A stretch of 64,000 bases of DNA from Crambe crambe (taxonomy: Eukaryota > Porifera > Demospongiae > Poecilosclerida > Crambeidae), in contig OZ004592.1 in the NCBI GenBank assembly GCA_963924555.1, forward strand, positions 4,774,001 through 4,838,000, in the 5' to 3' direction. Position numbers and translations under genes: made by a program. The first letter of the stretch is position 1. Each line of letters starts with the position of its first letter. Under the pieces are notes generated by a model. The model was not told the origin of the DNA. It saw only the letters and a list, made by a program, of their open reading frames with translations, and did no database searches. Positions 1-64,000 of this stretch are shown piece after piece.

Positions 1-660
1 TGAATATCTGCTAACAAAAGTGGCAATGAAAGTGAGAGGGTGAGGGCAGTTGCATTCCTCTACTACAATGTGAAGAACTTGTTTCTATAAGTGGACATGC
101 AAATGGAAGAAACAACCACATAGACTACCTGTTCAGATCATGGATACTGACAATTAATATGCAGGTACCACATGATCATAAATAGGGATACTACTGATTT
201 CTAAATGCCAACAGGCATAACTACAGGTGAAATATAAACCCGTAGTTGTCAATGACTATTGCAGTCTAATCATACATAGCTATACATACCAGTCAGAATT
301 AAGTTATGATATTGCGGATCTCAGGTACCAAATGAACACAAAAATCTCCTTTGTAAATATAACTAGCTACCCTGAGCTACACCATCAGAAGTTCCAACTC
401 CTCAAGCTCTTAGTAATCTAGCTATTCGATTGGTCAAATCTATCGAATGATGTTACTTCAATAGCTATATATTCATTATCCACCTTTCAACGTATATTTC
501 TGAGAGTAGCTAGCTAGCTAGCATAAAACGAATTTCTAGCTGGCACTCATCAAGCTGGCATTCTATGCTGGCATTCTGCACTCGGGCTGTGGCTCTCGGG
601 CTTCTAAATAATACCATAAGTCTCAGTGTCTAACTATTATAGCTAAAGCCTTACATAGTG
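1..660. other. Intergenic DNA, no gene recognised
   Basis: AT-rich sequence with short stretches of GCTA repeats near 510-520. The only open frame (227-421, plus) is short, low in complexity and resembles nothing I know. I see no exon with coding character here. Confidence 0.5.
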
Positions 661-3475
661 TAGCTAGAGTAAATGATCAAAGATCGACACACTATATCTC
701 AGGAACGACAGTATGGAGAACCAAGTTTAAACTATCATAATGGAGTACAAACCTTCCTTGTTCTGTTCCCTAAAAATTGTTTTAGTACCTGTTGTTATTT
801 CAAAGCAATAGCTAGAAATGTAGCTTCACTTAAACCCATCTATATCTGGAAGAAAAGTTCTATTTGTGGACACCCACAAAAAAGACTTCTGAAATCAAAG
901 CAGTAAGTTACTAAGCAATTTTCCCGAAGTGGTACACTGCTCTGGAACACCCTTGAAGATATAACAGTGTAAATCTCCAACAATGACCTGGGTGTGGCTG
1001 ATTCAGAGGTCGATATTTAATGTGTCCGGGTACGCGCATGCGTAATTATGACAGGAGCCAGTTGACAAGCTTTTTGTCAAAACCATTGAATTTTGTATTG
1101 AAATAAGTGGGGCTCTAAGTGTAAGTTTTAATTTTGGATATAGTTATAGCTTTATAAGGCTAAACTAGCAAGGTGGAGTCTATATTATGTAGACTATTGC
1201 CACTGCAGTTAAACTGATCTCAAGCAGAATTATCATGAATTTGATAGGTCAAGGTTGTCTCCAGCAAGTTCAATAATGCTGCCATACTATCCTTTAAAGA
1301 GAGGATTTTGAAGGTATCCTCATCTTCCACGAAACTTTGCATTTATGTAGAGTAAGTGATCAATCATCAGACAGATCAATTACTGGACACTTTTTCTGAC
1401 ATCTAGTTTATACCAGTACCTATAATTTAGGTATCAAAAGATAGCCCATTGAAAACTGATTCAGAATCCTGATTTTCAGTCATAGTTGTTAATTCATATA
1501 GATTTTATACATCATTAAAGCAGGTGTCCGAAAAAATCAATAATCATCATATTTCAGACGGCTACCAATTTATGGCAGAGTTTTCTAGGTATGATTGTCA
1601 AAATTGGAAGACAGGAAGTTCTATCCTTCCCCTATCTGTATCTCTATTTATAGAAGTCAAGCTTCAAATACCACTGCATTATAAACCTGAAATTAAAGGC
1701 ACCTTTAGTTAATCAATATTCAGACAGCAAAAAATGGGTTGATTAGTAATTTGACCCTTCACACTGAATATAAGCCAGATTCAACACCACCAGTGGAATC
1801 AGCATCCCCTTTTTGCCTATTGTAACAATTTTCGTAACTAAACTATAAACATTTATGATATGAATAATTGTTCACATTTTCTCAATTTTTACATGGCTAT
1901 AGAGAGCTGCACCTACAGATCACAAAAAACAAGCAATAATGACAGTAACAATAGTACCATTTATTTTCGGGACTTGAAACTTTGGGTAAGTCACATTCAG
2001 AAGGTGCTGATTCCACTGGTGGTGTTGAGTCTGGCTTATATTCAGTGTGAAGGGTCAAATTACTAATCAACCCATTTTTTGCTGTCTGAATATTGATTAA
2101 CTAAAGGTGCCTTTAAGTTCAGGTTTGTAATGCAGTGGTATTTGAAGCTTGACTTCTGTAAATGGAGACACAGATAGGGGAAGGATAGAACTTCTTGTCT
2201 TCCGATTTTGACAATCATACCTAAAAAACTCTGCTGTAAACTGGTAGCCATCTGAAATATGATAACTTTTTTTGATTATTGATTTTTTCGGATACCTACT
2301 TTAATGATGTATAAAATCTATACGAATTAATAACCATGACTGAAAGTCAGGATTCTGAATCAGTTTTCAATGGGCTATCTTTTGATACCTAAATCGTAGG
2401 TACTGGTATAAACCAGATGCCAGAAAAAGTGTCCAGTAATTGATCCGTCTGATAATCGATCACTCTATACCGCTTCTTCAGAACATTCAGCATATTCATA
2501 GCTGGCCAAAGGAAAGAATGAGCAGTACTCTTGAAGCAGTAGCCAGAGTGCAAGGCAGCTGAGGAGTATAAATCCACTTTGTGGGACTGAGCTCCCCCAA
2601 TTGGATATCCTAGGTCTTATGAAAGTATAGTCTGAGGAAATAAGACAATATCCTGGGAATCCTTCCACAAGTGGCATCCCACAATTTCTCTTTGTACAAG
2701 TGTTCCATTATCAAGGACCTGGCCAAGAAGAGATCAGTCTTGAGTGCAGTCCAGAGGCCACTAAGTATTTACACTGTCCAAAGTTCTACCCTGAAAAAGT
2801 AGTAGAGAAGTGAAATTTGAAACTGATGATCAGGAGTTTCTGAATGGCTTATTCTTATCATTGACAGACTTCTAAAATTAATTTTTCATCCCATTTTTTG
2901 ATCATGATAATTATTGATCTATGATTAATATTATAAAAGACAGAGATAGATCGAAATTTTAGCTACCTAGTGAGATCAGTAAGTGCTACTAATAAACTTA
3001 GAACTGGGTAGTCTAAATGAGCACCCATAACCTAACCTAACGTGCTGAAACTCACTTTCCCCCACTGACATCATTACGCATGTGCGCACCCGGACGCATT
3101 AAAAATCTACCTCTGAATTAGCCACACTGGAAGATTTATACTGTTATATCTTCAAGGGTGTTCCAGAGCAGTGTTCCAGAGCAGTGTACCACTTCGGGAA
3201 AAATGCTTAGTAACTTACTGCTTTGATTTCAGAAGTCTTTTTTGTGGGTGTCCATAAATAGAACTTTTCGTCCAGATATAGATGGGTTTGAGTGAAGTTA
3301 CATTTCTAGCTATTGCTTTGAAATAACAACAGGTACAAAAACAATTTTTTGGTGACAGAACAAGGAAGGTTTGTACTCCATTGTGGTAGTTTAAACTTGG
3401 TTCTCCATATTGTCGTTCCTGAGATATAGTGTATTGATAATACATGGTGTTCGATCTTTGATCATTTACTCTATA
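661..3475. repeat. Large imperfect inverted repeat (about 1.1-1.4 kb arms)
   Basis: The left arm runs from about 661 to 1800 and the right arm from about 2005 to 3475, in opposite orientation. Matching blocks include 671-1050 with 3070-3460 (both near GTGTCCGGGTACGCGCATGC-type sequence), 1330-1520 with 2290-2470, and 1550-1800 with 2005-2250. The spacer is about 200 bp, and some blocks are present in only one arm. Weak open frames in each arm encode nearly the same peptide (LNYHNGVQTFLVL), which reflects the repeat and not a gene. Parts of both arms also match a possible exon at 44815-44962. This is most likely a foldback-type element or an inverted duplication. Confidence 0.8.
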
Positions 3476-4258
3476 CGCATATAGTGTACACGACATATAT
3501 AGAGGTGCCATTATTAAGAATTCTGTACATGTAGGTGGTGGCTACACTGTAATAATCCACACAGACTCCAAATCATCCCTCTTAGATGCTCTATCACCAG
3601 CCCAACCCGAAATTGGTATACTCAGTGAGCCAATTATCTTCCAGGAAGTGGAAGTCTAGTCGAGGTAATATCAATATTAGTATAGGAAGAGGAAATACTG
3701 AATTGTAGATAAGAACTTGTACAGTAACAAACTGGTAATTATAAGTTACCAGCTTGACCCCAGCTTTAAAAAGACTGATGCAATCATCGAAGACTTGTAG
3801 ATGGTTCCAGCAACACCCAAAATATAAAAGGATGCTATAGCTAATTAGTAATGTGATCTCAAAGTTCATGGAGTTTCATTTTGGTCAAATAAACTTTCAT
3901 TCGAAGGAAAAGTAGTATGGTAATTTAGGACCTGTGATGAAAAGTACAAGTTCATTTTGTAAAATTAATGGAGGAAAAGATAGTGTCTGTAGTGACTGTT
4001 AAATTAGTATATACTTTAACATTTTAATATTACTATGTATTTAATCATTAATTTTAGCTTTTTGTCAGTCACTAAAATGTTGTGAAAGTTATAAAGTGTT
4101 TTGTGTGCATTAGTCAAGTTACCACAGTGTCCTATGGATCTAGCTATAGTAAACAGAGGCTATAGGAATGAGGATGTTAATATTCAACAGGATTGAGAAT
4201 TTATATAAAATAGGGAGTTTTGATTCGATATGCCATTAATTAATGCCCCGATACCTAG
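3476..4258. other. Intergenic DNA upstream of the peroxidase gene
   Basis: No coding exon recognised. The minus-strand open frame at 3594-3869 is low in complexity and has no recognisable domain. The peroxidase promoter should lie in this stretch, but I see no clear core element. Confidence 0.4.
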
Positions 4259-4401
4259 ATGCATTCGAAAGCTCTACTTTTGGCAGCATGCAGCTGTCTA
4301 CTGCTTTTTACTGCTGCCAGAATGGTGACAAATGGTATGATTAGCTAAGCTAGCTAACATCATTTGTAGCCATTTGTTTTTATTTTTTGTCTTTCGTTGT
4401 T

Positions 4402-4439
<38 letters not shown>

Positions 4440-7393
4440 GCTGTTATACTTATTTATTCTATTCTTTCCCTGTATAGAAAGAGCAGCCATCATTGACTCA
4501 GCAATAAAGGATGTGAAAGAGGAATTTTCTGTCCTAAAACCCAAGGCAGAGAATATTCTGGAGTCAAACTCACAAAGAAAAATGCACTCCTTCAAAATGG
4601 CAACTGCAAAAGCAATGGCCCAAGGCAAAGCAAGTTTAATGTTTGAGCGCATGATAAAAGTAGCAGAAAAGAGGATCATCCATAATAATCGTCAGGTGTC
4701 CCTGCAAGATGTTTCTGCTCTGGCTGAGTCTTTGGCCATGGAGCTCTTTCATAAACCAGGAAGTGTCTTGACAAAGCAGGAAATTGCCAAGATCTACCAG
4801 GAATCTGAGTGTGCTGCAACCATAGCAACACCTGGCAACTGCAATGAGCTTGCTCCCCGTAAGCATCGTACAGCTGATGGAACCTGTAACAACCTCATCA
4901 GTCCAACTCTTGGAGCTGCAAATACACGACTGCGAAGACTCATTCCATCGGCCTATGAGAACGGGATCAGCAGACCAAGGGGATTTCTACAGAACAGAGG
5001 ATCTCCTCTTATTCACAGTGGGCCATTTGAACCTCCCAATCCGAGCCCTAGAATTGCAAGCTTGGGGATAGTGAGAGACATTCCAGTGAATGACACAGAT
5101 CACACACACCTACTAATGCAGTGGGGACAGTTTTTGGATCATGATATCACTGCTATCCCAGAAAATGAACCAAGAAACTGTCCAACAGGATGTGAAATCA
5201 CCGAAGAAGAAGAAGGAAGATGCTATCCTTTCCCAGTAACTCAAGATGATAAAACCATACGAGCCACCTCGACAAATGCCTCATCTAATTTCTGCCATCC
5301 ATTTCGTCGCTCTTTGGGAACGTGTCCAACTGAAGGTGAAGGCATGCTGCCCAGAGAACAGCAAAACATGATCACACATTTCATTGATGGCTCAATGATT
5401 TACCACCATGACCAAACCATCCAGCGTAGTCTTATCAGAAATACAAGTTCTGATTCTGGACTACTGCGAGTTGGTCCACCAGTAGCTGGTGAGTGAAAAG
5501 GTAGCTATAGCAAGTAGCAGCCCATGTATATATAATAAGGACACCTCTTCTATACCTATATACTAGTAGTCAATGCACGTTTTTTCTGACCCCAGAAGTG
5601 TCTGGATTGAAGGGTTCCCTCCTGTAGGTACAATTCAACCTTCACTACCTGATGCTGATATCATTGCCAATCCTGGTATTGTGGGGTGTCCTGATCCATC
5701 TCCACCATGCTTCTTAACAGGAGACTCCAGAGGCAATGAACACACTGCATTAACTACCATGCATACTCTCTGGGTCAGGGAACACAACCGGATTGCACGT
5801 TTCCTTCGGCAAAACAACCCTAACTACTCAGGAGATAAGATATTTCTGATAACGCGAGAGATCGTTGCTAGTGAGATTCAAAAGATAACATATGAGGACT
5901 ATCTCCCCATTATTCTAGGTGACAGTTACTCATCACTAATCCCCAAGTATACTTCCTATGATAACTCTATTGATCCCAGCATCCCCAATGCTTTTGCTAC
6001 TGCTGCTTATAGATTTGGACACAGTCAAATCCAGCCCTTCTTTGAGAGATTAAATGAAGCTTACACGTCAATCCCAGCTGGACCACTTTCTCTAGTGGAT
6101 GCTTTCTTCAACACTAGTCACTACAGAAATAACGGTGGGGCTGATCCTATCCTTCGTGGATTGTTATCCAAGCCTGCTAGACAAGTTGACGAATATCTCA
6201 ATACTGTCTTGACCAACCACCTCTTTGCTAATGACGCCAGCAGTCCTGGTTTGGACCTGGCTGCTCTCAATATTCAACGAGGACGTGATCATGGTCTTGC
6301 AACTTACCTGACTTGGAAGCAGTGGGCAAAGACAGAGTGCAACATCGAGAGTGACTTCCAAAGCGAACTTACCGAAATCCGATTTCTTCAAACCTACGGC
6401 AGTCTCAATGATGTAGATCTTTTTGTGGGAGGTCTTGCAGAAAGACCATTACCTGGTGGTTTAGTTGGGGCCACATTTGCTTGTATCTTTTCCAAGGCAT
6501 TCATTGGCCTTCGAAATGGCGACCGTTTCTTCTACAAGAATTCTGATCCTCAGACTGCAATTTTCAGCGAAAAGCAAAGAGACGAGATTAAAAAATCTTC
6601 ATTATCTCGTGTGATCTGTGACAACTCTGATGGAATCACTGAAATCCAACCCAATGCCTTCCTTGCTAGCCAGCCCCAAGTGGCATGCACGGGAATCCCT
6701 TCCATGGACCTGAGTGTGTGGAATGCAGTTCCACCCCCAACTGCCAATTTATGCTACATCAAAGTCCGTTCAAGAGCCGAGGGATCATACTACGCTTTCA
6801 GTCAGAGATTTCATGACATCTACTTCCACTTTCACCGTGAACGAATTCACGCTGATCGGACCGTCTGCTACCCCATTAAATGTCCTCGTGATAATCACCG
6901 TGTTACACTAGCTGTGGTGGGTCCAAAAACTCGAACCAGCTGTGCACCCGTGGTGAACAGCAATCTCCCAGTGTCCAAGTCCAGGTCTGCTCGTGTTTAT
7001 TATCAAGATTTCACCACTGATGAGATTGATTCCAGGTTTGGTGTTTATGGGGATCGCAGCCATTGTGTTCAAGGAAAGCCAGTTGCTCTAAACTATGATT
7101 GCAACTCTCCTGTTTTACTGGCACACCAACAACAGGGAGATGTCGTTACTAATCTCAATACAGATTTAAAGGGCCTCAAAGATTTGGTCAGTGACGATGA
7201 AAAAAAGATTATAGATGAAGTTGTAGGAGGCAATAGCAATGTTACTTCTTCAAAAGATGAACTTGTTCACCTCATGAAAGAGCTCATCACAGAAATGACG
7301 AGTGAAAGTGATGTAAAAGGTGCTGAGAAAATGAAAGCCATGAAGACACCCCTGTTATCTGAACTGGAATTGTCTTTGAAGAAACTTGAGTGA
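4259..7393 (+). CDS. Secreted animal haem peroxidase (peroxidasin/thyroid-peroxidase superfamily), 3 exons
   Basis: Modelled exons are 4259-4334, 4478-5488 and 5628-7393, giving about 950 residues, with phase-1 introns of 143 and 139 bp. Exon 1 encodes a clear signal peptide (MHSKALLLAACSCLLLFTAA). A propeptide-like stretch of about 150 residues follows, then the peroxidase domain. Visible catalytic features are the distal His in QFLDHD (about residue 247, codon at 5140), the HTLWVREHNRIA helix, the proximal His in YRFGHSQIQP (about residue 494, codon at 6020) and LNIQRGRDHGL. The family oxidises halides or phenolic substrates with H2O2 outside the cell or in vesicles. There are no LRR, Ig or VWC domains, unlike true peroxidasin. 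About 235 residues follow the catalytic domain (Cys-rich, then Lys/Glu-rich) and match nothing I recognise. An open frame running up through a poly-Leu stretch at 4387 is an artefact of the TTG repeat. Confidence 0.85.
4402..4440. repeat. (TTG)n microsatellite in peroxidase intron 1
   Basis: About 13 tandem TTG triplets lie just upstream of the exon 2 acceptor at 4477. Read in frame they give a false poly-leucine leader. Confidence 0.95.
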
Positions 7394-7810
7394 TCAAACA
7401 ATTGACCTGTAGATTGCTAGCATGCAAGCTGCATGACATTAGCTGCTGTTTAATATACAGTTTGTGCATTCTTTTTTGTTAATGTTGTACATACAATTTT
7501 AGGGTACGCAAAAAGACCCTTTCTTCAGTGAACATCATACATTGGTACAAGGGAATTGGTCATTCTCCATGAAGTAGCCATGCACAATGGGCCAAGTTCA
7601 ACCATTGCGTATAATATAGTGGATTTAACTTAGAAGTTCTATCAGCTATGCATGCTTAGCTTTGACTATGGCTGTCACCACCAAAGACAGATGTTTGAAT
7701 TAGCTAATATCAATTGGCATCATTACTAGGGACCAGCCTATTATGCCAGAATAATTTTAGGCATTATAGGTACTCCCGAGCATCAGGCATTTTTAGTGCA
7801 ACTCCTCCTC
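7394..7810. other. 3' flank of the peroxidase gene
   Basis: Non-coding AT-rich sequence containing the presumed 3' UTR. A short stretch at about 7733-7800 resembles the interior of the MITE at 38679-39086 (ATTATGCCAG-type motifs), so it may be an old remnant. Confidence 0.4.
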
Positions 7811-8016
7811 TGAAATGGAGACACCTCTGTATACAGTGGAACCCCTCTATTCCAACCCCCTGAAATGGAGACACCTCTGTATACAGTGGAACCCCTCTAT
7901 TCCAACCCCGTGAAATGGAGACACCTCTGTATACAGTGGAACCCCTCTATTCCAACCCCGTGAAATGGAGACACCTCTGTATACAGTGGAACCCCTCTAT
8001 TCCATGATCCAACCCC
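7811..8016. repeat. 50-bp tandem repeat, about 4 copies
   Basis: Units begin at 7811, 7861, 7911 and 7961, each starting TGAAATGGAGACACCTCTGT. The first three are almost identical. The fourth carries a 6-bp insertion near its end and is followed by a decayed partial unit. Confidence 0.95.
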
Positions 8017-8459
8017 CTGAAATGGAGACACTTCATGTGTGCCATTCCAGTATGTGTGTGATTATGCAGTGTTTGTTAATAAAGGGTGTCCTCATTTCAG
8101 GTGTGAGTTGGTGTTCACTTTAAGAGGGTTGGAATAGAGCACTCCATTATGCTATGTAGATACTGTCCATTTCACACTTTGCAGATTCTCCAATTAAGAC
8201 TTCCCCGGATGTCTCTGCTTATTACTATCATGTAATAGCTTCTCTTTGGTTATATCTACTCACTTGCTGACCTATGCCACTTCATAACTGGCATCAAAAC
8301 AATTAGCTAAATGTGCCCCAATCTCCGTTGACATTCTTCCTGTTTTGCTTGTATGCAGATCAGAAGCTGAAGAGCAGGGTTGACACTACTATGTATGCTC
8401 TGTGTTAGCCTCATTCCCAGGCTCTCGGGAAATGTGGGGGCGGATCTGTGTTTATTATA
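8017..8459. other. Non-coding, with a remnant of a TAGCCTCG-type transposon end
   Basis: At about 8404-8445 the sequence (TTAGCCTCATTCCCAGGCTC, then CGGGAAATGTGGGGGCGGA) matches, with changes, the terminal repeat of the transposon at 18943-22502. It is a solo end. No gene is seen. Confidence 0.55.
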
Positions 8460-8956
8460 ACAAGTGAGCGCAAAAAATTTCTTCTAAATAAAAAGTTAAG
8501 TAGGGATAGCCATAAAATATAGCTGCATTATTACTATTCCTATCACTCTCAGCCCTCCTAATTTCAGTAACCACACCTATATCCAACTTAAATCCCTACT
8601 TCACTCCCCCTTCAGCAACAACAAGTGAGTCAAGTAACCATCCATCACCAAACTCAAGAATCACAGCAATATTACCAAAATACTATTCCTACTTCACTCC
8701 TATTAGGCGTCCTAGGAGTGAAGTAGGAATAGTATTTTGGTAATATTGCTGTGGTTCTTGAGTTTGGTGATGGATGGTTACTTGACTCACTTGTTGCTGA
8801 AGGGGGAGTGAAGTAGGGATTTAAGTTGGATATAGGTGTGGTTACTGAAATTAGGAGGGCTGAGAGTGATAGGAATAGTAATAATGCAGCTATATTTTAT
8901 GGCTATCCCTACTTAACTTTTTAGCTATTTAGAAGAAATTTTTTGCGCTCACTTGT
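8460..8956. mobile_element. Foldback MITE, 497 bp, near-perfect palindrome
   Basis: The two halves are almost exact reverse complements around a centre near 8705. The ends read ACAAGTGAGCGCAAAAAATT and its complement. A second element with the same ends but a different, shorter interior lies at 57952-58201, so this is a family. No obvious target-site duplication is seen. Confidence 0.9.
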
Positions 8957-9106
8957 TTCCATTCTTTTTCTTTGTAATTAGATAGCTATAGAAATTCATC
9001 AGTATAACATAACCAATTTATTATCTTCCTCTTGTAGGTACATAGCACTGATGATCAACAATATTGAAGAAATTTGTGTATTATTCAATATCAAACTTAA
9101 TCACCA

Positions 9107-10814
9107 TAGTGACGCAGTGGTGTGATGGCTCCACCCTCTACAGACACCTTCACGTCATGGAGACGCGCTTCGAGATGTACCAACTCATAGACATCACTAG
9201 ACAGACTGCTAGGGGGGATCAAGTAAGTCGGATTCTAATTATGTTACACCATGTTCACAATATTCCTTCCCTCATTTGCAGTTACTTGCATGCTAAGAAT
9301 ATCATCCACAGAGATCTCAAATCAAACAGTATCCTTTGAATCTTTCACTCCGTATTTTATCAGATCATTATTATGGGATAGCCACACCCCTTAACCACAC
9401 CCACCCAGACATCTTTCTGCATGATGACTGTACAGTTAAGATAGGAGACTTTGGATTGGCCACCGTTAAGACTCGCTGGAGAGAAGGAGAGAAAGTCAGG
9501 CAACCGACTGGCAGTATTTTATGGATGGTCAGTCTCATAGCCTCTCTAATAAAGACACTTTGGAACCTCCTAATAATGGACACACTTGGGACCCATCCTT
9601 TATAGGGAGGTTGGAGGTTATTTTGTATGAGTGTGTATTTCCCTTTGTTGAGAGGTTTGTCCTGTGGTTTCACTGTGGTTCCTAAAATGTCTGTAATGAG
9701 AGGTACTACTATGTCACCGATGATATCCAAATTACTCGTTACTTTTAGGCCCCTGAAGTGATTAGGATGTCAGAACCAGACCCTTACACTCCATATTATG
9801 ATGTGTACTCGTTTGGAGTGGTCATCTATGAACTCATCACTTCACAACTCCCTTACTCTCACTGTATGCAAGAAAGAGACTTAGTAAGTGGAATGCAGTG
9901 ATTACTTCAATTGAGTGATGGTCTATTATCTTGAATTTAGATTTTGTTTATGGTTGGGCGTGGTTTTCTGAAGCCAGAACCCACCAATGCTAGGAAGGAC
10001 ACTCCAAAGGCCTTCAAGCAGCTGCTGGTTCGCTGTTGTCAGTACAAGGCTGAGGACCGCCCACTTTTCCATGAGGTAGGTATCCTGCGTTCTGGAAAAC
10101 ATCACTAAAGGCTTTCCCTAGCCCCGTGATCTCTAGCAGTTATTTGTACCAACCCTCCCATCCAAGGACGACCTGATGCTTTGTACCATGGCTATAATCA
10201 GACCTTATTAGGCTATGCTTACCAAAATTGATTGGTCAACCTGCAGTGAGGATTATAACAGTCTGCTATAAGCCATTTACCAGGTCAAAAGGTCAAATAT
10301 CTTGCTTCATATTGGCGTAAATCCCATTGCACTTAGTCATGCATCTATTTAAAAGCCATATTATAATATGGCCGATCAATTTTTCTCATGGTCTGACATT
10401 TTATCAGATCATTTCAAAAGAGTTATAATCCTCACTGGTCAACTGGCAGGATTCTATTTCACTTGTAGAATCACACCTTGCAGCACTTAGAATCGTGCTC
10501 TGGAGCACTTAGAAAACATGCATTTTGAAGTACCATGGCAACTATTATTTACTAGAAGAAGAACCTATTCCTTGGGGCATTGTCAGTAGGATTGTATGCC
10601 TATGGCCATGCTATACATGTAGATCCTGGTTGACTTGGAGACGCTGGCTGATAGCATGCAAAAGATCAAGAGAAGCAGTTCAGAACCATACTCCTTGCAC
10701 TACACCTATGCCACACTGGAAGACACGTACTCTAAATCCCCACGTACTCCAATTCTCATCCAAGATGCTCCCGTGACTCTAACTTCAGACACTTTCCAGT
10801 TCACTACTGATTAA
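9107..10814 (+). pseudogene. RAF-family Ser/Thr kinase, N-truncated copy 1
   Basis: Six exons resemble the C-terminal part of RAF kinases: about 9107-9222 ([15 protein letters not shown]), 9282-9328 ([15 protein letters not shown]), 9409-9527 ([20 protein letters not shown]), 9749-9883 ([19 protein letters not shown]), 9941-10075 (ILFMVGRGFLKPEP, DRPLFHE) and 10623-10814 (KIKRSSSEP, a 14-3-3-type site as in RAF C-termini; stop at 10812-10814). The HRD, DFG and APE motifs are present. The glycine loop, VAVK Lys, Ras-binding and C1 regions are absent, because the sequence upstream is a peroxidase gene and a MITE. The first exon has one G too many in the run at 9211-9216, which shifts the frame across the next junction. 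RAF acts in the Ras-ERK cascade; this copy should not be active. Confidence 0.8.
10244..10437. mobile_element. Short MITE in the last RAF intron, hAT-like
   Basis: The terminal inverted repeats read CAGTGAGGATTATAAC and complement. The flanks GTCAACCTG and GTCAACTG look like an 8-bp target duplication with one base difference. In RAF copy 2 the left end is damaged where an inversion begins. Confidence 0.6.
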
Positions 10815-11377
10815 GGTTTTGTTGTTGTTTTCATAAATCATACAGCAATTATTTTTGTTTGTGTGAATCAGATTATTTTTGTCATTACATTGGAATTGGA
10901 CTACCGAATGTTGCACGAAACATTTCTTTTATCGAACATCTTATTTTCTGTACAAATTTACTGTTTTTGTAGTGATCTATGTACTTGTTGATGTAATTAA
11001 GTGTCATGAGTTTTTAGCAAAATAATAATCATTGCACTTCAGAAGTTCAGAGTCATAAACACTGGGTGGGGCTCCACTATTCCAGTGATCATCAACTACT
11101 GACTACTTAAAGCCCTACAATGCAATTGGAATGTAATTAAAAAGCCCAATTTGAAGTACAGTATTACTGTGACATCAAACAGGTAGCTAGGAGGCAGAAG
11201 ATACACACGTCCCAAAAGGAAATATTTTGGGGGATAAATCCTCAATTAACTGTTTGGTCTCATTATTATTTCAATGATAACTTTCATTGATATAGCCATT
11301 GCTCCTCATTCATCCACTGTTATTGTATCCTTACAACTATACAGGAAAGGGAGTGGCCAAGTGGCAATCTATATTAA
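10815..11377. other. Spacer between RAF copy 1 and the inserted element
   Basis: Non-coding and nearly identical to 28001-28540 in the second tandem unit. It marks the duplicated segment. No exon recognised. Confidence 0.6.
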
Positions 11378-11404
11378 GGGTCTGTCATGACATAAATGGT
11401 CCTA

Positions 11405-11690
11405 CCAATATTTTGTCCTAGGACCAAATATTTCTGACGTATTTTGTCCTAGGACAAAATACGTTTATCTCTGGGACATAATATGACAAACATATTTGGT
11501 CCTACCATGTCATATTTTGTCTCCTATAGGGACAAAATATAGCAACATACTTAGTCCTTCCAGAGCTAGAGAGAATAATTCAGTCTCTATAACTAATGGA
11601 TAGAATAATCATAAAACACAGCACTAGGACCAAATATTTCTGACATATTCTGTCCTAGGACAAAATTAATGTTCTTGTCTCTGGGACATT
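11405..11690. repeat. Short palindromic subrepeats at the left end of the insertion
   Basis: The motif ATTTTGTCCTAGGACAAAAT and variants with ATTTGGTCC recur in both orientations. The block at 11405-11475 is repeated at about 11620-11690. Such subterminal repeats are typical of transposase binding regions; that role is inferred. Confidence 0.65.
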
Positions 11691-11789
11691 ATGGCAATCT
11701 CAAACACAGCATTATTGGTCCACAGCAAAGTTATCAGTCATGATGAACAGTTACTTTTCTTTTTTAGGAAAATTTCTAGGGAAAATGTA

Positions 11790-12502
11790 CACACTCCATG
11801 CACAATGGTACCAATCTTTGCAGCCACTGCATTCCACCATGTGACCTTTTTCTATCTGCCTACAGAAGCAGAACACTGGAACCACCTGAAGACGATTGCT
11901 CTTCACTGGCCTCCTTTTTGTGCTAGGAAAGGAGTAGCTACAGTAATTGCTCTGTTGTCCAAGCACTTAAGGAGGTGACTTCTTAAGCTTTCTTGGGTAT
12001 AACGCAATGATGAAGGGCTAGCACCAGAACAAAGTGACTCAGCAAAAGCAATAGCGAAAAGACCACAGTCATCTGAACCCCTCTGAACTTGAACTGGTTG
12101 AAAATTAAGAGTAAACTGCTTTTCACCTGAACATATTAATGCAGCAATCTGCTTGGAAATACACCGGTCCAGGAGGGTTTATTGTCATATACACTGATCT
12201 CATTTAGATATAGTTATCCAATGGCTATCTCTGACATTAATAATCTGTATGAATTTCCCTCTCTCAATGCTAAATGTTAGGTTTACACCTAGCACAGTTG
12301 ATTGAAGGCCACCCATTTCTGGGTATTTCTTCTTCAGTAAAATTTGAGTTGCATCGATCACATTATCAGTGAGCCAATTGGCATTTAGCATCCAAGTACA
12401 ATCTTCGGAATATAAACATAGCTCTTTTATCCAATAATCAGGATCCAATCGTATCTTCTTTTTGGGGGATGATTTAGGGGATTTAACCTCAACTATATAC
12501 AT
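11790..12502 (-). pseudogene. Transposon-type Ulp1 (C48) protease with PHD finger, decayed
   Basis: On the minus strand, 12502-12200 is open and contains WLTDNVIDATQILLKKKYP and RDSHWITIS (the catalytic His region). Decayed sequence with VYDN (Asp region) follows, then at about 12100-11975 QRGSDDCGLFAIAFAESLC, which carries the catalytic Cys. A zinc finger of PHD type follows at about 11890-11790 (FCFCRQIEKGHMVECSGCKD, then WYHC). Order and motifs match Ulp1/SENP-like cysteine proteases joined to PHD fingers, which I know from animal transposable elements. Frame changes between the blocks show it is not intact. Confidence 0.65.
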
Positions 12503-13591
12503 GTATGAATGTGGGCATATAGGATGTGAATGAAATGATCACAACTTGTGCATGCATACTTACCCAAACTTTTTCTTTATGTGTTCATCAGATCAAGATT
12601 TATTTCTGAAAGTATATTCATGCAGTATAATAATTATTACAGTCCATGCAGACATGCATGACTACTCTGACTCTAGCTTTGGCATATACATTACTGTGGT
12701 TACCTAAATTGATTTATAATATTAATTAGCTATTGTGTATCACCAGCTACCTCTTCAATGGATGGATCAAACACGTTCACTCTGAAATTCTAAACCCAGA
12801 AATTGCATCCACATGACATGAAATCATAATTCACTTCTTTTCTTCACTGTTGGTGATATACTTGACCTATATAATAATCAGTAGCTAGTCAGGGATTCTA
12901 CTATAGCTAACTCAATTTTGCTAGCTACCTTATTCTTTCCAGTAGCTTTATCAGACATCAAATAAAACACTTCTCCATTTTTAACTTTTAATGTAGCTGC
13001 CTTTCTTCTAATGATCCTTTTTTCTTTTTTTTTTCATTGTTGGAAGAGCCCTCAGGATACTTTTTTTCAAGTATATAAGAGATAGCTTGATCAATGACAT
13101 GATACTGCCATTGTGATCATCAATATGCTGCAATAGGCCACGTGGCGCGGACATTCTATGTTGACGTAGGGCAAAATATCGCGATTTTTTTGGTCCGGGG
13201 GGGACTGAATTTTACACTGGACCAAATATTTTCCGACAGGTCCCCCCCTTGGTTTATAATTAGATGCGCGGTAGTAGGAGCTGAATTCCATTTTTGGATG
13301 AGAGCTATTTTTAGAGATCAAGTATTGGGGCGTAAAGAAAGAGATGTCGACATTTGAAGAGGTTGGTTACTAAAGATTAATGGTATTCTAGTTCACATGC
13401 GCAGATTATAGCTAGTATAGTAGGCGCGCGACTAAAGGCAGCTGTATTTCATTCTATGACCATTGAATTGAAGCTTTAATATGTTGTTGTGTTACTTTAG
13501 TCCCAAGTCTCTCTCTATAGCTAGACTACTAGCTTAGTCCATTGCTATTCTAACATGGCTGTTGTGACTCGGTTTGTTTCCTCACATACAG
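12503..13591. other. Remainder of insertion and 5' flank of Roco gene A
   Basis: No coding exon recognised. Small frames at 13091-13357 lie in the right end of the insertion. From 13250 on, the sequence again matches copy 2 (28545 onward) and should hold the promoter of the Roco gene. Confidence 0.45.
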
Positions 13592-16500
13592 TGGCTCCAG
13601 AATGCTACTGTTGAGCAGTTAGAGGAGGTGAGTTGTTATGAAAATAGCTGCTGTGTTGTTGTGTTGGTCCAGTATCTCCAACAAGACCCTCTAGACAGTC
13701 ACTGCCAGCACCTTAGGCCCATAGCAACAGTAGGCCATTACATAGCAACAGTGTATAAAGAATGGGGGGTGCTCGTATGCAGGGATGGGTTGTTTGTTGG
13801 AATGCTGGACTACTCAACCTTAAAGCAGCTACCTCCAGCATATGTGCCCCAATGTTTCATGGGCACACCTCATCTGGAATTTCTGCTACCGGCTACTATG
13901 GCAATATGCTGACTCAGCAAAATTCCTTGACATGTCTGCCGGGGGAAGTGTGTGAGGTCCATCAACTCATGCACCCCTAGACTCTATTAAGCATTAAATG
14001 GTTTGCATACTAGACCCCTGCTCAATTTTTTTCAGGCCATTGTACTCACTCACAAGTCTGCCAAGGGAAGTGGGCGGGGCATAGTGACTCATGGACCCCT
14101 TGATCTTATAGAGCATGATTTACTCTACACATTCTCCAAGTTTGGAAGCCATAGCTCACATGCTGTGCATGTGGTGGTTTTTTTTGTGGTGCATGATGGC
14201 TGTCTTTGTGTGTTGGTTGTATGGTTGTCTCACCTTCTCTCTCTCACTCCTCACAGAGGACGGCATTCTATCAGGGGAGGATAGAGGTCTGGGAACAGGT
14301 GAGTGATGAGTGTAGCAGTGGTGTGATGAGGGCGTGACATGTGGCCCAGTCCATACCTGATGTGTGTTCCATGTGTGCAGGATATAGCTCAGTGGAAGAG
14401 GGAGCTTGCTCAGCCCTCCCTGTCTTCAGATAGGAAACAATCCCTGCAGGAGGAGGTTCAGAGGAGGGAGACATACATCAATATCTACAAACAAGAGATT
14501 CTTGCTATTGATAAAGAATTAGTCAGGCGTGAATCAGCCCTCAGGCAACTTGATTGTAAGTATAGAGATGTTCAACCACTTAGCACTAATTAGATAATGT
14601 AGCAGTACATGTTCTAAATATAGATAATAGCCCAGAGCTAAAATAAGGTGTTCGCTCAGTAGCGATATAATTAATAGCCCTTAGGAAGTAATTAGTGGTT
14701 AATTAAAAGTAGGTGAAATTAATTAATGTTAAAAACAGGTATAACTTTTGAAGGGAAGGTGCTGTAGTTCTAAAGTAAGGACCATTCTGCTCAGAAACAT
14801 TTTCTCTTTCTCTGTGAGACAGTTAACATTGTCTAAGGAGTGTGCCAGGTGTGTAATAACCCATTTTGACCAAATTTAAAGCTGTTTTGTCCATTCTTGA
14901 GCATTGTTGGCATTGGAATGAGTTAGTACTTCAAGTTAGAACTGAATATGGTACTAGTGGTGGAGGGAAAGAGTCATGGCTGCTGAATGCTTCATCTTTG
15001 TATTCATTTCCTTTAGCTACTCCCCCTGAACCTTCCCCTCCTCTTTCTGCCTCCTCCAACCCTCCTCCTTCTGGTGATAATGGTAAGTTGCGGCTATTAA
15101 GTGCTCATAACTTGCAGTTGGTGGTTTAGGTTTATGGGTGGTTATAATACTTTAATTATCATAGCTGTCTCTCCACCTGCTGAGTCTGACGAGATTCAAG
15201 AGTTCTTTAAAGAAATAGAAAAGCACATCAAGAGAAGTGGATCCATCGACCGATTACTGGCACACCTGGTGTTCGTAGGCCTCCCTGGTTCGGGAAAATC
15301 CACACTCATCGCTCGACTCTTGAAACTTCCTCAGATAGAAAAGCTGCTGAAGGCTTCTCCCTCCACTGGTGTCATGAATGGCATCATCGCTGTGGATGTT
15401 GTTGACGACAAAGCCTCCATGCACGCTGCCAACATAGGCAACAATGAGGACTGGAACACAGTCGAATTCGGCATCAGCTGCCTGCGACAGATGGGCGTGA
15501 AGTGTTTCGTTACGTTTGAAGACGGTGAGAGTGTCGGTGACCCCCAAAGGCCAAGCAAGTCTTCAGCGAAGTGCAATAATGGAAGCGGTAGCAGTCGACG
15601 TGATTCACCACCACCAAGCACTTTGTCCAATGTTCGAAAGATTCTGAAAAAGGAGGGAAAATTCACGAGCATTCGTCCATTTCTGGAGAATAGGATTTCT
15701 TTGTACCTGTCGGACACAGGTGGCCAGATAGAGTTCCAAGAATTGCTCCCTCTTTTGGTAGCTGGTCTTGCCATCTTTGTCTTTCTCTTCCCTTTGAATG
15801 TCAAATTGACTGATTTTTTCAGGATCAGTTATCGAAAGGAAGACGGGAGTGAGGACAACTGCTACACCTCATCCCTGACCATCAGAGAAGCTCTCCTGCA
15901 GACGTTATCCAGCATCGACGCCATGAGGACTGACACCTCCATTGCAAAGCACAAGCCATACGTCTTCATAGCAGGCACCCACAAAGACTGCCTTGTGAAA
16001 GAGGTTTGTGGACCTGCATTCATCCAAGACGAAGCCACCGCCATGGATTTGGAAGACGTGATAAAGAAAGAAGCTGTCGTCAACAGGAAGATAGCAGAAA
16101 TTGATGACGAGATCAAGTCACTCATCAAGGAGCACAAGTACGACGACTTGGTCGTTTATGCCAATCCAGATAAGAAACAAGCGATATTCACTATCGATAA
16201 TACAATGGAGAGTGAAGTCTTTGGAGATATTCGATCACGTATCCTCCAATTCATACGTTCTCGTGAAGAGTTTCGTATCCGATTTCCCCTCAGCTATCTC
16301 CTTGCTAGCCTGGAACTCCAAGACTCCAGTCAGCCTTTTCTTCAGCGCAAAGAGTTTACTGAAGCTGTTTCTCAGTATGGAATCAGAGAAGGAGAAGTAG
16401 ACCATCTGCTCCAATTTCTCCACAGCAGGATCGGACAAATCCGCTACTTCCCCACAAAGGGCCTCAAAAACGTGATTGTCAAAGAACCACAAGCCCTCTT

Positions 16501-18675
16501 CAATCTAGTGACAGATCTGATCGTGAATAGCTTTAAGCGAGGTGGCACCATGGCAGATGATTCAGAAGTACAGAAAGGGATATATTCATTCGTAGACTTT
16601 AATTTTGAGTCACGTATTTCGAATCTCACCCCTAAGGAGGTGATTGAGCTCCTGAAGGAACTGCGCATAGTTGCTCCTTTCCACGATCGTCAAGCTGAAG
16701 TGGAAAAGTATTTTATCCCCTGCGTCTTGAACCACCTCTCAGAGTCCACCCTGGAGGAGAAGCAGACAGACATCCAGTCCCTAGCCTTCATGTTTGAGTG
16801 TGGCCATTGCCCTAAAGGGACATTTGGGGTCCTCGTCCATTACATCCTCACTCACGAAGAAGAGGGGAAGATCAATTGGAACCTGGACGTCAACAAGATA
16901 TGCCGAGATCAGGTATCATTCCAGTTTGGCATCTATGAAGACACCATCACCCTCAAGTTCCTAACCACCCACCTGGAGGTGAGATGTTGTCCCGATTCCG
17001 TTTCCACAAGAAGTGAAGCTTTCTCAAAGAAGTCAATTTGTAACAGAGTTCGAGTGGTGCTTCAAGATGGAATAAAGCAGGCTACCAAGAGCCTGCATTA
17101 CGATGAGAAAAAGATGAAGCACAGCCTTGGATTGCATTGTGAAAAGTGTGCAAGAACCCATCAAGTGGTGAAAGATGACAGTCGATACATGCTCAAGTGT
17201 CCGGGTGGAAGCTACCCTTTACCAGATTGTGGGCTGTACTGGTTTGGGCTGAGTAAGTGCAGTGTAGATGGTTCTATTGAAGTGGAATGTTCATATCTGA
17301 TGTACTTGATTGCAGGTCCTCCAGTCTACTCTTTACCTGATAAAGTGAGGGTGAAGGAAGGCTGTGACCAGGATATCCAGTGGATTGTATCATGTGAGCC
17401 TCTCCTGAGGGACTATACCTTATTCAGGGAAGATGGCCAACCTTTTCGTCAAGACAATGTCTTCATCCAAGGGAGTAATATCTGCTTCAGAAAAGTGAAA
17501 AGGAGAGATGCAGGGAAGTATGTTATCAGCTCATCAAGTGCCATTGGCAAAGGTCATGCTTCATTCAACCTCCAAGTCCAATGTGAGTTTATTCTTTGCA
17601 TCTAATGAATATGAGTTATATACCTTCCTCCCTCCATGTAGGCTCACCAAAATATGCCCTCAAGTCACATTACATTGAGGCTACTGCTGGGACCACGCCC
17701 ACTGTCCAATTCTCTGTGGACTGCTGCCCTCCATTGGATGAAGGTGTTCGACACACTCTGACCAAGGAAGGAAGCGGGGCAGCCACCATGCGATTCGAAG
17801 TAGAAGATGACATCATCATCTTTCAGAGAGTGACTGAGACAGATGGAGGAAGATATTCAATCAGCTGTGAAAACGACGTTGGAATGGGACAGGCAACCTT
17901 GGAGTTGGTGGTGAATCCTTCTACCACAAGGACTGCCTGCAGTCCTAAAGCTGGTGAGTAAACCCAATCCTTAGAAATTAGTTATAGAATGTCTCTAGAT
18001 CAAGAGTATAAGAATTCTCCCCTCCTTCTATCCTCACATACACTCTGTACACTTCAGCCACTCAAAGTTCTCTGGGAACAGTTGACCATTTTCAGGTGTC
18101 TTCATTACTAGAAGACTTGAACAATGATAATTTGAGAAAATTGGGGACATCTCTCGGATTGGCTTTTACCAAATTAAAGAGATTGACAAGCCTTCCTGAT
18201 GACATGGTTGAAGCGTGGTTAAGGGGCGATGATAACGTCATCGAAATAAGTGGTCCTCCCAGCTGGGAAAGTCTGGCTACAGCACTTGACAAAATTGGTC
18301 ACACAAAGATAGCCATCACCATCAGGAGAGGTTAGTGTGTGGATTGATATTTGAAAAGTGGAACTCATCAATGTCTCTCTCTCTCTCTCTCACTTAGAAA
18401 AACTGCACATGGTCACTAGTTCTCCTTCCCCTCCACATCAAACAGGTTAGTCCCTCGATCAGTCTGATCAATATGTACCTTTGTAATGAAGTGTCACTCT
18501 TGTAGGAATGATACCGTAAGGTTCATGCCCATAATTGACTTAAGACCTGAATCCACAAACCTGTCATGTTGATAAAAATTTATACTTTGCAGGTCCTCCA
18601 CTTAACCCTTCTTCTCTTCCTTCTCAACCTGCCCCCTCCTCCCAAAGAACTAAATCATGTTGCTCATTGTTATGA
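13592..18675 (+). CDS. Roco-like GTPase with coiled coil, two Ig-like domains, death domain and CaaX end (gene A)
   Basis: Well-supported exons: 14257-14298, 14381-14555, 15017-15082, 15165-17252, 17316-17582, 17642-17953, 18058-18330, 18398-18445, 18593-18675. They join in frame to at least 1,117 residues. Possible earlier exons (13592-13627, from 14036) leave the start unresolved. Order: coiled coil; Pro/Ser linker; Ras-like Roc domain with P-loop GLPGSGKST (about 15278), SDTGGQIEFQE switch and GTHKD base motif (about 15974); COR-like region (IGQIRYFPTKGLKNVIV); Cys-containing module (HCEKCARTH); two I-set-like Ig domains (first ends RRDAGKYVISSSS); death domain (LRKLGTSLGLAF, GPPSWESLATALDKIG); tail ending SCCSLL. 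The final CSLL fits a prenylated CaaX box with Leu. Family members such as LRRK and DAPK are cytosolic signalling scaffolds. A role in stress or immune signalling is inference. Confidence 0.75.
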
Positions 18676-18942
18676 TCAACATTAACTGTGTTTTATGCCA
18701 TTAATTATGTTTGTGTAATGCTTATTTTGTTTTTGATGTGCATTAATTGCAATAGAAGGAAAGGGTCGGCATAATTCAAACCCTACATTATATTACATAC
18801 ATTCGTACTGCACTGCACTGTACTGATGCGCTGCGCTGCACTGTGATGTTATAGTACTTGCTTTCTGGCGGCGTCGAGCGACCCTTACCTTCCTTTTGAA
18901 GGAAGCTGGGTAAAGGGTCGGCGCCGCCAGACGTTCCAAGAC
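18676..18942. repeat. 3' flank with a small palindromic element
   Basis: Between about 18867 and 18931 an inverted repeat CTGGCGGCG ... CGCCGCCAG encloses GACCCTTACC and its complement. It resembles the TAGTCTGG-type MITEs at 20270 and 22075. The last nine bases, 18934-18942 (TTCCAAGAC), are the left target duplication of the next element. Confidence 0.6.
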
Positions 18943-19529
18943 TAGCCTCGTTCCCAGGCTCTCAGTGAAACGGGAAATGTGGGGGCGGAAAGGAGAGCCT
19001 GGTTTCTACTGCACGCACGGGCGTGTAAATTTTGACCACATAATTATTCATAACACGAATTATTACAGTCGTTACGCAACCTTAAATTTTAATTTTTTAT
19101 GACGTCATATTTGACTTGCCACGTGGGCAATTTTTTGTTGAAGAAGTGGTAGGTAGTTCTAGCCTCTCTACTCTCCTTTAGAGCAGTTTTCAGTGGCCAC
19201 GCTTGAAGTACCTATGCAGGAAAGCTGTAAAAACAAGCTATGTGTTTATGGAGTGTAGATAGCTGGGCACTCTGTTTTTAACGGGGAACTTCTGTTAGAT
19301 GGATTAAAGAGCTGTACTTGGGTCTCGTTGGAAAGCGCGCTCTAGGACAACATTGGAAAGCGTGCACAATTCAATAACCAGGTATGTTAAAGATAGTTAT
19401 TTTAGCAGTAGATATGTCATTTTAAAGTAGATGTATAGGTGTCGAAAAATATAATCCACGAGATTACAGAATGATAATAATAGAGCTACAATAAATCCAT
19501 CTATCATCCTCACTTTCAAAGTCAATTTC

Positions 19530-21156
19530 ATCTTAAAAAACGAAGTCCATAATATCAACATCATGATCTCTCTCTGTGGTGTTGCAGCAGTTTCTGCATT
19601 CATATCCAGCTGAGCAAGAGTTCGCCTTCTTTCTACAATTGGTTCGCACACCTGTAACCTCTTATCAAACTCTCAAGTCTATTCCTGATGGTCTTGATGT
19701 TTTCATTAGTGTCTCACACTACAGCGAGTGAGTTATTCTTTATGGACCATCTGTAATAATTATGATAGTGACTGAAGTATTGTCCCCACAGGTGCAGAAC
19801 CCAGCAGGATCTCTTCCAGTGCTTCATTGGAGGCTGTCATCCCATTTTCAAATTTTGTTCTGAACCACGGATGTCATCAAGCCATTTATGATGCTGTTCT
19901 TCCACCGACAATCCCAGGTTATTGAACATAGAGTAGTGGGTGGCCGGACATTGTGTAATAAAACCTTTTGAAGTACACCGTACCCACTAATTGTAGGAAT
20001 TCCAAAATAGCCTGACTTCCAGTTTAAGGGTAACCCTTAGGCAGCTTTAGTATTAGCCAGTGGCTAGTTGGTTCGCCTTGTGCCCATTTTGGACACTAAA
20101 GTTATAAAATAAAGGTTCCTGAAGCAGTACTTCTAGTAATAAGGAAGCAAAAAAGTGGCTTTACCTATCCCACTGAAAAAGGACACATAATCACAGCCAG
20201 TACATACCAACAGTGTCTGAAGAACATGGGGTAACTCTGATGGTGTGAGCTTGCCTAGCTCTGGATCAGTAGTCTGATGTAGCCAACCCTTTACCTTCCT
20301 TTTCTTGGGGGCAGGGGAAGGAGAAAGGGTCTGGTGACTCTAGCATCAACGACTTGTGTCGCGCATGAAAAACAACACTTGGATTCATCATGTGATATAG
20401 CCATAAACTTTTGTTTCTACCACTTTTTGGAGCCTGCCCCTTGCTTTTCTATGGGATCAAGATCGACTCGATAAGCCCTTGATGGGATCGATCGTGGCTG
20501 TAGCTAGCTGTTTCAAGTGAGATGAGAAGTTATCAGCAGGTGGATCAATTGACTTATACGGCATTATGAGGCTAGGGGAGCGAGCATTAGGTGTATGGGA
20601 CGTACTATTCAAACACTGTTGTGACTCCAAGGCTCTTTTCACTTGATCCCCATTTCTTAGACTCTCCAAGAATTCTCCTTTCTCTAACTACTGCTTTTCA
20701 CGCAAATTACTTGCACACGGTTTATGATTGCCATGATGTAATGTTCAAAAATGACACAAGTTGTATATGCTAGAGTCACCAGACCCTTTCTCCTTCCCCC
20801 CACCCCCAAGAAAAGGAAGGTAAAGGGTCGGCTACACCAGACTACTGGATCAGCTTCTAAGGCCATGATCAGATTTTTGAGGTGAAATAGCCTTAACTCT
20901 CTGGCACTATAAAGGCTGATTTATGCAATTATGTCCTTGTTTTTGGAAAAGTAACCAGCCACCTAGGTGTATGGCTAGGATCTGCAAGTACTACCCTTGT
21001 TATATCCCTTCTGCAGGTTTGACAGATTACTCCATCTTCAGGGACATCAAGGCTTGATATGTACCTGTAACCCTCCACTTGGATGGCGTATTCAGATGGA
21101 TTTTTTCCATGGCAGAGGTAGCAGGCTTCTGTGAGGCTGGTGGTCTGCTCTGTCAT
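19530..21156 (-). pseudogene. Decayed transposon protein: C4 zinc finger to CXC motif
   Basis: Read on the minus strand. 21156-20929 is open and has two Cys pairs (CYLCHGKNPSEY, then ICQTCRRDITR). After a break come MALEADP and, beyond a nested MITE, ELGKLTPSELPHVLQTLLVC and TGCDYVSFFSGIGKATF (about 20260-20120). Near 19610-19550 is CRKKANSCSAGYECRNCCN, a CXC-type Cys-rich motif. Fragments in the same order (EADTRLCLH, TPDTDVYMIGIG, ALEADPDLGKLT) lie at about 48330-48580. I believe these belong to one transposon-encoded protein of unknown biochemical function. Frameshifts, stops and insertions make it inactive here. Confidence 0.55.
20270..20844. mobile_element. 575-bp MITE nested in the transposon, 9-bp TSD
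   Basis: CTGGATCAG flanks both sides (20261-20269 and 20845-20853). The ends are TAGTCTGATGTAGCC and the complement of TAGTCTGGTGTAGCC. Inverted arms continue with the ACCCTTTACCTTCC block for about 100 bp. The insertion splits the host transposon reading frame after EADP. Confidence 0.88.
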
Positions 21157-21822
21157 TGCACTATAGCTATATGTATTAGTGTACTGATAACCTTTTTTAA
21201 TGATAAAATATTACCATGTATATTCGTTTGTTCCTTCTCTCCCTCAGAATACACTCAGCAGCAGTTGAAATACTAAGTAATATGATTGTTTACCTACTTA
21301 TCAACCTACATACAATTATAAACCACAAGTACACTTGCTTAACCACTTTCAGCTGCACAGTGAATGCAGCTGGACTTTGCACGCGCTAAGTACATGCTGC
21401 CGATCGTGCACAAGTCCATACTTGGATGATTGTAAGCTAAGGATGTCTGAATAGTGTTGGAGAAAGTAAAGCTTTAGATCTGTGTCGGAAAATATTATAC
21501 CACGCTAGTTAGTACATCCTTTCAAAACAGGTATGTTGCGTGTTTGGTGCCCGTGCAAGTGGATTTTGGCAGTTGTAAGCGATTAAGTGCGTTAATAGTG
21601 TACTAGGAAGGTTGTGTGTCCTCGCTAACAAATTTCAAGTCCAAGAATGCACAGGTAACGGAATAAGAAAACGTTTTCTAGAGGTGCTGTTTTGATTCAC
21701 CGTGCACCTACGGCAAGAATTGACATTTCCGGTAAAATTAAATTTCAATGGGGCTCAATTGACTTCCGGTTTGGTTGCGTAACGACTGATTAAGTAAACG
21801 TCACAATTAGTACAAACGCGCG

Positions 21823-22065
21823 ATGGATGCATGTCGCTTGTGTGAGCAGAGTGCAGCTATTGCCTTGTTTAGCAGTTCTGGATTATCATAGAAGTAGGAT
21901 CAACAAACTCCTGGATGTCCCTGAGCTAGCTCCAGATGACCCCTTCCCATCACACGTCTGTCAAGCTTGCAAGAGGAGAATAGTTTCCTTGGAGAAGGCA
22001 ACTGCAAACATTACTAGCTTCAAAGAGCTGGCCAGATCTTCTTTGCGGAGATCCCTTGAGAGCAG
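21823..22065 (+). pseudogene. Zinc-binding (ZAD-like) N-terminal fragment
   Basis: An ATG at 21823 opens MDACRLCEQSAAIALFSSSG and then hits a stop. One frame over, the sequence continues INKLLDVPELAPDDPFPSHV, CQACKRRI. The two CxxC pairs and the spacing resemble ZAD-type zinc fingers. The shift between the frames and the junction with a RecQ-like piece at about 22066 show it is broken. Confidence 0.45.
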
Positions 22066-22074
22066 GGGCACGAA

Positions 22075-22150
22075 TAGTCTGGCGTCGCCAGCCCAGCTTT
22101 TCTTCGTCCCCCCAAAAAAGAAGAAAAGCTGGGCTGGCGACGCCAGACTA
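22075..22150. mobile_element. 76-bp palindromic MITE, 9-bp TSD
   Basis: GGGCACGAA flanks both sides (22066-22074 and 22151-22159). The element is TAGTCTGGCGTCGCCAGCCC to its complement around a short C/A-rich loop. Same ends and same TSD length as the element at 20270-20844. Confidence 0.9.
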
Positions 22151-22330
22151 GGGCACGAACACGAACATATCCTTGCCATCAAATACAGCTCGGATAGCCA
22201 GCTTCTGCTCTTCCTTCAGCAACAGTTCGGGTAAACCAAGCATTGACAGGGCATGAGAAAGCGCTTGCGGATAGTGGGAACTTGAATCGCTTGAAGAAAC
22301 ACTCTCAGAAACGAACTCGCCATCTTGCAC
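22151..22330 (-). pseudogene. RecQ-like helicase N-terminal fragment
   Basis: The minus-strand peptide runs from MQDGEFVSES to LKEEQKLAIRAVFDGKDMFV. The second half looks like the region just before the Walker A motif of RecQ-type helicases (EQ.AI..V..GKD.F). The sequence stops matching where GxGKS would follow, exactly at the MITE insertion site, so only a fragment remains. Confidence 0.5.
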
Positions 22331-22511
22331 AAAAAAAAACGCTGATTAGACAAAAATTATAATTATGATGAAATCAAAAACGGGAAAGTACGGAGGGAAT
22401 CCAAATCCCCCGGAATGTGAGGGATCCGGTCTGCAGTAGAAACCAGGCTCTCCTTTCCGCCCCCACATTTCCCGTTTCACTGAGAGCCTGGGAACGAGGC
22501 TATTCCAAGAC

Positions 22512-23591
22512 ATGCTCTTCACGATCACAAGTCTGTCGAAGTGGTCGTAGAAAGGGTGAAGGAAGTGTCCTATGAGGAACTCTCCCTTCAAATTCATGAA
22601 AGGTTTGTGTCTCCTGTGCAATGAGTGGTCCAAACTAAAGGTCAAAGTACATCACTAAAATATTCCTAGTGAGTGAATAACATTGGTGTATCTTGGAGAC
22701 ATACTCACAGTCCACCACAACACCTTCCCAACCTTATTCAGTGTGGGACTCTGCCTCAGGGGTCTGGTTGCGAGATTAAGCCACTCCCACTTCCTTTTCA
22801 GCCACTCCCACTTTTTGGGAGTGTGTGGTGTTCTATACTTCTGAATGTCTGTGGCGAGATACCTAGATACCTACTGTCCTAGCAACCAATCATGGATCTG
22901 ATGCGTCCTAGCAACCAATCATGGATCATAGTTATTTGGAGGACCCATGTTGGCTTCACTGGTACTCAAACTCGAAGTGACACATGCAAGGTCATACCTC
23001 AAATCATAATTAGTATGCATGGAGATATCTAATGTATTACCTTGAAAATGTAAGCCAAAATGCTCCTAAAGATATCTTTGAAGTGACGTGCAAGGTCACA
23101 GGTGTTATCTTAACAGTTAGTATGCACCGAGTTATCCAATGTGTGACTTGAAAGTGAAAGCCAAAATGGATGTGTCATGTATACATAGATATATTATTTC
23201 TTTGACCGTAGCCTTAGATGATATAGTAACCGCATTAGTTCCTAGTTTAGTTAGTCCACACATGAAACATGTTCTCTCTTCTAATTACACTACTTTAGAG
23301 GAGAAACACAAATTGTCAAAGAAAAATAGACATGGCTAAGTAAGAATTGTCAAATTGCATTTTCATTTTATAATAGCTTGGGCCCCTCAACCCCATCCTT
23401 GGATCCAGCCCTGTGTATTACTATTAAGTGCTACACTCAACAAGACTGTCTGCAGGCAAGTTTTGGGGTAGAAGCTTCCTACTCCAGTAGATAGAACCCT
23501 CCAGTAGATCGAACCCTGGTGTACATGTGTTGAGTTATGCCATTATCACGCTCAACACTGACTTACACAGCAGTCAAGTCAATAAGAAAAT
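22512..23591. other. Downstream flank of unit 1 with dispersed repeat
   Basis: A short plus-strand stretch at 22512-22588 reads HKSVEVVVERVKEVSYEELS before a possible donor and might be an orphan exon. The sequence from about 22590 to 22860 matches 34571-34780 downstream of the second Roco gene. Two copies of a 26-bp unit (CCTAGCAACCAATCATGGAT) lie at 22878-22930. Nothing else recognised. Confidence 0.4.
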
Positions 23592-23845
23592 GACTCTTAA
23601 TGTGAGTACTGAATTACTGACCATTGATGCCTAATACCCTTAATTAAGTGACCATTGATGCCTTAATGTGAGCTAGTACCCTTAATTAAGTGACCATTGA
23701 TGCCTTAACGTGAGTACCCTTAATCAAGTGACCATTGATGCCTTAATGTGAGTACCCTTAATCAAGTGACCATTGATGCCTTAATGTGAGTACCCTTAAT
23801 TAAGTGTTGTAAATGACCTGATGCCTTAATGTGAGTACCTGTTGT
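23592..23845. repeat. 38-bp minisatellite, about 6 copies
   Basis: The unit is ACCCTTAATTAAGTGACCAT followed by TGATGCCTTAATGTGAGT, repeated in tandem with small indels and C/T changes. Confidence 0.9.
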
Positions 23846-23861
23846 CTTAAATGTGAGGAAT

Positions 23862-24890
23862 TTTTTATGAATCAGAGGAAGACAACAGATCCAGAACCTT
23901 TCCTCACTGAGATCTATAACAAGATCAAGTATGTTAATTACCATTAATAATGACAGGGATCTACTCTTTCTTGACTCTAAATGAAAAAAACTTTGATTAT
24001 TTTCCAGAGAAGAGGAGATGATTATGCCAGATGAGTGGAGCATTCTCTGTACTGAGATTGACAATTGGAACCTCTCTATTGTGGATACTTTGGGATCTTG
24101 GAAATTGTCCTTAGTACCTACTGTATTCTGGTAGGAATGTACCAACTTCGTCTTGTGCCCGACTTAGAATTACTCTCTCTTTCCCTCCCTCCCTCCCTCA
24201 GAGTTCCAGTTCATTGTACTACATGGAGTGAATCCTAAGGTAAAACAGAGTGCTCACACCGCTTTCTCCCTTGCCAACAGCTACGGAAACATCCTCAGAG
24301 AAGGCTGGAAAGATTTGCTCGATTGTCTCCTTCTGACCCTATTCAAGACCCAGCTCCTCTACAACAGATGGTGCACTCAGTGTTAGAATTCCGACCAAGG
24401 ATTGCTTAATTTCAAACATTAGCTTTTAGAAGAAGTAAGCACATAATTATGTGGTTCTTACTGGATTTTTAAAGTCAAGTTGTGCATCTTTATAGTATCT
24501 TGAAAATAGGCTCCTAATCAAACTCCATGTTTCTCCATGGAGTTTTATGTCATTTTTACTTTCACAGGCTCACGATTTTCTTCATCCTGAAGGGAAAGTG
24601 TCTCTGTTTTGTGATAAAGTTCCCACACGTACACATAGCGATTCCTTCATCCTCTCCTCCTTCCTAACTTGTCCTTCATGCAGGAATCTGGCCTCTCCCC
24701 TTCCTCTTCTTCACTGCTCTCCAGTAGCTCAGGGGGTGTGGCAGGTGGGCATGGAAATTCAGGTATGTTTGAAAATCAGTGATTATTTTCAACTGATGTA
24801 TCTGTTTATGGGAATGTTTGCAACAGTTTCTTAAACTTCCTTACAAGGAAGTTGAGGAGCTTTTCTCCCAGGTACATCTTTTACTCATTC
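23862..24890 (+). pseudogene. GBF1-like Arf-GEF fragments (end of Sec7, HDS1)
   Basis: Exon-like pieces: up to 23938 (EPFLTEIYNKIK), from about 24008 (EEEMIMPDE), 24203-24400 (SLANSYGNILREGWKDLLDC, LFKTQLL), about 24570-24640 (AHDFLHPEGKVSLFCDK) and about 24690-24740 (Ser-rich). They follow the order of human GBF1 from the C-terminal Sec7 domain (EEIVMPEE) into HDS1 (GDILREGWKNIM, EDFVDPNGKISL). GBF1 activates Arf1 at the Golgi. The N-terminal half is not found upstream and several frames break, so this is a remnant. Confidence 0.6.
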
Positions 24891-26353
24891 AGACATCTAT
24901 GCTGTCTACAGTAAGCATTTTTTATTATTGCTTGCTGACATGCCCCCCACAAAAAAAAGTTTCTTTTTGCATATTAGGATAATGAGTATAAATGACAGTC
25001 CATATGCAGACAGTCCATGTGCACTTGCTCAAATAAGTCCAATTTCTCAAGCTGGGCTTGCTTTGCTTGCATGGACAACGCATTCTCTGGCTTGCCCCTA
25101 ACACTCACTTGTTCTACTTAGAGGTTGTACACTTGACAGTCAAATAAGTGGTATGGGAGGTTGCAGTGATAATGCTGTCAATCAAGGACACTTAGTGGTC
25201 ACATCTGGTGTTATGTGTAGTTAGGTAAGTTGTTTGTGTACTGTCCATTGCAGGTTGGTTGTCAGGAAGGTTAGGGGGATAGGTGGATACAGTTTGTCCT
25301 ATGGTTTACACAACTGCATGGATTGAATAGGACATAAAAGGATCAGGTGTCTTAGGTCCTTGTAAGTTGGCACAGCAGGTTTTTTTTTCCTGATGCACAT
25401 TATTAACTAAACAATGATGGAATATTTTCACCACATCACCCACACAATCCCAAAGCAGGGCATCTGTGGTATCACCACAAGACAAGTACTTTTGTGCATT
25501 ATTAACTGAACATAACTCTACCATACAGCTGTGCTGGCATTGAGACAACAACACCAGTCCTTCATTCTTAGATTATGACACATGAGAGGAAAAGGTCATA
25601 ATTTCCATGTTTTTATTTTTGGTTTGATAATAATTATACAATGCCATCATGAAGTATCTGAAAGTTACTACATCTATTTAGTGTTATTTTTTATAAATGC
25701 TTGCTTTGGGCAGGTATGATGTGAGTAGAAATACCCACCAACCACTCATGACGCTTATGTCCAGTCAGGATACTGTAGATTTCAGGATGGTTGTCCATAA
25801 GGAATGAGAACTAGGTAGTGGCGCTCCATTCTCCATTTCGAGATCCTTCACTTTGGGCTGTATAAGTACATGTATAAGGTTGTAAACAATACAGTGCCGA
25901 TAATTCCTGTGGGGATACGGTCAATACCGCAGGATACCCTTTGGGTTTGCATCTTGGTATGTCCCTGATTTCATCTATCCAGACAGACCCCTTCACAAAG
26001 AAGGTTTGGCATAGTCGTGCATTATGAGGTGAACAGCATTCCTTAGTCATCAGAGAAGGGCACCAGCTCTGTTTGTTGAGATCGTGTGGTTCATCTTATA
26101 CACATAATATTACATCACTAGATCTGTATGTGGTTAGGATGTCCTTCCAGTTAATATCATAGTGGGTATTTTTTTGACCAAATAAGGCTTAATAATGCAT
26201 CAAGAGGTGTAGAGACAGCAAGACAGGGTGTGCTCCTTATAATTAGGATTTATAACTGTGCAAGACATATACAAAAACACTGTATGCATGCACTCTCTGG
26301 GAAATTTCTTCAAGGTATGAATGAGTATGACAATAATTATATTTACCTCAAGA
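24891..26353. other. Intergenic DNA between the tandem units
   Basis: No recognised gene. Two minus-strand frames, 25554-25306 and 26050-25811, are Cys-containing (for example ECCSPHNARLCQTFFVKGSV) but match no domain I know. They could be pieces of a transposon protein. Confidence 0.35.
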
Positions 26354-28000
26354 ATCCACCCTCTACAGACACCTTCACATCATGGAGACACGTTTTGAGA
26401 TGTACCAACTCATACACATCGCTAGGCAGACTGCTCAGGGGGTCAAGTAAGTCAGATTCTAATTATGTTCCCGTATTCACAGTATCCCATCCTTCATTTG
26501 CAGTTACTTACATGCTAAGAATATCATCCACAGAGATCTCAAATCAAACAGTATCCTTTGAATCTTTTGCTCCATATTTTATCAGACCATTATATGGAAT
26601 AGCCACACCCCTTAACCACACCCACCCAGACATCTTTCTGCATGATGACTGTACAGTTAAGATAGGAGACTTTGGATTGGCCACCGTTAAGACTCGCTGG
26701 AGAGAAGGAGAGAAAGTCAGGCAACCGACTGGCAGTATTCTATGGATGGTCAGTCTCATAGCCTCTCTAATAAAGACACTTTGGAACCTCCTAACAATGC
26801 ATACACTTGGGACCCATCCTTTATAGAGAGGTTTGAGGTTATTTTGTATCGAGTGTGTATTTTCCTTTGTTGAGAGGTTTGTCCTGTGGTTTCACTGTGG
26901 TTCCTAAAATGTCTGTAATGAGAGGTACTACTATGTTACCGATGATATCCCCCCTTCAAATTACTCGTTACTTTTAGGCCCCCGAAGTGATTAGGATGTC
27001 AGAACCAGACCCTTACACTCCATATTGTGATGTGTACTCGTTTGGAGTGGTCATCTATGAACTCATCACTTCACAACTCCCTTACTCTCACTGTATGCAA
27101 GAAAGAGACTTAGTAAGTGGAATACAGTGATTACTTCAATTGAGTGATGGTGTATTATCTTGAATCACTGAAGGTGACCAATCAGTTTTGTAAGCATAGC
27201 CTAATAAGGTCTGATTATAGCCATGGTACAAAGCATCAGGTCATCCTTGGATGTACAAATAACTGCTAGAGATCACGGGGCTAGGGAAAGCCTTTAGTGA
27301 TGTTTTCCAGAACGCAGGATACCTACCTCATGGAAAAGTGGGCGGTCCTCAGCCTTGTACTGACAACAGCGAACCAGCAGCTGCTTGAAGGCCTTTGGAG
27401 TGTCCTTCCTAGCATTGGTGGGTTCTGGCTTCAGAAAACCACGCCTAACCATAAATAAAATCTAAAGGATTATAACAGTCTGCTATAAGCCATTTACCAG
27501 GTCAAAAGGTCAAATATCTTGCTTCATATTGGTGTAATACATCCCATTGCACTTAGTCATGCATCTATATAATATGGCCGATCAATTTTTCTCATGGTCT
27601 GACATTTTATCAGATCATTTCAAAAGAGTTATAATCCTCACTGGTCAACTGGCAGGATTCTATTTCACTTGTAGAATCACACCTTGCAGCACTAGAATCG
27701 TGCTCTGGAGCACTTAGAAAACGTGCATTTTGAAGTACCATAGCAACTATTATTTACTAGAAGAAGAACCTATTCCTTGGGGCATTGTCAGTAGGATTGT
27801 ATGCCTATGGCCATGCTATACATGTAGATCCTGGTTGACTTGGAGACGCTGGCTGATAGCATGCAAAAGATCAAGAGAAGCAGTTCAGAACCATACTCCT
27901 TGCACTACACCTATGCCACACTGGCCACGTACTCCAATTCTCATCCAAGATGCTCCCGTGACTCTAACTTCAGACACTTTCCAGTTCACTACTGATTAAG
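26354..28000 (+). pseudogene. RAF-family kinase, truncated and rearranged copy 2
   Basis: Paralogue of 9107-10814 with introns kept: 26354-26446 ([20 protein letters not shown]), 26514-26550 (HRDLKSN), 26630-26748 ([10 protein letters not shown]), 26978-27112 (APEVIRM) and from 27828 (KIKRSSSEP). The exon ILFMVRRGF ... DRPLFHE is present but inverted (27461-27327, minus). The last exon lacks about 20 bp after YATL and is out of frame beyond it. The first exon lacks the extra G of copy 1. It is N-truncated even more than copy 1 and cannot encode a kinase. Confidence 0.8.
27165..27462 (-). other. About 300-bp inversion inside RAF copy 2
   Basis: This block is the reverse complement of about 9940-10250 in copy 1, including the kinase exon and both its splice sites. 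One breakpoint falls in the terminal repeat of the MITE that copy 1 keeps whole at 10244-10437. Confidence 0.8.
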
Positions 28001-28910
28001 GTTTTGTTGTTGTTTTCATAAATCATACAGCAATTATTTTTGTTTGTGTGAATCAGATTATTTTTGTCATTACATTGGAATTGGATTACCGAATGTTGCA
28101 CAGAACATTTCTTTTACTCAAACATCTTATTTTCTGTACAAATTTAATGTTTTTGTAGTGATCTATGTACTTGTTGATGTAATTAAGTGTCATGAGTTTT
28201 TAGCAAAATAATAATCATTGCACTTCAGAGTCATAAACACTGGGTGGGGCTCCACTATTCCAGTGACCACCAACTACTGACTACTTAAAGCCCTACAATG
28301 CAATTGGAATGTAATTAAAAAGCCCAATTTGAAGTACAGTATTACTGTGACATCTAGGAGGCAGAAGATACACACGTCCCAAAAGAGAATACTTTTGGGG
28401 ATAAATTTTCTTCTGTCCATTAACTGTTTGGTCTCATCAATAATAACTTTTGATATAGCCATTGCTCCTCATTCATCCACTGTTATTGATTGTATCCTTA
28501 CAACTATACAGGAAAGGGAGTGGCCAAGTGGCAATCTATATTAATGGTTTATAATTAGATGCTCGGTAGTAGGAGCTGAATTCCATTTTTGGATGAGAGC
28601 TATTTTTAGAGATCAAGGATTGGGGCGTAAAGAAAGAGATGTCGACATTTGAAGAGGTTGGTTACTAAAGATTAATGGTATTCTAGTTCACATGCGCAGA
28701 TTATAGCTAGTATATAGTAGGCGCGCGACTAAAGGCAGCTGTATTTCATTCTATGACCATTGAATTGAAGCTTTAATATGTTGTTGTGTTACTTTAGTCC
28801 CAAGTCTCTCTCTATAGCTAGACTACTAGCTTAGTCCATTGCTATTCTAACATGGCTGTTGTGACTCGGTTTGTTTCCTCACATACAGTGGCTCCAGAAT
28901 GCTACTGTTG
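28001..28910. other. Spacer and 5' flank of Roco gene B
   Basis: Matches 10815-11377 joined directly to 13250-13591 of unit 1, without the 1.87-kb insertion. No separate gene recognised. Confidence 0.55.
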
Positions 28911-31900
28911 AGGAGTTAGAGGAGGTGAGTTGTTATGAAAATACCTGCTGTGTTGTTGTGTTGGTCCAGTATCTCCAACAAGACCCTCTAGACAGTCACT
29001 GCCAGCACCTTAGGCCATTACATAGCAACAGTGTATAAAGAATGGGGGGTGCTCGTATGCAGGGATGGGTTGTTTGTTGGAATGCTGGACTACTCAACCT
29101 TAAAGCAGCTACCTCCAGCATATGTGCCCCAATGTTTCATGGGCACACCTCATCTGGCATGTCTGCTATCGGCTACTAGACCCCTGTTGATTTCTATGGC
29201 AATATGCTGACTCGGCAAAATTCCTTGACATGTCTGCCGGGGGAAGTGTGTGAGGTCCATCAACTCATGCATCCCTAGACTCTATTAAGCATTAAAAATA
29301 ACGAAGATTCTCCACCTTTGGAGTTTGCAGCTCAAATGGCTTGCATACTAGACCCCTGCTCAATTTTTTTCAGGCCATTGTACTCGCTCACGAGTCTGCC
29401 GAGGGAAGTGGACGGGGCATAGTGACTCATGGACCCCTTGATCTTATAGAGCATGATTTACTCTACACATTCTCCAGGTTTGGAAGCTGTAGCTCACATG
29501 GTGTGCGTGTGGTGGTTTTTTTTGTGGTGCATGATGGCTGTCTTTGTGTGTTGGTTGTATGGTTGTCTCACCTTCTCTCTCTCACTCCTCACAGGAGAAG
29601 GCAGAGTATCAGAGGAATATCAAGTACAGGGAACAGGTGAGTGATGAGTGTAGCAGTGGTGTGATGAGGGCGTGGCATGTGGCCCAGTCCATACCTGATG
29701 TGTGTTCCATGTGTGCAGATGATAGCTGAGTGGAAGAGGGAGCTTACTCAGCCCTCGCTGTCTTCAGATAGGAAACAATCCCTGCAGAGGAGGGTTCAGA
29801 GGTGGGAGACAGAGATCAATAACTGCAAACAAAAGATTCTTGCTATTGATAAAGAATTAGTCAAGCGAGAATTAGCCCTCAGGCAACTTGATTGTAAGTA
29901 TAGAGATGTTCAACCACTTAGCACTAATTAGATAATGTAGCAGTACATGTTCTAAATATAGATAGGTATTCGCTCAGTAGTGATATAATTAATAGCCCTT
30001 AGGAAGTAATTAGTGGTTAATTAAAAGTAGATGAAATTAATTAATGTTAAAAACAGGTATAACTTTTGAAGGGAAGGTGCTATAGTTCTAAAGTAAGGAC
30101 CATTCTGCTCAGAAAATTTTTCTCTTTCTCTGTGAGACAGTTTACATTGTCTAAGGAGTGTGCCAGGTGTGTAATAACCCATTTTGACCAAAATTTAAAG
30201 CTGTTTTGTCCATTCTTGAGCATTGTTGGCATTGAAATGAGTTAGTACTTCAAGTTAGAACTGAATATGGTACTAGTGGTGGAGGGAAAGAGTCATGGCT
30301 GCTGAGTGGTTCATCTTTGTATTCATTTCCATTAGCTACTCCCCCTGAACCTTCCCCTCCTCTTTCTGCCTCCTCCAACCCTCCTCCTTCTGGTGACAAT
30401 GGTAAGTTGTGGCTATTAAGTGCTCATAACTTGCAGTTGGTGGTTTAGGTTTATGGGTGGTTATAATACTTTAATTATCATAGCTGTCTCTCCACCTGCT
30501 GAGTCTGACGAGATTCAAGAGTTCTTTAAGGAAATAGAAAAGCACATCAAGAGAAGTGGATCCATCGACCGATTACTGGCACACCTGGTGTTCGTAGGCC
30601 TCCCTGGTTCGGGAAAATCCACACTCATCGCTCGACTCTTGAAACTTCCTCAGATAGAAAAGTTGCTGAAGGCTTCTCCCTCCACTGGTGTCATGAATGG
30701 CATCATTGCTGTGGATGTTGTTGACGACAAAGCCTCCATGCACGCTGCCAACATAGGCAACAATGAGGACTGGAACACAGTCGAATTCGGCATCAGCTGC
30801 CTGCGACAGATGGGTGTGAAGTGTTTCGTTACGTTTGAAGACGGTGAGAGTGTCAGTGACCCCCAAAGGCCAAGCAAGTCTTCAACGAAGTGCAATAATG
30901 GAAGCGGTAGCAGTCGACGTGATTCACCACCACCAAGCACTTTGTCCAATGTTCGAAAGATTCTGAAAAAGGAGGGAAAATTCACGAGCATTCGTCCATT
31001 TCTGGAGAATAGGATTTCTTTGTACCTGTCGGACACAGGTGGCCAGATAGAGTTCCAAGAATTGCTCCCTCTTTTGGTAGCTGGTCTTGCCATCTTTGTC
31101 TTTCTCTTCCCTTTGAATGTTAAATTGACTGATTTTTTCAAGATCAGTTATCGAAAGGAAGACGGGAGTGAGGACAACTGCTACACCTCATCCCTGACCA
31201 TCAGAGAAGCTCTCCTGCAGACGTTATCCAGCATCGACGCCATGAGGACAGACACCTCCATTGCAAAGCACAAGCCATACGTCTTCATAGCAGGCACCCA
31301 CAAAGACTGCCTTGTGAAAGAGGTTTGTGGACCTGCAGTCGTCCAAGACGAAGCCACCGCCATGGATTTGGAAGATGAGGTAAAGAAAGAAGCTGTCGTC
31401 AACAGGAAGATAACAGAAATTGATGACGAGATCAAGTCACTCATCAAGGAGCACAAGTACGATGACTTGGTTGTTTATGCCAATCCGGATAAGAAACAAG
31501 CGATATTCGCTATCGATAACACAATGGAGAGTGAAGTCTTTGGAGATATTCGATCACGTATCCTCCAATTCATACGTTCTCGTGAAGAGTTTCGTATCCA
31601 ATTTCCCCTCAGCTATCTCCTTGCCAGCCTGGAACTCCAAGATTCCAGTCAGCCTTTTCTTCACCGCAAAGAGTTTGCTGAAGCTGTTTCCCAGTATGGA
31701 ATCAGCGAAGGAGAAGTAGACTATCTCCTCCAATTCCTCCACAGCAGGATCGGACAAATACGCTACTTCCCCACAAAGGGCCTCAAAGACGTGATCGTCA
31801 AAGAACCACAAGCCCTCTTCAATCTGGTGACAGATCTGATCGTGAATAGCTTTAAGCGAGGTGGCACCATGGCAGATGATTCAGAAGTACAGAAGGGGGT

Positions 31901-34233
31901 ATATTCATTTGTAAACTTTAATTTTAAGTCACATATTTCAAATCTCACCCCTAAGGAGGTGATTGAGCTCCTGGAGGAACTGCGCATAGTTGCTCCTTTC
32001 CACGATCGTCAAGCTGAAGTGGAAAAATATTTCATTCCCTGCGTCTTGAACCACATCTCAGAGTCCACCCTGGAGAAGAAGCAGACAGACATCCAGTCCC
32101 TAGTCTTCATGTTTGAGTGTGGTCATTGCCCTAAGGGGGCATTTGGGGTCCTTGTCCATTACATCCTCACTCTCGAAGAAGAGGGGAAGATCAATTGGAA
32201 CCTGGACGTCGACAAGATATGCCGAGATCAGGTATCATTCCAGTTTGGCATCTATGAAGACACCATCACCCTCAAGTTCCTGACCACCCACCTGGAGGTG
32301 AGGTGCTGTCCCGATCCTGTAATCAGGAGAATTGAAGGTTTCTCCAAGGAGGCAGTTTGCGACCGAGTTCGAGCAGTGCTTCAGGATGGAATCACGCAGG
32401 CTACCAAGACCCTACGCTATGACGAAAAAAAGATGAAGCATGTCCTTGGTCTACTGTGTGAGAAGTGTAGACGAATCCATAATGTGGTGGAAGTGGGGCA
32501 CCAACAGTACATACTCAAGTGTCCGGATGGCAGTTACCCTTTACCAGATGGTGGGCTGTACTGGTTTGGGCTGAGTAAGTGCAGTGTAGATGGTTCTGTT
32601 TATGTCTGATGTATTTGATCGCAGGTCCTCCAGTCTACTCCTTACCTGGTGAAGTGAGAGTGAAGGAAGGCTGTGACCAGGATATCCAGTGGATGGTATC
32701 ATGTGAGCCTCTCCTGAGGGACTATACCTTATCCAGGAAAGATGACCAACCTTTTCGCCAAGACAATGTCTTCATCCAAGGGAGTAATATCTGCTTCAGA
32801 AAAGTGAAAAGGAAAGATGCAGGGAAGTATGTCATCAGCTCCTCAAGTGCCATTGGCAAAGGTCATGCTTCATTCAACCTCTTAGTTCAATGTGAGTTAC
32901 GTCATAGCAATTGTGTAAATATCTGTTCATTCACTGTCTTCCTCCCTCCATGCAGGCTTGCCAGAATATACTCTTGAGTCGGATCACATTGAGGCTGCAG
33001 CTGGGACCACACACGCTATCCAATTCTCTGTCTGCCCTCCATCGGATGAAGGTGTTCAGCACACTCTAACCAGGGAAGGAGGCGTGGCAGTCACCAAGCG
33101 ATTCAAGGTGGATGATGACAGTATCATCTTTGATAGAGTGACTGAGGCAGATACGGGAATGTATACAATCAGCTGTGAGAATGATATTGGAAGGGGTCAG
33201 ACAACCTTGGAGTTGGTAGTGAATCCTTCCCACAAGATAGGTTTGTTGCTTCTTCTTTTTCTTTTTTCTTAACCATTATGACCATGTGTCTGTCTAAGTG
33301 AAAGAAATAACACCATGTAGAAAAATCTCCTCCCCTTGAAACCTCCTCATAGGTCCACCTGTCCGTGTGTAGTGCATACTATCACTCTATTATACTGAAA
33401 TGTGATTGCATTTTCATTCTGTAGGTTTCAGCAATCCATGTAATCTTAAAATGTTCTGGTTCTTGCTGATTGGAATCATCGGAATTGTAATATTTTTATT
33501 TTTGCCTTGTAAGTTTCATGTTGTAGTTATAGAAGTAGCTAGCTAACCCATGCATCCCCTTTGGAAGTCATTTTCCCAGTTGTGTGAACATGCACAGTTC
33601 AAAAAAAAAATGGAAACTAGGGTCAAAGGTCAATCACTAGTGGATAGTTCTGTTGATTGGTATAGACCTCATACTATCTATAGAGCATGAAACATTGCCA
33701 AAGCTAGCTTCCTTGATTGATGGCTACTTAGTAACTTGACTGTTGTGCCTGCATAAAAAAAAAAAAATACTCAGTCTTATCTCCAGTTTCATAGATACGA
33801 TAATAAAATCTTATCATTATGTTACGTGTATGACCATGGCCTTATTCTTTCCTTCAATGCAGCTTCCATTCATTTCAGTAAGATTCCAAAATGCAATATC
33901 GAGTCTTTGGTATCACATGACAAGAATTATCCAATAAAAAGCTTCAATGAACTGTTTTTGGCGACACAAAACATAGGGAATTGGAAGGGTCTCTGCAGAA
34001 CTTTGCAAGTCAGTGATGCCATCATGGATGGTTTGGAATTCAACATGGACCCCGATATTCATAAGAAGGAGAAATGTCTGAAGGACTACTTTCGTAATAG
34101 AGATCCTGACTGGAAGGAGGTCGTGGCAGCCATTGCTAACTATCCGATCAGTAATAAACATGAAGCTTGCAAGATAGCAGACAAATACATGAAGGACAAG
34201 GAAGAGATCGAGAATCATAAGAATGAACTGTAG
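28911..34233 (+). CDS. Roco-like GTPase with coiled coil, two Ig-like domains, TM helix and death-like domain (gene B)
   Basis: Exons: 29595-29636, 29719-29893, 30336-30401, 30484-32574, 32625-32891, 32956-33240, 33425-33508, 33863-34233, all in frame (at least 1,126 residues). The start is unresolved, as in gene A. The body matches gene A closely: coiled coil (EKAEYQRNIKYREQ), P-loop GLPGSGKST, DTGGQIEFQE, GTHKD, COR-like region, Cys module and two Ig-like domains. It then differs: a membrane segment (MFWFLLIGIIGIVIFLFLP) and a C-terminal helical domain (WKGLCRTLQVSDAIMDGLEF, WKEVVAAIANYPISNKHEAC) with the pattern of a death domain. Both Cys-module and GTPase motifs are intact. No signal peptide is visible. 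Gene A has no TM exon. The splice junctions flanking the TM exon are phase 1, so the ending could have been exchanged by exon shuffling. Confidence 0.75.
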
Positions 34234-34992
34234 GAAGTAGCCCACTTAATACTAGGATTGGCTGTATCTCAAACTTAATAGCTGCCCGACACTGGAAATC
34301 ATAATCTCCATGCAGTCCAATTCTCAAGATGTTTCCAAGATATTTTTGTGACAGTGAATTCCCATTATACCTGTTTCTGTCTGTGTTTGTGTAGCCAAGA
34401 TGTAAAAACTACAAAAACTCATAGAGCATGCGCGAGATTAGGAATTACGTCATTTCAATAAGGTAACGGCGATCCTTACCAACCCACGTTGATAGCTAGA
34501 GAGCTAGAGATGATCTTCAGACTGTTCAGAGTTCTTCTGTAAAGATTCTGGTGCTACTATCCCTCATAACAGGTTTGTGTCTCCTGTGCAATGAGTGATT
34601 CAAAACTAAAGATCAAAGTGCATTAATGTTTATATTATAACATTGGTCTTATCTTGGAGACATAATTCATGGTCTATCACACCTTACCAGCCACTCCCCT
34701 TTTTACATTGTGGGAATCAGCCCCTCCCACTTTCCTCCTAAGCCCCTCCCACCTTTTGAAGGCATCTCTGTGCCGAGGTACTAATCTTTTCACTTGAGTA
34801 TAACTCTGAGCATGTTCAATATGAGCGAGAATCATTGAGCATGCTCAAAGAAATACTGACAGGTGGGTAGTTTTTTCCTCTGAAAAATCTAAAGCTGTAT
34901 CAATAATAATGTCTCTATTAAGCCTCGTAATAACTGGATTGTGTGTTATACTAAACCAGTTTCACATATTGAGCTTTAGAGATTCCACATGG
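34234..34992. repeat. 3' flank of Roco B with dispersed repeat
   Basis: 34571-34780 matches 22590-22860 (shared start GGTTTGTGTCTCCTGTGCAA). It probably belongs to the duplicated unit or to an old element in both flanks. No gene recognised. Confidence 0.5.
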
Positions 34993-35477
34993 GATCATGC
35001 ACAAAAAATGACAAAAAAAAGCCTAATTTTCTTACTAACAACTTTGTTTTATATATCATGCAAGGCAGTCCCTCCAGTAAGAATTCTATTTGTGTCCACT
35101 CATCAAAGCCTGTCATATCATATAAATGTTGACAGTTAGACTGAGTACTATAATACTTAGTAAAAGTGGGAGGAGATACTTACAGCATTTTTTAAAAAGA
35201 GACTTTTACTAATTGTTTACGCTAGCAGTAGAAGAGCGTAAACAATTAGTAAAAGTCTCTTTTTTTTAAATGCTGCAAGTATCTCCTCCCACTTTTACTA
35301 AGTATTATAGTACTCAGTCTAACTGTCAACATTTATATGATATGACAGGCTTTGATGAGTGGACACAAATAGAATTCTTACTGGAGGAACTGCCTTGCAT
35401 ATTAAGGCACCATGATATATAAAACAAAGTTATTAGTAAGAAAATTAGGCTTTTTTTGTCATTTTTTGTGCATGATC
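34993..35477. repeat. 485-bp near-perfect palindrome
   Basis: Starts GATCATGCACAAAAAATGAC and ends with the complement. The arms are about 235 bp and meet around 35224-35240. The right arm carries a small insertion. A foldback element is likely; no target duplication is seen. Confidence 0.88.
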
Positions 35478-36441
35478 GAAGGTTTGATCCCATGAATCAA
35501 GACACAGATAGATTACTCCATATCTACCACTGCCTGGCATGTGTGTAATTAGCATTTTGGTCAGCGATAAGTACAATTTGTAATCCAATAATAATAATGT
35601 GGGGGGAAATCCCAAAGATAATGCATGGAAATAATTCGCTCCTAGACAGCTGATTTCTAATATCTTACTGTCAAGCATCACGACAAAGAATCTACTGAGC
35701 AGTATGATAGTATGCTATTCTCTGTTGTGATTGCAGAGCAGTTGGTGGGCGGGCAGGTGGCTTGGTTTGACAACAAAGTGTTATGGTTCATATTCTTTGG
35801 CTAGTTACGTGCAAGTATGTGTATTTGGCTCCCACCCCCACAAGCTCCACTGCTAACTGAGTTTAGTTCTCAACACACACGTGTTGCATTGTGGGGGTGG
35901 GTCTGCAAGTTCATAGGTTAGTAGCAAAGAGGAAGAAATTTCTGTTCCCCTGTGTGTGGTATTTCATCAACCAAAATTAGAATACAGTACCTCATCGTGT
36001 TGTAATAATTACTTAATTTAGCCGAATTAGAGATGAGATTGTAACAAAATACCTACTATAAATAAAAGAGAAATAAAAATATCTCGTCTCATCTAATAAT
36101 AGCAGCTTGATTATCAGTATGAAAGTTAAAGAATTGAACATGGAAGTAGAAACCAACTCCCGTAAGGTTTCTTAAATGTGGTGGCATGTCATAGTGAAAC
36201 ACAAACCTGTATTCAAGTCAGCTGACAAGTTACATACCTTTTGCGTACAGTGGGAAATTTTCGTGGGGAGATTTTGCAAAAATTTATGTATGTACCATAT
36301 AAATTTCCTGTTTATTATCAAGTGCATTCATAGAGTCACGCACAAGTGCATAATGTTATGATTTGAGGAGATTCATGATTTTGATTTTCGATTTTAAGGC
36401 TATTTATAACAGACTAAGGAACTTAGCTACCATCTTCTATA

Positions 36442-36445
<4 letters not shown>
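35478..36445. other. Intergenic DNA
   Basis: No coding exon recognised. Open frames here are short and overlap the palindrome edge. Confidence 0.45.

Positions 36446-36482
<37 letters not shown>
36446..36482. repeat. (CT)n microsatellite
   Basis: About 18 CT dinucleotides. They also serve as the pyrimidine tract ahead of the acceptor at 36488. Confidence 0.95.
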
Positions 36483-36487
<5 letters not shown>

Positions 36488-36488
36488 G

Positions 36489-38570
36489 GTGTATTTCATC
36501 CTTGCATCATACACAGACGGGCCAACTGTGAACCTCTGGTGGCAATAGGACTTAACCTGGTGATGGTAGTGTTGGAGTGTGGCTCCTCCCACTTATGCTC
36601 CTCCCCTGGGTTGGCTGCACTTGTCTGCAAGTACCTATTCAAGGTAGTGTCTTCATAAGTGAAATTTGTTTTTTGAGTCGTTTTTTAAAATCTATTTATT
36701 GAAGTACCAAATCCACGAAAATTTTTACTCACGAAAAAGGATTCCCTGCACGATATCAATGCTCCTTTGGTGGTATTTTTGTTGTGTTCTTATCGCACAG
36801 CTTTTGAGACATGACTCGTTTGTGTTGTTCAGTTGATCTCTCCATTGCTGTTGCCTCTTGTTCCAGAACTGCCGCCCCTTCCTCAAGCTACAACTGGAGG
36901 TATTACAAATCCTGTGCTCAAGTGTACTGATGCTGGACTTACAATTGTTGTTCTCTAATCATCTCATTTCCTATCATCATAGCTATCACTCGATCATGTG
37001 ACCCTGCATGGATTTTACAATTGTTAGACTCACTTCTTTATACAGTGATAATTAACTTTGTACAGTGATAATTTAATTGGCATGACTTATTGTAGGGTTA
37101 TCCCCATCTTCATTTATCTCTCCATGTTCCAGCTATGCCACACCCCCTACTTTACTGCTGAACTCTTATGTGAACTTTGACTGTGGACTCTACTTTATAA
37201 GCGTCTTTGAAAATCTCACCGAAATTTTATCAAAGGTAATTAGAATTGTCCAAATCCTGTCATCTGTTTGTGGTAAGACTCTCTCTATAGCTCTGTCCAG
37301 TGGTTAAACATACAGTAAAATCATGGTAGGACTCTCTATTGAATAATTTCAGGACCAAGGCCACTAGTAATGGAGTGCCATACTACAACCTCATGACTAG
37401 TTGAAGTCATCCATGTATTGAAACTAAACTCCCTCACCACATCCCAGTAACCTTGTTCCCAGCTACTACTTCAAAACTGTTGATCACATTCCATCTTGAC
37501 CATAATTTGTAGTTTTGCTACTTAATTAAGTATGTGTTGAAATACACAATGCTAACCACATTCTGTATCCCCTTACTCCAGCCAGTGCTGTGTGCGTTAA
37601 TTAGCTTTGAAAAGGAACTGTCTCTGTTCCACCACATTCCATCTTGACAGATGCACAGTTCACTCTTTTGTACTTCACTCTATTTCCCTAAACGAGTTTT
37701 ACCAAGACCATTTTCACACTACCTACAGTAGACTATTGTGTTCCATTGAACTTCTATCTGTGCTGGAAAATCTAAATAGAGCAATAGAAATTCCTTACCA
37801 TTGAACTTATTAAACTTCCATTTTTAGCTGAAGAGTTTCCAACAATAGAGTAATAGAAAGTTATAGTCCATCAGTCCATCTATTTGTGTTGAGAACACCA
37901 CAAGAACCTTATGTGTCTAGATTAGAATCAGATATTCTATTGAAAGTTCCTTGATAAGAACTGTATTGGTGGGCATATAGTGGAAGTATGCTTACGAGAA
38001 ACTTATGTGTCAAGATTGGAAGTTCCTTTGTATTTGGCAGGAAGATAAAATCAGATATTCCATTGAGAGTTCCTTGATAAGATATTCTAATAAGGTTAAC
38101 TGCCAAGTTTACAAGAAACCAAATGTGTCAAGATTGGAATCAGATATTTCATTGACTCTATTGAAGGTTCCTGATAGAGAAGATTCTATTGGGGTTTTCA
38201 ATAGAGAATGATATTAAATTACCACATGTGTCTAGATTGGGACCAGATAATTCATTGCCTTGACCCTATTGAAGGTTCCTGATAGAGATTCTATTGTTAT
38301 TGACCATTTACTTTGAGTTAACTTTATAGTCATGACCTTGGGGGGTTTTCAGTAAAGTTACCTTCACTATAGTGGAAATATACTTTCTGTCTTAAGTTAA
38401 TGCCACACACATCTCCTTTTAATAGAACTCGTTTCCAACACAAGGAGCCTTATCCTCTACCCACATATTATATTTGCTTGCCATCACCAACAACCTGGAA
38501 ATAGACAGTCATGTGACCTCCTCAGTCATGTGACCTCCTCACTAGACCGGGAGAGTGGACACATCAATAA
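36489..38570 (+). pseudogene. GBF1-like Arf-GEF fragments (HUS region)
   Basis: Pieces: 36489-36643 (VAIGLNLVMVVLECGSS, CKYLFK), 36867-36899 (NCRPFLKLQLE), 37096-37235 (TPYFTAEL, then one frame over YVNFDCGLYFISVFENLTEI) and about 38427-38520 (NSFPTQGALSSTHILYLLAI). Order and wording match human GBF1 upstream of Sec7 (IGLNLLTVALES, YINYDCDYYCSNLFEDLTKL, NAFPVSGQLYTTHLLSL). One extra T near 37160 breaks the frame within a conserved block. It does not overlap the GBF1 pieces at 23.9-24.9 kb, which correspond to a later part of the protein. Confidence 0.65.
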
Positions 38571-38678
38571 GTAGCACACAGATGACTTCAGCAGGTACTG
38601 TGTGATGAATTTGTACATGTGATAATGAGTTCGTAATTAATCAGTCTCTAATTCAGAAATTTAGCTCTCACCTCTAAT

Positions 38679-39086
38679 TAGGGTCTTCCGAATTATGCTC
38701 ATTTTTTTTCTTATTATGGTATTCCAGCAATGCTACTTTTTTCTTTTATTATGCCACTGTATTATGCTCAAAATTATGCTCGTTTCCATAGAAACAACCA
38801 TAAACCCATAACACAAACCAAGGCACAGTCGTGTCGCATGAGTGACATGTCACCACATGCTTTTAAGAAAAATTGCCAAGCTGGGCAGCAGCATACAAGA
38901 AGGTAATTCTTTATCAGCCTTCTTCAGCTGCAGTAGAGAGAGTTTTTAGTATTCTTAAAGTTTTTTTGAGTCATCAATTTTTTCTTATTATGCTAGCCCA
39001 GATGTCTTATTATGCCAGCATTATGCTCGTATGCTTTTAGCACCTATTATGCTCAAAATTATGCCAGTATAATTTGGAAGACCCTA
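38679..39086. mobile_element. 408-bp hAT-type MITE with 8-bp TSD
   Basis: Ends TAGGGTCTTCC and complement; CCTCTAAT flanks both sides (38671-38678 and 39087-39094). The 8-bp duplication and TAGGG start fit hAT-derived MITEs. The interior is rich in ATTATGCTC/ATTATGCC motifs, also seen near 7733 and 40550-40890. Confidence 0.85.
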
Positions 39087-39559
39087 CCTCTAATGGAGGG
39101 TTCTTAATTAATGCAGCACATAATATATCACTCTACATAATGGAGAATTTTTAATTGGATATCCTAATGCAGAGTTTTTTTTCTAAGATGTTTAGTTTAT
39201 CAGAATTAGTTGATGCTAGCCACCACCCTATAACCTATAACTTGTGTAATGATATACTGTGAAGGTCTTTAATGACCTCTAGCTCTGGGGCTTCATGTAT
39301 TAGAGGGATTAATTATAAGAATCACTTTTACTGTTCATGCACTGAAAGTGAACAAACACAGCTGTTGTTTATGCCTGTGGTATTCAGTTGGGATATCAAT
39401 AAACATCGCAACAATAATTATTGCAGTACCATGGAGTGCGAAAATGTTGTGGGGCAAAATTTTTGTGGGGTTTTGGTTTTAAATAGCCACAGTCCATCAG
39501 TCAGCACTTTCCATTTGTTTAATGATCTCAACTTCAGCACCTGCACGGCATGCATACGT

Positions 39560-39815
39560 CACTTCACAGAAGTAGCCTCCCAGGACTCCAGCAGTATATA
39601 CAGTTATTGGACCTTCTTGATGCCCTCTACTCCAAAGTTGGCCACATTTTCTCATCTGAGGGTCTGAATAGATTGAAGAACAGAACAGATGCTAATGATG
39701 GTGCTCTTCAGGACAATAATGATAAAGTGGATGATTCAGGACAAGGAGGGAACTATTGTCCTGTTGTGGATATGATTGAAGATGGTGTGTCCCAAAGTAG
39801 GGGAGGATGCTGATG
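39560..39815 (+). pseudogene. Possible Arf-GEF HDS fragment
   Basis: An open stretch reads YIQLLDLLDALYSKVGHIFS followed by an acidic, Asn-rich part. The first part weakly resembles the GBF1 segment around DLLDLMHTLHTRAASIYSSW. The assignment rests mainly on position, downstream of GBF1-like pieces on the same strand. Confidence 0.3.
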
Positions 39816-42148
39816 GTGTGATGTGGAGGGTAGCCTGGTGTCCTCTGCTACGAGGTAGAGATCAAATTTATGGGGGGTGCATGGTAACGAATAGGGTTGG
39901 AGGGAGGGGGCATTACAATCAGTGATAGCCAATCACGCTAAAGACCAGCATTTTAATTGTCTCGTAGGTCATAATTGCTTACACCCATCAACCTTTATTA
40001 GACTGAAGTGGTTTCATTGGGTTGTGTGGAATTGATAACCATGATGGGTCATGGTTCATATGGATAGTCCATTATGGGATCATTAAATGAGTTGAGCGCT
40101 AAGCATGTTTGCAAAGCAATTTTCCTTCCTAATAAACTAATAGATGATGGTTAACTTCAGAGTGCAGATCACATCATGAACATTATGAGGAGTAGACGTC
40201 ACACACCATAAATTAAGTTTAAAATTCTGCACTGCACCTGCAGAATGAGTAGAAGTAAGTAGCAATGGTTACCAGACATGTGTCTCAGGACTTAATTACT
40301 TTATGAGATTTCTGGTCTTTGACTCCCACTGCCCGGATACATACCAAGCTATTTTCTTCTCATGCATCATATACGTGTGTGTGGATGTCCTGTACAAACT
40401 CTCATTTGATGGCCACAACATTAAGAATGCCTACGCTTAGAATAATGCTTCATAATCAACTTTATTTGTGGTTGGAATTTATTCGTGTATGTTTGCTATA
40501 GTAGTTGCATCCCCATATGTTGGTTTCTGTCCAGGAGCATTCATGGTGCTCAGCACATAATGCTAGCATAATAGGTGAATTTTCAGGCATAATATGCAAA
40601 ATGTTACTAAATATATTCCAAACAGGAAGCAAGTTATCTCATGAACCATAATTATGTATCATTGGAATGCATGCAATAATGACATCTTATCAGTGCATTA
40701 TAGCATGGCTGAATAATCTTTAGGCTGAGTAGCTAAGTGTGTGCAAAGAAGAAAACCTTGATTTTTCAGTAAGATTATGGGCACAATCTAGAGCATAATG
40801 GGGTCAAACAGGCATAATTAAAAGCAAAATCGGTAAATTTTTGGGGAATTGCTCAAAAAGCATAAAAGGCCAAAAAATTAGCATAATAGACTGATGCCTA
40901 ATCATTACCAACCAAGCGCCAATGGAATATTAATGGCACAGTATGAGCCCAACAAAACATCCTTTTTGATTATGGATTTTTGCCTCCAAGGGGAGGATAA
41001 CCTCTCTACAACTGATCCTAATGTGAGAGGTTCATATTATTTGTTGTTGCTGTTGATTGTTGTTTTAATGTTTAAGGTGGATCTATCCATGATTTTAAAA
41101 ACAACAGCGTCCATGGATATCTTCATTAACTACTACTGCAATAAGCTTGATTTATGTCTTAAAAGAGAGCTCACTGCTTTGAATGAACTGGGTATTGCTT
41201 CAAAAATATGAAGGTATGTATAAAAAAAATTTTTTTTTCAAATATCAAAGCAGCCATGGTATTTTCCTTATTGTACATGCACCATTCTAGCTAAGTGGAT
41301 GGAAGTGTCAGTTGTTAATTCTATTTACCACTAGCTCATGGTACTATTTTAACTAGTACAGTTCATGACTTTCTTCATACAAACTGCCCCATTATGATGA
41401 TAGCTATCATCCAGCTTCAAATGGATAAGCTGCATGAAGTGTGGAATGAAGAGAAATACTAAAGACACGTACATTAGAGACCATTCAGGTATCATTTAGC
41501 TATCGCATTATATCCAACACAGCCACAGGAGTTTCTCCATCAGAGCTGCTGATGGGTTGTCGGCTTTGTTCACATCTCAAGTCAACAGTGGCAGGAAAAA
41601 AAGTCATAATGAAAGAGCAAAGAGGCAAGTAGGAGATCCAAGTCTATATGTGTGGGATTTCCCATCAGGAGTATTGTGTCATTGTCAGGAGTATTGTGTC
41701 ATTGTGTCATATTATGTCCTAGTTATTATACAGCCTGACTTCCTAGGAATTAGCTAGAGTGTATGCTATGGTGTGGAAGTGAATTTCTGCTCATTTCCTC
41801 TCAAGATATATATGCAGTTGCATGCAAAGGTTGCAGGGATGAGGGGAATTACTAAGCTGTGGGTCTTGGCTATCATTGCTATGGCTCATTGAGATAGCTA
41901 GAGCTATTTTGTATATCACCTACGTAATCTATCATTAAAATTTAAAGTAATGTATGAAGGCACAGAGGGTTCCCTAGCTCCAAGAGGGAGCCACCATGAT
42001 CCAAGATACTGCAGACTAAGCTATTATAGTTATAGCTAATTTATAATATATCTTCATACCTCTATATATTTTTGTGTGCATATGCATGTAGCTATTTAGT
42101 TATTAGCTATCATAATTAGCTATGTTGAGCATGCAAGTGACTACTTAC
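39816..42148. other. Mostly non-coding, with one orphan open stretch
   Basis: At 41076-41209 (plus) a coding-like segment reads MDIFINYYCNKLDLCLKREL, ending in a stop. It faintly recalls the VDIYVNYDCD block of Arf-GEF HUS boxes, but I am not convinced. 40550-40890 contains ATTATGC-type motifs related to the 38679 MITE. No other gene is seen. Confidence 0.35.
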
Positions 42149-44255
42149 ATTTCAGTCTTATCCAGAGTGACTTGGCTGTGTTTGTTGTTCCTGAGAATCA
42201 GTGCTAAGATTGAGATCCCACTACACAACAGCAGGAGAATCAACACCCCACACACCACCCCCAGAGCAATTGCTACCACATTAGGAGGAGCTGGTGTGCT
42301 TCTTGTGGTAGCTCTTGTAGTAGCAGCAGTGTTATTATCATCGCTACTTGTACCTGTGATGTATACACTTTGATACTGACACAAGACTGATATAATTAGC
42401 TATTATAAAGTAATTATATAACTAAGCATAGTCTTGGGCATGCTCACAATTCTCCATAGCTAGCAGTTGCAGTAGCCAGCCATATAATTAATGATTTGGT
42501 CTATAGTCCCTATGTATAAAATTTAGTTAAAGATACAAGTGAAAGTCACTATCATTTTGTATACTGGCATTGTTGGCACTGAATCCAAGCTGTCTGCACA
42601 ATACTGTAGCAGCTTCACGATTGAAATTTTCATAGCATAGTCCAGCTCTATATCCAGATTCACATATCTCCACCCTTCCTTCAGTTGAAGTTGTATTATC
42701 TGTCAGCCTCACTCTACCACTACCTCTATTACAAGTTGAATCTTTAATCAAATTGCAGTGAAGCATTGGCTAATGGGCCCAAGCAGTATAAGGTTTTCTT
42801 ACCTTTGCAACTTAACCCTGCATCATTGCAGTTGCTAGTAGTATAGTCTATAGTATGATTACACTCTGTGATTTTGTTCTCAGTTTTTTGACAGAAAATA
42901 GAACTAATGGAGGATGATGAACTGCTTCCTACACCATACAAAGTCCTGCTACTTATTCCTGTAGCTCCACCACCACCTGGAAGAATGTTTCATCTGCTGA
43001 TGAACAAGAAACTGATCAAATGAGTTGCTAACTCACCTTCATGTCCCAACTGCCTGCAAAGGATACCTAGCGCACTAGAAATTTGTCGACATAATCTTGC
43101 CCAAACTCCTCCCACATAGATCTCCACACGTCCCTCAAACTCATTGGGTCCTCCGACCAGTCTCACATCTCCACCATTATTTCCTATATCTAGTTTAAGG
43201 TATGTAGCCAGTTACTAGCTTATAGCTATAGCCACAAACTTCGGGTATGGTCCCACCTTCCCCCCCAAAGGGGCACTGATCTGTCCCCCATGGCTGAAAA
43301 ATTGGCTGTGCTGCACTAAGTACAGTAACTAGCTACACAAATTTATCCATCATCCAAAAAAATTATCAAATTTCAGACAAGTATTAGCTATAGCAAGCAG
43401 AAAGTTCTACCTTCTCCCTATCTGTAGAGGAACTTAAGGCATTTTCAACACTCAGGACCCCTTTTCCATACTGTTAAAAATTATAATTACAATAATTATT
43501 GTCAGTAATTACTACCTGGACAGCTTAGCCTGACTCGTGAACACATTGTAAATCGATTCTCCATTAACTGGCACTGGTAAGGTAGTAGACCACTTTCACT
43601 TCCACCTATGTAGCTATAAATAATCATATAGTATCAAGTGAAAATTTGTGTATTTACTGGCATTGTTGGTACTGAGTCCAAGCTCTCTGCACAATACTAT
43701 AGCAGCTTCATGAGTGAAATTTTCATAGCATAGTCCAGCTCTATATCCAGATTCACATATCTCCATCCTTCCTTCAGTTAATGTTGTATTGTCTGTCAGC
43801 TTCACTCCACCACTACTTCTATTACAAGTTGGATCTTCAGATTGATCAGTGAAATCATTAGCTAATGGCCCAAACAGTAATGTTTTCTTACCTCTGCAAC
43901 TTGGTCCCATATCATCACGGTTAGTAGTAGTATTACTTATAGTATGTGTGGACTCTGTGATTTTATTCTCAGTTCCCTGACAGGAAACAGAACTAATGGA
44001 GGGTGATGAGCTACTGCCTACACCATAAAATGGCCCTCCACCTCCATTACCATCTGGGGAAATGTTTTATCTGCTGATGAATTAGAGAAGCTGAGTCACC
44101 TAACTCACCTTCATGTCCCAACTGCCTGCAAGCAACAACTGTCACACCGGAATTTGGTCGACATAATCTTGCCCATACCCCTCCCAAATAGACCTCCACA
44201 CATCCCTCAAACTCATTGGGTCCTCCAACCAGTCTCACATCTCCATCATTATTTC
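42149..44255 (-). CDS. SRCR-repeat single-pass membrane receptor, incomplete
   Basis: Exons (minus): 44109-44255, 43892-44053, 43658-43834, 43516-43605, 43037-43183, 42803-42976, 42565-42741, 42149-42353. Each SRCR domain is split over two exons, with phase-1 junctions. Type A halves read RLVGGPNEFEG...CRQLGHE and SSISSxxCQ; type B halves read GRxEICESGYRAGLCYENF and YQCQLMENRFTMCSR. The order is A, B, A, half of B, then a Thr/Ser stalk and a TM helix (VVAIALGVVCGVLILLLLCS). The last exon ends in phase 2 (DKTEM), so a cytoplasmic exon is expected but not found below 42149. No signal peptide exon is seen above 44255. SRCR receptors bind ligands such as polyanions or microbes. Confidence 0.75.
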
Positions 44256-44814
44256 CTAGTTTAAAGTATATTTACAGCCAACTACGTAGTATAGATAGCA
44301 TTTAATACAGCCATTACATATCTCACCAGTAACCGAGTAGCTAATTCTCATAGAAAAGATTGAAGATCAACAATATTTTTATAGTATACTTCATGATAAC
44401 TAGCTACTGCTACACTAGCTAGAGTAGCTAATCAAGAGACAGATAGCGAAATTTGCTATCACTGCCCTATTCTGCCAATATAGTAGTGCTCTAATAACAG
44501 TCACATGAACCATGTGTATAATATTAGCTATGCACTATCTAAAATTATGACAGCTAAATCCATTTTAGGTGATCTGAGTTGTAGCTAAATGGCAGCACCC
44601 TCAGAGAACCTAAAATGGAACTCAGTATAATCTGTTACCAGACAGACGAATCGTTATTTTCGTCAGACATAACTGGTATCATGATTTATTGTCACTGTTA
44701 ATTAATCTCAATACCCAACAATAGAATGGGGTGTTATGAACCTGTGTGAAAATTTGACACTGTAGTGTGTACTAGCAACTCTCTATGCTTCTGTGACATT
44801 CTACTGATATTTCT
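44256..44814. other. Intergenic DNA
   Basis: The 5' end of the SRCR gene should be near here, but I see no signal-peptide exon. No other gene recognised. Confidence 0.4.
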
Positions 44815-44962
44815 AGGTATTGATACTAGTGGCTATGTTCATAACACCCTCGCTACATTGGAAGGTACTGATTCCACTGGTGGTGTTGAATCTGGCTTAA
44901 CTTCAATGGGAACGATCCAATTGACCCTTCAAGACGTTCACAACTTTATGGCCGAGTTTTCA
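44815..44962 (+). other. Orphan exon-like sequence, also found in the 1-3.5 kb repeat
   Basis: Flanked by acceptor TTTCTAG and donor-like GTATGATT, it reads TDSTGGVESGLTSMGTIQLT and LQDVHNFMAEFS. Stretches of it (ATTCCACTGGTGGTGTTGA; ATGGCCGAGTTTTCAGGTAT) recur with changes in both arms of the inverted repeat at 661-3475, together with the following intron. It may be an exon of a gene captured by a repeat, or simply part of a repeat. No domain is recognised. Confidence 0.4.
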
Positions 44963-45552
44963 GGTATGATTATCAAGCAGTTAGAGGGCCTACAGTATCT
45001 GTGTCTCCATTTATAGAACCTAATCTAATATACTCAATGGTTGTAGTGCTTTTGTACCACATACACTACAGTATTGTCATGTAGCTACATGTGTAACTAT
45101 CTATGGCTATACAGTAGTAATCATATTTTACAAAGGTGACCAGAGATTCATGGATTATTCTGTAAGATATCTTGGTAGTGTAATCATCATCAATGTGCTG
45201 AGAAGAATTGCAGGGAAAAGGTCAGAGAGCTAATTATATAGGTGGCATTCAGTGCCACAGCACTTCACACAACAGAGACTCCATGTGGTGAAAATAAAAA
45301 CACCATGATCATTCTATTATGAGTGAGTGAGTTTAAAGCTAACTGTAGCTATCTGCTGTTTTTCAAAATTTGAAGTAGAATTCATGTTTTTCCAAAGGCA
45401 TGAAATTAATTATTACAGGGTAATGCTGTAATAATAGCCACACTAAAAATCTTTATAGGCTGTTTTTGTTATGATATCACCTTGAAGAAAAACACAACTA
45501 CTTGATGTGACAGAATTCATCCCAGTATATACAATATAGAGAGACCTGTCAC
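44963..45552. other. Non-coding
   Basis: Nothing recognised. Confidence 0.4.
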
Positions 45553-45717
45553 AGTATTAAATGTGATAGTCAAGGGTAGAAATCAAACTTTATTCACATT
45601 TTAGTCAAAGTACTTTTGTCATGACCCAATAGAATTTTCTGCCTTTTTTTTCAAAAGTAGAAAGTGTGAATAAAGTTTGATTTCTATCCTCGACTGTCAC
45701 AAATACTATTATTATAG
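45553..45717. repeat. Small foldback element
   Basis: The arms TAGAAATCAAACTTTATTCA (about 45577-45596) and complement (about 45668-45690), with extended imperfect flanks AGTATT...ATAGTCAAGG, form a hairpin of about 165 bp. Confidence 0.75.
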
Positions 45718-45739
45718 GTGTGTGCATGATAATTATAGG

Positions 45740-46200
45740 TCATTATACAAGAGGCCTCAACGGGAACTGGTGCAAAGAGACAGAAGTCCTGGGATCACTT
45801 GCACTCGATGGCTTCAGCTTTTCAGTTGGATGAAAGCGCAATGGATGACAATGATAGAGTATATGTGCCCAAGGGAGTCATCATAGCTCAGAGAAGAGCC
45901 GGACCCTGTCATCTGCTTGTGTGCCAGCAAGACTATAGAGCCACAAGGACTGTTGAGGAATGATGGCAAGCATCCTGATGGTGTCTAAAGTGGCCTGATG
46001 TGGGATGCAACCTGTGAATGCAGACACCTTTTGCCCCTTCATACAGCAGTCTGGCAGTGCTTGGTCCTGGTGAAGTTGCGGCCAAAGCCAAGTCTCTCAA
46101 GGAGGAGAAATACACCGAACTACTGTGCACACGAGTTCACCCCTATTGTTGTGGAGACCTCAGGAGTTTTAGGCTGTCTTTTGTCATATCATGAAACATT
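45740..46200 (+). pseudogene. Non-LTR retrotransposon polyprotein fragment, decayed
   Basis: Across changing frames the plus strand reads KHPDGV, WDATCE, then EEKYTELLCTHEFTPIVVET SGVLG. This order resembles the C-terminal part of reverse-transcriptase polyproteins (PDG...WDATCPDT...KY..L...F.P.A.ET.GVFG). It is truncated and frameshifted. A similar class of element occurs at 51244-51720. Confidence 0.5.
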
Positions 46201-46343
46201 CTGGACAAAAGTGTTTAAAATTCTGGAAATGAATCTTGCTCCCTGTGCTAATCAGATGACAGTATGCAGAGTAGTCATACATAATTATAATAAGGATAAC
46301 TAGAATAATGTGGCATTTCAAACAATGTGTCAATGAAAGTGCA

Positions 46344-49300
46344 TCATACATCAGTAACTTTTCCTATAATGATTCGATCCCTGTCCAGCACTTTCAGTCG
46401 GGGTGTATTCAATACATCTCTTTGAATAAAGTCAGGAACACCCTTAGAGTTAGGGTATTCCCTTTCCATAGCACTTTCAGTCTTCGGAAAGTCAGGCACA
46501 CCCTTTGAGTAAGGGTATTCCCTTTCTGCAGCACCTTTCATCTTCAGAAAGTCAGGCACACCCTTTGAGTAAGGGTATTCAGTTTTCAGAAGATCAGAAA
46601 CACCCTTTGAGTAAGGGTATTCACCTTTGGTTGATGCTATCTTCTGGTCACCAATATCCTCATAAACATGATTCTGCTCACCAATATCCTCATAAGCATG
46701 ATTCTGTTCCACCTCTTCGTACTTACACTCACTCTCTTTGATAGCTGCTGTCATCTCATAAGCTGTATTCTTATGTATATCTTCATCAAGACTTGATGAA
46801 CTCCTTAAAGTTAAGCACATGATATTGTGTTATTATAGTATATTTCCTACCTAATACATTCATTCCCATAGAGCAGATAAAAGATATATCACACTCCCTC
46901 AGGCTAGAAGTGTAATATGAATCATATCAGACTGCAGGATTTTTATAACAGCCATAGATACTGGAGTGCAACTATGCAATGAAGTGTTTCTTTTTTGGAG
47001 TGCAATGGCTTAGGCTATAGGCCTACTCTAACCCTCGTGTTTATTGCCATAATTTCCTTGGCACCTTGCAGTAACTATGCAGCTGAGCTAGCTGGCCTTA
47101 AGTTATATAGCTATGTATATCCTTAGGGATTACAAACTTGGTGCAAAAGTGCAATGTCTATGTGTCTTTTTTTTTTTTTGAGATTCTGCTAAGACTTATT
47201 GGTGAACCCCACATATTATTATTATGTAATGGAGTTGGCCACATAATTTTTTTGGTGACGATCATAGCTAACTCATCCCATGATAATGCCTCTCAGGGAT
47301 GTAGCTGGGGGTTTTGAAGTTAAAATCACATGCTGATGGTAACAGTCATATACTACATTTTCTTTGGCTGTCAAATCCAGCTGAATGGCTTTCTTTTATC
47401 AGAGGCTTAGCTCAATTCTTTTTGGGGGACTTGAAGGGCCCCTTTCTCAAAGGATCCTTTATCTGATGTTCCACTATGTAATGGTCATAGAGGTTAGGTA
47501 GTTACTATAAATCTTGCCAATTCACTTACATTACAGCCTTATCCAGAGTGATTTGACTCTTTCTTGTTTTGCATCTTTTCCTCAAAATCAGTGCTATGGC
47601 AATCCCACCACACAAAAGTAGGAGGACCAGCACACCACACACCACCCCAACTACTACATTAGGGGGAGCTGTAGTAGCTAAGTAAAGTAGAAGAATAATA
47701 AGTAATCATCCTGTATTACTATTTTTGTTGTTGCAGCTATTGACTGCCAATATTCCTCCCCACTTTTATTTCTCATCAAAAGAAATTCCCTCTCAACTCT
47801 ATAAGCTAAGAATTTAAACCAAAAATGTGTTGAATCTGTCTAGAGGCCAATGAAAACAGAGGCTTTACAGGTAAGATTCTAAGTAGCTACCAACATCTCC
47901 TAAATTGGTGAAGAAGAATACCAACTCAGAATTTCCTATTTCACTCCACAAACACCAAGCACTGAAACTCAGTGGTAAAAAGAGCTACTTCACAAAATCC
48001 CTGGAAACCAAATATAAAAAGTGCTCCCCACCCATCATTTGCCTCCATGCAGGCTGGAAACCTCAGTGCTCTTTGCTGGAGGTATGTTTTTATGTACCCA
48101 TTCATGCCACCACAAGACACTTGCTGACCAAGGATGCAGAAATAGTAGCCAGGAAATCAAATGGAGGGAAACATTCTGAATTGCCGGATATGCAAACGAA
48201 ACCTAGTAAAGTTCCTTGGACAGTACTTTCTTCACCATTCTAGTACCTTCCTTACAGCCAATCAGTCCTTGTATGTACAGGCACATTCAGTGATGACACT
48301 GCATGGTTTGTGACCAAAGAAAATATACCACAGCCAGACCCTACCTACCATGAAGCTGACACCAGGCTATGTTTGCATACATGTGACAAGATACCACAGG
48401 TGCTTCTGATCACACCAGACACCGATGTCTACATGATTGGAATTGGCCTCCAATGTTCCAAAACTAATTGCACAAATCAGCCTTTATAGTGCCAGAGAGT
48501 TGAGGCTACTTCATCTCAAAAATCTGATCATGGCCTTAGAAGCTGATCCAGATCTAGGCAAACTCACAACATCAGACACCATCAGAGTTACCCCATGTTC
48601 TTCACTGTAAAGTGAAATCGAGGGAGTTTATATAAACTTTAATCTGGCATCCCTACATATGTAGGAATTACCAGGGTACTGTACACTTGTGGCTCTTAGG
48701 AGTCAAAATAACAGACTATCCCAGAGAAAGGACTTACCAGGATTTACAGTTAATTCAACTATAATCATTACATCATTGGTCATCAGTGTCGAATACTGCA
48801 GATTTTGTTCCACAATGCACTGAATGTTATAGTCTTGCTTCTCCATTATGTTAGAATGAAGCTCGCCAGTCCTTATCTCCAAGGTGGTATTAATAACAGA
48901 ACTAATATTATCTTCAAGCATCTTTATAGATATCCCATTATGCCCACAGCTATCAATATCACAAGTTGACTCATTAAATATCCACCGCATGGTGATATTG
49001 GTTCCTTTACCACTGCACTGGAACATTGCAAGTTGACCATTGGTTACACTCAGGAGTTCAGGGGATGCTCTTACTTCGATTCTTTCTAAAAAAAGGAGAT
49101 AAATCTAGTACTATATCATACCACTATTACACCTTACCAAATACATTGAATTTCATGCTAGGTCCTTGAATTGGCAGATGTACCACACAGCGGTCACTAG
49201 CAGTTAAGTTGCACCGTGTCAGTGATAAACTGCAGCGATATATCCTCTGATCATTAGGGTTTGATATCAGTATGGAAAGGCTTCTACTATTATCAAGGAG

Positions 49301-49929
49301 CATGAATCCATTCGACTCGGGATCATCAGCTAATTGTACTGCACTAGAATTCTCAATCCGTTCCCATGTTATAGAATAGTCTAAATGCATGCGAACAGTC
49401 GGCAGTGGTATGGGACATCTTAGGTTTGCACGTGTACCATGGAATACATCAGTACAGACAGTTTGATTAGACACAGTTGGTACAGCTATAATGAAAATAT
49501 ATAAATCAATCATGGTTATGTGGTTTCAATATTCTAGATTAGAGTTTTGCTAAGCATGCCTTCCAGTTAGTAGCTAAGCAAAGAATTATCTGCTTATCAT
49601 TTCTATAAGATCAAGCTAGCTCTGTTTAGCTCACCAGCAAACACGACAGGGTCAGAGGACTCATCCCCTATTGTACAGAAAACAAATCCCTCCTTTTCTG
49701 AAGTAATGGTATAAGTTCGATAGTTCTGACCTACATCTGTCCGGAGATTCTTCATAGAGCTGGTGCTGGTGCGGAAGTTGAATCTCGCACCGGGATCAGG
49801 AAATCCAAAATCGTTGATGCACTGGAACCTTATTACATTTTGATCGTCTGGTGAAGGCAGAATGAATTCAAGAGTAACGGTGGCAGCGCTGAGCTGAAAA
49901 CAACCCAACAGCAAGAGCAGTGGTGCCAT
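46344..49929 (-). CDS. Ig-Ig-Ig-TM receptor with ITAM-spaced cytoplasmic tail
   Basis: Exons (minus): 49635-49929, 49138-49485, 48738-49085, 47530-47677, 46344-46803; 532 residues. The start at 49929 gives a signal peptide (MAPLLLLLGCFQLSAA). Three Ig-like domains follow with paired Cys (IRFQC...FVFC; NLRC...YRC; MFQC...IQC), then a TM helix (VVVGVVCGVLVLLLLCGGIA) with a basic stop-transfer. The tail has Y395, Y408 (YEEV), Y417 and Y427 in YEDIGEQNHVYEDI, which fits YxxI-x6-YxxI, the spacing of an ITAM. It ends with about four repeats of EYPYSKGVPDF type. All junctions agree in phase. Phosphorylated ITAMs recruit tandem-SH2 kinases in vertebrates; that function here is inferred. The Ig3-TM intron holds a transposon fragment. 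Confidence 0.8.
46433..46630. repeat. In-frame tandem repeat encoding EYPYSKGVPDF units
   Basis: Roughly 60-bp units share ACACCCTTTGAGTAAGGGTA (plus strand). On the coding strand they give YPYSKGVSDL, YPYSKGVPDF, YPYSKGVPDF and YPNSKGVPDF, so frame and Tyr are conserved in all but one position. Confidence 0.9.
47905..48603 (+). mobile_element. Transposon fragment in the Ig3-TM intron
   Basis: The plus strand reads YHEADTRLCLHTCDKIPQV, TPDTDVYMIGIG and later MALEADPDLGKLT. The last part matches the decayed protein in the 18943-22502 transposon. Frames break between pieces. The element is antisense to the receptor gene and lies in its intron. Confidence 0.55.
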
Positions 49930-50298
49930 GAATTTGATACAATTAACACTCTCTACAGAAATTGCCGTGGTTTTTAATTTTGTAATGACGGTGGTACCAA
50001 ATTCCTGAGATTGGGAATCTGGCTGGCAGAGCACAGTCACGGTGGACGTGGAGCATAGCAGTGGAGATCGAGAGTGGAGATCGAGAGTGGAGATCGAGAG
50101 AGCGGTGACAGCGTAGCAGCAGTCTCTTACAATTATTGTATGTAAGTATATTGAGTACACGCAATATTTGATGTAATCAAGCTGTATTGATGGGTATTAA
50201 TTGGAATATATTGTTAAGCTTACCGTTATGTTACAACTTATGCATGCCTATTCACACAAGCTAGCAGCTTCATACTCTATCCTGTGCTATTAGAAATT
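49930..50298. promoter_or_regulatory. Candidate bidirectional promoter, copy 1
   Basis: 369 bp separate the divergent start codons of the Ig receptor (minus, 49929) and the BIG-like exon (plus, 50299). A short tandem GGAGATCGAGAGT repeat lies at 50063-50100. No TATA element is assigned. Confidence 0.45.
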
Positions 50299-50425
50299 AT
50301 GGCCTCACCATCAGGACCAGGAAGAAATGTGTTCCTAACACGAGCATTAGAAAAGATTCTCTTGGAACGCGAGATAAAGCAGACTCATCATGCCCAATTG
50401 CGAAACTCCTGTGAGATAACACTGA
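50299..50425 (+). CDS. First exon of a BIG/ARFGEF-like Arf-GEF, copy 1
   Basis: The ATG opens [20 protein letters not shown] and HAQLRNSCEITL, then a donor (CTGA/GTAAAT) in phase 1. This closely resembles the N-terminus of ARFGEF1/2 ([28 protein letters not shown]). I find no second exon downstream in this copy, where retrotransposon sequence follows at 51244. It is probably a truncated gene copy. BIG proteins activate Arf at the trans-Golgi. Confidence 0.6.
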
Positions 50426-51243
50426 GTAAATACATAAAAACATTGATGTGATATATGCACTGTCATTAGCCTTTTTTATTTAGAATAAATATTTTTTCGA
50501 TGCTCAGAGGGTTGTGAGTGATCACTAAAACCCTAGGCACTGATCTGGTTATGAATCAAGCCTGCCTAAGCAGATTCAAATTCATTTCAGCTTGTACACT
50601 ATGATGAAACCTCCAATGAACTGCATAGCTACAATGCAGTTTGGGACAAACTTTAACTGTGCATATGAGGATAGGATATCACACAAGTTAGTGAGCATCC
50701 AGTTGCCTATAAGAAAATATATAGTATCTCTGACTCTATAATTATTCTGGATACATTTACCATATTTTCATCTCTAACCTCCATTGCTTCAAAAAAGGTG
50801 ACAAACAAGTAAAGGGTCCTTTATAAATAGTTTTTCTCTTTGATCAATCAATCGTTACAACATCCTGGGTGACAGCAAATATGGTAGACTAAGAGACTAG
50901 TCAAATACAAGGTCAAAATCCAGGAATCAAGGGGACAGGGCATATTTCTAGTGCACTGCAAAAATGTCTGCCTTGTTGAAGGTTGAAAGCTAGCAGGTTG
51001 GAAAATTAATGACATGCTATTTTTGAACATGTCAAGCTTTATAGCACAGTCAATTTCTGAAGAAAGTTGTTTGATGATGATGAAGTTGACGAATGACCAG
51101 ATGAAAATGATGATTATAGAGGTTCTGCTCTTCATACTTGAGTCCTAGCTCACTGAAGGTGTTCTGTCTTCAAGTCAGGAGTTGCTAATAGTAGAAGAGA
51201 ATTATGAAAGTTACTATTCCAATGGGCCATTTGTGCCATCCCT

Positions 51244-51720
51244 GCACCCCTCTCAATCTGAGACATTGGAGACTTCGGGTTGACTCCAAGTGTGCCCTCT
51301 GTAATTCACCCCACCCTACAGTCCTCCATATCTTCAATGCCTGCCCAACCTCCCTAAACCAGGGGAGATTCACCTGGTGCCGTGATAGTGTGCTCTAGTG
51401 TCTGATGAAAGCTGCTTTGCCAACCATGTCTCCGGATGAAAAACTTTACGGTGACCTGTGACAATCCTACCACCATACCAGAGGATATTCTGGAAACAAC
51501 AGCTTGCCAACATTGTCATCAAGCTGGGGGGGGAGTGGAACTTACCATTCCCTATGACTCTCCTGAGGCCTTGAATGCTCACCAACAGAAAAAGGACAAA
51601 GAAATCTACCAACTGGCACTAGGTGAGCTAGACAAGGGCACTAATAGAAATCAGGGCTCTTGTCCACTCCCTCCCCCAGTACCACTCAGACTTCAAAGAG
51701 TATTCCCTGGCCTCACCATG
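51244..51720 (+). pseudogene. Non-LTR retrotransposon 3' coding fragment
   Basis: The plus strand reads LRHWRLRVDSKCALCNSPHP then HIFNACPTSLNQGRFTWCRD SVL, like the zinc-binding C..C...H....C tail of reverse transcriptases. After frame changes come LPTMSPDEKLYGDL and ELTIPYDSPEALNAHQQKKD. Frameshifted and truncated at both sides. Confidence 0.65.
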
Positions 51721-52428
51721 CAAGAAACAAGTAGCTAGCTAAATCATTTAACAAAGCTGGCAAGATTGCAATTGCTTGCTCACACTCCATTTTCAGAGCA
51801 AGGATAAATGTCCTGGAACTCCAGCAGAGCCCTGTTGACTCATACCTCAACCCACTTTTATTCTTTCATTCATCATTATTGTCATTATCTATTAATTTTT
51901 CCTTCAATTACTACTTGGAACTTTGTTGCCCTAGGGCTTTCTTTAGTTGTGCACTCCCCTTCAGTGCTGGATTCAGAGCCAAAATCATAAGTATAAACAA
52001 ATTTGTTGTTAGATCCATTGGCCAAAATAAACAAATCAGCTGATTGATCATGGAAAAATGAGAAATAAGATCCAATAGTAAGATAAACCATACTATCTAG
52101 GATCCCAGTATCCATCTTTGCATAGAAATCTTCCTGACTGCTGTAGCTATGCATGGGCAGTCTGATGATCCCAAAACACCGTCAGGTAGGCGTAGTGGAA
52201 AACAGTGCAATGATAGGTGCAAGGTCCAGGGAGGGTCTTTTTGATATCTTCCTTGGTCATCTCTTGTCCTTGGATGTGTTCATTCACATCCCGAAATAAG
52301 AGGCGCGCATGCGCATATACAGATCCTATAGACTACATAAGTGGCGATCTTTTACCTTGTCTGCCTGGGTTCGAGGCTATCTCTGCCCGTGCGTGTACAC
52401 GATTCTTCCAGTCTACAGTCATGTCACT
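51721..52428. other. Non-coding spacer
   Basis: Nothing recognised. The small open frames (for example 52154-51885, minus) have no domain. Confidence 0.4.
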
Positions 52429-52900
52429 GCACTTAATTCACTGCACTCAATTCACTGCACCTAATTAATTCACTGCACTCCATGTACTTAATTCACTGCA
52501 CCCAATTCACTGCACTTATTCACTGCACTCAATTCACTGCACTTATTCACTGCACTCAATTCACTGCACTTATTCACTGCACTCCATGTACTTAATTCAC
52601 TGCACCCAATTCACTGCACTTATTCACTGCACTCAATTCACTGCACTTAATTCACTGCACCCGATTCACTGCACTTTTTAAAAAATTCACTGCAGTTTAA
52701 TTCACTGCACCTAATTCACTGCACTTAGCTAATTCACTGCATTCAATTCACTGCACTTAATTCACTGCACATAATTCACTGCACTTAATTCACTGCACTT
52801 AATTCACTGTGGTTCACTGACTTAATTCACTGCATTTAATTCACTGCACTCAATTCACTGCACTGCAGTTAATTCACTGCATGCAAGTCAATTCACTGCA
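52429..52900. repeat. TTCACTGCAC minisatellite
   Basis: Over 30 copies of the core TTCACTGCAC separated by short variable spacers (usually TTAA, CCAA, TCAA, TTA). Higher-order repeats are visible, such as CTCCATGTACTTAATTCACT twice. Confidence 0.95.
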
Positions 52901-53659
52901 CCATACTGCAGTCACTGTACTCTGGTCAAAGCACATGCACTCCTCTCACTCCACTTTTATTTTTGATACTAATTCTGCTCCATACTGGCTAGTTGGTATT
53001 ACTGTGATTTCATCTTTTGGATTATGAAGTTGTACACATTAGCTATCTCAAGATCATAGCTAGCTAGCTAATTCAGTATAGTTCCACTTTCTTTATCATG
53101 GACATGATAAAAACTGTGAAAAATAGCATTTCATCCTTTGCATTGCAAGTTGTACAAGAGCTACACTAGTTCACATCCTCAACTTGTTCTGTAGTGAGAG
53201 GTCCACCAAATTTTCTTATCATGTGCATTCATCACAGTAGCAAAGAGCAAAGCACTCCTGAGTCTGAGTACGTATATAGCTAGTCTGGCCATCTCACATT
53301 ATTCTATGATAAAAGCCACTATGACATTGCTGGTGAGCCTACCACACTTTGACTTCAGTTGGGTATGTCCAACCATAATTAAGTTATTACAAGTGAAGGT
53401 GCAATGTGCCCCAAATCACTTTATCATTTCTGAATAAGAATACTGTTAGCTTAAATTAATGAGCTACATTTATACCACATGATAATTATGTACTAGCTGC
53501 CTCATGGACTGTTTATATTTGTTTCAGCTATACATAAACAGCAAGTACCAAGTTATCACTGTATTTTCACTACATATTATAGTTAATCAGTTTATAGCTA
53601 ACTAGCCATAGCAATAATAAATTGTTGATCTTCAATTTTCAAGCTTCAGCGGTGGCTGA
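52901..53659. other. 3' flank of the receptor tyrosine kinase
   Basis: No exon recognised. It should contain the 3' UTR of the minus-strand kinase gene. Confidence 0.4.
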
Positions 53660-56600
53660 TTAAACACTTGTGCCTTCTGCAAGAACTTCAGCAGAGAATG
53701 TTGAAAAATCGAAGTATCTAGCAACAGTTATCAACAGTGTATCCACTTCACACACCAGATCTTCAAAAAAAGGTCTTTTATCAGGTGATTCATTCCAACA
53801 TCGTGTGATTAGAGTATACCTGCAAATGTAAAGTGCTTATTGTGATAGCAATAGCTAGCATTGATTTCTAATTATGATGTGGCCCAAATTTACTGCATCC
53901 TCACACTCTTTAATAATTCTGACAAATTGATAGCCATAGGGGACTTCACATGATATTATATTAGCTAATAGCCATCAATGTTTGCATGAAATGCTGATAG
54001 CAATCAATAGATACGTGTACATGTAATTATAAGTACATAAGCTACACATAATTACTAGATTTAGCTAACTTACACTTGATCAGTGCAGCTTGCATTCATT
54101 GGCTTCTCCAATCTCTCACCTTGTTGTAGGAACTTAACCAGAGCAAAGGGATGAATGCCAGGATAGGGGGTGTGACCAACACTAAAGATTTCCCAGCAAG
54201 TAATGCCATAGGACCACTGCACATGCATCATAAGGTTACAGTTATATTTATCATTGTGATTCATAAGTTAATTTTGCACTGGCTAAGAGATGCATAATAT
54301 TGTAGTATTTAGCCGCACTTTTTAAATTGTGGATACTAAATTAATTTAGCAATTTGAGAAGTAGAATCAATGATTATTGCATGCATGTTAACAGCGATAA
54401 ACATACCACTATCAGAATAGCTACAGCCATACAAATCAGTAGAACTTTAATTGATGGCTTTTTAAATAAAATTAAGCCACCCACCAAACCACTAAATTTA
54501 GTACCCAGGTGTAGAGTAGAAGTGACTACTCTAAACAGAGAAACTCAAGTGCTATAAAGCAGCCATTATACCTTGATTCATTTTTGGCATCAATAATTAA
54601 TTGCACTACATGCATATTGTACTTATTCTTCTTACATGAAGCAGTGAGCAGGGAAAATTGAAGAATTTTGCAAAGAACTAGAAGTTACAATTATGTAGCA
54701 CGCCATACTTTTTGACAGTTTAATTGCTATGGCTAAAATGTAGAAACTCAGGAGTGTTACTTTAAATCCCTTTGAGCCACCCCTTGCACAATTAGAATAA
54801 TACGATGACAAAGCATGCAATTAAAAAAAGAATGACGCTAAAAATTATTGATTAATTTACATCTGCTATGGTAGCTAGTGTTTCTTTGCCTAGTAGGAAG
54901 GGCTAGTTAGTATTTGAAATTGTAGTTTAACTGTGTAACCCACCTCATCAATTATTTATCAGACAAATGTATATAGAGCTAGTCTAAATCATGAAGTGGT
55001 TATAGCTAATACAGTGCATCCTGGTTTAACTGTCAACCTTTGGATTGAACAAAGAGGGTGCTATAATTACACAGAGGTGGCCCCTAATTATTGGGTTTGG
55101 TATCAGGTTCTTTCCTTGTGACTTTTGATCTGTTACTTACTAACTCAGATGATCACTGAGGCAGGTTCCACTGTATACGTAGATACTCACCACATCCGTC
55201 TTTTCAGAGAAAATCCCATCAAGGAGACTTTCCAAGGCCATCCACTTGATGGGAAGCTTCACTGAGGGTTCTTCCCCTTCTTTCACCTGTCGGAAGTAAT
55301 TGGTGGTGTACATGTCTTCAGCAAGGCCAAAATCTCCCACTTTGATCACAAAATGGTTATCAATCCTGCATTAATCACTCAGATAAGCAGTGATAAGTAA
55401 AGTTAGTGAATCATACATGCAATTGCGAGCTGCTAGGTCTCGGTGTACGAATTTTTGAGAAGCCAAGTAAGTCATTCCTTTAGCAACCTGCAGGCACATC
55501 GACAGCAACTTTTTCTGGGCAGCTTCGATCTTTTGAAGAAAAAAAAGAAGAAGAAGAATAAGCAAAAACACTTTTATTAACTGCATTACATAGCTGTATA
55601 CCATTTCACTTCCAGCTTCTTCAGCTATGTTGAGGTGAGGTCTCTCCTTTTTTAAGTAAGTCAGGAGACTGCCATTAGCCATGAAGGGCATGACAATATA
55701 AGGAGCTTCTCCCACATCAGTACATATTCCAATCAAAGTCATCACGTTTGCGTGATCGAACTGCATCATCTTCTCACTCTCTTCAATCATGTCTTTTATA
55801 TTCCTTGGTGAAAAACAACCTATGGAAGTTATATCGAGGACATGTTAGAGCATAGGGTTAAGTTATAGCTAGATACTGTATACTAGCTAGCTATACTCTT
55901 AAGTACTACAATAAGCTGTAATTATATTTTTCATCCATTTTCTGTACGAAATTTCATACAGGGTTCTAGCTATCTAGGGGGAACTACGTATTACACACAC
56001 TTGAAAGACTTTCGGGAGAGAAGCTGGAGTATTTTGGAGGGGGGATAAGCTTCCTACCTGTCCCCACCCCTCCCAGTATTGGTACCTTTCAATGTCTTGA
56101 CAGCTACTACCTCAGCTGTAGTCCTTCCTTGCCAGCCAGTGAGGCGTCCTCGATACACTAGTCCAAACTCCCCTTAAAACAAAAGTGCAATCTTAGTCAC
56201 ATATACGTAGCTAAGTTATGAATAAGTGCTGCATGAGTTGTCAGGTCACTTATATATTAGTTGTATCATAATTAGCTAAATATCATACTGTACTGGTGGA
56301 AATTTTGTGGGGTAGCACTTTAATGGATCTAGTGCTTTCGATAACAATGACAACAACAACAACAAAAACCAAATAACAATGACAACAACAGCAACAACAA
56401 AAAGAATAAAACAACAGCAAGAAATTCTGTCAAAACCATGAATATAGCTAATGCTAGCAACGACTATAAGGCCACACAAATGAAATTCAGAATTATGACA
56501 TCAGTCATGTAGCTAATTAGAACATTTGTGTGCGAATTGATTTGCATTATAATCTTTCGCGGTACAGTGCTAAGAGTCTTTGCTGAAAAGTGGCAATTTT

Positions 56601-59600
56601 GGGAATTCAAAGTGGGTGTGGTTTTCAAAATAAAAGATGTACATTCTGTGTGGATGACTTTTCAGAATGAATTGCCTAAGAAACTATTTGTGTGACTTAT
56701 AGTTTCCAATTTGAGGTTCTACTAAATTTACCTTGCACTTGATTAGCTACAGTTAATGCTACAAAATTCTTGTGAGATGTTCTTGCAAGTTATACCTTGT
56801 CCTATGGTTTGAACAAGTTGAATGTGACGACCAGGTATTAGAAAGTGAGATTTATTGAAGATTCTCATCAATCCAGGTTCAATCATCTGATCTCGTCCAT
56901 TATAGCTGCAGTAGTCGTTGAACTGTTGAGATGGCAGAGGATAATCACCTGTGCAGCACAATAATTCAACTGTTTTTTATAAGCCTATTATATAGCTACT
57001 CCATGGACTCTTGTACATTATAATAATCTGCATTCTGCTAAATAAATGAGGTTATTAGTTAATTAGCTATGGCTTGTATACTATTAGGAACTCTGCATAA
57101 CTGAATATTAATTATGCAGCCAGTCTTTGGCATGATAGCAAATGTTTTTTACAATAATATTATAGAACTTCCGAATAAATGGACACATTTGTGATAGATA
57201 GTAAGGGGTCTTGTGGAGCAAAAATTCAAAATGGAGTTATTGGTATCATTTTAAAGCTCTTAATCTGGAGATTTATATGATTTTTAAATCAAAATTATAC
57301 ACCATTTTGTTCCCGAAGACCCTTTTCTCAAGTACTATCACATTTGGGAATTGGGACTCAGCTTCCCGAATGGTCATGTGATACTTTTGTGTGCATGTGT
57401 ATATATATTCATGCAACAGCTGATGCTATAAATTACTTAGCTAACTAGCTACTTGATTGCCAATGGCTAGCTAGTTCTGATATAATATATGTACCTACAG
57501 CTGAGCAATTTATAAGCTGCTATCTAGCTATAAGCCACATTAGCTATGGTACCATAGTGATTTTACATATCTATATAGCTATCTACTTACCACTCCTGTC
57601 AGCATCAACTTCTCCTTCCTTTGTATTCATAGGACCCACTACAGGTATAAAGACCACTAATAACACAGAAGATAATTCTCAATGCTGACACTTCATATAC
57701 CATGCATATCCAAGGGGGTGGAAAAACGGATACAGTTATCTTCACCACTTGACCTAAATAAGTCAAAATAATCATTTACGCAGCTACCAGTATGTAGTAG
57801 CTTATAGTCCTGGAAAAGAAGCGGGGCCTGTGGTACGAGGCTATACTGTCATAATAATAATATGTAGGTTGAAAGTAGCTACATCTATAGAATTGTCAAG
57901 TATGAGTCGATTTCCACCTGTTACTGTCATAATAGACCTATATATACATATACAAGTGAGCGCAAAAAATTTCTTCTAAATAAAAAGGATAGCTTAAAAT
58001 CTAGCTGGGCTATATAATGTACTGCAGCCTCATATGAAAACAATCCCTACATTTACATCCACTACCTATAGCTAGCTATGGCAGTTGTAAAAGTAGGGAT
58101 TGTTTTCATATGAGGCTGCAGTACATTATATAGCCCAGCTAGATTTTAAGCTATCCCTACTTAACCTTTTTATTTAGAAGAAATTTTTTGCGCTCACTTG
58201 TTTCTATCCTTTTTTAACCAATGAGATTGAGTGTCTGTTATTACTTAATAATGCAAAATGAACCAATAAAGTAAGTTTACAGTCATGTTCCTAGTGCCAG
58301 TCTATCACACATTTCTAATTTTTTTTCATTTACAGTCATTTGGCAAGTAGTATTCTAGGCTTTGAGAATATTTAATGGTACTTCAACTCAATAAGTGGCA
58401 GACAGCTGCATACATAGTCTTTCAAAAGACCTGAATGTCTCAGCAGAATATAGAGCCTGATTTGTGCATGCGTGTAGCACCTTGGCACTTTAATACTCTT
58501 GACATTATTAAGTTTGGAATGGAAAGTATTGACAAATGTCAAGTTTGGGAATGACAAACGTCAAGTTTGGGAATCACAAACATCAAGTTTGGAAATGGAA
58601 ACATCAAGTTTTGAAATGGCAAGGCCTAATTGGCCACCGCACCCACATATTATATCTAATTTATAAGAGGATATCTATGTAGCTACGCCATGCTTACTTT
58701 GCCTTGGGATATTTTCTCTTCATAATGATGTAAAATAACATGATCGTTCCAGCACTTATCCCTAATATCAGCACTATTAAAATAGACACTGGTACACCAA
58801 TGGTGACACTTGTAGGAAATGAAGTTGTAGGAAATGAAGTTGTAGGAAATGAAGGTGGAGATTCTGAAATTACTAAATGAAATGAAAAATGAAAAAAATA
58901 TAATGTGATAGCAAAAGAACACAATAATTTGCAGGCATAATTATAGCTAGGCTAAGCTAGCGATGTATAAAAATGAGTGTTCAGAAAAAAATTTTCATGA
59001 TCTGAAAATGGCTAGCTATAGTACATGAATGCAATCAAAGATTTGAGGTGAGTAAAGCAAGCCCCACAGTAGAGAGTTAGCTGGATAAATTGAAATTGTC
59101 ATAAATAGCTCTGCTAAATATAAAGCAATCTGATTGGTCAGTTACAGGGCACTATAAGCCTATGTACTCTCAGGGGCCCCATAGGGCATAGGGCTATTGC
59201 TTAACCAACATATGTCAAAAGCTGTCACATGCTGAGTATAATTATAGCTATAAGATCAACCATTGCAGCTGGCTACTCAACACTTGACCAATCCAAGCGA
59301 TGGAATGGGTTTGGTATATATAGAGAAAATATCTGTCTGTTTCCACCAGTCAAATAGCAGAATATCCTCTGGTATGGTGGTAGGATTGTCACAGGTCACT
59401 GTAAGTGAAGTAGGAATAGTTAGCTCGTTTGGTAAGGCCATACCAATTTGATTTTATGTTTCTCAGATTCCCTGGAAGAAAAATGACACCCGGCAGGCAG
59501 GAGGAAAAAAAGAAATAAATAAGTTTTACAAGAATAATAGCTTCCGATATAAGCTACTGAAGCTACAGCTTCCTTGTCCCTCTTCAAGCAGATGCACACA

Positions 59601-62021
59601 TGCTTACAGTTAAACTGTTCACACAGGGAGACTGGATCTGTCACAGGAACAATATGAGGATCGAGAAAGTTATCTTGCTTGCTGATAAACATGAGAGATA
59701 GAGAGATAGATAGATGGTCATACTTGAGCAACAATAAGAACTTTCCCAGGTACACTGCACCACCTGTCTGGCTTTGATAATCTCATGATAACATTTTATA
59801 GTGACACTAAGCCAAGCAGAAGAAGTAACCATCATAAAAAATGAGCACTTGCCACCTGATTTGGTCAGTAATTTCAATTTTTTTAAAGTGAAAATTTTGA
59901 CCAGGAAAATCAAAATTAAATTGGTATGGCCTAATATTGGTGATGGGTAAGAGGTTACTTGACTGAAGTTCACTCAACTTTTTTGAACCGCACACAGCCA
60001 TCCCTTAGAATAATTTTTTCCCTTTACTTGTATAAGTTAGTACATGGCATTGCCTAGGTTGTAATCTCACCTAACTAAGTAGGCTTGCTAAAATAACAAT
60101 TTCGTTTTTGCTATATGTGAGTCAATCTCGTGGCCATTATATTTTCGACACCTATACAACTACCATCTACTGCTAAAATAACTATCTTTAACATGCCTGG
60201 TTATTGATGCTTCCAATGTTGTCCTATAGAGAGCACTTTCCAAGTATATACAGCTCTTTTATCCATGCATCGAGCAGAAGTTCCCCATTAAAACGGAGTG
60301 CCCGGCTATCTACACTGCACAACACATGGCTTGTTTTTACAGCTTTCCTGCATAGGTACTTCAAGCATGGCCACTGAAACCTACTCTAAAGGAGAGTAGA
60401 GAAGCTAAACTACCTCAATGAAAAATTGCCCATGTGGCAAGTCAAACATGACGCCATAAAAATTTAAGGTTGTGTAGTGACTGTGTATAGATATATGTAC
60501 CATAGATAGATAGTTGCCTTTGGCTTACGAGGCCGTCAAAATGGATGCTCATATATATACATAGTAGGATTTTCTCTAGTATGATGGCAGCAAGTGCAAT
60601 GTAGAACCAGATAAACAATTTATTTAACTTTTGAAATACCTTTCCTCTTCTATGAAGATTTTAGGTAGCTAGAAAGTCAGTGTAGTGTTTTGAGAAAACT
60701 GTAAAGTGAAATCGAGGGAATTTATATAACCTTATGACCTTTCCCTACATATGTAGGAAATACCAGGGTACTGTACACTTGTGGCTCTTAGGAGTCAAAA
60801 TAACAGACTATCCCAGAGAAAGGACTTACCAGGATTTACAGTTAATTCAACTATAATCATTACATCATTGGTCATCAGTGTCGAATACTGCAGATTTTGT
60901 TCCACAATGCACTGAATGTTATAGTCTTGCTTCTCCATTATGTTAGAATGAAGCTCGCCAGTCCTTATCTCCAAGGTGGTATTAATAACAGAACTAATAT
61001 TGTCTTCAAGCATCTTTATAGATATCCCATTATGCCCACAGCTATCAATATCACAAGTTGACTCATTAAATATCCACCGCATGGTGATATTGGTTCCTTT
61101 ACCACTGCACTGGAACATTGCAAGTTGACCATTGGTTACACTCAGGAGTTCAGGGGATGCTCTTACTTCAATTCTTTCTAAAAAAAGGAGATAAATCTAG
61201 TACTATATCATACTACTATTACACCTTACCAAATACATTGAATTTCATGCTAGGTCCTTCAATTGGCGGATGTACCACACAGCGGTCACTAGCAGTTAAG
61301 TTGCACCGTGTCAGTGATAACTTGCAGCGATATACCCTCTGATCATTAGGGTTCGATACCGGTATGGAAAGGTTTCTACTATTATCAAGGAGCATGAATC
61401 CATTCGACTCGGGATCATCAGCTAATTGTACTGCACTAGAATTCTCAATCCGTTCCCATGTTATAGAATAGTCTAAATGCATGCGAACAGTTGGCAGTGG
61501 TATGGGACATCTTAGGTTTGCACGTGTACCACAGAATACATCAGTACAGACAGTTTGATTAGACACAGTTGGTACAGCTATAATGAAAATATATAAATCA
61601 ATCATGGTTATGTGGTTTCAATATTCTAGATTAGAGTTTTGCTAAGCATGCCTTCCAGTTAGTAGCTAAGCAAAGAATTATCTGCTTATCATTTCTATAA
61701 GATCAAGCTAGCTCTGTTTAGCTCACCAGCAAACACGACAGGGTCAGAGGACTCATCCCCTATTGTACAGAAAACAAATCCCTCCTTTTCTGAAGTAATG
61801 GTATAAGTTCGATAGTTCTGACCTACATCTGTCCGGAGATTCTTCATAGAGCTGGTGCTGGTGCGGAAGTTGAATCTCGCACCGGGATCAGGAAGTCCAA
61901 AATCGTTGATGCACTGGAACCTTATTACATTTTGATCGTCTGGTGAAGGCAGAATGAATTCAAGAGTAACGGTGGCAGCGCTGAGCTGAAAACAACCCAA
62001 CAGCAAGAGCAGTGGTGCCAT
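53660..62021 (-). CDS. Receptor tyrosine kinase with three Ig-like domains
   Basis: Exons (minus): 61727-62021, 61230-61577, 60830-61177, 58698-58863, 57591-57656, 56796-56948, 56086-56172, 55602-55819, 55417-55529, 55191-55365, 54074-54216, 53660-53819; about 757 residues. Order: signal peptide, three Ig domains, a stalk with three FPTTS-type repeats, TM helix (VSILIVLILGISAGTIMLFY), juxtamembrane, complete kinase: GQGEFGLV loop, VAVK Lys, HRDLAARN, DFGLAEDMY, Tyr in TNYFR, IKWMALESL, WSYGITCWEI. All catalytic motifs are intact. The TM exon ends in phase 2 but the next recognised exon needs phase 1, so a tiny exon is missed or the junction is broken; unspliced, the TM exon ends in KYPKAK and a stop. 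The Ig part is 97% identical to that of the ITAM receptor. Confidence 0.75.
56340..56430. repeat. (CAA)n-rich imperfect microsatellite in an RTK intron
   Basis: Repeated CAACAA and CAATGACAA motifs. On the minus strand they give a false hydrophobic open frame. Confidence 0.85.
57952..58201. mobile_element. Foldback MITE, 250 bp, same family as 8460-8956
   Basis: Begins ACAAGTGAGCGCAAAAAATT and ends with the complement; inner arms are inverted (GATAGCTTAAAATCTAGCTG and complement). It lies in the RTK intron between the TM and juxtamembrane exons. The interior differs from that at 8460. Confidence 0.9.
59432..59940. mobile_element. Possible MITE with GGCCATACCAATTT ends
   Basis: Inverted matches AGGCCATACCAATTTGATTT (about 59436) and complement (about 59930) bound 500 bp in the RTK Ig3-TM intron. 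No target duplication is clear. The interior open frames have no recognised domain. Confidence 0.5.
60105..60485 (-). mobile_element. Fragment of the 18943-22502 transposon family
   Basis: The minus strand matches about 19065-19480 of that element (for example TTTGACTTGCCACRTGGGCA; GCAGGAAAGCTGTAAAAACA) with scattered substitutions. Only one end region is present. Confidence 0.75.
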
Positions 62022-62401
62022 GAATTTGATACAATTAACACTCTCTACAGAAATTGCCGTGGTTTTTAATTTTGTAATGACGGATATGACCGTCCGGCCG
62101 GCTGGCCGGACGGTGGTACCAAATTCCTGAGATTGGGAATCTGGCTGGCAGAGCACAGTCACGGTGGACGTGGAGCATAGCAGTGGAGATCGAGAGTGGA
62201 GATCGAGAGAGCGGTGACAGCATAGCAGCAGTCTCTTACAATTATTGTATGTAAGTATATTGAGTACACGCAATATTTGATGTAATCAAGCTGTATTGAT
62301 GGGTATTAATTGGAATATATTGTTACCGTTATGTTACAACTTATGCATGCCTATTCACACAAGCTAGCAGCTTCATACTCTATCCTGTGCTATTAGAAAT
62401 T
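62022..62401. promoter_or_regulatory. Candidate bidirectional promoter, copy 2
   Basis: 380 bp between divergent start codons of the RTK (62021) and the BIG-like exon (62402). Relative to copy 1 it has an added GC-rich perfect palindrome (CCGTCCGGCCGGCTGGCCGG type) and one fewer GGAGATCGAGAGT repeat. Confidence 0.45.
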
Positions 62402-62528
62402 ATGGCCTCACCATCAGGACCAGGAAGAAATGTGTTCCTAACACGAGCATTAGAAAAGATTTTCTTGGAACGCGAGATAAAGCGGACTCATCATGCCCAA
62501 TTGCGAAACTCCTGTGAGATAACACTGA
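62402..62528 (+). CDS. First exon of a BIG/ARFGEF-like Arf-GEF, copy 2
   Basis: Same length and phase as 50299-50425, with the same FLTRALEKI start and a conserved donor. The remaining exons would lie beyond the window if this copy is the real gene; none is recognised between here and 64000. Confidence 0.6.
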
Positions 62529-64000
62529 GTAAGTACATAAAAACATTGATGTGATATATGCACTGTCATTAGATTGTGTGTCCATCAACTACTCTATCCC
62601 TACTTCACCCGTTCCCCCCCAGCCATGCCTTTTTTATTTAGAATAAATATTTTTTCGATGCTCAGAGGGTTGTGAGTGATCACTAAAACCCTAGGCACTG
62701 ATCTGGTTATGAATCAAGCCTGCCTAAGCAGATTCAAATTCATTTCAGCTTGTACACTATGATGAAACCTCCAATGAACTGCATAGCTACAATGCAGTTT
62801 GGGACAAACTTTAACTGTGCATATGAGGATAGGATATCACACAAGTTAGTGAGCATCCAGTTGCCTATAAGAAAATATATAGTATCTCTGACTCTATAAT
62901 TATTCTGGATACATTATTTTCATCTCTAACCTCCATTACTTCAAAAAAGGTGACAAACAAGTAAAGGGTCCTTTATAAATAGTTTTTCTCTTTGATCAAT
63001 CAATCGTTACAACATCCTGGGTGACAGCAAATATGGTAGACTAAGAGACTAGTCAAATACAAGGTCAAAATCCAGGAATCAAGGGGACAGGGCATATTTC
63101 TAGTGCACTGCAAAAATGTCTGCCTTGTTGTAGGTTGAAAGCTAGCAGGTTGGAAAATTAATGACATGCTATTTTTGAACATGTCAAGCTTTATAGCACA
63201 GTCAATTTCTGAAGTAAGTTGTTTGATGATGATGAAGTTGACGAAGGACCAGATGAAAATGATGATTATAGAGGTTCTGCTCTTCATACTTGAGTCCTAG
63301 CTCACTGAAGGTGTTCTGTCTTCAAGTCAGGAGTTGCTAATAGTAGAAGAGAATTATGAAAGTTACTATTCCAATGGGCCATTTGTGCCATCCCTACACT
63401 GTAAAAACGAGATGGTGAACATCACTACATTTGTTGTGATGTTCACTACTCTATCAGTTCACTACTAAGTAGTGAAGTCATACTGTAGTGAACTTCAATT
63501 CTCCTGTAGTAACCATCACTACATAATGATTCACTAGTTGTATATCGATCCGACTGTAGTAAGCTTCACTACCATGATTGTTACAGAAGTGTTTATTCAC
63601 GTGGTGTATCATTATTATAGTAGTATTATGATGATGAAGTACAGTTAAACATGAGAAATATGATATTTTAAGCTCACAAATTGAGACCTATTGGGACCAT
63701 ATGTTTTACAAATATGTAATGGATGGTGATCAGTAAATCGATGGTATTTATACACATGTATATCTGATGAAGAAACGACTTCATATGCGTGATAATGTTG
63801 ATTAAGACATGTTGTGATAAGAACACACATAACAGTGTTTCCGAAGCTGGTGTCTGATAAATATGTAATATTTGACAAAACTTTGGCTCTTCTTCTGTTA
63901 TTCCACACACAATGACTTGCTTCATTTTGTATGTGATTCCATTTATGGTGGCAGAGCGAGCCCTAAAGGTAAATAGCTAGGATCAATTAGGACAAAGAAA
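62529..64000. other. End of duplication and intergenic DNA
   Basis: 62529-63395 belongs to the duplicated block, with no exon recognised. 63396-63600 has several short inverted CACTAC/GTAGTG motifs and may be the end of a transposable element cut by the window edge. The rest shows nothing recognisable. Confidence 0.4.

What the first reader, a model, noticed from the sequence alone, without database searches (positions are those of the whole stretch)
46344..62021. Two receptors share one ectodomain but signal through different tails (ITAM type versus tyrosine kinase)
The signal peptide and three Ig domains of the genes at 46344-49929 and 53660-62021 differ at nine of about 330 residues by my count, and Ig3 is identical in the parts compared. 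Beyond the phase-1 junction after Ig3, one continues into a TM exon and an ITAM-spaced tail, the other into a stalk, a TM helix and a complete tyrosine kinase. This is the layout of paired receptors: same ligand surface, different output. In vertebrates such pairs arise in immune loci. A pair that couples one Ig ectodomain to an RTK and to an ITAM in a non-bilaterian-like genome would be a new system.
Basis: partly seen in the sequence, partly recalled or inferred. Interest (0 to 1): 0.92.

Follow-up and report, generated by a model that had tools for sequence, protein, structure and literature searches.

The report
One sponge receptor head, several tails
In a sponge genome, nearly identical copies of one receptor's outer part are joined in frame to different inner signalling parts (a tyrosine kinase, a tyrosine-motif tail, a long serine-rich tail), so one outside signal could be read out in several ways, although nothing yet shows that these fused genes are expressed.

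Summary
Signal peptide and three Ig domains differ at exactly 9 of 330 residues; Ig3 is identical. The shared block is DNA, about 2.7 kb, upstream region included. Beyond a phase-1 donor, gene A continues into a TM exon and tail of a local SRCR-receptor family; gene B into the TM and kinase of an RTK that matches contig C5 (about 93%). A third copy (C, 97% in Ig3) has a long kinase-less tail; a fourth (D, 88%) has EGF and kinase exons downstream. So these are chimaeras: one repeat-bounded ectodomain cassette before unrelated tails.

Two parts of the interpretation weaken. The ITAM is one motif (shuffle p 0.02), absent from the closest tail. 'Same ligand surface' is unproven: 8 of 9 changes fall in Ig2. 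The mix is also wider: 26 of 73 Ig3 matches have a kinase exon downstream, and six C8 genes read have tyrosine-motif tails. Gene B is in frame only with an inferred splice. Expression and function are untested; no purifying selection is visible in the ectodomain.

The parts
49635..49929 (-). Gene A exon 1: signal peptide and first Ig-like domain
   Evidence: Open from ATG 49929, donor GTGAGC; 1 nt different from B. Ig1 was not modelled
49138..49485 (-). Gene A exon 2: second Ig-like domain, 348 nt, phase 1-1
   Evidence: 12 of the 15 A-B nt differences lie here; AlphaFold2 best model pLDDT 84.9 of five (84.9 to 54.8), mostly strands; Foldseek rows 1-3: a pseudorabies gD entry, nectin-1 D1, 2B4
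48738..49085 (-). Gene A exon 3: third Ig-like domain, 348 nt, phase 1-1, protein identical to B
   Evidence: the exon-3 frame of B has 87 matches in the genome. Ig3 was not modelled
47840..48604 (.). Dispersed repeat in intron 3 of gene A that ends at the cassette breakpoint
   Evidence: Copies on C5, C18, C8, C3, C16 and elsewhere; query end 925 = 48604
47530..47677 (-). Gene A exon 4: transmembrane helix, same family as the TM exon of neighbouring SRCR receptors
   Evidence: 13 matches, itself included, all C15 minus strand; KD19 2.96
46344..46803 (-). Gene A exon 5: cytoplasmic tail with YEEV, YEDI-x6-YEDI and four EYPYSKGVPDF-like repeats
61727..62021 (-). Gene B exon 1: signal peptide and first Ig-like domain
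61230..61577 (-). Gene B exon 2: second Ig-like domain
60830..61177 (-). Gene B exon 3: third Ig-like domain
60698..63399 (-). Ectodomain cassette copy of gene B (that of gene A is 48604-51247); B and C share it from 60524
   Evidence: third copy C15:3004749-3007775
62627..63397 (.). Dispersed repeat that forms the upstream end of the cassette in A, B and C
   Evidence: Many genome matches, several ending at the same query base 1362 = 63397
60124..60484 (.). Repeat piece beside the downstream end of cassette B; another part of the same repeat lies beside cassette A
   Evidence: Six genomic repeat copies are hit in both
53380..59358 (-). Segment of gene B shared with an RTK at C5:2082517-2088671
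   Evidence: 92.8% over 4677 and 93.7% over 1171 alignment columns, gaps counted
58698..58872 (-). Gene B exon 4: stalk and transmembrane helix
53660..56905 (-). Gene B tyrosine kinase exons (56905-56796, 56172-56086, 55819-55602, 55529-55417, 55365-55191, 54216-54074, 53819-53660)
   Evidence: PF07714 E 5.1e-86; VAVK, HRDLAARN, DFG in the translation; start at 56905 inferred
42143..42293 (-). TM exon of a neighbouring SRCR receptor, source family of gene A's tail
   Evidence: 73% to 47524-47671; an SRCR ORF of this gene (L041) passes the Pfam cut-off

Best explanation
Genes A and B are recent chimaeras. A cassette holding the upstream region, signal peptide and three Ig-domain exons of a 3-Ig receptor was duplicated and landed upstream of unrelated transmembrane-plus-tail exons. 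Ig exons 2 and 3 are phase 1-1 and the tails begin with phase-1 acceptors, so each landing can give an open frame. Gene A took the TM and tail of a local SRCR receptor. Gene B carries the TM and kinase of an RTK related to C5:2.086 Mb. Copy C took a long serine-rich tail. Copy D is probably the native type, with EGF and kinase exons downstream. If expressed, all copies would sample the same or a similar extracellular cue. Gene B would signal by dimerisation and trans-phosphorylation of its own kinase; gene A would recruit SH2 proteins (Syk-, Src- or SHP-like) to phosphorylated YEEV/YEDI sites. Shown: the DNA blocks, junctions, frames and domain content. Inferred: repeat-mediated copying, direction of copying, the B juxtamembrane splice, expression, shared ligand, signalling.
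For: Shared block and its limits; 9 of 330 residues differ; third copy open for 1010 aa with a phase-1 acceptor; fourth copy with an EGF ORF and kinase exons about 7 kb downstream on the same strand. TM exon of A: 12 further matches, all on C15; I printed 11 of these 12 loci and saw SRCR-type ORFs in all 11 by eye, and 3 of 3 ORFs tested, from two of the loci, pass the Pfam SRCR cut-off. Kinase half of B matches C5, while about 9 kb upstream of the C5 TM exon show no Ig cassette match. Repeats end at the cassette edges. Kinase B against C5: 7 nonsynonymous and 5 synonymous codons of 335, no stop.
Against: No transcript evidence. The ectodomain shows no purifying selection: nonsynonymous/synonymous codons A-B 9/4, A-C 16/3, B-C 10/1, and coding differs no less than non-coding (A-B 15/991 coding against 0/149, 1/52, 0/38 in introns and 4 and 5 mismatches in 570 and 779 upstream columns), so the copies could be drifting. 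Tail A against the SRCR tail has dN 0.176, dS 0.214 over 127 codons, weak constraint. B needs an inferred splice. No relative of the ectodomain was found in the protein collection, so age and spread are unknown. D's exons were not joined into one model.
Confidence: 0.72

Rival explanations
1. The copies are young segmental duplicates without function: fusions that happen to be open and are not yet lost.
For: Coding differs no less than non-coding between A and B and no purifying selection is visible in the ectodomain; B needs an inferred splice; B has Cys at residue 114 where A has His and C has Arg.
Against: Three fusions to different tails are open and in phase, for 532, 723 (with the inferred splice) and 1010 codons. 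The A-B differences cluster in Ig2 (12/348 against 4/844, Fisher p 0.00018), which plain drift does not predict, though gene conversion could.
Confidence: 0.3
2. True paired receptors under selection: the RTK and tyrosine-motif forms compete for one ligand, one driving and one tuning the response.
For: Shared upstream region, so possibly the same expression; near-identical Ig1 and Ig3; the wider 3-Ig family also has kinase and tyrosine-motif tails; a tandem-SH2 phosphatase-like gene is present.
Against: No ligand and no expression data; Ig2 differs at 8 residues; no ITIM match in tail A and a weak ITAM.
Confidence: 0.3
3. Assembly artefact: collapsed or falsely duplicated haplotypes.
For: The low divergence could be that of two haplotypes; reads were not available to check.
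Against: A and B have different flanks in one contig; C lies 1.8 Mb away and D on another contig. The paper of the matching assembly reports 459-fold HiFi, QV 58.1, Hi-C and removal of 18 haplotypic duplications (PMC12166358 passages).
Confidence: 0.05

Closest known systems
Vertebrate paired receptors (SIRP, LILR, KIR; recalled)
   Same: Near-identical Ig ectodomains in one locus with different cytoplasmic outputs
   Different: There the outputs are ITIM against ITAM-adaptor coupling; here one output is a built-in tyrosine kinase, one a tyrosine-motif tail from an SRCR receptor, one a long serine-rich tail
Geodia cydonium Ig-bearing RTK (cited in PMC12018476, passage seen) and the Geodia 'sponge adhesion molecules' with similar Ig domains but no kinase (recalled)
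   Same: Sponge receptors with Ig-like ectodomains, on a kinase or on a kinase-less tail
   Different: I recall no near-identical ectodomain shared there between a kinase form and a non-kinase form; the original papers were not seen
Hydractinia Alr and Botryllus fuhc receptors (PMC12065747 passages)
   Same: Receptors with ITAM, hemITAM or ITIM motifs at invertebrate allorecognition loci, the cnidarian included
   Different: No receptor tyrosine kinase partner is mentioned in the passages read
RTK ectodomain shuffling (PMC8662651 passages)
   Same: Extracellular domains swapped between kinases
   Different: Here the swap is recent, its junctions are visible, and it crosses from kinases to non-kinase receptors
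Geodia cydonium SRCR tyrosine kinase O97191 (P0046)
   Same: SRCR and RTK modules combined in a sponge
   Different: There an SRCR ectodomain on a kinase, here an Ig ectodomain on an SRCR-receptor tail

Membership tests
Receptor tyrosine kinase (gene B) | Complete tyrosine kinase domain with catalytic motifs | tested here: met
   PF07714 5.1e-86, profile 1-256 of 258; VAVK, HRDLAARN, DFG, IKWMALES in the translation
Receptor tyrosine kinase (gene B) | Signal peptide, ectodomain, single TM helix and kinase in one open frame | tested here: inconclusive
   Open 723-aa frame only with an inferred acceptor at 56905; no RNA
Immunoglobulin superfamily | Ig fold in the ectodomain | tested here: met
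   Ig2 only: best model pLDDT 84.9, two of five models below 57; 3 PDB matches at E <= 0.001, a pseudorabies gD entry, nectin-1 D1 and 2B4, TM-scores (by query) 0.55-0.60. Against: Pfam Ig_3 scores 24.9, below its cut-off of 30. Ig1 and Ig3 not modelled
ITAM receptor (gene A) | Yxx[LI]-x6-8-Yxx[LI] | tested here: met
   One match, YEDIGEQNHVYEDI; 2.0% of 5000 shuffles have one
ITAM receptor (gene A) | Motif conserved among relatives | tested here: not met
   Closest tail (L030, 76%) has YEEVEQNHVYEDI, spacing 5, no ITAM match
ITAM receptor (gene A) | Phosphorylation and Syk recruitment | not testable with these tools
   Two papers state that sponges have Syk (passages); Syk was not looked for by name in this genome
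Paired receptors | Highly similar ectodomains in one locus | tested here: met
   9 of 330 residues differ, 12 kb apart
Paired receptors | Opposed signals (ITIM against ITAM or charged-TM adaptor coupling) | tested here: not met
   No ITIM match in tail A, no charged residue in the TM core shown; the partner is a kinase
Paired receptors | Same ligand, same cells | not testable with these tools
   Needs binding and expression data

The most novel reading that the evidence does not exclude
A repeat-bounded ectodomain cassette (upstream region, signal peptide, three Ig exons) is copied as a module in a sponge genome and has recently been joined to at least three unrelated signalling tails, giving one recognition surface with kinase, tyrosine-motif and scaffold-type outputs: multi-output receptors being made by exon-phase-matched chimaerism, in an animal without adaptive immunity.
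Probability: 0.35. Interest if true: 0.85.

Novelty: new variant of a known kind. Interest (0 to 1): 0.62.

Why it matters
Paired receptors and RTK domain shuffling are usually seen long after the event. Here likely donors, junctions, repeats and phase compatibility are all visible in one assembly, and the shuffle crosses between receptor tyrosine kinases, SRCR receptors and tyrosine-motif receptors. This makes the birth of 'one cue, several outputs' receptors directly testable in a sponge by RNA and binding experiments, and bears on how ITAM-like and RTK signalling could come to share ligands early in animals.

Tried and rejected
Gene B juxtamembrane exon: the exon at 57638-57591, with a clean GT-AG pair, gives stops; a 5-nt microexon was considered and set aside in favour of the acceptor at 56905. 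One related C8 gene (L015) makes the phase change with an exon of length 2 mod 3, by my reading, so an unseen exon in B is also possible.

'Pair only': rejected, since C and D share the ectodomain. 'B's kinase native to B's ectodomain': rejected, since kinase exon 8 is 99% identical to C5, and 83-89% to further C5 and C9 loci, against 63-74% to the kinase exons next to 3-Ig genes on C8, C13 and C18.

Selection tests on the ectodomain gave no clear result. Ig2 changes were not mapped on the model: no coordinates were in the box. Searches for the ectodomain in the protein collection found nothing at E <= 0.001 (with all of A, 7996 candidates scored, capped; with 330 aa, 788 candidates); this tool needs shared 5-residue words, so distant relatives are not excluded. 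A phage-collection search was an uninformative control. In that tree A-D form one clade (100/100) and the six tyrosine-motif-tailed C8 genes another (100/100), while 9 of 14 inner branches are open, order within A-D included.

Papers: ten searches used (sought the genome, not the topic). By their listings none describes an ectodomain shared between an RTK and an ITAM-type receptor in a sponge. The library is open-access only and I read passages of eight papers, none in full, so this is weak evidence of absence.
Full report
WHERE IT IS. The window is G000:C15:4774001-4838000 in a genome of 143,139,886 bases and 119 contigs. Among the twenty best matches to the B kinase, the rows that name an organism are sponges (Geodia barretti, Amphimedon, Halichondria), except one mite, Oppia nitens. 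C15 (7,244,623), C18 (6,567,827) and C20 (6,340,956 bases) match chromosomes 12, 15 and 17 (7.24, 6.57, 6.34 Mb) of Crambe crambe odCraCram1.1: 143.20 Mb, 124 scaffolds, 18 chromosomes (PMC12166358, passages). I take this as the species; it is an inference from lengths.

THE OBSERVATION. Both genes are on the minus strand. Gene A has five exons with GT-AG borders and a 1599-nt CDS. Gene B shares exons 1-3. The ectodomains have 330 codons each, 15 nt differences, 9 residue changes (F43L, H114C, S167N, L171P, I172V, I180V, S184K, L202P, Q205E, A to B) and 4 silent codons; Ig3 has no residue change. Differences are uneven: exon 2 has 12 in 348, while exons 1 and 3 and introns 1 and 2 together have 4 in 844 (Fisher p 0.00018). 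With D as outgroup, by my reading of the codon table shifted by D's two extra codons, 8 nt changes in exon 2 are derived in A, all nonsynonymous, against 2 in exons 1 and 3 (Fisher p 0.005). This is either diversification of Ig2 or a conversion tract; I cannot tell which.

THE SHARED BLOCK IS DNA, NOT ONLY EXONS. Window 48604-51247 matches 60698-63399 (95.8% over 1897 and 98.6% over 779 columns). A third copy lies at C15:3004749-3007775 (98.6% to B over 2107 columns and 97.5% over 791). So A, B and C share about 1.3 kb or more upstream of the ATG, perhaps the promoter. The upstream edge lies within a few bases in all three (51243-51247, 63397-63399, 3007773-3007775) and coincides with the end of a dispersed repeat, several of whose genome copies end at the same query base. 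On the other side, gene A's cassette ends at 48604, where another dispersed repeat (47840-48604) ends. Six genomic copies of that repeat are also hit, in another part, by 60124-60484 beside cassette B. Repeats therefore sit at the edges; that they caused the copying is inferred.

TAIL OF A. The TM exon of A has 12 other matches in the genome, all on C15 minus strand, 11 of them between 4.75 and 4.91 Mb. I printed 11 of these 12 loci (not L037) and saw SRCR-type ORFs in all 11; 3 of 3 ORFs tested, from L041 and L035, pass the Pfam SRCR cut-off. The tail exon has three further matches; the best, C15:4886942, is 76% identical and belongs to an SRCR receptor. So A is an Ig ectodomain on an SRCR-receptor tail. 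The tail has YEEV and YEDI-x6-YEDI. Of 5000 shuffles 2.0% contain an ITAM match. The relative's tail has one YEDI and no ITAM match; the motif in A looks like a short tandem duplication (alignment).

TAIL OF B. Window 53380-59358 matches C5:2082517-2088671 (92.8% and 93.7% over 4677 and 1171 columns). Kinase exon 8 of B is 99% identical to C5, 83-89% to other C5 and C9 loci, and 63-74% to kinase exons next to 3-Ig genes on C8, C13 and C18. About 9 kb upstream of the C5 TM exon show no Ig cassette match. B is therefore also a chimaera. The kinase is complete (PF07714, 5.1e-86) and differs from C5 at 7 nonsynonymous and 5 synonymous codons of 335 (dN 0.0089, dS 0.024). The join from TM exon to kinase is open only with an acceptor at 56905 that I infer.

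COPIES C AND D. C (97% in Ig3) joins in phase 1 to a TM and a kinase-less tail, open for 1010 aa, with no Pfam domain over its cut-off and one further genomic match, C1:2708037, at 58%. D (C13, 88% in Ig3) has an EGF ORF after Ig3 (EGF_CA 6.7e-13) and kinase exons about 7 kb downstream on the same strand; I did not build its full model, so one gene is inferred. A-D form one clade of the 17 rows (100/100).

THE WIDER FAMILY. Ig3 of B has 87 matches in the genome. I used 73 of these 87, leaving out the 14 partial or weak ones, and 34 of the 150 listed kinase-exon hits, those near them and the C5 relative; 26 of 73 have a kinase exon downstream on the same strand before the next Ig3. The kinase list scored 150 of 202 candidates, so 26 is a lower bound, and for the other 47 a kinase was not found rather than excluded. 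In the 40 kb of C8:4.16-4.18 and 4.24-4.26 Mb, tblastn found no kinase, and behind six of the Ig3 genes there I saw tyrosine-motif tail ORFs by eye. The one tail tested has seven Yxx[ILV] sites (shuffle p 0.0002) and four ITIM matches (p 0.0008). These six genes form one clade (100/100). So the tails of this ectodomain family have changed more than once.

READERS OF SUCH TAILS. 135 SH2 matches (150 of 166 candidates scored). At C18:6539084-6540942 two SH2 matches, one partial, lie beside a tyrosine phosphatase match on the same strand, a SHP-like layout. Two papers state that sponges have Syk (passages); I did not look for Syk by name here.

FUNCTION. If expressed, A-D would meet the same or a similar ligand. 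B and probably D would signal through a kinase; A through SH2 proteins; C by unknown partners. No selection signature supports function in the ectodomain, so 'recent, perhaps non-functional chimaeras' stays open.

NOVELTY. An Ig-like domain in a sponge RTK, RTK ectodomain shuffling and ITAM/ITIM motifs on candidate allorecognition receptors of a cnidarian are in print (passages); in Halichondria panicea a transcriptome study classed almost 200 receptors, with kinase, Ig and FN3 domains dominant, as cytokine receptors (passage). One near-identical ectodomain spread over an RTK, an SRCR-type tyrosine-motif tail and a third tail did not appear in the listings of my searches of an open-access library. 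I rate it a new variant of a known kind.

Noticed in passing
G000:C8 3.9-6.6 Mb: A large cluster of 3-Ig receptor genes holding most of the 87 Ig3 matches; blocks with a kinase exon downstream alternate with blocks where none was found.
   Followed up: partly
window 13250-17930 and 28545-33236; 9130-11381 and 26355-28548: A second segmental duplication (91-94%) containing a long ORF that looks like a GTPase or NLR-like protein with an Ig-like C-terminus, and a kinase-like fragment (by eye).
   Followed up: no
window 4354-7393: Two long ORFs that read like an animal haem peroxidase (by eye, not searched).
   Followed up: no
window 52413-52901: Tandem array of an ATTCACTGCACT-like unit between genes A and B.
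   Followed up: no
window 57952-58201: Palindrome (MITE-like, 88% between arms) inside the intron after gene B's TM exon, where the alignment to the C5 relative breaks off.
   Followed up: partly
window 61577-61230, residue 114 of gene B: Residue 114 is His in A, Cys in B, Arg in C, and Arg in D at the aligned site: a fast-changing position near the start of Ig2, with an extra Cys in B.
   Followed up: no
L046 and window 57638-57591: The juxtamembrane exon with a clean splice pair is out of frame in B, and the C5 relative has the same layout, which suggests an unseen small exon or an alternative acceptor used by both.
   Followed up: partly
G000:C5 1.47-1.52 Mb: Dense cluster of SH2 matches, often in neighbouring pairs, on the minus strand.
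   Followed up: no
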